This document shows, piece by piece, positions 1 to 32,533 of a stretch of 32,533 nucleotides of DNA. The translations under genes were made by a program, and so were the position numbers. Positions within the stretch are counted from its first letter, which is position 1; every line of letters starts with the position of its first letter. This DNA comes from Thermoanaerobacterales bacterium 50_218 (lineage in GTDB: Bacteria > Bacillota > DSM-12270 > Thermacetogeniales > Thermacetogeniaceae): positions 1 to 32,533 of the forward strand of contig LGFL01000013.1 in the NCBI GenBank assembly GCA_001508855.1, in the 5' to 3' direction. The notes below the pieces were generated by a model. That model saw only the letters and a list, made by a program, of their open reading frames with translations. It ran no database searches and was not told where the DNA came from.

Positions 1-111
1 CACCGCACCAGCAAGAGCTGCCACCGCCCGGTGAAACTTCTCCGTCACGATCAGGGCGTAAACTATCAGGAATGTCGCTGCTGCTAGAACTACCTGCCAC
101 TCTACAGACAC
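1..111 (-). CDS. ArsB/NhaD-family transporter, N-terminal fragment (partial)
   Basis: This reading frame runs off the left edge of the window, so only its first 37 codons are seen. It begins with GTG (109-111), preceded by a strong ribosome site (GGGAGGAG, 118-125, spacing 6). The peptide starts MSVEWQVVLAAATFLIVYAL and continues with an ALIVTEKFHRAVAALAGA stretch. That is a first membrane helix followed by the short basic loop typical of the ArsB/NhaD ion-transporter superfamily, whose members export arsenite or exchange Na+/H+. The family call rests on this N-terminal pattern only, and the substrate cannot be stated. The gene lies downstream of coaD but is separated from it by a strong terminator, so it is probably a separate transcription unit. 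Confidence 0.6.
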   Translation of the reverse strand, partial: MSVEWQVVLAAATFLIVYALIVTEKFHRAVAALAGAV

Positions 112-137
112 TGTCGTCTCCTCCCGGTGTTAAATTT

Positions 138-186
138 AAAAAATTTTCCCCATCCTGGTACTAAAGATTGCGATACCAGGATAGGG
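138..186 (-). terminator. Intrinsic terminator after coaD
   Basis: On the minus strand a 13-bp stem, CCCTATCCTGGTA pairing with TACCAGGATGGGG (one G-U pair; plus-strand arms 174-186 and 148-160), encloses a 13-nt loop. It is followed by AAAATTTTTT. The position between the coaD stop and the next gene's ribosome site fits a rho-independent terminator that ends the coaD transcript. Confidence 0.8.
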
Positions 187-224
187 AAGCCGAGGGTTAA
201 GACAAAAGAGTTTTTCGCCAAAAT

Positions 225-728
225 CTAAAATGTGACTGCCAGTTGACTGCTATCCCAAAGCTTTTCTCTTAGCTGTAAGGCTACCTGTTCGGAGACAAAA
301 TCTGTGACTTTCCCCCCTAAACTCGCGATTTCCTTGACAACACTGGAGCTGAGGTAAGAATATCTGGGGTGAGCCATCAGAAACAATGTCTCAACATTGG
401 GATTAAGTTTTCTATTCACGAGAGCCATCTGAAACTCATTCTCAAAATCAGATATTGCCCTCAGTCCGCGGATGATCACCTGAGCGTTTTCCCGTTGGAC
501 AAAGTCGCTGAGTAAACCCCGGAAACACTTAATCTCGACATTAGGCAAATGGGCACACTCTTGGGCGATCATCTTCATCCTTTCTTCCATTGAAAATAGA
601 GGTTTCTTATTGGGGTTCACACATACAGCAACGATGACCTTATCGAAGATCAGAGTGGCCCTTTCAATTATGTCCAAATGCCCGTAAGTGATCGGGTCAA
701 AGCTTCCAGGATATACAGCGATTTTCAT
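225..728 (-). CDS. coaD: Phosphopantetheine adenylyltransferase
   Basis: This 167-residue protein catalyses the reversible transfer of AMP from ATP to 4'-phosphopantetheine, the penultimate step of cytosolic coenzyme A synthesis. The nucleotidyltransferase signature is intact: [11 protein letters not shown] at residues 7-17 contains the TxGH motif, RGLR is at 87-90 and the SSSVVKE substrate loop at 127-133. Length is close to the usual ~160, with a short extra C-terminal tail (about residues 158-167). The ATG is preceded by AAAGGAG at spacing 8. It lies 125 bases downstream of the 3-hydroxybutyryl-CoA dehydrogenase gene on the same strand. Supply of CoA would suit the adjacent CoA-thioester pathway, but coaD is an essential housekeeping gene and the adjacency may be incidental. 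Confidence 0.97.
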
Positions 729-853
729 GCAAAAGTCTCCTTTCTCGAACCGTTATTGGTTCAGCAACTACGGTAGCGCGCTCATAGTAAGAACAGGACG
801 CAGCTCTGGATCCCGGAAACTTTTTTCACTAGTTCTGAACTTACAGAAGGGGT

Positions 854-1693
854 TTAGTACTTGTAAAAGCCCTGGTTCGTTTTTCTGCCTAAATATCCTG
901 CCCTAACCATCTTTCTCAACAGAGGACATGGACGATACTTGTCGTCGCCAAACTCCTTATACAGTGTTTCCATGATAGCCAAACACACATCCAGCCCTAT
1001 CAGGTCTGCCAGGGCCAAGGGTCCCATTGGGTGATTTGCACCTAATTTCATGGATTTATCAATGTCTTCAGCAGTAGCAGCGCCTTCCATTAAAAGGTAG
1101 ATAGCCTCATTGATCATGGGAATCAGTATTCTGTTCACAATAAACCCAGGCCATTCATTGACAACAACGGGACTTTTCCCGATTTTCTCCGTAATCTCTT
1201 TGACGTACGTTAAAGTATCATCAGATGTCGCTGGCGTGCGAACTATCTCGACTAATTGCATAACAGGAACAGGATTAAAGAAGTGCATCCCAACTACCTT
1301 CTCCGGACGCTGAGTAACACTTCCTAGTTCACTAACACTTAAACTCGAAGTGTTCGACGACAAGATGGTTGAAGGTTTACAAACAGAGTCAAGCTTTTTG
1401 AAAATCTCTTTTTTGAGATCAAGAACTTCAGGCACGGCCTCTATTACCAAGTCGGCGTCACTACCATCATCTAAGCTGGTAGTCCCTTTAATTTGACTGA
1501 CAATTTCTTCGATAGGAGTCGTTATTTTGCCTTTTTTTGCAAGGCGCTCAAGGTTTTTCCGAATTATATCCATACCTCGAGCGACAAACTTATCCTCGAC
1601 ATCGCAAAGAACCACGCTGTACCCAGCTTGAGCAAAAACCTGAGCAATACCCGCTCCCATAGTGCCTGCTCCTACGACCATCACCTTGTCCAT
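854..1693 (-). CDS. hbd: 3-hydroxybutyryl-CoA dehydrogenase
   Basis: This 279-residue cytosolic enzyme oxidises (S)-3-hydroxybutyryl-CoA to acetoacetyl-CoA with NAD(P)+. The Rossmann fingerprint GAGTMG is at residues 8-13. The catalytic His and Glu are seen in [17 protein letters not shown] (H137, E149), and PGFIVNR with N187 and the C-terminal [11 protein letters not shown] are family hallmarks. The length matches the short monofunctional HBDH family. It is the last pathway gene of the 4-hydroxybutyrate operon in transcription order, 116 bases downstream of crotonase. That gap contains weak inverted repeats, so expression may be adjusted there. The function is clear; cofactor preference (NADH or NADPH) is not. 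Confidence 0.95.
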
Positions 1694-1734
1694 AAGACAA
1701 ACACTCCTTTTCCTATTTCGTTTCTCTTTTCACA

Positions 1735-1784
1735 TCAGGAAAAACTTGAGAAAATGAACACTTGAACATAGAAAATGTTCCTGA
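1735..1784 (-). repeat. Nested inverted repeats in the crt-hbd gap
   Basis: An outer 7-bp pair (TCAGGAA 1735-1741 with TTCCTGA 1778-1784) surrounds an inner 6-bp hairpin (GAACAT-AGAAA-ATGTTC, 1764-1780). No U-tract follows on the minus strand, so this looks more like an intercistronic mRNA structure than a terminator. The function is unknown. Confidence 0.35.
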
Positions 1785-1809
1785 ATACCGCACTGCTTGT
1801 AAAATGCCG

Positions 1810-2592
1810 CTACTTACCTTGGAAAGAGGGCTTCCTTCTTTCTAGAAAAGCCTTCATTCCTTCCTTTTGATCTAAGCTACTAAAGCACACACCAAACAAA
1901 TTCGCTTCCAACATCAAACCACGCTCCAAATCCATTTCCATCCCATTATTAATCGCTTCTTTTGCGTACCTAAGTGCCAAAGGTGCGTTGCCAACAATGC
2001 GCTTGGCCAGTTCTTTAGCAAAACTTAGTAGTTCATCCTGTTTAACCACATGGTTTACCAAGCCAATCTGGAACGCCGTCTGGGCATCGATAATTTCTCC
2101 TGTGTAAATCAACTCCTTGGCTTTACCGGGTCCAACCAAGCGAACAAGTCGCTGAGTACCACCAAACCCTGGGATAATTCCCAAGCTGACTTCCGGCTGT
2201 CCAAACTTGGCGTTATCTGAAGCCACGCGGATATCACACACCATGGCTAATTCGCAGCCACCACCAAGGGCATAACCATTTACTGCAGCAATAGTAGGCT
2301 TTGGGAAATCTTCAATCATCTTAAAAACGCGCTGACCAAGTAATCCAAATTCTTTCCCTTCGCTTACCGTCATATTCTGCATATAGGCGATGTCGGCTCC
2401 AGCAACAAAAGCTTTATCCCCTGCACCCGTCAGGATCAGCACACGAACCCTCGAGTCAGTTGCTAAATTTTCAATTGCGTCTTCGAGTTCGTGCAGCAGC
2501 TCGGCATTCAATGCATTCAAAACCTGAGGTCGATTAATAGTAATAACAGCCAAGTTTTCTTCCTTGTCCAGCAGAATATTCTTATATGTCAC
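1810..2592 (-). CDS. crt: Crotonyl-CoA hydratase (enoyl-CoA hydratase family)
   Basis: This 260-residue crotonase-fold enzyme hydrates crotonyl-CoA to (S)-3-hydroxybutyryl-CoA. The start is GTG at 2590-2592, because AAGGAGGT (2599-2606) lies 6 bases upstream and the family N-terminus (VTYKNILLDKEENLAVITIN) begins there. A longer frame exists but would overlap the thiolase gene. With this start, the oxyanion-hole motifs AFVAGADIA and GYALGGGCELA are visible, with catalytic Glu114 and Glu134 spaced 20 residues apart as in classical crotonases. It lies 47 bases downstream of thiolase in the 4-hydroxybutyrate operon and acts on the product of the AbfD dehydratase. Confidence 0.95.
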   Translation of the reverse strand: MTYKNILLDKEENLAVITINRPQVLNALNAELLHELEDAIENLATDSRVRVLILTGAGDKAFVAGADIAYMQNMTVSEGKEFGLLGQRVFKMIEDFPKPTIAAVNGYALGGGCELAMVCDIRVASDNAKFGQPEVSLGIIPGFGGTQRLVRLVGPGKAKELIYTGEIIDAQTAFQIGLVNHVVKQDELLSFAKELAKRIVGNAPLALRYAKEAINNGMEMDLERGLMLEANLFGVCFSSLDQKEGMKAFLERRKPSFQGK

Positions 2593-2639
2593 TACTGCAC
2601 CTCCTTCGGGACAGCAAAAACTTAAAGCACCAGATTCAA

Positions 2640-3839
2640 TTAGCAACAACGTTCCACAACCATTGCAATTCCTTGACCACCTCCAATGCACAAGGTGGCC
2701 AGACCTCGGTTCGCCCCTCTCCGCTTCATTTCGTAAAGCAAAGTAACCAGGATGCGGGCTCCTGAGGCTCCGATTGGATGCCCAAGGGCTATAGCTCCTC
2801 CATTCACGTTCACTTTATCCATAACCTTGTCGAAGCCCAACTCGCGCGCTACAGCAAGTGACTGGGCAGCAAAAGCCTCATTTGCTTCGATAAGATCGAT
2901 GTCCTCAAGAGTTAAGCCAGCCAATTGAAGAGCTTTCTTGGTAGCAGGTACAGGGCCGATACCCATGATTGCCGGATCCACACCAGCAGAAGCATAACTC
3001 ACGATCCTGGCAAGCGGTTGAATCCCCAAAGCAAGCGCCTTTTTCTCCGACATCACGACCACAGCCGCGGCTCCATCATTGATTCCTGAAGCATTCCCCG
3101 CGGTAACCGTACCCTCACTTTTGAAAGCAGGAGGCAGTTTGGCCATTTTCTCAAGTGTTGTATCACGCGGATGCTCGTCAGTGTCGAAGATTACCGTCTC
3201 TTTCTTGGTTTTAATCTCTACAGGGACAATTTCTTCTTTAAACTTGCCTTCTGCGATCGCCTTTGCTGCCAGGGTTTGGCTGCGGAAGGCGAACTTGTCT
3301 TGCTCCTCACGACTAATGTTCCATCTCTCGGCTACATTTTCCGCAGTGATCCCCATATGGTAATCATTAAAAGCATCCCAGAGTCCGTCCTTGATCATCA
3401 TGTCTACCAAAACACCGTTGTTCATCCGGTACCCAAAACGAGCTTTTTCCAGCAAAAAGGGAGCAGTTGACATGCTTTCTGTGCCACCGGCCACGATGAT
3501 ATCTCCATCCCCGGCTTTAATAATCTGCGCCGCGAGGCTGACTGCACGCAACCCTGATCCACACACTTTGTTGATGGTCATACTCGGTACTTCGATGGGG
3601 AGACCAGCTTTAACTGCGGCTTGGCGGGCAACGTTCTGACCTTGACCTCCCTGCAATACACATCCGAATATTACCTCATCAACATCTTCACTCTTAATAT
3701 TGGCCCGGTTTAAAGCTTCCCTTATGACCAAAGCCGCCAAGTCTACTGCTGAAACATCCTTCAGACTGCGCCCAAAAGATCCAATCGGTGTGCGACACGC
3801 ACTTACAATAACCGCGCTACCATTGTGTTCCATAAGCAA
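2640..3839 (-). CDS. thlA: Acetyl-CoA C-acetyltransferase (thiolase)
   Basis: This 399-residue thiolase cleaves acetoacetyl-CoA with CoA to two acetyl-CoA, or condenses them in reverse. The nucleophilic Cys is in NKVCGSG (C93), with the catalytic His in ALGHPIG (H354) and the second Cys in CIGGGQG (C384). TTG at 3837-3839 is 6 bases from GGAGG and is kept as the start; an ATG two codons later (3833) is 12 bases away and is the alternative. It sits between the permease and crotonase in the operon. A 16-bp perfect inverted repeat separates it from the permease gene. Biosynthetic and degradative thiolases cannot be told apart by sequence; the context suggests degradation. Confidence 0.95.
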
Positions 3840-3878
3840 TTGCTACCTCCCATTCCAAAATTTTTGGTAGATTATCAA

Positions 3879-3919
3879 GGTAAAGAAGTAAGGAAATTTG
3901 TTCTCCTTACTTCTTTACC
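3879..3919 (-). other. 16-bp perfect inverted repeat (intercistronic hairpin)
   Basis: GGTAAAGAAGTAAGGA (3879-3894) and its exact reverse complement (3904-3919) enclose a 9-base loop between the permease stop and the thiolase ribosome site. The stem would be very stable in RNA. On the minus strand it is followed by TTGATAATC rather than a U-tract, so a canonical terminator is unlikely. It could be an RNA processing or stabilising element, a partial attenuator, or a protein-binding palindrome. Confidence 0.7.
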
Positions 3920-3950
3920 TGAGGTTGACTAAAACATTTGTTGGCTTCTG

Positions 3951-5342
3951 TTATGCAGCTTCCTCGCTTACCTGGCTAGCCCATAAGGGGCCTGCAGTGA
4001 CGTCGCCGCGGAAGAAGTTCTTACCGTAAACCACCAGACAGGCAAGGATGCCTACCGCAAACGCCCACGCCGCACCCTTTACTACGAGGACACCACCGAT
4101 TACACCCGCGAGCCCAAGATCGACCAAACTCCTTGCTTCACGTACACCCACATATACTGAGACAAAACCTTGAATTATCATTGTCAGCGACAATGCCGCG
4201 GCAAGGACCGGTTTGGTCAAAGTTACCAGGGGGGCCAGCCAATAACAGGTGAAAGTTCCGAAGCGGAAGCTTGCCACTCCGCCAATGATGGAGTCCATCT
4301 CCTTGCGTCCTTTTTTCCACCGCTCATATATAACCACCGTCATAGCCGCCCATATCGGGCCACACATCGAAATATCCGGGCCTAGGATTGACATGATAAA
4401 GTTTCTCAGACCGACAACCAGGTGGGCGCGGTCAGGATTGTAGTCGACCGGTTCGTCAGGACGGTAGGGGTCGGCATCCCGAATAATGCCCTGGCACTGA
4501 ACCGCATCTCCGAAGATTACAATATAGGTTGCAAGGACCATCGGTATCGCTTTGAGATACATATCAAACGACGGCCACCCTAATGTGCCCCAGGGAACCC
4601 AATCTCGCCACAAGACCCCAAAAGCGGGCTTTGAGAATCCCCACTGGATGTCAAACGAGGCTTCCCCTACAACCGCTGCAACAATAATCGCCATCACAAT
4701 CGCGGGAAGAATGCCCAGATTGGAAATATATCCGAGCACTTTGTTCTTCTTGGCATACTCCTGAAACCCGCGGTTGTACATCATGTACAGGGCAACGAGA
4801 GCGCACACAGAAACTGTGATCGGCATGGCTTCAAACTTGCCGCCTTGGTCAAACACCAACTTAATTGCCGCAATACCGGCACCAAGGATGACACCCGCTT
4901 TGATTGACCTAGGGATGGCGTTGATAACCTTGACCGCTAGTCCAGTGCTTCCCAGGAAGAAGCACCAAATACCAAGGAGCATCTCAAAAGCGATTAGTGC
5001 ATGCATACGTGTCGGTCCTTCGGGAAAACTACTTACGTAAGCGACAAGAAGAGGAATCGCAGGAGTTACCCACCCCGGAACAACCGGGTCACCGAGCCAT
5101 GAGTGCCAGAGGTACAGAAAACCATTCAAGATGACGATGGCAAGGGCGACCTCAAAAGGCATTCCCAAGACATCTTGCAGTACTGGAATAATTGAGAGAC
5201 AGACAGCTCCCATCAGCAGCCCTTGGATGTAATCGGGCCACTCCCAGCGGTAGTGAATCCCCGGAAAGCGGATCTTAAACTTCCACAGAGGGATATACGG
5301 GGGTTCCTGACCGTAAGGTCTTTTATTTTCCCAATTAGTCAC
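3951..5342 (-). CDS. Predicted multi-spanning permease (UraA/SulP-like), possible carboxylate importer
   Basis: This 463-residue integral membrane protein has about 12-14 hydrophobic segments. The N-terminal helix pair, the early GDPVVPGWVTPAIPLLVAY segment and the overall layout resemble the NCS2/SLC26 (UraA fold) transporters, but no family is recognised with certainty. The soluble loop in the middle (GDAVQCQGIIRDADPYRPDE) is distinctive. The GTG at 5340-5342 is chosen because AAAGGGTGG lies about 6 bases upstream. A TTG eight codons earlier (5366) has no ribosome site. It lies between the CoA-transferase and thiolase genes, and the context suggests uptake of 4-hydroxybutyrate or a related short-chain acid. 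That substrate is inference only. Confidence 0.6.
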   Translation of the reverse strand: MTNWENKRPYGQEPPYIPLWKFKIRFPGIHYRWEWPDYIQGLLMGAVCLSIIPVLQDVLGMPFEVALAIVILNGFLYLWHSWLGDPVVPGWVTPAIPLLVAYVSSFPEGPTRMHALIAFEMLLGIWCFFLGSTGLAVKVINAIPRSIKAGVILGAGIAAIKLVFDQGGKFEAMPITVSVCALVALYMMYNRGFQEYAKKNKVLGYISNLGILPAIVMAIIVAAVVGEASFDIQWGFSKPAFGVLWRDWVPWGTLGWPSFDMYLKAIPMVLATYIVIFGDAVQCQGIIRDADPYRPDEPVDYNPDRAHLVVGLRNFIMSILGPDISMCGPIWAAMTVVIYERWKKGRKEMDSIIGGVASFRFGTFTCYWLAPLVTLTKPVLAAALSLTMIIQGFVSVYVGVREARSLVDLGLAGVIGGVLVVKGAAWAFAVGILACLVVYGKNFFRGDVTAGPLWASQVSEEAA

Positions 5343-5378
5343 AATATCCCACCCTTTCTTTGCCAAATATTAACTATT

Positions 5379-6674
5379 TTAAATCCCATAAATCTCCTTA
5401 AACTCTTGCCAGATCTGGTCTCTAAACTGTGGCGCTGCTATGTTTAACAAAGCCTCTGCACGCTGCCTAATCGTTTTGCCTTTCAAATGGGCAATTCCAT
5501 ATTCTGTGACTACGTAGTCCACATCATTACGGGAAGTTGTAACTGCTTGTCCTCTGTCGAGAGCAGCAACTATCCTTGACACTTTCCCTTTAGCTGCCGT
5601 AGCTGGCATTGCAATAATGCTTCTTCCTCCCTTGGACCTCGCTGCTCCTCTCACAAAATCAACCTGTCCACCTACTCCGCTGAACTGCCTAGTACCAAGC
5701 ATATCTGCGGCTACTTGTCCCATCAGGTCTACTGCTATTGCTGAGTTGATCGAAACCATGTTGTCGTTTTGCGCAATCACGAAAGGATCATTTGTAAAGT
5801 CGACTGTATAGAATTCGACCATCGGGTTGCCATCCAGCCACTCATAAAATTTCCGAGTTCCCATGGCAAAAGTTATCACGATTTTTCCTGGTCGGAAGGT
5901 CTTCCGGCGACATGTGATTACTCCTTCTTCAACTAAATGCATTACCCCGTCAGAGATCATTTCCGAATGTATACCCAGGTCTTTTTTATCTTTTAGAAAA
6001 CTAAGTACAGCGTCTGGAATGGCTCCGATCCCTAACTGCAAGCAGTCACCATCTCGAATCAAACTGGCCACATGATTACCAATCGCTCTTTCTACTTCAG
6101 TGATTTTCGGTGGGGCAAGTTCAATTAGCGGCACTTCTACTGGAACAAAGTAGTCAATGTCAGTTACGTGGACTACTGAATCTCCCCCAGTTCGCGGCAT
6201 ATTGGGATTGACTTCGGCAATAACAGTTTTGGCGCTGAATACGGCCTGCTTAGTGTAATCAACCGAAATTCCTAAGCTGACAAAACCATGTTTGTCCGGT
6301 GGTGTTGTAGTAACCATGGCCACATCAACTGGTAGTACGCCGTCACGGAACAACCCTGGTATTTCGTGGAAAAAGACAGGAGTGTAATCTGCTCGACCTT
6401 CGTTCACAGCTTCGCGGCTGGTGCTGCCCACGAACAAGGAATTGTGGCGGAATGATGAAGCGTATTCCTTCTGGCAGTAGCGCGCTTTTCCCATTGCTAC
6501 CATGTGAACTATTTCGACATTTTCCAATTCGTCAGCTCGGTCCACAAGAGCCTCGGTAATCACCTGTGGCTCACCACATGCATGAGCCAATACAACCCGA
6601 TCTCCTGATTTGACAACTTTGACCGCTTCGTCTGCAGATACGGTCCTGGACTGGTAATACTCTTTCCAGTTCAT
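5379..6674 (-). CDS. abfT: 4-hydroxybutyrate CoA-transferase (acetyl-CoA hydrolase/transferase family)
   Basis: This 431-residue enzyme is of the Cat1/Cat2/AbfT class I CoA-transferase family. It would move CoA from acetyl-CoA to 4-hydroxybutyrate, giving 4-hydroxybutyryl-CoA and acetate. The catalytic glutamate that forms the glutamyl-CoA thioester is seen in GIHSEMISDG (E238), preceded by QLGIGAIPDAV. The C-terminal domain has GVGGQVDFVRGA, typical of the butyrate/4-hydroxybutyrate subgroup, and VVTEYGIAHLKGKT. ATG is preceded by GGAG at spacing 4. It sits 24 bases downstream of the CGGC gene and 36 before the permease. The family also uses butyrate and propionate; the 4-hydroxybutyrate assignment rests on linkage to abfD. 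Confidence 0.88.
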   Translation of the reverse strand: MNWKEYYQSRTVSADEAVKVVKSGDRVVLAHACGEPQVITEALVDRADELENVEIVHMVAMGKARYCQKEYASSFRHNSLFVGSTSREAVNEGRADYTPVFFHEIPGLFRDGVLPVDVAMVTTTPPDKHGFVSLGISVDYTKQAVFSAKTVIAEVNPNMPRTGGDSVVHVTDIDYFVPVEVPLIELAPPKITEVERAIGNHVASLIRDGDCLQLGIGAIPDAVLSFLKDKKDLGIHSEMISDGVMHLVEEGVITCRRKTFRPGKIVITFAMGTRKFYEWLDGNPMVEFYTVDFTNDPFVIAQNDNMVSINSAIAVDLMGQVAADMLGTRQFSGVGGQVDFVRGAARSKGGRSIIAMPATAAKGKVSRIVAALDRGQAVTTSRNDVDYVVTEYGIAHLKGKTIRQRAEALLNIAAPQFRDQIWQEFKEIYGI

Positions 6675-6698
6675 CTCTCTCCGCGACTCCTCTCCTCT

Positions 6699-7022
6699 TT
6701 ACTTGGTTGCTTTCTCCCTAGCTGACTTAATTAATTGCCCAAGCATAACTGGAATTTCAGACTGGGGGACCTCCAAATAATCCAGCAAACCGGCACTTAC
6801 AACATGCCAATTCTCAGTACCCTTTCTCACCTCCGTTCTGTCCGCACAACAAGCAGGACAACCGCAGATAATCAAGCCAACGTCAAAAGTTCCTTCCTCC
6901 TCATACACAACTTCTATGTCTTCCTGAAGCTCTTGATTTAAGTAAGATAAAAGGTCACGCAGGAACTTGGTGCGATCATATCCACAATTACAGCCACCAC
7001 AGTACTTAACTCGAATCTTCAT
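6699..7022 (-). CDS. Small cysteine-rich CGGC protein, function unknown
   Basis: This 107-residue soluble protein has two cysteine clusters: KYCGGCNCGYDR at residues 6-17 (three Cys) and CGCPACCADR from residue 53 (four Cys). Between them is a predicted alpha/beta segment with an acidic stretch (EDIEVVYEEEGTFD). The pattern suggests a metal or Fe-S site, or a redox dithiol, but I do not recognise a characterised family. The ATG overlaps the stop of the NifU-like gene (ATGA at 7019-7022), so translation is coupled. Its place between an Fe-S scaffold protein and the CoA-transferase in an operon headed by an Fe-S dehydratase suggests a part in maturing or protecting AbfD. That is inference from context. 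Confidence 0.75.
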   Translation of the reverse strand: MKIRVKYCGGCNCGYDRTKFLRDLLSYLNQELQEDIEVVYEEEGTFDVGLIICGCPACCADRTEVRKGTENWHVVSAGLLDYLEVPQSEIPVMLGQLIKSAREKATK

Positions 7023-7318
7023 CGCTCAAGCAGTCCTCCTGTTCCTCCCTTTAGAATGTCAACTACAGTATCCAGAAGCTCACGAGAAATCGTGTTGTTC
7101 ACCACAACATTTCTGATGCCTGGCACTTTCTCTTTCAACGTTTCAGCTACAATTGTTTCCAGCGTGACCTGAGAAGCCGGGCACCCACTGCAGGCACCAG
7201 TAAGTTCTACAATTACGTCTTTTTCTGGGGTAACTTCTACTACTTCGAGACCACCACCGTGGCTGCGCAGGTACGGGAGAACCTCTTTTTCTAAAACCTC
7301 TTTAACCTTGTCCAGCAC
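7019..7318 (-). CDS. nfu: NifU-like C-terminal domain Fe-S scaffold protein
   Basis: This 99-residue stand-alone Nfu domain binds a [4Fe-4S] cluster through the CxxC motif seen in LTGACSGCPASQVTLETIV. The chosen start is GTG (7316-7318), since GGGGGAG lies about 7 bases upstream and the family N-terminus (MLDKVKEVLEKEVLPYLRSHGGG) begins there. A TTG nine codons earlier is possible but lacks a ribosome site. It lies directly downstream of abfD (33 bases) and overlaps the CGGC gene by 4 bases. Family knowledge: Nfu proteins deliver clusters to target enzymes. Since AbfD carries a catalytic [4Fe-4S] cluster, a dedicated cluster supplier is a reasonable reading. Confidence 0.88.
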   Translation of the reverse strand: MLDKVKEVLEKEVLPYLRSHGGGLEVVEVTPEKDVIVELTGACSGCPASQVTLETIVAETLKEKVPGIRNVVVNNTISRELLDTVVDILKGGTGGLLER

Positions 7319-7351
7319 TCGGTTTCTCCCCCGTCCAGGTGTCAAAGCAAT

Positions 7352-8821
7352 TTACCTTCCAGGCAGCAGATCATCGGGATCGATGCCACAGAGGCGGCGA
7401 GCAAGAGCTTTTTTGGCCTCCAGGTTGGCCAACCTCTGGATCATAATGCGCTGCGCCTGCGGAGAACCAGCCCCATGCAATGATTCCGTCAGATATCCCA
7501 CTGCTACAGCGCCGAGGGTCATTGCTTCAATGAGGCGCAGCATACGCTGCCTGTGTTCAGTCGGATACTTCGCATCCCCCTGCATTAGTTTTTTGCACCA
7601 CTCGCCAATCTCGGGTGAATTGAAGTCAGCATCAGAAGGCATGGTAACCAACAGACCACCAGCAATATCCTGAGCCAATCTAGCAATCTCATAGGGGAAT
7701 CTGGTAACATTCTGCTTGCAGACATTGGCCAGCATAATGTCGATCAGGTAGTTGCCAGCCGCAGTTTTCCTTCCTTCTGCAGAACAAGCAATACCACAGG
7801 AGTACAGAGTTTCGTTCAAATGAATCATCTCGGTCAGTTTATCCCTGACGTGGGAAGCTTTTGCTACTCCGTTGTATTCGGCAATAGCTGCAGTAGCCCC
7901 AATCAAAACATCACCATTTCCTACCTTGCACCCACCGTAGGACTGCCTGTGGTAACCTGCAAACCGCTCAACCAACATACCAGCAAACTCAGTTTCTCCG
8001 CACATAAAAACACGGTCCCAGGGCACGAAAGTATTGTTAAAAATCACAATGGCTTCCTGACCACCGTAGTTGATATTCCCAACATCCACCTTGCTGTCTT
8101 CTAACTTGCGGGTATCGCAGGACTGGCGCCCGTAGATATAAATAAGACTAGGATCATCAGCTGGAACTGCAAAGCACACCGCGTAGTCCTTGTCCTCGGG
8201 CTTCATCGAAATGGTAGGCATCACTAGGATCTCATGCGAGTTGAGTATGCCTGTCTGGTGCATTTTGGCACCACGAACAACGATGCCATCTTCTCTTTTC
8301 TCAACTACCCGTACGTACAAATCAGGATCAGCCTGGGCAGAAGGGCCGAGCGCTCGATTACCTTTAGGGTCTGTCATCGCTCCATCAACTGTCCAGTCTT
8401 TCTCTTCCCACTCCAGCACATATTTTTTAAACCTTTCGTGGTAGTTGGTCCCATACTTCTTGTCGATTTCGTAGGTTGTGCTCCAAACCGCATTCAGTGC
8501 ATCAAGACCCACACAGCGCTGAAAGCATGCCCCGGTCATCTGTCCAACCAAACGCAGCATTTTGACCTTCTTGATCAGATCTTCTGTGCTTTGGTGTAAG
8601 TGGGTAAAACGATTAATTTTGCGTCCCGTCAAAGCAGAAGTTGCAGTCATTATATCTTCGTACTCGGGAAGTTCTGCCAGTTTGTAGGTCATAGCACAGC
8701 AGTTGATTGATGGACGGATCATCGGGTGGTCTACGGGGTTTTCCACTTTTTCCCCCATCAGGTAGATATTGCGGGGTCTCAATTCACGCAGACTTTGGAT
8801 ATACTCTTCTGCTGTCATCAT
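7352..8821 (-). CDS. abfD: 4-hydroxybutyryl-CoA dehydratase / vinylacetyl-CoA delta-isomerase
   Basis: This 489-residue flavin and [4Fe-4S] enzyme dehydrates 4-hydroxybutyryl-CoA to crotonyl-CoA by a ketyl-radical mechanism and also isomerises vinylacetyl-CoA. The cluster ligands known from the Clostridium aminobutyricum enzyme can be read: C99 and C103 in GACFQRC, and H291 and C298 in GYHRQSYGGC, with the same His-x6-Cys spacing. The substrate and flavin-site region AKMHQTGILNSHEILVMPT is conserved. Two consecutive ATGs (8821 and 8818) follow GGAGG. It is the first gene of the operon, about 57 bases from a sigma-54 promoter. Related 4-hydroxyphenylacetate hydroxylases lack these ligands, so the assignment is firm. 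Confidence 0.95.
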   Translation of the reverse strand: MMTAEEYIQSLRELRPRNIYLMGEKVENPVDHPMIRPSINCCAMTYKLAELPEYEDIMTATSALTGRKINRFTHLHQSTEDLIKKVKMLRLVGQMTGACFQRCVGLDALNAVWSTTYEIDKKYGTNYHERFKKYVLEWEEKDWTVDGAMTDPKGNRALGPSAQADPDLYVRVVEKREDGIVVRGAKMHQTGILNSHEILVMPTISMKPEDKDYAVCFAVPADDPSLIYIYGRQSCDTRKLEDSKVDVGNINYGGQEAIVIFNNTFVPWDRVFMCGETEFAGMLVERFAGYHRQSYGGCKVGNGDVLIGATAAIAEYNGVAKASHVRDKLTEMIHLNETLYSCGIACSAEGRKTAAGNYLIDIMLANVCKQNVTRFPYEIARLAQDIAGGLLVTMPSDADFNSPEIGEWCKKLMQGDAKYPTEHRQRMLRLIEAMTLGAVAVGYLTESLHGAGSPQAQRIMIQRLANLEAKKALARRLCGIDPDDLLPGR

Positions 8822-8877
8822 TTGAACATCGCCTCCACAGACATCTCTTGGTTAAACTTTTCACTTGTTTTCTTCTA

Positions 8878-8892
8878 GCAACTTCCGTGCCA
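8878..8892 (-). promoter_or_regulatory. Sigma-54 promoter of the 4-hydroxybutyrate operon
   Basis: The minus-strand sequence TGGCACGGAAGTTGC matches the sigma-54 consensus TGGCACG-N4-TTGC without mismatch, with the obligatory GG and GC exactly ten bases apart. The expected transcription start is near 8866, leaving a leader of about 45 bases before the abfD ATG. A sigma-54 activator gene is divergently encoded, which supports a true promoter. Confidence 0.9.
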
Positions 8893-9038
8893 TTTCTAAA
8901 TCTCAAGAAATGCTGCTATCACTTCTCCGGCTTTTCAATTTTGCCTGTTATTTCGGAGTTTTCTGGCTCAAAAATTTTCTGTGTTTGGCATGAAGATTGG
9001 GCAAACGTATCAAAGGCAAATGCACTTGGGCATTACTG

Positions 9039-9052
9039 ATGCATTTCTGCAT
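9039..9052. promoter_or_regulatory. Palindrome ATGCA-N4-TGCAT, upstream copy A
   Basis: The sequence ATGCATTTCTGCAT is a perfect dyad with a 4-base spacer, about 160 bases upstream of the sigma-54 -12 element. It is a candidate upstream activator site for the Fis-type domain of the divergently encoded regulator. No binding evidence exists beyond position, symmetry and duplication. Confidence 0.55.
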
Positions 9053-9131
9053 GCAGAGCTGGCCCATTGTCACCAGCTACATGTGCAAGTTTTCGCTAAT
9101 ACACCCTGGCAAATGCGCAAATGCATCGTTA

Positions 9132-9145
9132 ATGCATTCCTGCAT
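9132..9145. promoter_or_regulatory. Palindrome ATGCA-N4-TGCAT, upstream copy B
   Basis: The sequence ATGCATTCCTGCAT repeats the dyad of copy A exactly 93 bases away, with only one spacer base changed. A further ATGCAT lies at 9121-9126. Conservation of both arms while flanking bases diverge is what a protein-binding site would show. Confidence 0.55.
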
Positions 9146-9173
9146 ACCAGGTTGGACCATTGGCGCCAGCTAC

Positions 9174-9533
9174 TGACTGCCTTTGCAACCGTTAGAATTA
9201 ATACCAAAGTGTTTCTTAGTCAATAGGAAACAGGGAGCATATCTCTGCCCCTCACTAGGCCTTCAAAAGAGGAGACTGGCATGGTATTTGAAAAAGTACA
9301 AAACGGGAAGCAATAAGAAATGGGGGAATTTCAGCAAGGAAAAAAGGTAATAGTTTGAGGCTGAGTAGCAGAAAACAAAAGAGGGAATCATTTTTTATAC
9401 CAAGCGAGGAAAGGAAGTTGAAGGCGATCCTAACGAAAATAAAGGATTTCCTCATCATTACAGAGAAGGTTATAAGTGTAGTTTCCCGGGGGCCACACTT
9501 GCACTAAAAATCGAGAACAAGGAGCTGAAAAAG
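9174..9533. other. Leader region of the activator gene, no gene seen
   Basis: This A- and purine-rich stretch separates the tandem repeats from the activator start. A half-match to a plus-strand sigma-54 promoter (TGGCATG-GTAT-TTGA, 9277-9291) has GA in place of the essential GC. No convincing sigma-A promoter was found. An open frame on the minus strand (9255-9458) encodes a low-complexity hydrophobic peptide without a ribosome site and is not called. Confidence 0.4.
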
Positions 9534-11648
9534 ATGCGGGTCAGAGACGTGATGACAAAGAACAACGTATACGCCTCTATTCACGATACCCTCGACAAGG
9601 TAGCGAAAATTTTTCATGACCACCAAGTTGATTGTGTGCCGGTTTTAGATGATGAAGGAAAACTGCAGGGAGTTATAGACAAAAACCACTTCATAAAGGC
9701 AATAACCACCTGTAGACATCTTTCCACCCCTATCTCCGATGTTATGGCCAGGAATATGCCTGCCGTAACCCCAGATGACGATCTGACACAAGTGAGTAAA
9801 ATCAAATTCGAATCTGAATGCATCCCAGTTCTTGAGAAGGGAAAAGTTGTCGGTATTCTCAAAAGAACAGACCTTATAAACGCCATCAGTAAAAATAAAA
9901 ACGGACAATATACGAGGGCTCTGCTAGATTCTCTCCTCAACCCAATCATAGCTATCGATACTGAAGAAATTGTCAGAGCATGCAATATGGCTGCTGCGCG
10001 CTTATTTGGAAAGGAACCATGCGAAATTATAGGCATGCCGCTAAAATCCATACTAAAAGAATCCGGGCTACCCAACGTTTTATCAGCCGGCAGACCAGAA
10101 CCAGGTCAGAAGATTACGATCGGCAATCGAACCTTCGTTTCGAACAGGACTCCCATTTATGTCGACGGCAAAATCGTTGGTGCGGTGGCTGTGTTGCAGG
10201 ACATATCAGAACTTGAGGCCATATCGAAGGAACTATCCTATACAAAGGAACTCTCCAGAGAGCTGGATGCTATTATCGAGTCTTCTTTTGATGGCATTTT
10301 TGTTACTGATGGTTCGGGAAAGGTTTTGAAAGTCAACCAAGCCTACGAAAGGATCACCGGGATCAAAAAGGAAGAGGTTCTGGGAAGAACTATGCAGGAA
10401 TTAGTGGAACAGGGGTTTTACGACAGATCAGTTACTCTAGAGGTGCTCAAAACTGGTAAAGCGCAAACCATAGTTCAAGAAGTCAAAACCGGGAAAACTA
10501 TTCTAGTTACAGGAAACCCAATTTATGACACAAACGGAAACATATTTCGGGTGGTCACCAATGTCCGCGATATTACAGAACTTAATCGGCTACAGCAGGA
10601 AGTCAAAAGAATGCAGGAATTACAACAACATTACGAAGAAGTGATCAACAAACTTCGTTTGCAAGTAGCACATGGTGAAACCGTAGTAGTAAAATCTAAA
10701 AAAATGAACGAAGTTATGGAACTGGCTGCTCGCCTGGCGCAGGTAGACTCGACCGTCCTCATTTATGGAGAATCCGGGGTGGGCAAGGAACTAATCGCTA
10801 ATTTTATTCATGAAAACAGTCCGCGGAAAAAAGCTCCCTTCATAAAAATTAACTGTGCGGCCATTCCGGAAAACTTGCTGGAATCGGAATTGTTCGGCTA
10901 CGAAGAAGGGGCCTTCACAGGGGCCAGAAAAGGAGGAAAAATAGGGGTCTTTGAAATTGCCAACAAAGGCACGCTTTTCCTGGACGAAATTGGTGAACTT
11001 CCCCTGAGCTTACAAGCGAAGCTCCTCCGGGTTCTCCAGGAAAAAGAAATTACGAAGGTAGGAGGAGTAAAACCCATAAAGATCGATGTAAGAATAATCG
11101 CGGCCACCAACCGCAATCTCCACGAGATGGTCGAACAAAACCAGTTTCGAAGAGATCTTTTTTACCGCCTCAACGTGCTCTCGATTTATGTTCCGCCGCT
11201 GCGGGAAAGGCGAGAAGATATTCCCCCATTAGCGTTCCACTTCCTTGAAAAAGTAAACAAGGAATACGGGTTTAATAAGAGACTCGACCCTCAAGTTATC
11301 AAGCTTTTAGTACAATACGACTGGCCCGGTAATGTAAGAGAACTTTCCAATGCAATTGAACGATTAGTTGTAATGTCATCGGGCGAGGTTATCACGTATG
11401 AAGACGCGAAAACCTATCTATTCAACTGGAAGGCAAATAATGGCAGAGAATTAGAACATTATAGATGGCAACCTCTGAAAAAAGCTGTTGAGGAATTCGA
11501 AAAAAGTTTACTTACTCAAGCATTCGAAACATTTAAGACCACGTACAAAGTTGCAGAAGTGCTTGGAGTCAACCAGTCTACTATTGTTCGGAAGGCAATG
11601 CGCTACGGAATACCAATAGGAAAACAAACCAGTAGGAAAACGAAATAG
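9534..11648 (+). CDS. Sigma-54-dependent transcriptional activator (CBS-CBS-PAS-PAS-AAA+-Fis)
   Basis: This 704-residue regulator belongs to the NtrC/RocR-type enhancer-binding proteins. Domains in order: a CBS pair (about 1-118), PAS (about 125-225), PAS (about 240-350), a coiled-coil linker (350-385), an AAA+ module (388-620) and a Fis-type helix-turn-helix (about 660-697). Walker A GESGVGKE (412-419), the sigma-54 contact motif GAFTGA (459-464), Walker B GTLFLDE (479-485) and arginine-finger region RRDLFYR (539-545) are all intact, so it should remodel sigma-54 polymerase. The start ATG follows AAGGAG at spacing 9. It is divergent from abfD, whose promoter is sigma-54 type, so activation of the 4-hydroxybutyrate operon is likely. 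CBS pairs often bind adenine nucleotides and PAS domains bind small ligands; the inducer is unknown. Confidence 0.93.
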   Translation: MRVRDVMTKNNVYASIHDTLDKVAKIFHDHQVDCVPVLDDEGKLQGVIDKNHFIKAITTCRHLSTPISDVMARNMPAVTPDDDLTQVSKIKFESECIPVLEKGKVVGILKRTDLINAISKNKNGQYTRALLDSLLNPIIAIDTEEIVRACNMAAARLFGKEPCEIIGMPLKSILKESGLPNVLSAGRPEPGQKITIGNRTFVSNRTPIYVDGKIVGAVAVLQDISELEAISKELSYTKELSRELDAIIESSFDGIFVTDGSGKVLKVNQAYERITGIKKEEVLGRTMQELVEQGFYDRSVTLEVLKTGKAQTIVQEVKTGKTILVTGNPIYDTNGNIFRVVTNVRDITELNRLQQEVKRMQELQQHYEEVINKLRLQVAHGETVVVKSKKMNEVMELAARLAQVDSTVLIYGESGVGKELIANFIHENSPRKKAPFIKINCAAIPENLLESELFGYEEGAFTGARKGGKIGVFEIANKGTLFLDEIGELPLSLQAKLLRVLQEKEITKVGGVKPIKIDVRIIAATNRNLHEMVEQNQFRRDLFYRLNVLSIYVPPLRERREDIPPLAFHFLEKVNKEYGFNKRLDPQVIKLLVQYDWPGNVRELSNAIERLVVMSSGEVITYEDAKTYLFNWKANNGRELEHYRWQPLKKAVEEFEKSLLTQAFETFKTTYKVAEVLGVNQSTIVRKAMRYGIPIGKQTSRKTK

Positions 11649-11748
11649 TTAAAAGGTTCCTTTTATATTCAACTTTGACAGTCTTCCCTCAGAAATCGCA
11701 CCTGCGATCCCTGAAACCATATTTCTAGAATGAAAGGAGGTGTTTGGA

Positions 11749-12489
11749 TTGCGCAAGTTGCCCCGAGCCGGCTTTATCCTCCTGCTCGCCATTCTGTTTG
11801 TGGGAGGCATATTAGCAGGAGGAATCCTGATGGGCGCTCCAGAAACGGCAGTAGCTGAAAGCGAGCAGCAGCAGATCGTCGTCACAGGTACAGGGCAGGT
11901 AAATGTGCAGCCTGACCAGGCGGTGGTAACCCTGGGTGTTCTCAGTATTGCCGAAACAGCAAAAGATGCCCAAAAGCAGAACGCCGTCGTTGTCAACAAA
12001 GTCATCAACGCCCTCTTGAAAGCAGGAGTCCCTGAGAAAAAGATCGAAACCAGAAATTATTCCATCTGGCCGGAATACAACTACCCGAAGCCTGAAGAGA
12101 AAAGGGCGCCGACGATCATTGCCTACCGAGTGAACAACACGATTGTGGTAACCCTCGATGATCCCGAAAAAACAGGTGAAATCATCGATGCCGCAGTCTC
12201 CGCAGGTGCCAACAAAGTGGAGAGTATCTCCTTCACCAAAAAAGACCTCCAAAGCGCCCAGCAGGAAGCCCTGAAACAAGCCTGCAGAAACGCCCGGATG
12301 AAGGCAGAAGCCATTGCTGAAGGGCTGGGAGTAACAATTACCGGTATTGCCTCGGTGCGGGAAGGCGGAAACAGTGTAATCACTTCCCAAGAGAAATCCT
12401 TTCTCGCAGGAAGCGGTGCTCCAACTCCGATCCAGCCAGGTGAACTCCAAGTAAGCGCCAGTGTCACCGTTGCCTTCAACATCAAGTAA
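11749..12489 (+). CDS. Secreted SIMPL-domain (DUF541) protein
   Basis: This 246-residue protein has an N-terminal signal or anchor (RKLPRAGFILLLAILFVGGI, continuing hydrophobic to about residue 30) and a SIMPL/DUF541 domain. The family hallmark VVTGTGQVNVQPDQAVVTLGV is near residue 45, and the C-terminal LQVSASVTVAFNIK strand closes the domain. The start is TTG (11749-11751), 8 bases after AAAGGAGG. A GTG three codons earlier overlaps the ribosome site. DUF541 proteins are periplasmic or extracellular, oligomeric and of poorly known function, with links to oxidative or membrane stress. It lies 100 bases after the activator gene; that gap holds a small palindrome (ATCGCA-CC-TGCGAT, 11695-11708). 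A strong terminator follows. Confidence 0.85.
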   Translation: MRKLPRAGFILLLAILFVGGILAGGILMGAPETAVAESEQQQIVVTGTGQVNVQPDQAVVTLGVLSIAETAKDAQKQNAVVVNKVINALLKAGVPEKKIETRNYSIWPEYNYPKPEEKRAPTIIAYRVNNTIVVTLDDPEKTGEIIDAAVSAGANKVESISFTKKDLQSAQQEALKQACRNARMKAEAIAEGLGVTITGIASVREGGNSVITSQEKSFLAGSGAPTPIQPGELQVSASVTVAFNIK

Positions 12490-12569
12490 CTCTCCGTCTA
12501 CTGCCAGATTTGGCTCCCTTAAAACCACGATTACCTGAACCTGAGAATTGACTCGGTCGTTTCCTAACC

Positions 12570-12606
12570 GCTAGCCATTCTTTAGTGGCTAGCTGTTCTT
12601 TTTTAT
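12570..12606 (+). terminator. Intrinsic terminator after the SIMPL gene
   Basis: A perfect 8-bp stem, GCTAGCCA (12570-12577) with TGGCTAGC (12586-12593), encloses an 8-base loop and is followed by TGTTCTTTTTTA. It ends the plus-strand transcription unit just before the convergent MFS gene, whose stop codon lies inside the T-tract. Confidence 0.9.
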
Positions 12607-13874
12607 CTTCCTGGAGACCTTCGGGAAAGGAAAAGGGCGATCAGGAGGAGGCACAAAAAGAGGACAGAGCCGCTGGCAAAGAAAGGAGATGCTGGGTGAA
12701 GGTGTTCGTAGAGAAGACCACCTAGCGGAGAGCCGACGATAAAGCCCAGGCTCTGCATGGTGCTGATCCCGGCAAAAGCCGCTCCCACACGCTGGGGAGA
12801 TACAACCACACTGGTGAGGGCAAACCAGGCCGGTGTTCCGGCAACATAAGCGAGAGCAAGGAGAGCGACAACAACAGCCAGTTCCCAGAGTTCGCCGAGA
12901 AAAGGAACCACAACCAAGGCCGCGCCTCCCAGCAGATAGGCCAACTGAATCACCTGAACCTTCCCAATCCTGTCAGTGAGATGCCCGACAGGAAGGGCAA
13001 AAATTGCCACGAGCACCGCGGGGATCAGGAGAGCTGTGCCGATCTCCCCCTGGTGGAACCCCAATTGGCGGTTCACATAAAGGATAAACGTGCTGGAAAG
13101 AAGACCGAGCCCAAACTGCTGGAAAAGGGAAATAAAAAGCATCACCCAATAGGAACCTGAAAAACCTTCAAAAAAACAGGAAAAACGCTTCCCCACCTCC
13201 GCCCTACCGGTCTCAAAAAGCTCTGGCCTCAGGGCTTTCTTCAGTTCGTTCTCGGGAAAACTTGCTGTGGCAAAGAAAACCACACCGAACACAACTGCGG
13301 CAAGGAGGAGGAAAAAAGCCACCTCAAAAGCCATGACACTGGACCGAGCAAAGTGATTGACATAAGCACCAAAAGCAGGGCCAAGGCCCAGGGCAACGAG
13401 ATAGCTCATATTCAAAACCGTGAGGGCGGTTGCCCTTTCTTCGTGCTTCACCTGTTCAGCTATCAGTGCCGAGAGCATCGGCCAGAAGGCAGCCACACCA
13501 AGCCCGTTGAGGACTTCCAGCAAAACAAAAAACACCGGAGAACGGGCGTAGATAAACCCCAGGGGCACAAAGCTGGTGAGCAACAACCCCAGGAGAATCA
13601 CCGGTTGCTTTCCCCAGTGGTCGCTTAACACCCCAAAAGGTGTCTTGGCAATGATTTCAGCAGTGGCGTAAACCGAAAAAAGAAAGCCAATTACTCCAGC
13701 GTGAAAGCCGATCTCGTTTTTCAAGTATAGGGGGAGGGTCGGGATGATCACTGCCAGGGCAATGGTGCTCAGAAAAGAAAGAAAAGCTATCCCCAAAAGA
13801 AAAGGGTAGCTCTGGAAGATCCGGAAATAGCCTCCTAATGGCTTCCTGATTCCATCTCCTGCCATCTTCCTCAC
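12603..13874 (-). CDS. Major facilitator superfamily transporter
   Basis: This 423-residue protein has 12 predicted membrane helices. The MFS signature between helices 2 and 3 (GVLSDHWGKQP) is repeated in the second half (GHLTDRIGKVQ). The overall pattern resembles drug or metabolite efflux permeases of the DHA1/YfcJ type, but no substrate can be assigned. The GTG at 13874 lies 6 bases after the preceding gene's stop, suggesting coupling. An ATG at 13865 is an alternative start, and neither has a strong ribosome site. It is co-oriented with the PRK06851-like gene upstream and probably shares its transcript. Confidence 0.85.
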   Translation of the reverse strand: MRKMAGDGIRKPLGGYFRIFQSYPFLLGIAFLSFLSTIALAVIIPTLPLYLKNEIGFHAGVIGFLFSVYATAEIIAKTPFGVLSDHWGKQPVILLGLLLTSFVPLGFIYARSPVFFVLLEVLNGLGVAAFWPMLSALIAEQVKHEERATALTVLNMSYLVALGLGPAFGAYVNHFARSSVMAFEVAFFLLLAAVVFGVVFFATASFPENELKKALRPELFETGRAEVGKRFSCFFEGFSGSYWVMLFISLFQQFGLGLLSSTFILYVNRQLGFHQGEIGTALLIPAVLVAIFALPVGHLTDRIGKVQVIQLAYLLGGAALVVVPFLGELWELAVVVALLALAYVAGTPAWFALTSVVVSPQRVGAAFAGISTMQSLGFIVGSPLGGLLYEHLHPASPFFASGSVLFLCLLLIALFLSRRSPGR

Positions 13875-13880
13875 CGATCA

Positions 13881-14915
13881 CTACAATAAATCGTTTGCAT
13901 CTGCATCCTGCAGGATTCTGGAGATAAAGTTGTTGACTTCTTTTCCCAAAAAATCGTTCTCCAGGGAAAAACCCTGAAAACCTGACTGCTGAAGCTGAAG
14001 CATTTTCTGGGCCGCCTCAGATAGCAAGCCTCTCACCTTCTCCGGCTCCTTTGGCTTGATTCTTTCTCCATCCGGGTCTGAGGTTGACTTGAAAGCACCC
14101 GAAGTTTCCCAGATGACATCACTGGGGAGCACCTCGACGCCAACCCCAGAAGTGGTGTCGATGAAGGCGATCCTCTCTTCAGGCAAGATGACTACAACCG
14201 GATCCTCAGGGTTGAGGTAAGAGTAGTAAGCCTCAACCTGATAATGACGACTTAAGGCCTCCAGGAGAACCTGGTGCAACAGGAAACAGCCGCTTCCAGG
14301 AACCCCCCGGATCAGGTACCTCCGGCAGCAGCCCCTGCTAAGATTGGAGATGAAGCCAACATCACCCTCAGGAGAAAGGGAAACCGCAAAGTAACGACGC
14401 AGTCTTCGAGGTTTTCGCAAAAACTCCCCAGCCCAGGCAGAAACCTTCCCTGCCAGAAAATGCTGATCGATCAGCTTCCCCTGGTGGAAACAAAAATCCT
14501 TCCACATCGCTGTCGCTTCGTGCAATACTTCCACAACATCTTCGATGAGAGCCTCATCTAGCGGTTCACCTGGCAGAGAAACTGCTGGAAGAAACACTTC
14601 CTCAACAATCTCGATCCCTGGAAACCCCTCGAGATTCTCCAAAGAAAAGACCTCACCGTCAAAGACACCAATGCCTTTCTCCCGAAGCACCAAACCCTCG
14701 AGAGAAATGTGGTCAAAAGGGCTGTGGAAAAACTCCACATCCTGATAACCGCGGTCACATAACCCCAATCCCACCAACCGCAGGAATAAACTCCTTCCTA
14801 GAGAAGTCGCCCCCTGCAGCAGAAAAACTTTCACCAGATCCTGTAGCAGATCATCCAAATAGGACAAAATACCCTCACCTGTGAGCACCCTGACGAAAGT
14901 ATGCTTGCCAGCCAA
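13881..14915 (-). CDS. PRK06851-type NTPase-fold protein with degenerate P-loops
   Basis: This 344-residue protein resembles the Firmicute PRK06851 family, which has two tandem P-loop NTPase domains. Here neither Walker A is canonical: the first reads GATSLGRS (residues 35-42, Lys to Arg) and the second GVPGSGCF (residues 204-211, Lys to Cys and Ser/Thr to Phe). The family's downstream pattern is still visible (VVILPEERIAFIDTTSG). The start TTG (14913-14915) is chosen because GGGAGG lies 7 bases upstream. A longer frame adds a 23-residue Cys-rich leader that looks like translated ribosome site and promoter. Function is unknown, and nucleotide hydrolysis is doubtful. It precedes the MFS gene by 6 bases. 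Confidence 0.7.
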   Translation of the reverse strand: MAGKHTFVRVLTGEGILSYLDDLLQDLVKVFLLQGATSLGRSLFLRLVGLGLCDRGYQDVEFFHSPFDHISLEGLVLREKGIGVFDGEVFSLENLEGFPGIEIVEEVFLPAVSLPGEPLDEALIEDVVEVLHEATAMWKDFCFHQGKLIDQHFLAGKVSAWAGEFLRKPRRLRRYFAVSLSPEGDVGFISNLSRGCCRRYLIRGVPGSGCFLLHQVLLEALSRHYQVEAYYSYLNPEDPVVVILPEERIAFIDTTSGVGVEVLPSDVIWETSGAFKSTSDPDGERIKPKEPEKVRGLLSEAAQKMLQLQQSGFQGFSLENDFLGKEVNNFISRILQDADANDLL

Positions 14916-15011
14916 AAATCCACCTCCCTGGCAACAACAGCAACTATCACTGTTACCTCTACATCCTATTAAAGTGAAGAACAAAGTGTGAATCGCCAGG
15001 GAGAAAAGCCA

Positions 15012-16244
15012 CTACCTGCGGATGCGCTGCCACAACTTCTTTAGCAGGCTCCCGCTCGCGTAATCAACATTTGCCGGATCACCGGGATCAGGCACCGGGA
15101 TCACCCCCAAAGGCTCCCCAGACCTGCGGTAAACCTGCAGCCGCACTAGGTGGGTCTGCCCAGAAACATACTCGAGCTCGAAACTGCTTCCTGCTAAAGC
15201 CAGCACCTGAGCAAGCTCCACCCTTGAGTTGACACTAAAGTGGTCGATGCTGAGGATCACATCCCCAGGGCGCAGCCTAACCCGATCAGCAGGGGAACCC
15301 CTGATCACATCGAGAACCATCACCCCACGACCTGGAGCCACAAACCTGGAAGGCCCTTTGAGTTCTGAATTGCGCCCGATGTAGATGACCGCTTCGTGAC
15401 CGAGGGGAGAAAACAAAGCGGGAAGAACCGCCAGTTGGGGAAAATGGGATGCCACAACCGCCAGCCCCAGGAGAATGAGACTAAAGACAGAAAGGTTGAG
15501 AGCTGAGTGCCTGGTCTTCTCGCGGGGAAGACGGGTCAAGGCCACCTCTCCGTACCCTAAAGCAGCAACAACAGGAAAGATCCCATAAATCACTTCCGCA
15601 GAACCCCATTCTCCCCAGGGTCTGATCAGCGGCCACCAATCCGGCATCCTGATGATCTCTCCCCCAGCTTCAGGAGGCAAGTTGACAAAAGTTGCCATCA
15701 CAGCCAAAGGAATCGGCCAGAATTTCTGGAGATTGAACCCTCCAACAACCTGCCCGAAGTAGTTGCGGACATAAACAGGTAAGGGATCAATATGACCACT
15801 GATAAGGATGAGCACGCTTTCCACAAGGTGCAAAATGGCCACCAGACCCATCAGGGAGGGAATATCAACCTTCGGGTGACCAGTGATCAGGGAAAACAGG
15901 GCGAGAATTCCGCCCGCATAGGAAAAACACAAAAATCTGGGGTTGATCAGCATCAAAAAAATCGCCAGCAACCAGAGGTAACCGATCCCCAAACCACTGA
16001 TCGATACCCCAAAAAAGACCATCAGGAGACTCCCCACCAGCCCACCGATGATTCCGTAGCCGATAGCAGCAGCCACAACCGGGAAAACCGGGTGACGCAC
16101 TCCAAAAAGCGCTTCTTTGCTCTTCTGCATCTTCTGGTACTGCAGCCAGATGAGGATAACCACCAACCAGAAAAAAGGAGAAGTCAAAACCCCAAGAAAA
16201 GACCTGCCGACAAGTGGCAAAACTTTAGCCCAAGGGAACCCCAT
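15012..16244 (-). CDS. PDZ-domain polytopic membrane protein, MinJ-like
   Basis: This 410-residue protein has about eight membrane helices in its first 280 residues and a PDZ domain near the C-terminus (about 295-375: GVMVLDVIRGSPADRVRLRP, then GDVILSIDH). The architecture and the neighbours match Bacillus MinJ (YvjD), encoded beside ftsEX and ctpB, which bridges DivIVA and MinD in division-site placement. The homology is suggested by layout rather than a clear signature, so it could also be a general PDZ membrane adaptor. The ATG (16242-16244) is 9 bases from TAGGAGG. That ribosome site overlaps the stop codon of the protease gene, so translation is probably coupled. Confidence 0.75.
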   Translation of the reverse strand: MGFPWAKVLPLVGRSFLGVLTSPFFWLVVILIWLQYQKMQKSKEALFGVRHPVFPVVAAAIGYGIIGGLVGSLLMVFFGVSISGLGIGYLWLLAIFLMLINPRFLCFSYAGGILALFSLITGHPKVDIPSLMGLVAILHLVESVLILISGHIDPLPVYVRNYFGQVVGGFNLQKFWPIPLAVMATFVNLPPEAGGEIIRMPDWWPLIRPWGEWGSAEVIYGIFPVVAALGYGEVALTRLPREKTRHSALNLSVFSLILLGLAVVASHFPQLAVLPALFSPLGHEAVIYIGRNSELKGPSRFVAPGRGVMVLDVIRGSPADRVRLRPGDVILSIDHFSVNSRVELAQVLALAGSSFELEYVSGQTHLVRLQVYRRSGEPLGVIPVPDPGDPANVDYASGSLLKKLWQRIRR

Positions 16245-16257
16245 TGTCAAATGCCTC

Positions 16258-17427
16258 CTAGGCAGCCGCTCTTCGAGAGCCCTGAAGGATCTCCTCGAGG
16301 ACCTCTACAGCCTTCTCCAGTTGTATGTCCTCGTCTTCTCCAGCAGGTTGTTCGACATAAACATCAGGCTCGATTCCCTTTCCGTGGATATCCCTCCCCT
16401 TCGGGGTCAAATACTTGTCAGTTGTCAGCTTAACTCCGAGATCGTCACCAATGGTGAACACCGTCTGTACAAGACCTTTACCAAAGGTGCGGGTTCCCAC
16501 GAGGATCCCGCTCCCGGAATCCTTGATCGCCCCGGCAACAATTTCCGAAGCACTGGCACTCCCTTCATTGATCAGCACCACAAGGGGAACAGTGACCTGC
16601 TTGCTGTGGGAAGACTTCCAGACCTCCTCACTACCTCCCCGGTGCACGATCCGCACAACCGGACCCTCGGGAATAAAGCAGCCGGCAAGCTCCACAGCAG
16701 CGTGGAGATCGCCCCCGGGATTGTCCCGCAGGTCAAGGATAAGACCGCGATAACCCTCTTCTTCGAGGGAGGCAAGTGCTTCCTGCAACTGAAGGATGGT
16801 GCTCGTTCTGTTGAAGTGGAGCACCCTGATGTAGCCAAGCCCTGGGTGACCTGAAAGCATTCTCCAGGTTACTGAAGGAATGGTGATCTCGTCTCTGACG
16901 ATCTGAAAGTCGACATACCTGTTTTCATCCTGACGCCAGACCTTAAAAGAAACCTTTGTTCCCGGTTCCCCGCGCAACAGTTGGGCAGCCTCGATCAAAG
17001 TAATCCTTTCTGTATTTTTTCCCTCGATCTCCACGATAATGTCTCCACTCTTAACTCCGGCGCGGTCAGCAGGCGTCCCCGGCAATGGGGCCACAACAAC
17101 CAGCCTCTTCTCCTCATCGAGGTCGATCTCTACCCCGATTCCCCCAAATGAGCCCTCAATCTGGAGGTTCAGCTCCCGATAAAGGTCTTCATCGAGATAA
17201 ACAGAATAAGGATCTCCGAGGGCATCCACCATCCCTCGAACCGCCCCCTCGATCAGGGTGGCGGTACTCACTGGCTTCAGGTACTCCCTTTTAATCAGAA
17301 CAAAGGTTTTGATGAAGGTGAGGATGTGGTTATCCCGCGCCCAAAGAAAAAAAAGCCAAAAACCGCTTCCCAATACCAGGAGGATAAGGAACCCTGCAGC
17401 AACTAAGGCCAAGCGCTGTTTCAGCAT
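16258..17427 (-). CDS. ctpB: S41-family carboxy-terminal processing protease
   Basis: This 389-residue protease is anchored by one N-terminal helix (about residues 8-30) and acts outside the membrane. Domain order: linker, PDZ (about 90-180, with GSFGGIGVEI and GTPADRAGVKSGDIIVEI), and the S41 catalytic domain. The Ser-Lys dyad is visible: Ser292 in NEGSASASEI and Lys317 in TFGKG, 25 residues apart as in Bacillus CtpB. RDNPGGD is also conserved. The ATG (17425-17427) is 5 bases after GGGAGG; a GTG two codons earlier overlaps it. It follows the M23 hydrolase and precedes the MinJ-like gene, as in other Firmicutes. It probably processes envelope or division proteins; substrates are unknown. Confidence 0.92.
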   Translation of the reverse strand: MLKQRLALVAAGFLILLVLGSGFWLFFLWARDNHILTFIKTFVLIKREYLKPVSTATLIEGAVRGMVDALGDPYSVYLDEDLYRELNLQIEGSFGGIGVEIDLDEEKRLVVVAPLPGTPADRAGVKSGDIIVEIEGKNTERITLIEAAQLLRGEPGTKVSFKVWRQDENRYVDFQIVRDEITIPSVTWRMLSGHPGLGYIRVLHFNRTSTILQLQEALASLEEEGYRGLILDLRDNPGGDLHAAVELAGCFIPEGPVVRIVHRGGSEEVWKSSHSKQVTVPLVVLINEGSASASEIVAGAIKDSGSGILVGTRTFGKGLVQTVFTIGDDLGVKLTTDKYLTPKGRDIHGKGIEPDVYVEQPAGEDEDIQLEKAVEVLEEILQGSRRAAA

Positions 17428-17519
17428 CTCCACCTCCCAAAAAGGCCATCTCCCTTACTATATGTCAAATTTTGCCCAAATATTAATTTAAGCAAACATC
17501 GCCCTCAAAAATGATCCAG

Positions 17520-17559
17520 GTTATCCTTGCGCTCGCTCCCTTCGCAATGTAAGGATAAC
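17520..17559. repeat. 9-bp inverted repeat between the M23 and S41 genes
   Basis: GTTATCCTT (17520-17528) and AAGGATAAC (17551-17559) form a perfect inverted repeat with a 22-base spacer. On the minus strand the second arm is followed, after eight bases, by ATTTTTG. It could be a weak terminator for the M23 gene or an operator ahead of the protease gene. The 181-base gap it sits in holds no gene. Confidence 0.45.
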
Positions 17560-17608
17560 AAAAGCAACAAATGGTCTAATAGGCGAACCTTCTCTATTTA
17601 CATACAAT

Positions 17609-18745
17609 TTATAAGTAGTTATTGGGGTTCTGAGGATTTCCATTGACCCGCACTTCGAAGTGCAAATGCGGACCTGTGCTCCAGCCAGTGCTCCCAATGC
17701 GGCCAATGGTCTGGCCCTGCTTCACCTGTTGACCGTTCTGGACACTGATGCTGGAAAGGTGGGCGTAAAGAGTGGAGTAGCCTCCTCCATGGTCGATAAC
17801 AACTACCTTCCCGTATCCACCCAACCAGCCGGTATAAATCACAGTACCACCGTCAGAAGCAACAACAGGAGCCCCAGTCGGGGCAGCGATGTCGATTCCT
17901 GTGTGCATGCGGTACTGGTGGAGAATCGGGTGGTAACGCATCCCATAATTGGAAGTAATCCTGCTGTAACCAGGCACCGGCCAGATGAAACGCCCAGTCC
18001 CCTGACGGCCAGATTTCGACTGCAGTTGCTGAATGATCTGGGTGAGCCGCCTGGAGGTAGCCTCCAGTTCGTCAAGTGCCCTTTCGTAGGCTTCCTTCTC
18101 TGTTTCCAGCCTGTTTAACAATTCCTTCCGCTCAGAGGTGCGGGCAGCCAAGTACTTCTTTCTGAGGCTCGTCCGCTCCCGCAGAACTGCCAGTTGCTGC
18201 TTCTTTTCTTCCAGCCTTTTCTTTTTCTCCGCAATCTGGTCACGCTTTGCCGCCAGTTCCTCCATCAACTTGATGTCCTGTTCAGCAATCTTTTGCATCA
18301 TGTCGAGGCGAGTGAGAAAATCGGTGACACTCGTAGCCTGAAGCAGCACCTCCAGATAAGAAACCCGTCCCTCGGTGTAGATGTCTCGCAGTCGCTGGTG
18401 GAGGATCTGGGTGCGTTCTTCCAGGTCAGCTTCCGCCTTCTGAAGCTCCTTCGTGGTCACAGTTATTTCTTTTTCGACCTGGGCCAGCTCACTATTCAAC
18501 CTCTGGAGTTCCTGCTCAGTCTGGTCGATGTCCTGCTCCAGTTCTTCAAGCTCCTGAAGCACTGTTTTCTGCTTTTCCTTGGTTTCCGCAATCTGTTTCT
18601 TACGCAACTCGATCATCTTGTTGACTTTTTCTAACTCCTTCTTGTACTCATCGAGTTGCGAAGCCCAACCAGGTAAGATAATGCCCAGGGTAAAAACTGC
18701 TCCCAAAAGCAAGGCCAGAAAAACCCGGAAACCTCTTCCCCGCAT
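17609..18745 (-). CDS. M23 peptidoglycan hydrolase with coiled coil (PcsB/EnvC-like)
   Basis: This 378-residue secreted protein has a signal peptide (residues 1-29, GFRVFLALLLGAVF then PGWAS), a long coiled coil (about 31-245) and a LytM/M23 zinc peptidase domain (about 250-378). The zinc ligands are all present: H281 and D285 in HTGID, then H329, and H360/H362 in HLHF. A catalytic LytM domain should therefore cut peptidoglycan cross-bridges. Proteins of this build (PcsB, CwlO, EnvC) dock through the coiled coil to the FtsX outer loop and are activated by FtsEX; ftsX lies just upstream, 31 bases away. The ATG is preceded by GGGGGAAGAGG. Low-level antisense frames in the coiled coil are shadows. 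Confidence 0.93.
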   Translation of the reverse strand: MRGRGFRVFLALLLGAVFTLGIILPGWASQLDEYKKELEKVNKMIELRKKQIAETKEKQKTVLQELEELEQDIDQTEQELQRLNSELAQVEKEITVTTKELQKAEADLEERTQILHQRLRDIYTEGRVSYLEVLLQATSVTDFLTRLDMMQKIAEQDIKLMEELAAKRDQIAEKKKRLEEKKQQLAVLRERTSLRKKYLAARTSERKELLNRLETEKEAYERALDELEATSRRLTQIIQQLQSKSGRQGTGRFIWPVPGYSRITSNYGMRYHPILHQYRMHTGIDIAAPTGAPVVASDGGTVIYTGWLGGYGKVVVIDHGGGYSTLYAHLSSISVQNGQQVKQGQTIGRIGSTGWSTGPHLHFEVRVNGNPQNPNNYL

Positions 18746-18776
18746 CGTCCTCTTCCCCCTGACTCAAACTCCAGGT

Positions 18777-19664
18777 CTACACCCGCAAGTAGCGGTGGAT
18801 GGAAATAAAACTACCAGCAACACCGAGACCAACACCTATTCCCAGAAGGCCGCCAAAAAGCCTGAAGAGAACCGAAGGATCCCTCACGAGAGGGAGGAAT
18901 GCGAGCACTTCCCCGATCCTGCTAACAAGGGCACCATAGGAAAAATAGAGAACCGCGATCGCCAGCAGTGCTCCACAACCACCGAGAATGATCCCCTCAA
19001 ACAGGAACGGTGAGCGCACAAACCAGTCCGTCGCTCCCACATACTTCATGATACTGATTTCCTTGCGCCTGGCAAACATCGTCAGCCGGATCGTCGTGGC
19101 AATCAAGAAAACGGCACAAATGCCCAGCATCCCCATTAGAGATATGCTGATCAACCGCACCCACCCAGTGAGCTTGAAGAGCTTCTCGACGATCTCTTGC
19201 CCATAGCGGACCTTCTCCACACCAGGCAGACGAGAAACAGCAGCGGCAACAGCGGCCACCTGACGTGGTTCGACAGTACGGATCCTGTAAGCATCGGGAA
19301 GGGGGTTCACCCCTCCCAAGCTCTCTCTGAGGAGTTTTTCCTTGCCCAACTGCTTTTCCAGAGAAGCAAGGGCCTCTTCCTTGGAAATGAACTCAACCTC
19401 CTCTACCCCAGAGATCCTGAAGATCTGAGTTTTGAGAGCCCTGGCAGCATCTTCGTCGAGCTCAGGCTCCAGGTAAGCCATGATTTCCACATTGGACTCC
19501 ACCATACTGGCAATATGGTTGGTGTTGACGAAAAGCAGAACAGAGACTCCCAGAATCAGCAGAGAAACTGCCGTTGTTCCCACTGCCGCCAGATTAAGCC
19601 AGCCGTTGCGCCTGAGAGAAGTGCAGGCCTCCTGGAGGACATAGAGAATGATCCTAAGTCGCAT
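18777..19664 (-). CDS. ftsX: Cell division ABC-transporter-like membrane subunit FtsX
   Basis: This 295-residue protein has four membrane helices (one near residue 25-45, three in the C-terminal half) and a large extracellular loop between the first two. That loop carries EIMAYLEPELDEDAARAL and the GVEEVEFISKEEALA pattern typical of FtsX. The MFARRKEISIMKYVGATDWFVRS segment before helix 3 is the family's coupling region. The ATG at 19662-19664 is chosen because it gives the usual N-terminus [24 protein letters not shown] 11 codons earlier only extends into ftsE. It overlaps ftsE by 11 bases, so the two are translationally coupled. Confidence 0.95.
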   Translation of the reverse strand: MRLRIILYVLQEACTSLRRNGWLNLAAVGTTAVSLLILGVSVLLFVNTNHIASMVESNVEIMAYLEPELDEDAARALKTQIFRISGVEEVEFISKEEALASLEKQLGKEKLLRESLGGVNPLPDAYRIRTVEPRQVAAVAAAVSRLPGVEKVRYGQEIVEKLFKLTGWVRLISISLMGMLGICAVFLIATTIRLTMFARRKEISIMKYVGATDWFVRSPFLFEGIILGGCGALLAIAVLYFSYGALVSRIGEVLAFLPLVRDPSVLFRLFGGLLGIGVGLGVAGSFISIHRYLRV

Positions 19665-20361
19665 GGGCGTAGGCACCCCGGTACTCGTCCCGGACAATCC
19701 TGCCGCGATCGAGGGCGATCACCCGCTGGCGCAAGCTGTCAACGATCTCTCTGGCATGGGTAGCGATGATCATCGTTGTTCCCTGGCGGTTAATTTCCTG
19801 GAGGTAATTGATGATCTCCCAGGAGGTATCAAGATCGAGATTTCCGGTTGGCTCATCAGCGATGATTACTGACGGCCTGTTGACGAGGGCGCGGGCAATG
19901 GCAACCCGCTGCTGCTCCCCACCGGAAAGCTGGTGGGGATACATCCGCATCCTGTCTGTGAGCCCGACAATCTCCAATACTTCCGGAACACGGCGCTTGA
20001 TCTCGGCGCGCCCCGCCCCGACGACCTTCATGGCAAAAGCCACATTTTCGTAAACCGTCCTGTCAGGCAGGAGCCGGAAGTCCTGAAAAACCATCCCGAT
20101 CTGGCGCCTCAGATAAGGGACTTCCCGGCGCTTCATCCGTACCAGGCTTCTGCCGCAGACGTAAATCTGTCCCTTTGTGGGGAGCTCTTCCCGAAAAATG
20201 AGCTTGAGCAGTGTCGATTTACCAGCACCACTGGGGCCAACGATGAAAACAAATTCTCCCCTCTGGATCTGTAAGGTAATCCCCTGCAAGGCTTTAACCC
20301 CGTTCGGATAGTGCTTGGAAACGTTAAAGAATTGGATCAACGAAATCACCCCAAATTCCAT
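19654..20361 (-). CDS. ftsE: Cell division ATP-binding protein FtsE
   Basis: This 235-residue ABC ATPase energises FtsX to control peptidoglycan hydrolases. Walker [10 protein letters not shown], signature [14 protein letters not shown], Walker [13 protein letters not shown] and the switch His in IIATHA are intact. The ATG at 20359-20361 is 5 bases after AGGAG. A TTG at 20338-20340 would give the family-typical [14 protein letters not shown] and also has GGGGTGAT before it, so it is a serious alternative. The longer open frame upstream would read through a terminator hairpin and is rejected. It is the first gene of the ftsE-ftsX-M23-S41-MinJ-like cluster. Confidence 0.95.
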
Positions 20362-20370
20362 TCCGTCTCC

Positions 20371-20410
20371 TAAAAATTCGAACAACTCCGCTACTTGCGA
20401 AGTTGTTCGA
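20371..20410 (-). terminator. Terminator or attenuator between the transketolase genes and ftsE
   Basis: On the minus strand a perfect 10-bp stem, TCGAACAACT (arm 20401-20410) with AGTTGTTCGA (arm 20378-20387), encloses 13 bases. It is followed at once by ATTTTTA and then by the ftsE ribosome site. It would end the upstream transcript; if read-through is regulated, it could act as an attenuator for ftsEX. Confidence 0.75.
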
Positions 20411-20468
20411 CACAAAACGTAAATTTCCTTTTTTCTTTCTCGGAAAAATTTCACATCAAGCCTGTTCT

Positions 20469-21443
20469 CTATTTCCCAAGCAAGCAATCCCGACGCTTCT
20501 GGACAATCTCCACCGCTCTGATGATGTCGTCTGCTGTAAGACCAAAGGCCTTCATGAGTTCATCAGGTTTGCCAGACTCTCCAAAACGGTCGCGAATCCC
20601 AACCCTGACGAGAGGTGCAGGACAATGCTCTCCCAGAACCTCGGCTACTGCGCTCCCCAAACCCCCGTAAATCGTGTGCTCTTCAGCAGTGACCACAGCA
20701 CCCGTTTTCCGCGCCAGGCGGACAACAGTTTCCACATCGAGAGGTTTGATCGTGTGGACATTGACTACAGCCACCTGCGAACCCCTGGCAGCCAGTCTTT
20801 CAGCAGCTTTGAGCGCCTCCCCAACCATGATCCCGGTGGCGAAGATGACAGCATCTGAGCCTTCGCGCAAAACGACAGCCTCTCCAAATCGGAACTTATA
20901 GTCCTCACCAAAGAGCACAGGCACCGGAGGTCTCCCCAGACGCACGTATACTGGGCCGCGGTGGGCGACTGCTGCAGCGACTGCCTTTTTCGTCTCCGTG
21001 GCATCCGCAGGGACGATCACAGCCATGTTGGGGAGGGAACGCATCAAAGAAATGTCTTCGATCGCCTGGTGGGAAGCACCATCCTCACCAACGGTAATCC
21101 CCGCATGGCTAGCGATGATCTTGACATCAAGCGCCGGGTAGGCGATGGAATTCCGGATCTGGTCGTAGGCACGTCCAGTAGCAAAAACAGCGAATGTGCT
21201 CACACAAGGGATCTTGCCGGCAAGGGCGAGCCCGGCGGCAGTCCCCATCAGGTTCTGCTCAGCGATCCCCATGTTGAAAAACCGGTCTGGAAAAACCTTG
21301 GCAAACTCCGCCGTTTTCGTCGACTTGGAAAGATCGGCATCAAGAACCACGAGTTCAGGATAGCGTTTCCCTAATTCCACGAGCACCTGCCCGTAGGCTT
21401 CCCTGGTAGCAACTTTTCTCTGTCGAGATCCAGATTCCAGCAT
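20469..21443 (-). CDS. Transketolase, C-terminal subunit
   Basis: This 324-residue protein holds the pyrimidine-binding and C-terminal domains of a split transketolase. Visible features are the cofactor glutamate region FFNMGIAEQNLMGTAAGLAL, the substrate motif SHAGITVGEDGASHQ with catalytic histidines, and the C-terminal GLGSAVAEVL domain. Together with the next protein it transfers two-carbon units in the non-oxidative pentose phosphate pathway. ATG is preceded by GGAGGAG at spacing about 8. It follows the N-terminal subunit by 23 bases. Two-gene transketolases are common in Clostridia and archaea. A DXP-synthase-like role is unlikely because the halves are separate and short. Confidence 0.93.
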   Translation of the reverse strand: MLESGSRQRKVATREAYGQVLVELGKRYPELVVLDADLSKSTKTAEFAKVFPDRFFNMGIAEQNLMGTAAGLALAGKIPCVSTFAVFATGRAYDQIRNSIAYPALDVKIIASHAGITVGEDGASHQAIEDISLMRSLPNMAVIVPADATETKKAVAAAVAHRGPVYVRLGRPPVPVLFGEDYKFRFGEAVVLREGSDAVIFATGIMVGEALKAAERLAARGSQVAVVNVHTIKPLDVETVVRLARKTGAVVTAEEHTIYGGLGSAVAEVLGEHCPAPLVRVGIRDRFGESGKPDELMKAFGLTADDIIRAVEIVQKRRDCLLGK

Positions 21444-21466
21444 CTCTGTCTCCTCCGAACGATTTT

Positions 21467-22300
21467 CTATAATACCTTAAGCGCAGCGAGGGCCTCCTCG
21501 GCCTGCTCCTTGGTAGGGGCCTTCCCGTGCCAGTCAACCGCGTTTTCCATAAAAGGAACACCCTTCCCCTTGACAGTCCGGGCGATAACCAGGGAAGGCT
21601 TCCCTTGGACCCTTGCAGCCCAGGAAAAAGCCTCGAGAAGTTCCCGGAAGTTGTGGCCATCGCTCTCCCTGACTTCCCAGCCGAAAGACCTCCACTTTTC
21701 CGCAAGTGGGAGAGGAGAAAGAACCTCGGCAACAGGACCATCGATCTGCAAACCGTTGTAGTCAACAATCGCCGTCAAATTATCGGCCCGGTAATGGGCA
21801 GCAGCCATCGCTGCCTCCCAAACCTGGCCTTCCTGGATCTCCCCATCGCCAAGCAAAACGTAGACGCGATAATTTTTTCTATCAATCTTGCCGGCGAGGG
21901 CGATCCCCAGCCCGATTGAAAGACCTTGGCCCAAAGAACCTGTGGAAGCTTCCACACCCGGGACTTTGCGGAGATCAGGATGGCCCTGGAGGCGGCTGCC
22001 CAGCTTCCGCAGAGTAAGCAGTTCCTCCACTGGGAAAAAACCTTTCTCCGCGAGAGCGGCGTAAAGGAGTGGGGCGGCATGTCCTTTGCTGAGGACAAAG
22101 CGGTCACGATCAGGCCATGAAGGATTCCGGGGATCGAGACGCAGGACGTGGAAGTAAAGTGCGGTGACGATTTCGACGGCAGAAAGACTTCCTCCAGGAT
22201 GGCCTGACCCGGCCTCTGCCAGCATTCTGATGATGTGGCAGCGTAGGCAACGCGCTTTTTCTTCCAGGTATTTGATCAGCTTCTCCACTTCCTGGTTCAT
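21467..22300 (-). CDS. Transketolase, N-terminal (thiamine diphosphate-binding) subunit
   Basis: This 277-residue protein binds the diphosphate of thiamine diphosphate. The motif begins GDGEIQEGQVWEAAMAA and ends at VDYNG, about 30 residues on, and SGHPGGSLSAVEI and SKGHAAP near the N-terminus are transketolase hallmarks. The ATG is only two bases after AGGAG, closer than usual. A stronger GGAGG upstream precedes a tiny frame (ATG AAA AAG GAG AAA TGA) whose stop overlaps this ATG, so reinitiation may feed translation. It precedes the C-terminal subunit by 23 bases, and the two must assemble for activity. Confidence 0.93.
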   Translation of the reverse strand: MNQEVEKLIKYLEEKARCLRCHIIRMLAEAGSGHPGGSLSAVEIVTALYFHVLRLDPRNPSWPDRDRFVLSKGHAAPLLYAALAEKGFFPVEELLTLRKLGSRLQGHPDLRKVPGVEASTGSLGQGLSIGLGIALAGKIDRKNYRVYVLLGDGEIQEGQVWEAAMAAAHYRADNLTAIVDYNGLQIDGPVAEVLSPLPLAEKWRSFGWEVRESDGHNFRELLEAFSWAARVQGKPSLVIARTVKGKGVPFMENAVDWHGKAPTKEQAEEALAALKVL

Positions 22301-22333
22301 TTCTCCTTTTTCATCTCCTCCTGTTAATGATGC

Positions 22334-23185
22334 TTAAGAGAACCTTTTAAAGCCTTCTCCGATGACCTCATGGGCATTAGTAATGAAAACGAAGGCCTCG
22401 GGATCAATTTGATAGACCAGTTGCTTGAGGCGACTTTCCTCCGTTTTGCCGACAATACAAAGCAACATCGTCCTCTGTTCCCTTGTGTACATACCCTGCG
22501 CCTGAAGTGCGGTAACTCCCCGATCGAGTTCCTGAAACACAGCTTTGGTGATCTCTTCAGGAAACCGGGAAATGATAAAAGCAGCCTTGGCGTAACTGAG
22601 CCCTTCCTGAACAAGGTCGATCACCTTGCTGGTCGCCAGCAACCCCAGGAGGGCATAAAGCGCAAGTTCGGCGTCAAAAACAATGCCCGCCAGGCTAATT
22701 ACCACAAAGTCGGCCCCCAACAGGCCCTGACCAACGGTCACAGGAAAGTACTTGTGCAGCAAACGGGCAACCAGGTCTGTGCCCCCGGTTGTCCCCCGAG
22801 CCCGGAGGACGATGCCCATCCCGATGCCAGCAACGATGCCCCCGTAAATCGAGGCCAGGAGAAGATCGTTTGTAGGAACACCGAGATAAGGTTTCAAGAG
22901 CTCGACGAAAACCGAGGTCACGAGGGCACCGTAAAGGCTGCGAACAAAGACCTGGGGCCCCAGTTCCCTGTAAGAAAGAAGAAAAAGAGGAATGTTAACA
23001 ATCAGCAAGGTCCAGCCAACCGGAATCCCAAGAACGTGATAAATGATCGTGGCCAGACCGCTCACACCCCCGGCGGCGATCCTATTGGGAACGAGAAAAA
23101 CGTCGAGAGCCACTGCAATGATAATCGAACCCAGGGTGATCAGGATGTAATCCCGAACAACCGCCTTAGTCAAAAGTTTGCTCAA
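22334..23185 (-). CDS. YitT-family membrane protein (DUF161/DUF2179)
   Basis: This 283-residue protein has five to six membrane helices in residues 1-190 and a soluble C-terminal DUF2179 domain (about 215-275: RGVTALQAQGMYTREQRTML). The first segment has the family pattern FLVPNRIAAGGVSGLATIIYH, and RARGTTGGTDLVARLLHKY marks the second repeat. The start is a TTG with GAAGG close upstream, which is weak but gives the usual N-terminus. The family is widespread in Firmicutes; its transport substrate is not established. It lies 33 bases upstream of the transketolase genes and 130 bases downstream of the DUF2993 gene, a gap with a large hairpin. Confidence 0.88.
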   Translation of the reverse strand: MSKLLTKAVVRDYILITLGSIIIAVALDVFLVPNRIAAGGVSGLATIIYHVLGIPVGWTLLIVNIPLFLLSYRELGPQVFVRSLYGALVTSVFVELLKPYLGVPTNDLLLASIYGGIVAGIGMGIVLRARGTTGGTDLVARLLHKYFPVTVGQGLLGADFVVISLAGIVFDAELALYALLGLLATSKVIDLVQEGLSYAKAAFIISRFPEEITKAVFQELDRGVTALQAQGMYTREQRTMLLCIVGKTEESRLKQLVYQIDPEAFVFITNAHEVIGEGFKRFS

Positions 23186-23244
23186 AACCTTCTCACCCTA
23201 TCTCAAAACATGATTCCCCTCTCCACCTACCGATATTCTTCCCT

Positions 23245-23281
23245 GAGGAGGTCAATTTTCCCCAGGGGAAAACCCCTCCTC
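23245..23281 (-). other. Two-part hairpin upstream of the YitT gene
   Basis: An outer 7-bp stem (GAGGAGG 23245-23251 with CCTCCTC 23275-23281) surrounds an inner 8-bp stem (TTTTCCCC-A-GGGGAAAA, 23256-23272). No U-tract follows on either strand. It may terminate the prfB-DUF2993 transcript inefficiently or fold in the YitT leader. The role is unknown. Confidence 0.5.
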
Positions 23282-23315
23282 CGGCGATTGGGTCAGCTTT
23301 ATGGGTATCTGCCTT

Positions 23316-24014
23316 TCAGATCTCGCCGGTGATCACCAGGGTTTTCTCCTCGGTGTGGACGTTCTTAGCCCGGAAAGAAAAAGGAAGTTCTTGGGGACTG
23401 AAGCAGAAGCACAAATGGGAAGCCAGCTTCTGAACAAGCTCAGGTGGCAGAGACTTCCCCTCGACCTTGAGGTCAGTGGGAAAAAACTCAACCCCTCCGT
23501 CATCGAGAATGCGGAAATTCCCCCACAACTGGACGGAAAGAGAACTACCTAAAAAGTTCACCTTCCCCTCCAGACGAACACCGTCTGCATCAAGGTCGAG
23601 AAGCGGACTGGAGATCCCCTTCAAACCCGCCTTTTGCAAATAACCATTGAGGTCCTCCTCACTGACAACAACCTTGACCGCAATCGGGCCTCCGGTCTTA
23701 AAGGGCATCTCCTGCGATTCCCTCAGCTTCCACCACTGAAACTGGCTCTGAGGAAACCGCATCTGGAGAAGAGAAATGCGCATTCCCTCCTTGAGGGGAA
23801 GGTCGTAAAGATTCAGAATCACCTGATCGACGCCACCAAAAAGGAGCCGCGCTGCCGGAAAGACCACGACCTCGGCCTCGACTTTCCCCGGCCGAAGCTC
23901 GCTGGCAGTGATCACCTTCTCCAGAGAACTGGCGGCAAACCCAGGTAAAGTAAACTCACAAACGAGCAGGAAAACAAGAAACACCACGAGAATTCCGGCG
24001 ACGATCCTAGTCAT
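23316..24014 (-). CDS. DUF2993 (LmeA-like) exported protein
   Basis: This 232-residue protein has an N-terminal signal or anchor helix (MTRIVAGILVVFLVFLLVCE) and a DUF2993 fold of beta strands. Family features are the pattern VEAEVVVFPAARLLFGGVDQ near residue 45 and the late VKVEGK/LPPELVQKLASHL region. Mycobacterial LmeA binds phospholipid, and the fold resembles lipid-transfer proteins, so a role in envelope lipid handling is possible. ATG follows AAGG at spacing 5. It begins 12 bases after the prfB stop and is almost surely co-transcribed with it. Confidence 0.75.
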   Translation of the reverse strand: MTRIVAGILVVFLVFLLVCEFTLPGFAASSLEKVITASELRPGKVEAEVVVFPAARLLFGGVDQVILNLYDLPLKEGMRISLLQMRFPQSQFQWWKLRESQEMPFKTGGPIAVKVVVSEEDLNGYLQKAGLKGISSPLLDLDADGVRLEGKVNFLGSSLSVQLWGNFRILDDGGVEFFPTDLKVEGKSLPPELVQKLASHLCFCFSPQELPFSFRAKNVHTEEKTLVITGEI

Positions 24015-24026
24015 CTAAGCCTTCCC

Positions 24027-25134
24027 CTAATGGCCACGGCTGCCAAACTGCCGCAGGTAAGCTTCGATAAACTCATCGATCTCCCCATCCATCACCGCCT
24101 GGACGTTCCCTGTCTCCACCCCGGTCCTGTGGTCTTTGACAAGAGTGTACGGCTCGAAAACGTATGAGCGAATCTGGTTTCCCCAGGCGATTTCCCGCTG
24201 CTCTCCCCGCAAGCGGGCGATTTCCTCCTCTTTCTCCCGCCTCTTGAGTTCACTTAAGCGCGACTTCAAGACCTTCATCGCCCTGAGCTTGTTGGCGTGC
24301 TGAGAGCGCTCACTCTGGCACTGAACAACGATCCCAGTGGGAATGTGGGTGATCCTCACCGCAGAATCAGTCTTGTTGACGTGCTGCCCCCCGTGACCGC
24401 TCGCTCTGAAGGTGTCGATTCGCAGGTCATCAGGGTCGATCTCCACCTCGGACTCTTCCTCAATCTCCGGAATCACGTCAACGGAAGCAAAAGATGTGTG
24501 GCGCCTTCCTGAAGCATCAAAAGGAGAAATCCGGACAAGCCTGTGAACACCCTTTTCTGCCTTCAGATAGCCGTAGGCCTTGCGTCCGGAAATCAGGGCA
24601 GTAATGCTCTTGATCCCGGCTTCCTCCCCAGGCAGATAATCGAGGATTTCCACCTTGTAGCCGTGCTCCTGCGCCCAGCGGCTGTACATCCGAAAAAGCA
24701 TTTCAACCCAGTCCTGGGCCTCGGTCCCGCCGGCCCCAGCGTGGAGGGAGATAATCGCGTTCCTGTGGTCATAAGGCCCGCTGAAAAGCGTTTCTTCCTC
24801 CCACTTCTGAAGCTCTCGCTTCAAACTAGCGATTCCTTCATCCAACTCCCTCGCAAACTCCTGGTCACCTGAATCCTCGTAAAGCTCAAGGGTGACTTCA
24901 AGCTCCTCCAACTGTTCAGCAAGCCTTCTGTAGAACTCCAGGTCTTCCCTGAGTTGGGCCGCCTCCTGCATCACCTTCCCGGCCTTCTCCTGGTTTGACC
25001 AGAAGTCAGGTGCAGCCATCAGGGCCTCCAGCTTCCGGAGCTGGCTTTCCTTGCCGTTAATGTCAAAGAGAATCCCTCAATTCGTCGATTTGCGACTTCA
25101 GGTTCTCCAGTTCTTTCTTCCACTCACCTATCAC
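24027..25134 (-). CDS. prfB: Peptide chain release factor 2, with programmed +1 frameshift
   Basis: The full product (about 368 residues) needs a +1 frameshift. The first 23 codons run from GTG (25132-25134, AGGGG at spacing 5) to CTT, followed by an in-frame TGA (25063-25065). Skipping base 25065 joins them to the long frame beginning GAC at 25064. RF2 reads UGA and UAA stops. The SPF anticodon-like motif is in VRISPFDASGRRHTSF, and the catalytic GGQ is in GHGGQHVNKTDS. Because TGA is read by RF2 itself, low RF2 favours the shift, an autoregulation known across bacteria. An IS607-like element ends just upstream, so its native promoter may be displaced. Confidence 0.95.
25062..25077 (-). promoter_or_regulatory. 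prfB +1 frameshift site
   Basis: The minus-strand sequence AGGGATTCTCTTTGAC contains the slip codon CTT, the stop TGA and the following C, with an internal Shine-Dalgarno-like AGGG placed as in the E. coli site. This is the recognised RF2 autoregulatory signal. Confidence 0.95.
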
Positions 25135-25156
25135 TCTTACCCCTGGTTCAAAAAAC

Positions 25157-25166
25157 TTGACTGTTT
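25157..25166 (+). repeat. Right-end inverted repeat of the IS607-like element
   Basis: TTGACTGTTT here matches the reverse complement of 27772-27781 perfectly. The next bases (TTTACT) resemble the inward bases at the other end (ATAACT). Confidence 0.55.
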
Positions 25167-25600
25167 TTACTTTCAGCCAAGCCGGCCCCCAGACCAGGCA
25201 TTCGCCTCCTTTCGGATACTTGATTTGCCCCCGAGGGGTAGGGCGACAGGGGGCCTCGGCCCCGGGAGTCCCACCCGGAACCCGGACAAGGCGGTTCTCC
25301 GCCCTCTTGCCGCGGATCCAGCCCGCACGGACTCAACGGGGCGCGTAACACCCGCAGGTTGGGCTTCCCGTAGCAAGGGCAAAAGCCGCCCGGGCCGCTC
25401 TGTTAGAGACGGCCTACCGGTTTGTCCGACACCGGCTAAACGGGGTCACCGCAGCGCCAGGGCCAGCTCCTTGAAGTCGTGCCAGACGGAGTAATACGCC
25501 TCCTGCTGCTTTTGAGTGAGCCCGTTGTGTGCTTGAATTTTCCGCTCCAGCCGCCTCAAGAGAGCCCCAACCCTGCGGGTCATCCCTTCTCCTTCCCTCG
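25167..25600 (-). ncRNA. Probable omega/reRNA at the tnpB 3' end (extent approximate)
   Basis: The 311 bases between the prfB start and the tnpB stop contain no gene. They are very GC-rich and hairpin-dense: GGCCG-T-CTCT-AAC-AGAG-CGGCC (25393-25414), GGCGG-AGAA-CCGCC (25290-25303), GGGGCC-GA-GGCCCC (25250-25263) and a CCCC/GGGG hairpin near 25228-25238. TnpB guide RNAs are known to come from the tnpB 3' end and the element's right end, finishing in flanking DNA. The 5' limit inside tnpB is a guess. If the element ends at 25157, the guide segment would be the prfB leader. Confidence 0.5.
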
Positions 25601-27098
25601 GTAAAAAGTTGACCTTTTGGGTCAGGTTCTGCTTGATTTTGGCTACCAGCTGTTTAAGCTCTTTCGTTACCCGCTCCTTAAAGCCCATTGCCCGGCGGCC
25701 TATCACAAGAGCCGCCGCGCAGTGCACTGGGACGGCAAAGCGCCTCATGTACTTCCAGCAGCCGATAGTAGAGGTGTGCCGGGGAGGAGTGAGTTTGAAG
25801 GCTACCCCTTCTTTGACTGCCCTCCGGCACACCGCATCCACCATCTTCGCAAAAGGGAAATTCGAAGCCATCCGGTTGAACTCCCTGTTCGTGTCCAGCC
25901 TGTCCTTGCCGAAGTCCAGATCCTCCAGGGCGATGGGTTTGCCTAGGAAGAAGGCGGCATCTACCACTACCTTGGCTAAGACGCCTATTAGGTAGTTCCT
26001 CCGGAAGCCGGAAGCGTATGCAAGGTCGGGTACCCTGATGTAGAGGAAACCGTTCGGGTAAGTGATGGCCTGAAACTCCCCTTCGTACTTGCCCAGGTTG
26101 CCGGAATGAGGAACACTGAAGCCTTCCGGCCAGGGCTCAGGTTGGCCTGTAGGACCAACGTTGCACAAGGCCACACCGTCAGGGTTCGTGTCCACCGCCA
26201 GACAGCCTTCGGCAAAATCGGGTTCCGATACGTTACCCAGGTCAAACGGCAGGTGGACAAGGTAGCGCCCGTCCAGAGTGCGGATGAGTTCGACCGAGTA
26301 AAGCAGTTTCATAGCCACCCACATCCGCACCAGGTCCCGGTGCTTCTCCGGCAGCCACAGTTTTCCCTCTACCCTGGGAGCGCGGCTCATCTTCGGGCGG
26401 CCGAGGGCGTCTTCGCCCACTTGCTCTGAAAGGTGGGAGATGGTCACCGCCAGGCGGAATCCCCCATCCCGGTACGACACCTTCATGTTCGGGTTGCCGC
26501 CTTTGGTCTCGTCCCCCCGGCAGTAAAGGCGGTTTCTGCGGGCGGCACGCCACTCATCTCTTGAGGCACGGCCTCTGCAGACTTTCTTCCAGAGTCTTTT
26601 ACCTCCAAAGACCACCTTGGGGACGGTGCCGTTCTCCTGATGGATTTTCAGTTCGGCCAGCTTCTTTTCGAGGGAGGCGACACGGCTGTTCCGCCCTTTG
26701 ACTGCCAGACGGAGCTTTCCTATGGCTTCCGGAGCGGCGCCTTTTTCTTCTGCCTTCGCCAGCTTCCTCATGGCTTGACTGAGCTTCTTCCGTGCGCGGC
26801 CGAGCTTTTTCTCCGTTTCCTCAATCTCCAACTCCAAAAGCTCTTTCTGGGAATCCAGCACTGCCTGCGCTCTTAACCTGGCGTCGTCTGTATAGCGGGA
26901 GTTGAGCCCGAAGAGTTCCTGACCCAGCTTCTTGATCTCACCGCGCGGTGTGCCCTCCAGCAGCCGGTTGAACGCCCAGCGCTGGCAGGCGCAGAAGAGA
27001 CGCATTTCCGTCTCAAGAGGGTCTTCCTCGCCCCGGCCCCGCTTTTTTGACCGGAAGGCCGGGTAAACTTCCGGGAAGAACTCCCCACATACAGTCAT
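25446..27098 (-). CDS. tnpB: TnpB-family protein lacking a RuvC-III acidic residue
   Basis: This 550-residue protein belongs to the TnpB-related branch of IS605/IS607 accessory proteins. The ATG at 27096-27098 is preferred (AAGGA about 10 bases upstream, one base after the recombinase stop). An ATG 11 codons earlier overlaps the recombinase gene. A basic coiled-coil region (about 85-155) is inserted in the N-terminal half. RuvC-I Asp is seen in CLAVDTNPDGVAL (about D303) and RuvC-II Glu in IALEDLDFGKD (about E392). The region expected to hold the zinc ribbon and RuvC-III reads TSTIGCWKYMRRFAVPVHC and then AAALVIGRRAMG, with only two Cys and no acidic residue. RNA-guided cleavage is therefore doubtful. 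Confidence 0.85.
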   Translation of the reverse strand: MTVCGEFFPEVYPAFRSKKRGRGEEDPLETEMRLFCACQRWAFNRLLEGTPRGEIKKLGQELFGLNSRYTDDARLRAQAVLDSQKELLELEIEETEKKLGRARKKLSQAMRKLAKAEEKGAAPEAIGKLRLAVKGRNSRVASLEKKLAELKIHQENGTVPKVVFGGKRLWKKVCRGRASRDEWRAARRNRLYCRGDETKGGNPNMKVSYRDGGFRLAVTISHLSEQVGEDALGRPKMSRAPRVEGKLWLPEKHRDLVRMWVAMKLLYSVELIRTLDGRYLVHLPFDLGNVSEPDFAEGCLAVDTNPDGVALCNVGPTGQPEPWPEGFSVPHSGNLGKYEGEFQAITYPNGFLYIRVPDLAYASGFRRNYLIGVLAKVVVDAAFFLGKPIALEDLDFGKDRLDTNREFNRMASNFPFAKMVDAVCRRAVKEGVAFKLTPPRHTSTIGCWKYMRRFAVPVHCAAALVIGRRAMGFKERVTKELKQLVAKIKQNLTQKVNFLPREGEGMTRRVGALLRRLERKIQAHNGLTQKQQEAYYSVWHDFKELALALR

Positions 27099-27099
27099 G

Positions 27100-27746
27100 C
27101 TAAATTTGTCCTTCCCCTGCTTCTTCAGCATCCCTTACCAGCTCCCGGAAGCCCTGCCGGATTTTCCTCCCACCCCTCGCGCCATACAGCCGGGCCGAAA
27201 AGAAAGTCACTATCGCTAACAAATCTTGGACCAACTCCGTGCGCGCATCCTCAGGCTCTTTCTGTGAGGTGATTTCTATTTCCATACCGCAGTACTTCAA
27301 ATGGCGCTCCAAGGCATACCCGAACCTCGCCAGCCGGTCGGGGTATTCGATAAGCAGTTTCTTGAACTCGCCCCTTTCAGCTGACTTCAACACCCGCTCC
27401 AGGCCCCGGCGGTTCTGGTCTAAACCTGAAGCCACGTCCGAATACTCCGCTACTACACGGTAGCCCTTCTCCTGTGCATATGCCCGTAGCCTTTCCATCT
27501 GGCGCTCCAAATTTCCGGCATCGGCCTGCTTCTTAGTGGACACCCGGGCATAGAGGACAACCACGTCCGGTTCTACCTTCATCCCTCCCGTCCCTAAAAT
27601 GCGGTTGATTTCCTCCACCGGGTACCTCCGCATGTACGTGTGGGCAAACGCACAGGTCTAATCAAGCCCTGCTTCTCCCATGCCCGGAGGCGGTTCGGGT
27701 GTACGCCTAGCCTCTTCCCCACTTCTCCAATGGATAAGAGTTCCAT
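27100..27746 (-). pseudogene. tnpA: IS607-type serine recombinase, frameshifted between HTH and catalytic domain
   Basis: A MerR-like helix-turn-helix starts at ATG 27744-27746 (MELLSIGEVGKRLGVHPNRL, then RAWEKQGLIRPVRLP) but runs into TAG at 27594. The catalytic domain lies in another frame from about 27633 (MRRYPVEEINRILGTGG, then VVLYARVSTKKQ with the nucleophilic Ser, and EYPDRLARFGY). In intact IS607 TnpA these parts are one chain, with RRYPVEE directly after the HTH. A single-base frameshift near 27633-27650 separates them. No slippery heptamer is visible, so a disabling mutation is likelier than programmed shifting. The catalytic part alone might be made from ATG 27633, but it has no ribosome site. 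Confidence 0.75.
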
Positions 27747-27771
27747 GCTTCTACACTAGCAAATCAGTTAT

Positions 27772-27781
27772 AAACAGTCAA
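27772..27781 (-). repeat. Left-end inverted repeat of the IS607-like element
   Basis: On the minus strand this reads TTGACTGTTT, identical to the plus-strand right-end repeat at 25157-25166. It also lies where a -35 box of the recombinase promoter could be, 25 bases before the HTH start codon. Confidence 0.55.
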
Positions 27782-27832
27782 CTACAGTATTCTTCTTCGT
27801 AGCTGCTGCGAACCTCCTTTAGCTTTTTCCCA

Positions 27833-28963
27833 TTAGCGGCTTTTTTCCAAAAGAAAGCGCGGCTTTTTGTTGATCTCTGCCTGGAGGCGCGCCTGGTGGA
27901 AGTTTTCCGGAATCGTGCCACCGAAGCCATAGCCGTACCTGATCTCGAAACCAGTACGCACCCTCACGGCATCAGCAATCCTGGCGATCATCTGCTTTAA
28001 GTAGTTCTCATCATTCCCCCTGGCGATCACCGCGTAGGCATCACCCTCGATCAAGGCGACGAGGTCACGCTCCCTTCCTGAACGCTCTGCCTGCAAGAGG
28101 GAACGAATCAATTGCAGAATCGATATCTTGAGATTCTGGATCTCGTATTCAGTATGCAGTTTGACGAAGCTCCTAAAGGCGCGGAGGTTCAAAAGAACCA
28201 CCGGCTCATTCCCTGTCAGCGAAACATCGAGCACCTGCAACCTGGGATCACTGGCAGTGGCAACCCCGATCACCAGGTCGCGGACAACCTCGTCTTCGAT
28301 CTGGTGGGGCTCCTGGGTGAGGTTGATCCGGGCCCGAAACTTGCGCTCTATGGCGCACAACTGGTCGAGCATGGCAACAACCTGGGCGAGGGTGCTGCCA
28401 GGCGCGGTGTACTGCTCAGGATTGTAACTGATGATGTCCATCCGCACAAACCTGCTCAGGCGGAGGGCGTCCCCGACAACATCGAGAACCTGTGGCCTGA
28501 TCTTCACATGGTGGTGCATCGCAATCGCTTCCACAATCTCCTCAGGAATCCCGTAATTGAAGGCGATCTCCACGCTTCTGGAAACGTGGTCGTGGAGCGG
28601 AGACTTCCACTCCACCCACTTCATTCCTGGGAAGGCACGCACGAGATCGGGAACCCTCGTCTTCGTCACCAGGGAGGCATCGAAGAACCTGTCATCGATC
28701 TCTTTTCCTTTACCGAGATCGTGAAAAATGACCGCAGTCACCAGGTCATCCCTGGTAATTCCGAGAACCTCAAAAACCCCTTCTGGGAGAGTGCTCACCA
28801 ACTCTACCATCCGCACCACGTGGTGCAACTGGTTTTCCCCGACAGAAACCACATCTGCAAGATCGAAGAGTTCCTCGACCTCCTGAAAGCGTTCGAGGTA
28901 AGGCTGAAGTTGCGGTTTAATCACCCCCAGCAGGGTCTCCAGGAATCGCTCCCTTCCCTCCAT
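27833..28963 (-). CDS. HD-domain protein with possible degenerate GGDEF-like C-terminus
   Basis: This 376-residue soluble protein has an HD phosphohydrolase domain (about residues 45-200). Metal ligands are visible: H-x-V in LHHVV, HD in FHDLGKG, then LHDH and AMHHHVK. The C-terminal part (about 275-370) ends with EGDAYAVIARG and GFEIRYGYGFGG, faintly like a degenerate GGDEF fold, but this is uncertain. HD proteins cleave nucleotides or cyclic dinucleotides; no substrate can be named. The ATG at 28961-28963 is 11 bases after GGGAG. A GTG six codons earlier (28981) has no clear ribosome site. It lies just downstream of secA (66 bases) and is probably co-transcribed. The IS607-like element lies immediately beyond its stop. 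Confidence 0.75.
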   Translation of the reverse strand: MEGRERFLETLLGVIKPQLQPYLERFQEVEELFDLADVVSVGENQLHHVVRMVELVSTLPEGVFEVLGITRDDLVTAVIFHDLGKGKEIDDRFFDASLVTKTRVPDLVRAFPGMKWVEWKSPLHDHVSRSVEIAFNYGIPEEIVEAIAMHHHVKIRPQVLDVVGDALRLSRFVRMDIISYNPEQYTAPGSTLAQVVAMLDQLCAIERKFRARINLTQEPHQIEDEVVRDLVIGVATASDPRLQVLDVSLTGNEPVVLLNLRAFRSFVKLHTEYEIQNLKISILQLIRSLLQAERSGRERDLVALIEGDAYAVIARGNDENYLKQMIARIADAVRVRTGFEIRYGYGFGGTIPENFHQARLQAEINKKPRFLLEKSR

Positions 28964-29029
28964 TTCTGATCCCGCTCCCACTCCGTTTTTTGATTATTTA
29001 GCCATCAGAAAGCCAGATTCCTGCCCCCT

Positions 29030-31696
29030 TCAAACAATTCTTCCACAACAGTGCTTGTATTTTTTGCCACTGCCACAAGGGCAGGGGTCATTCCTTCCCA
29101 CCCGCTTGCTGCGCACTGGCTGGCGGGGCTTTTCCTCACCCCGGTTTTCCGAGACTTGCCTGCGCGGCGTCCTCTCGGGAACCACCCGGACGCGGAAGAG
29201 ATAGCGGACCACATCTTCCCGAATGCTGGCGATCATTTCCTGAAACATCTTGTAGGCCTCGAACTTGTATTCTACAAGGGGGTCGGAGTGACCGTAGGCG
29301 CGGAGGCCGATCCCCTGGCGCAGTTGATCCATCGCATCGATGTGGTCGATCCACTTGGAGTCGACCACTCTGAGCAGAATCATCCGCTCCAGTTCCCGCA
29401 TCATCTCAGAGCCGAATTCTTCTTCACGGGCGCGCCAGTGGTCGAGAGCCTCCTGTAAAAGCCTCTGCTGCAACTCTTCTTTCGTCTCCACATCCTGGAG
29501 ATCCTCCACCCGGAGGGAGCCAGGTCTCAAGAACAACTGTTCGCCAAATCTAATCAAGCCACTGAGGTCCCAATCCTCCGGATACTTGCTCTCACCGGTG
29601 AACCTCTCGACAGCATCTGCCACCACTTTTTCGATCATGTCCTTGATGGTTTCCCTGAGGTCTTCCCCCATCAGGACACGGCGTCGCTGCTCGTAGATTA
29701 CTTCCCTCTGCTTGTTGATCACGTCATCGTACTCAAGAACATGTTTCCGCAGTTCAAAGTTGCGGTTCTCCACCTTCTTCTGAGCAGCCTCGATGGAACG
29801 GGTTACCAGAGGGTGCTCGATGGGAACAGAGTCATCCATCCCCAATTTGTCCATAAGCCCGGCAATATTATCGGAACCGAAGAGGCGCATTAGGTCATCC
29901 TCCAGGGAAACGTAGAACCTGGAAGAACCAGGGTCTCCTTGGCGACCCGCCCTTCCCCGCAACTGGTTGTCGATTCTCCTGCTCTCGTGACGCTCAGTCC
30001 CGATCACGTGAAGGCCACCTAGGGCAACCACCTTCTTGTGCTCCTCATCGGTCTGCTTCTTGAACTCAGCCACCAGTTTCCTGTACTTTTCCCTGGCCTC
30101 GGCAACCTCAGGGGACGAGGGCTCACCAAACTCCGCAGCCTCGGCAACAACCTCAGAAGGATAACCCTGACGCTCCAATTCTTCCTTGGCCATGTATTCA
30201 GGGTTGCCCCCGAGCAGGATGTCGGTTCCTCTACCTGCCATATTGGTGGCGATGGTGACCATCCCCACCCTGCCAGCCTGAGCGATGATCTTCGCCTCCT
30301 GCTCATGGTGCTTGGCATTGAGCACCTGGTGAGGAATTCCCCGCTTTTTCAGCATCCTGCTCAACATTTCCGACTTCTCGATGGAAACCGTTCCTACGAG
30401 GACCGGCTGACCGCGCCGGTAGCACTCCTCAATCTCCCGGACAACTGCTTCGAACTTACCCTTTTCCGTGCGGTAGACCACATCAGGGTAATCCACTCGG
30501 ATCATCGGCTTGTGGGTAGGGATAACCACCACATCGAGACCGTAAATCTTCCTGAACTCTTCCTCCTCAGTTGCCGCCGTTCCGGTCATCCCTGCAAGTT
30601 TCTCGTACATCCGGAAGTAGTTCTGGAAGGTGATCGTTGCCAAAGTCTGCGACTCCCGCTCGATGCGGACCCCTTCTTTAGCTTCAATCGCCTGGTGCAG
30701 GCCGTCACTGAACCTCCTGCCGAACATCAGGCGGCCGGTAAACTCATCGACAATGATCACCTTGCCGTCTTTAACGACGTAATCGCGGTCACGCTTCATC
30801 AAAGCGTGAGCCTTCAGACCCTGGTAAACGTGGTGGGCAAGCTCAAGGTTGGACTCATCAGAAAGGTTCTCAATCCCCAAGAGTTTTTCGACCTTATGGA
30901 CTCCCTCTTCGGTGAGAGAGACGGTATGGGCCTTTTCATCAACCTGGTAGTCAACCCCTGCCTTGAGCTTGGGGATAATCCTGGCGATCCGGTAGTAGAG
31001 TTCTGTCGGTTTATCCGAGGGCCCAGAGATGATCAACGGTGTCCGCGCCTCATCAATGAGAATGCTGTCGACCTCGTCGATGATGGCGTAGTGGAGTTCC
31101 CTCTGCACCAACTCGGAGGCGTGAAGTGCCATATTGTCGCGGAGATAGTCGAAACCGAACTCATTGTTGGTCCCGTAGGTGACATCTGCGGCATAGGCGC
31201 GCTGCCGCTCGGGAATATCCATCCCGTGGACAATGAGACCCACAGAAAGGCCGAGGAAGCGGTAGACTCCCCCCATCCACTCGCTGTCCCGACGCGCCAG
31301 GTAGTCGTTGACAGTGACGATGTGGACACCCCTTCCGGTGAGGGCGTTCAGGTAAGCGGGCATCGTCGCCACAAGGGTCTTTCCTTCACCTGTCTTCATT
31401 TCGGCAATCCGGCCCTGGTGAAGGACGATCCCCCCCATCAACTGAACGTCAAAGGGACGCATTCCCAGAACCCGACGTGCCGCCTCCCGGACGACGGCAA
31501 AAGCCTCGGGAAGGAGGTCATCGAGGGTCTCGCCTTCAGCCAGCCGAGCTTTAAACTCATCGGTCTTCGCTCTCAACTGCTGGTCACTCAGGGCTTTGAT
31601 CTCTGGTTCGAGAGCATTGATCTGGTCCACGATTTTCTGGAGCTTCTTGATCTCCCTCGCATTATCATCGAAAAGGTTGCGGAGAACACCAAGCAA
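29030..31696 (-). CDS. secA: Preprotein translocase ATPase SecA
   Basis: This 888-residue motor drives protein export through SecYEG. Walker A is in [17 protein letters not shown], the DEAD-like motif in [11 protein letters not shown], and the second helicase domain has [16 protein letters not shown] and [13 protein letters not shown]. The zinc-binding C-terminal tail [13 protein letters not shown], which contacts SecB or ribosomes, is present. TTG at 31694-31696 is chosen: it gives the typical [19 protein letters not shown] and lies 8 bases after AGAAGG. The ATG and GTG just upstream are too close to that site. It follows hpf, separated by a terminator, in the order hpf-secA-(HD)-prfB conserved in Firmicutes. 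Confidence 0.98.
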
Positions 31697-31766
31697 AATC
31701 ATCACCTTCTTTTCCTAAAAACCGCTTCCATTTTAGCACCACTCTATTTTTCTGGCAAGGAAAGGG

Positions 31767-31795
31767 TTCAAAAGGGGCCTCTTGTTGGCCCCTTT
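31767..31795 (-). terminator. Terminator between hpf and secA
   Basis: On the minus strand a perfect 9-bp stem, AAAGGGGCC (arm 31787-31795) with GGCCCCTTT (arm 31771-31779), and a 7-base loop, is followed by TTGAACCC. The U-tract is short, so termination may be partial, letting some hpf transcripts continue into secA. Confidence 0.7.
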
Positions 31796-31835
31796 GCCCA
31801 TCTTCGATATACCCAACATTCTCTTTTTCCATTTG

Positions 31836-32384
31836 TTAAACATCGGGTTCGATCAGGCCGTAGTTACCGTCTCGGCGCCGGTAAACCACATTGACCTGCT
31901 CGGTCTCAGCATTTGTGAAAACGAAGAAGTCGTGACCAAGAAGGTTCATCTGGAGGATCGCTTCCTCAACAGACATCGGCTTCATGGCAAAGCGCTTTGT
32001 CCTGACAACCCTTGGCTCTTCTTCCTCTTTTTTGCCCTCTTTCTCCATTTCAATGATCAGGTCCTTAAGACCCTTGTTCCGGAATCTCTTGTAGAGCTTC
32101 GTACGGTACCTGTGAATCTGCTTCTCCAATTTCTCAGACACGAGGTCAATGGCAGTATAAAAGTTCTCCCCGCTTTCCTCCTCACCGCGGAGAATGATGC
32201 TGTCGAGGGGAATAGTAACCTCTACCACATATCTGCCCCGCTCCTGATAAAAGGTTACCTGAGCCTCACGGATGTGGTCGAAATACCTGTTCAGCCTTGT
32301 TAACTTTTTCTCCACATAGTTGCGTAAGCTATCAGTCACTTCAATGTTCTTGCCACGTATGGTGATATTCACCTCAGCATCCAC
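31836..32384 (-). CDS. hpf: Ribosome hibernation promoting factor, long form
   Basis: This 182-residue long HPF dimerises 70S ribosomes into inactive 100S particles in slow growth. The N-terminal S30AE domain (about 1-100: NITIRGKNIEVTDSLRNYVE) is joined by a charged linker (EMEKEGKKEEEE) to the C-terminal dimerisation domain (about 125-182: RTKRFAMKPMSVEEAILQMN, then LLGHDFFVFTNAET). The length matches the monoderm long form. The ATG is 3 bases after AAAGGAG; a GTG four codons on is an alternative start. A sigma-H-type promoter lies just upstream, fitting known stationary-phase control of this gene in Bacillus. Confidence 0.96.
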   Translation of the reverse strand: MDAEVNITIRGKNIEVTDSLRNYVEKKLTRLNRYFDHIREAQVTFYQERGRYVVEVTIPLDSIILRGEEESGENFYTAIDLVSEKLEKQIHRYRTKLYKRFRNKGLKDLIIEMEKEGKKEEEEPRVVRTKRFAMKPMSVEEAILQMNLLGHDFFVFTNAETEQVNVVYRRRDGNYGLIEPDV

Positions 32385-32409
32385 TCCTTTCGTGTGCTGG
32401 TATTAAATA

Positions 32410-32438
32410 TTATTCCCTTAGAAAACGAAAATTCCTTC
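32410..32438 (-). promoter_or_regulatory. Sigma-H-type promoter of hpf
   Basis: On the minus strand GAAGGAATT (32430-32438) fits the sigma-H -35 pattern RnAGGAwww. AGGGAATAA (32410-32418) fits the -10 pattern RnnGAATww, and the spacing is 11 bases. Every consensus position is met. The predicted start is near 32404, about 20 bases before the hpf ATG. Confidence 0.75.
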
Positions 32439-32445
32439 TCTGCAC

Positions 32446-32533
32446 ATCGGGTAGGAGGGGGCGGTTAACCCCCGTCCCCCCACACCACCGTACGTACCGT
32501 TCGGTATACGGCGGTTCATAAGGCACTACGAAG
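32446..32533 (-). mobile_element. Group II intron, 3' end (domains V and VI), partial
   Basis: On the minus strand the right edge reads GAACCGCCGTATACCGAACG and continues to TACGTACGGTGGTGTG. This folds as domain V: a lower stem CCGCCGTA/TACGGTGG, a two-base CG bulge and an upper stem TACC/GGTA with a four-base loop. It is followed by a GGGGG/CCCCC domain VI-like stem and ends CCTACCCGAT at 32446. I recognise this as the conserved 3' end found after group II intron reverse transcriptase genes in Firmicutes. The rest, including any reverse transcriptase, would lie beyond the window. Confidence 0.75.

Follow-up and report, generated by a model that had tools for sequence, protein, structure and literature searches.

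A predicted sigma-54 promoter and putative paired enhancer palindromes upstream of a 4-hydroxybutyrate (abfD) operon in Thermoanaerobacterales bacterium 50_218

The abfD operon of Thermoanaerobacterales bacterium 50_218, located in a 32,533-nucleotide stretch of DNA (contig LGFL01000013.1; the whole stretch analysed is hereafter the window), is very probably controlled by an ordinary sigma-54/enhancer switch for 4-hydroxybutyrate use (probability of about 0.93, as judged from sequence). A regulator and target of this kind had been predicted before in Clostridium, as XanR/abfD; what is added here is the lineage, the layout of the enhancer, a gene block that was probably acquired and the lack of a detectable acyl-CoA dehydrogenase. 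The promoter element and the adjoining activator gene are:

8877–8892, minus strand: sigma-54 −24/−12 promoter element TGGCACGGAAGTTGCT, an exact consensus match
9534–11648, plus strand: sigma-54 activator with two CBS domains, two PAS domains, an AAA+ domain with GAFTGA and a C-terminal HTH (HTH_50), from protein motifs and profile matches

On the minus strand, the −24 GG (8891/8890) and the −12 GC (8879/8878) are separated by 10 bases (GG-N10-GC), and the element departs from the consensus TGGCAYRNNNNTTGCW at no position. It is the sole exact match on either strand of the 32.5-kb window, for which shuffled sequences gave an expectation of 0.02. The element lies 57 nt ahead of the abfD ATG, and the predicted transcription start is A8866, with a leader of 45 nt that carries GGAGG ahead of the ATGATG at 8821 (the abfD start). 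The preliminary description of this DNA had placed a consensus sigma-54 promoter here, and its coordinates, GG-N10-GC spacing and distance to abfD were all correct. A simple scan, which is crude and can overlook promoters, found no sigma-A-like promoter in the intergenic region that separates abfD from the activator gene. Another sigma-54-like site lies before the activator gene at 9277 (plus strand) but was rejected as weak, since GA replaces its −12 GC.

That the promoter stands opposite a sigma-54 activator gene, as had also been described, was borne out by the divergent 9534–11648 gene, which is intact and encodes GAFTGA. GESGVGKE, GAFTGA and GTLFLDEIGE are all present in its product, PF00158 and HTH_50 were matched, and the protein has the AAA+ domain with Walker motifs, the GAFTGA loop and the HTH of a bEBP. 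In a tree of activators it pairs with that of Thermosyntropha lipolytica (support 99/93), to which it aligns over the full length, CBS part included. The alignments of most other matched activators start only past the CBS part; the activator at locus L013, a likely Clostridium counterpart, is 47% identical over residues 233–691. Assignment of the window protein as PrdR was rejected, its score of 549.6 bits lying below the 795-bit NCBIfam cut-off.

The genome (1.77 Mb in 121 contigs, 94% complete) holds one intact copy of rpoN, with its RpoN box. Throughout its 1.77 Mb the exact sigma-54 pattern occurs 10 times, as against twice for the reversed control, a frequency of about one site per 177 kb. 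Each of the four clear sigma-54 activators in the genome is nevertheless located within about 2 kb of an exact promoter site, which at this frequency is not explained by chance. The other three are on contigs C44, C67 and C85, each adjoined by its exact site; the C44 neighbour is an MttB-type methyltransferase gene and that at C67 a gene for a pyruvate formate lyase-like glycyl-radical enzyme.

The preliminary description had proposed a search for the same element before abfD in relatives, and such a search was carried out. Among 80 named abfD loci, a strong sigma-54 site (no more than 400 nt from abfD and scoring 18 or higher out of 20.5) was found in eight, every one of which also has a gene for a sigma-54 activator. 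Where the fetched stretch of a named locus showed no activator, no site came up to this score. Furthermore, 82 of 399 genomes sampled across the phylum have an AbfD match, and about half of the 29 loci of the best AbfD matches carry a perfect or near-perfect site. Combined, a strong site within 250 nt upstream of abfD was found in 22 of 109 loci, the background being 1.2% of the remaining 250-nt stretches in those loci; the computed p-value for this count is inflated by relatedness of the loci, yet the sites are spread over many families. L124 (score 18.5) is probably a false positive among the 22, its site seeming to lie within an upstream coding region, and one locus (L112) was omitted from the count as its upstream stretch is identical to that of L004. 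The activator gene is upstream of abfD and in the same direction in T. lipolytica and several other relatives, and divergent in the window and in L119.

The 712-bp intergenic region between abfD and the activator gene contains a 66-bp direct repeat, its two copies being 73% identical and 93 bp apart, that carries four 14-bp palindromes of the form ATGCAnnnnTGCAT:

9015–9080: 66-bp direct repeat copy 1, with palindromes 1 and 2
9108–9173: 66-bp direct repeat copy 2, with palindromes 3 and 4
9020–9033, minus strand: putative enhancer palindrome 1 (9/10), centre at −160 from the predicted start
9039–9052, minus strand: putative enhancer palindrome 2 (10/10), 19 bp from palindrome 1, centre at −179
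9113–9126, minus strand: putative enhancer palindrome 3 (9/10), centre at −253
9132–9145, minus strand: putative enhancer palindrome 4 (10/10), 19 bp from palindrome 3, centre at −272

The palindromes thus form two pairs, 19 bp start to start within each pair. Two such pairs compare with a shuffle mean of 0.002 (maximum of 1 in 500 shuffles), with the reservation that both sit in one repeat and are not independent of each other. Their centres are 160–273 bp upstream of the predicted start and about 136–248 bp upstream of the −24 element, in line with the upstream sites of clostridial sigma-54 activators, given as 100–250 bp from the promoter (PMC6615313). A search of the genome with the paired pattern (that of 9020–9052) found no other occurrence.

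Two other abfD genes, that of T. lipolytica (ATGTTTATATGCATCACCGATGTTTTTTTGCAT) and that of the Bacillota locus L082 (ATGCAATATTGCATCGGAGTTGCATTTCTGCAT), likewise have a pair with the 19-bp spacing upstream. In G020, a pair lies downstream of an activator gene 52% identical to that of the window, and the neighbouring genes, one of them for an NADH-oxidoreductase of the 51-kDa type, have their own sigma-54 site in front. This locus (L102, on G020 C43) encodes an activator with a ferredoxin-like N-terminal part, and its pair and sigma-54 site precede hydrogenase-type genes; by its sequence it would represent the same enhancer type reused for a different operon. The strict TGCA-N4-TGCA core was found in 5 of the 22 sigma-54-type abfD loci versus 2 of the 87 loci lacking a strong promoter, which lends only partial support to the idea that an enhancer of this form precedes every sigma-54-type abfD gene. 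The bases outside the core vary (A..T, T..A and G..C), which suggests one putative enhancer family whose outer base has changed between lineages. Upstream of abfD at L114, L111, L119 and L013 there are related palindromes in which the outer bases differ (GTGCAnnnnTGCAC, TTGCAnnnnTGCAA).

Downstream of the promoter, the cluster consists of:

7352–8821, minus strand: abfD, 4-hydroxybutyryl-CoA dehydratase/vinylacetyl-CoA isomerase (735 bits to PDB 1u8v)
7019–7345, minus strand: NifU-like iron-sulphur protein (PF01106)
6699–7022, minus strand: small Cys-rich protein (hyp), without a match in Pfam or NCBIfam; relatives also have it after abfD
5379–6674, minus strand: 4-hydroxybutyrate CoA-transferase (best matches 3eh7 and 3gk7)
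3951–5366, minus strand: permease of the xanthine/uracil permease family (weak match, PF00860)
3835–3955, minus strand: strong hairpin between the permease gene and thl (−37.1 kcal/mol, z −4.9, by folding of 121 nt)
2640–3839, minus strand: thl, acetyl-CoA C-acetyltransferase (family profiles), a probable downstream part
1810–2691, minus strand: crt, short-chain enoyl-CoA hydratase (family profiles), its true start probably inside the ORF
854–1693, minus strand: hbd, 3-hydroxybutyryl-CoA dehydrogenase (family profiles)

The abfD product is full length, and its alignment to 1u8v shows identical CFQRC and HRQSYGGCK motifs, which we take to hold the cluster ligands and catalytic residues of AbfD. 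The permease, presumed to serve substrate uptake, also follows the CoA-transferase at L004 and L013. The small Cys-rich protein (CGGCNCGYDR...CGCPACC) is a recurrent member of abfD operons, encoded between nifU and the gene for the CoA-transferase, and perhaps aids the insertion of the iron-sulphur cluster into AbfD.

The genes from abfD through nifU, hyp and the CoA-transferase to the permease are tightly packed, and gaps of about 110–125 bp precede thl, hbd and coaD, the last of which comes after hbd. Because of the hairpin and these gaps, the extension of the sigma-54 transcript across thl-crt-hbd is uncertain. The earlier proposal that the whole pathway is switched by sigma-54 is thus to be divided. 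Sigma-54 control of the abfD operon has strong support: the element is exact, an activator gene adjoins it, the putative enhancer palindromes are conserved, rpoN is intact and the element recurs before abfD in many Bacillota. The other part, coverage of thl-crt-hbd, is less certain. The hairpin may be a point of RNA processing or of partial termination or attenuation, and possibly sets the ratio of the operon's two halves.

It is possible, though it is not the reading we favour, that the promoter drives only abfD to the permease, with thl-crt-hbd transcribed from separate promoters, their own or constitutive ones, and the hairpin ending or trimming the first transcript. The stability of this hairpin, the finding that T. 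lipolytica (L004, 11540–11590) has a hairpin in the corresponding position, though its sequence differs, the gap of about 110 bp between the permease gene and thl, and the occurrence of abfD-nifU-hyp-ach blocks that lack thl-crt-hbd in the fetched stretches of several relatives all speak for such a division; the stem of the window hairpin is, however, not followed by a T run, a good sigma-A-like promoter was not found just before thl, and in T. lipolytica thl has been kept directly after the permease gene.

Far less probable is that the promoter, while of the sigma-54 type, depends on a different activator encoded in the genome, with the divergent gene regulating something else. There are indeed three other clear activators to choose from, yet a separate consensus site lies close to each of these, in two cases beside a readable target (MttB on C44, the glycyl-radical enzyme on C67), and the palindrome pairs adjoin the activator gene of the window as well as its 52%-identical counterpart in G020. 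Least credible of all is a chance match in front of an operon transcribed by sigma-A: sigma-54 elements are short, but the low number of exact matches expected in the window, the adjoining activator gene, the conservation of the element upstream of abfD in many lineages and the lack of a sigma-A-like site in the simple scan of the intergenic region all count against it.

Under the favoured sigma-54/enhancer switch, sigma-54 RNA polymerase would sit at the −24/−12 element (8892–8877), read here from sequence, and the divergent activator would bind the two palindrome pairs 160–273 bp upstream, as their conservation and exclusivity suggest. Its CBS/PAS sensor region would detect some ligand or energy state, upon which ATP hydrolysis by the AAA+/GAFTGA domain, the established mechanism of the family, would open the promoter. 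Transcription from near A8866 would then extend over abfD-nifU-hyp-CoA transferase-permease as a minimum and run on, wholly or in part, into thl-crt-hbd. With the resulting proteins the cell would take up 4-hydroxybutyrate, activate it, convert it to crotonyl-CoA by dehydration and oxidize this to two acetyl-CoA.

Among the 20 genomes of the family that were searched, this one alone has abfD, which is absent from the 19 others (G001–G019). Moreover, the G+C content of the block (window 225–11648) is 42–49%, compared with 54% for the 12600–32500 part of the window. The absence of abfD in the family and the lower G+C of the block fit horizontal acquisition with the regulator; by these features, operon and regulator were probably acquired together. 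No acyl-CoA dehydrogenase was detected in the 94%-complete genome, so the conversion of crotonyl-CoA to butyrate by that route is hardly possible. Together with the fact that the block also includes crt, hbd and thl, this points to a predicted oxidation of 4-hydroxybutyrate to acetyl-CoA rather than to butyrate synthesis. A more elaborate picture, which we regard as speculative and rather unlikely as a whole, is that of a self-contained block, possessed by none of the 19 other species sampled in the family, in which the CBS domains would read the cell's energy or nucleotide state and gate 4-hydroxybutyrate oxidation, not butyrate synthesis, to when it pays, the paired 19-bp palindromes being a distinct enhancer architecture.

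The preliminary description knew of no account of such control for abfD operons, a statement now superseded by two sources. In the Table 1 of Nie et al. (2019; PMC6615313), the activator XanR is listed for Clostridium with the targets “abfD-nifU-hyp-ach-golB” under butyrate/butanol synthesis, and a 2025 survey (PMC12316311) describes COG2368, which includes 4-hydroxybutyryl-CoA dehydratase, as sigma-54-regulated primarily in Clostridia. In the available portions of both, sigma-54 control of abfD is predicted rather than tested. A literature search found no further paper joining abfD or XanR with sigma-54, and abfD goes unmentioned in a study of rpoN in C. difficile.

The present system resembles the XanR regulon (PMC6615313) in the target order abfD-nifU-hyp-ach, the sigma-54 promoter, a dedicated activator site and a similar upstream distance. 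One feature of the XanR group, abfD-nifU-hyp-ach preceded by a sigma-54 site, was thereby found here. The system differs in that its activator carries two CBS domains and is encoded divergently, the cluster continues with the permease, thl, crt and hbd, and the label “butyrate/butanol synthesis” does not suit a genome in which acyl-CoA dehydrogenase was not found. The portion of the COG2368 survey at hand (PMC12316311) places the same enzyme group under a predicted sigma-54 promoter, at survey level and with no operon or enhancer detail. PrdR, the proline reductase activator, is the best NCBIfam match of the window activator and shares its PAS-AAA-HTH arrangement, whereas the window activator has CBS domains, a different target and a different site type, PrdR sites being TGT/ACA inverted repeats according to PMC6615313.

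The analysis extends a computational prediction from Clostridium to many more Bacillota lineages and adds a specific enhancer motif that is testable in a cultured relative, T. lipolytica. It also indicates that sigma-54 activators accompany 4-hydroxybutyrate metabolism even where acyl-CoA dehydrogenase was not found and butyrate is hardly the product.

Elsewhere in the genome, two operons that lack a neighbouring activator gene are also preceded by an exact sigma-54 site, one for a 2-oxoacid:ferredoxin oxidoreductase (C60, L107) and one of NuoE/NuoF-like, hydrogenase type (C121, L110); these could be further sigma-54 targets or chance matches. The exact sites on C25 and C113 are identical in sequence to each other.

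Follow-up and report, generated by a model that had tools for sequence, protein, structure and literature searches.

Organization of the locus

The window, i.e., the whole stretch of 32,533 nucleotides analysed here, carries an operon whose role is 4-hydroxybutyrate fermentation and, divergent from it, the gene of a sigma-54 activator. The operon lies on the minus strand and comprises the genes for an abfD-like 4-hydroxybutyryl-CoA dehydratase of the HpaB family (7352–8821; assigned with Pfam and 87% identical to that of Thermosyntropha lipolytica), a NifU-like protein (7019–7345; Pfam), a conserved hypothetical protein that holds an equal place in orthologous operons (6699–7022), a CoA-transferase of the acetyl-CoA hydrolase/transferase family (5379–6674; Pfam) and a permease that matches Xan_ur_permease of Pfam weakly and is conserved in the operon (3951–5366). 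The activator (9534–11648, plus strand; 704 aa) has the Pfam domain order CBS-CBS-PAS-PAS-AAA+(sigma-54)-HTH_50, and its recognition helix, NQSTIVRK (residues 680–687; 11571–11594, plus strand), was assigned from the sequence and from the agreement of helix class with operator arms described below. The 712-bp region between the two divergent genes houses the repeat that is the subject of this analysis.

A consensus scan of the whole window at up to one mismatch returned TGGCACGGAAGTTGCT (TGGCAC-N5-TTGCT; 8877–8892, minus strand) as the sole match to a sigma-54 promoter, a count that alone is not above chance, and we assign it to the abfD operon. Where an activator accompanies abfD in orthologous loci, a promoter of this type lies ahead of abfD in most cases, and the host genome has a sigma-54 gene. 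The nearest dyad of the repeat lies about 128 bp upstream of this promoter, within the 100–250 bp at which most Clostridiales enhancers are found according to Nie 2019 (PMC6615313), where most predicted regulons have several sites.

A duplicated pair of dyads

A repeat search followed by a shuffle test identified two 66-bp copies of a putative enhancer unit, one proximal to the promoter (9015–9080) and one distal (9108–9173), with a period of 93 bp and 48 of 66 positions identical. When the intergenic region was shuffled 1000 times (first order) and the best 66-mer self-match scored each time, no score exceeded 37/66 (mean 33.1, sd 1.3), which excludes chance as the source of the repeat. Each copy contains two dyads 19 bp apart, four in all: ATGCACTTGGGCAT (dyad 1, 9020–9033), which is the weakest, and ATGCATTTCTGCAT (dyad 2, 9039–9052) in the proximal copy, and ATGCGCAAATGCAT (dyad 3, 9113–9126) and ATGCATTCCTGCAT (dyad 4, 9132–9145) in the distal copy. 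Dyads 2 and 4 are perfect ATGCA-N4-TGCAT, a sequence that occurs three times in the 1.77-Mb genome, whereas dyads 1 and 3 carry one mismatch each. The tandem copies with their 93-bp period, the two perfect dyads and an ATGCAT at 9121 had already been reported in a preliminary description of this DNA, and all of them lie where it placed them; its count of one dyad per copy holds for the perfect dyads, which are real, but overlooked the second dyad 19 bp away in each.

The composite ATGC-N6-GCAT-N5-ATGC-N6-GCAT is matched exactly in both copies, and a genome scan that allowed up to three mismatches gave no further occurrence. The copies are identical at 22 of 28 positions within the dyads and at 26 of 38 outside them, and the identity outside the dyads indicates a true segmental duplication rather than two convergent sites. 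The outer triplets of the window's dyads are AAT or GAT on one side and ATG, ATT, ATC or ATA on the other, and the outermost G/C of the consensus in relatives is kept in some of them only. Repeated dyads upstream of a −24/−12 promoter, an adjoining AAA+ activator with an HTH domain and sigma-54 in the genome are among the features of a sigma-54 enhancer (UAS) array, and these are found here.

The proximal copy also contains an inverted repeat, AGCTGG-N10-CCAGCT (9057–9078), which could be a second site or may be due to chance; in the distal copy it has decayed to GGTTGG-N10-CCAGCT (about 9150–9171). The third perfect ATGCA-N4-TGCAT of the genome (L216 1539–1552; C11:23238) lies close to the end of a contig; the only sigma-54-like match in its vicinity, some 320 bp off, is a poor one. 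A genome-wide screen of the other one-mismatch dyads for nearby sigma-54 promoters gave two poor candidates only, and for this reason we claim no further member of the regulon.

Dyads in orthologous abfD loci

Loci in which an orthologous abfD operon adjoins an activator were gathered from two collections of genomes. A genome scan queried with the activator itself gave no match; alignment with abfD did find loci. The nearest, in T. lipolytica (abfD 87% and activator 57% identical), has three GATG-N8-CATC dyads, two at a pitch of 19 bp and the third 66 bp further on. Genomes G053 and G163 have a pair at a 20-bp pitch, the first members of which are degenerate, and a third dyad about 80 bp on. 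The arrays of T. lipolytica, G053 and a further genome, G117 (pitches of 20 then 79), share the same layout, and all three accompany activators with NQST-type helices. Overall, the orthologous operons next to activators of this type have GATG-N8-CATC dyads with a pair pitch of 19–20 bp and a second cluster 66–80 bp on, and their intergenic regions keep the dyads while the remainder of the 66-bp unit is absent. The preliminary description had proposed that orthologous loci which keep regulator and promoter but lack the dyad would count against its enhancer; when this was put to the test, these GATG-N8-CATC dyads were what the loci showed. Applied to the window, a weight matrix based solely on the seven sites of T. 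lipolytica, G053 and G163 places dyads 2, 3, 4 and 1 at ranks 1, 2, 6 and 27, respectively, of 32,518 positions.

Across the wider collection, 36 loci have an activator near abfD; upstream of abfD, 14 of them carry TGCA-N4-TGCA, at 20 sites in total against 0.6 expected, and spacers of 2, 3, 5, 6, 7 and 8 are not represented there. By comparison, the N4 form occurs in 1 of 34 abfD loci that lack both an activator and a sigma-54 promoter (Fisher p = 0.00026, the window not counted), a p-value that implies more independence than the loci have, since the genomes are related and a few entered through both collections. Over half of the loci that adjoin an activator lack the exact form in the stretch scanned, and some of these have no recognisable dyad of any class. 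A count of palindromes over spacers 0–12 is not specific for N4; other hairpins dominate that count, and the comparison was therefore made on TGCA-N4-TGCA instead. Upstream of nifU-abfD in Clostridium ihumii (L162 3432–3629) there are three TGCA dyads, of which the first and second have a 19-bp pitch; the stretch covered contains no activator gene.

The positions of these arrays bear on the possibility that the dyads bind the same activator but mainly serve to autoregulate its own gene rather than the abfD operon. The two genes share the intergenic region, G053 has a further, similar pair-plus-single array upstream of its activator (L037), which may serve autoregulation or another target, and some GTTGCA sites (see below) lie upstream of activator genes. 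However, the sole recognisable sigma-54 promoter of the window points to abfD, and the arrays of T. lipolytica, G053, G163 and G046 sit between the 3′ end of the activator gene and abfD, a position for which control of abfD is the simplest reading. We consider predominant autoregulation unlikely and favour control of the abfD operon.

Recognition helix and dyad arms

The loci yielded 98 activator genes, of which 49 have both a classifiable helix and recognisable sites, and in 48 of these 49 the helix class agrees with the dyad arm, with the reservation that some of the data were already known when the classes were defined. NQST/SQPT helices accompany GAT arms in 13 cases, DAST-like helices GTT arms in 31 and RTT helices TGT arms in 4, whereas shuffling predicts 0 to 0.4 sites per helix/arm cell; the sole off-diagonal activator is NQST-like with TGT. 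The well-supported branches of an AAA+-region tree are compatible with a single origin of each helix-arm pairing, and a test of independent pairs on the activator tree is underpowered; the phylogenetic independence of the match is weak. Within one family, f16, which includes Thermosyntropha, many CBS-PAS activators with DAST helices have GTTGCA-N4-TGCAAC-like sites near their genes (L040, L065, L066, L083, L084 and others).

The most telling genome is G117, which is a natural swap (L128 and L129 4647–4761). Here an abfD 88% identical to that of the window adjoins an HRTT activator and has a TGTGCA-N4-TGCACA dyad. At another locus G117 encodes an NQST activator with 51% identity to that of the window, and GATGC dyads arranged as a pair plus a single follow it, with no recognised sigma-54 promoter beside them. 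Here too the arms go with the activator and not with the target gene.

This pattern also speaks to the idea that some other transcription factor, with no relation to the neighbouring activator, binds the dyads. The link between activator and dyads is a predicted one, and the AGCTGG-N10-CCAGCT repeat within the unit could belong to a second factor; still, the dyad arms track the recognition helix of the neighbouring activator rather than the target gene, the swap in G117 included, and we regard this reading as very unlikely beside binding by the neighbouring activator.

We lean, by a modest degree, towards a specificity code in which activators of this family share a TGCA-like N4 dyad, residues of the recognition helix set the outer triplet (NQST/SQPT for GAT, DAST for GTT and RTT for TGT) and the pair-plus-single layout forms a conserved platform for the hexamer. 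If true, the enhancer of an uncharacterised activator in the family could be deduced from the sequence of that activator. Several different sigma-54 activators control AbfD-type operons in anaerobes, and most of their operators are unmapped; a site, a layout and a helix-to-arm rule would make the regulons of uncharacterised activators predictable and testable.

Proposed mechanism of activation

Taking these observations together, the repeat is very probably the enhancer (UAS) of the sigma-54-dependent abfD operon, bound by the divergent CBS-PAS activator. The preliminary description had proposed a tandem enhancer for this activator, and the orthologous loci, the matrix built outside the window and the match of helix to arms all argue in its favour. 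Its alternative, that the repeat is a decayed coding duplication, draws on a period of 31 codons and on an 81-aa frame (8981–9226) that is open across both copies, but is scarcely credible given that the 18 differences are split evenly (7/6/5) over the codon positions, that the dyads are better conserved than the rest and that orthologous intergenic regions hold dyads without the remaining unit.

Activators of the sigma-54 type bind dyads as dimers, several dimers form a hexamer, and looping of the DNA brings the hexamer into contact with the polymerase; NorR of E. coli provides a precedent for three sites. The array that recurs in the orthologous loci offers three dimer sites, which fits the assembly of a hexamer from several dimers. 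Computation gives the dyads and their spacing, and shows that they recur next to activators of this kind and that their arms agree with the helix; from this we infer binding, hexamer seeding, looping and activation as follows. Dimers of the activator would bind 16-bp dyads (GATGYA-N4-TRCATC in relatives, NATGCA-N4-TGCATN in the window) through the NQSTIVRK helix. The 19-bp dyad pair, together with another cluster some 75 bp closer to the promoter, would gather at least three dimers and so favour formation of the AAA+ hexamer, and looping would then let the hexamer remodel RNA polymerase-sigma-54 at 8877–8892. The window has one dyad more than usual, the pair having been duplicated together with its flanks, and the 93-bp segmental duplication would have turned the usual pair-plus-single layout into a pair-plus-pair. 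It clearly exemplifies an enhancer array that has grown by duplicating an entire pair of dyads.

Origin of the operon

In the searched genomes of the window's own family, no relatives of the activator or the operon were found at the cut-offs used, and abfD is 87–88% identical to genes from other families, whereas SecA and CtpB on the same contig find their best matches within the window's own family (85% and 70%, respectively). The operon and its activator (854–11648) were therefore probably acquired horizontally and together. A mis-binned contig was considered as well and rejected on the matches of SecA and CtpB.

Comparison with known systems

The best NCBIfam match of the window's activator is PrdR, the activator of proline reductase (NF041552), at 549.6 bits, a score below the family cut-off of 795; PrdR has a different target and a published motif of TGT-N10..12-ACA. 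Enhancers of the TGT-N10-ACA type (NifA, FhlA, PrdR and others) have a 16-bp geometry in common with the window, with outer triplets 10 bp apart, and the TGTGCA-N4-TGCACA sites beside RTT-type activators fit this pattern exactly, whereas the outer triplets of the window are NAT/ATN (GAT/ATC in relatives). The enhancer of AtoC in E. coli, which is likewise a sigma-54 activator of an operon of CoA metabolism, has two TGCA dyads at a 19-bp pitch (counted by hand) between atoC and atoDAEB; its spacer is N6 rather than N4, and AtoC belongs to the response regulators and differs in its recognition helix.

The closest parallel is the XanR regulon of Clostridium. In Nie 2019, control of abfD-nifU-hyp-ach-golB by XanR through sigma-54 is predicted and the XanR group is given a "distinct" enhancer motif of its own (PMC6615313), and a 2025 survey places the AbfD COG among those regulated by sigma-54 in Clostridia (PMC12316311). 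The XanR regulon has in common with the window an operon of abfD, nifU, a hypothetical gene, a CoA-transferase and a permease under sigma-54, as well as an adjacent activator; from its position, we take the window's permease to correspond to golB. The activators beside the operon in Clostridium are about 47–51% identical to the window's over PAS2-AAA-HTH, and the sites found at the Clostridium loci examined are GTTGCA-N4-TGCAAY. Sigma-54 control of the abfD operon is thus a kind of regulation already known, and the suggestion in the preliminary description that the operator is undescribed was too strong in view of the motif predicted for the XanR group. The docking sequence, its layout and its tracking of the DNA-reading helix of the activator do not appear to have been described in detail. 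The ATGCA form beside a CBS-PAS activator may still be new, since the Clostridium activator at L153 is a PAS-AAA-HTH protein with a DAST-type helix and without the CBS domains of the window's activator, and the Clostridium arms differ (GTTGCA).
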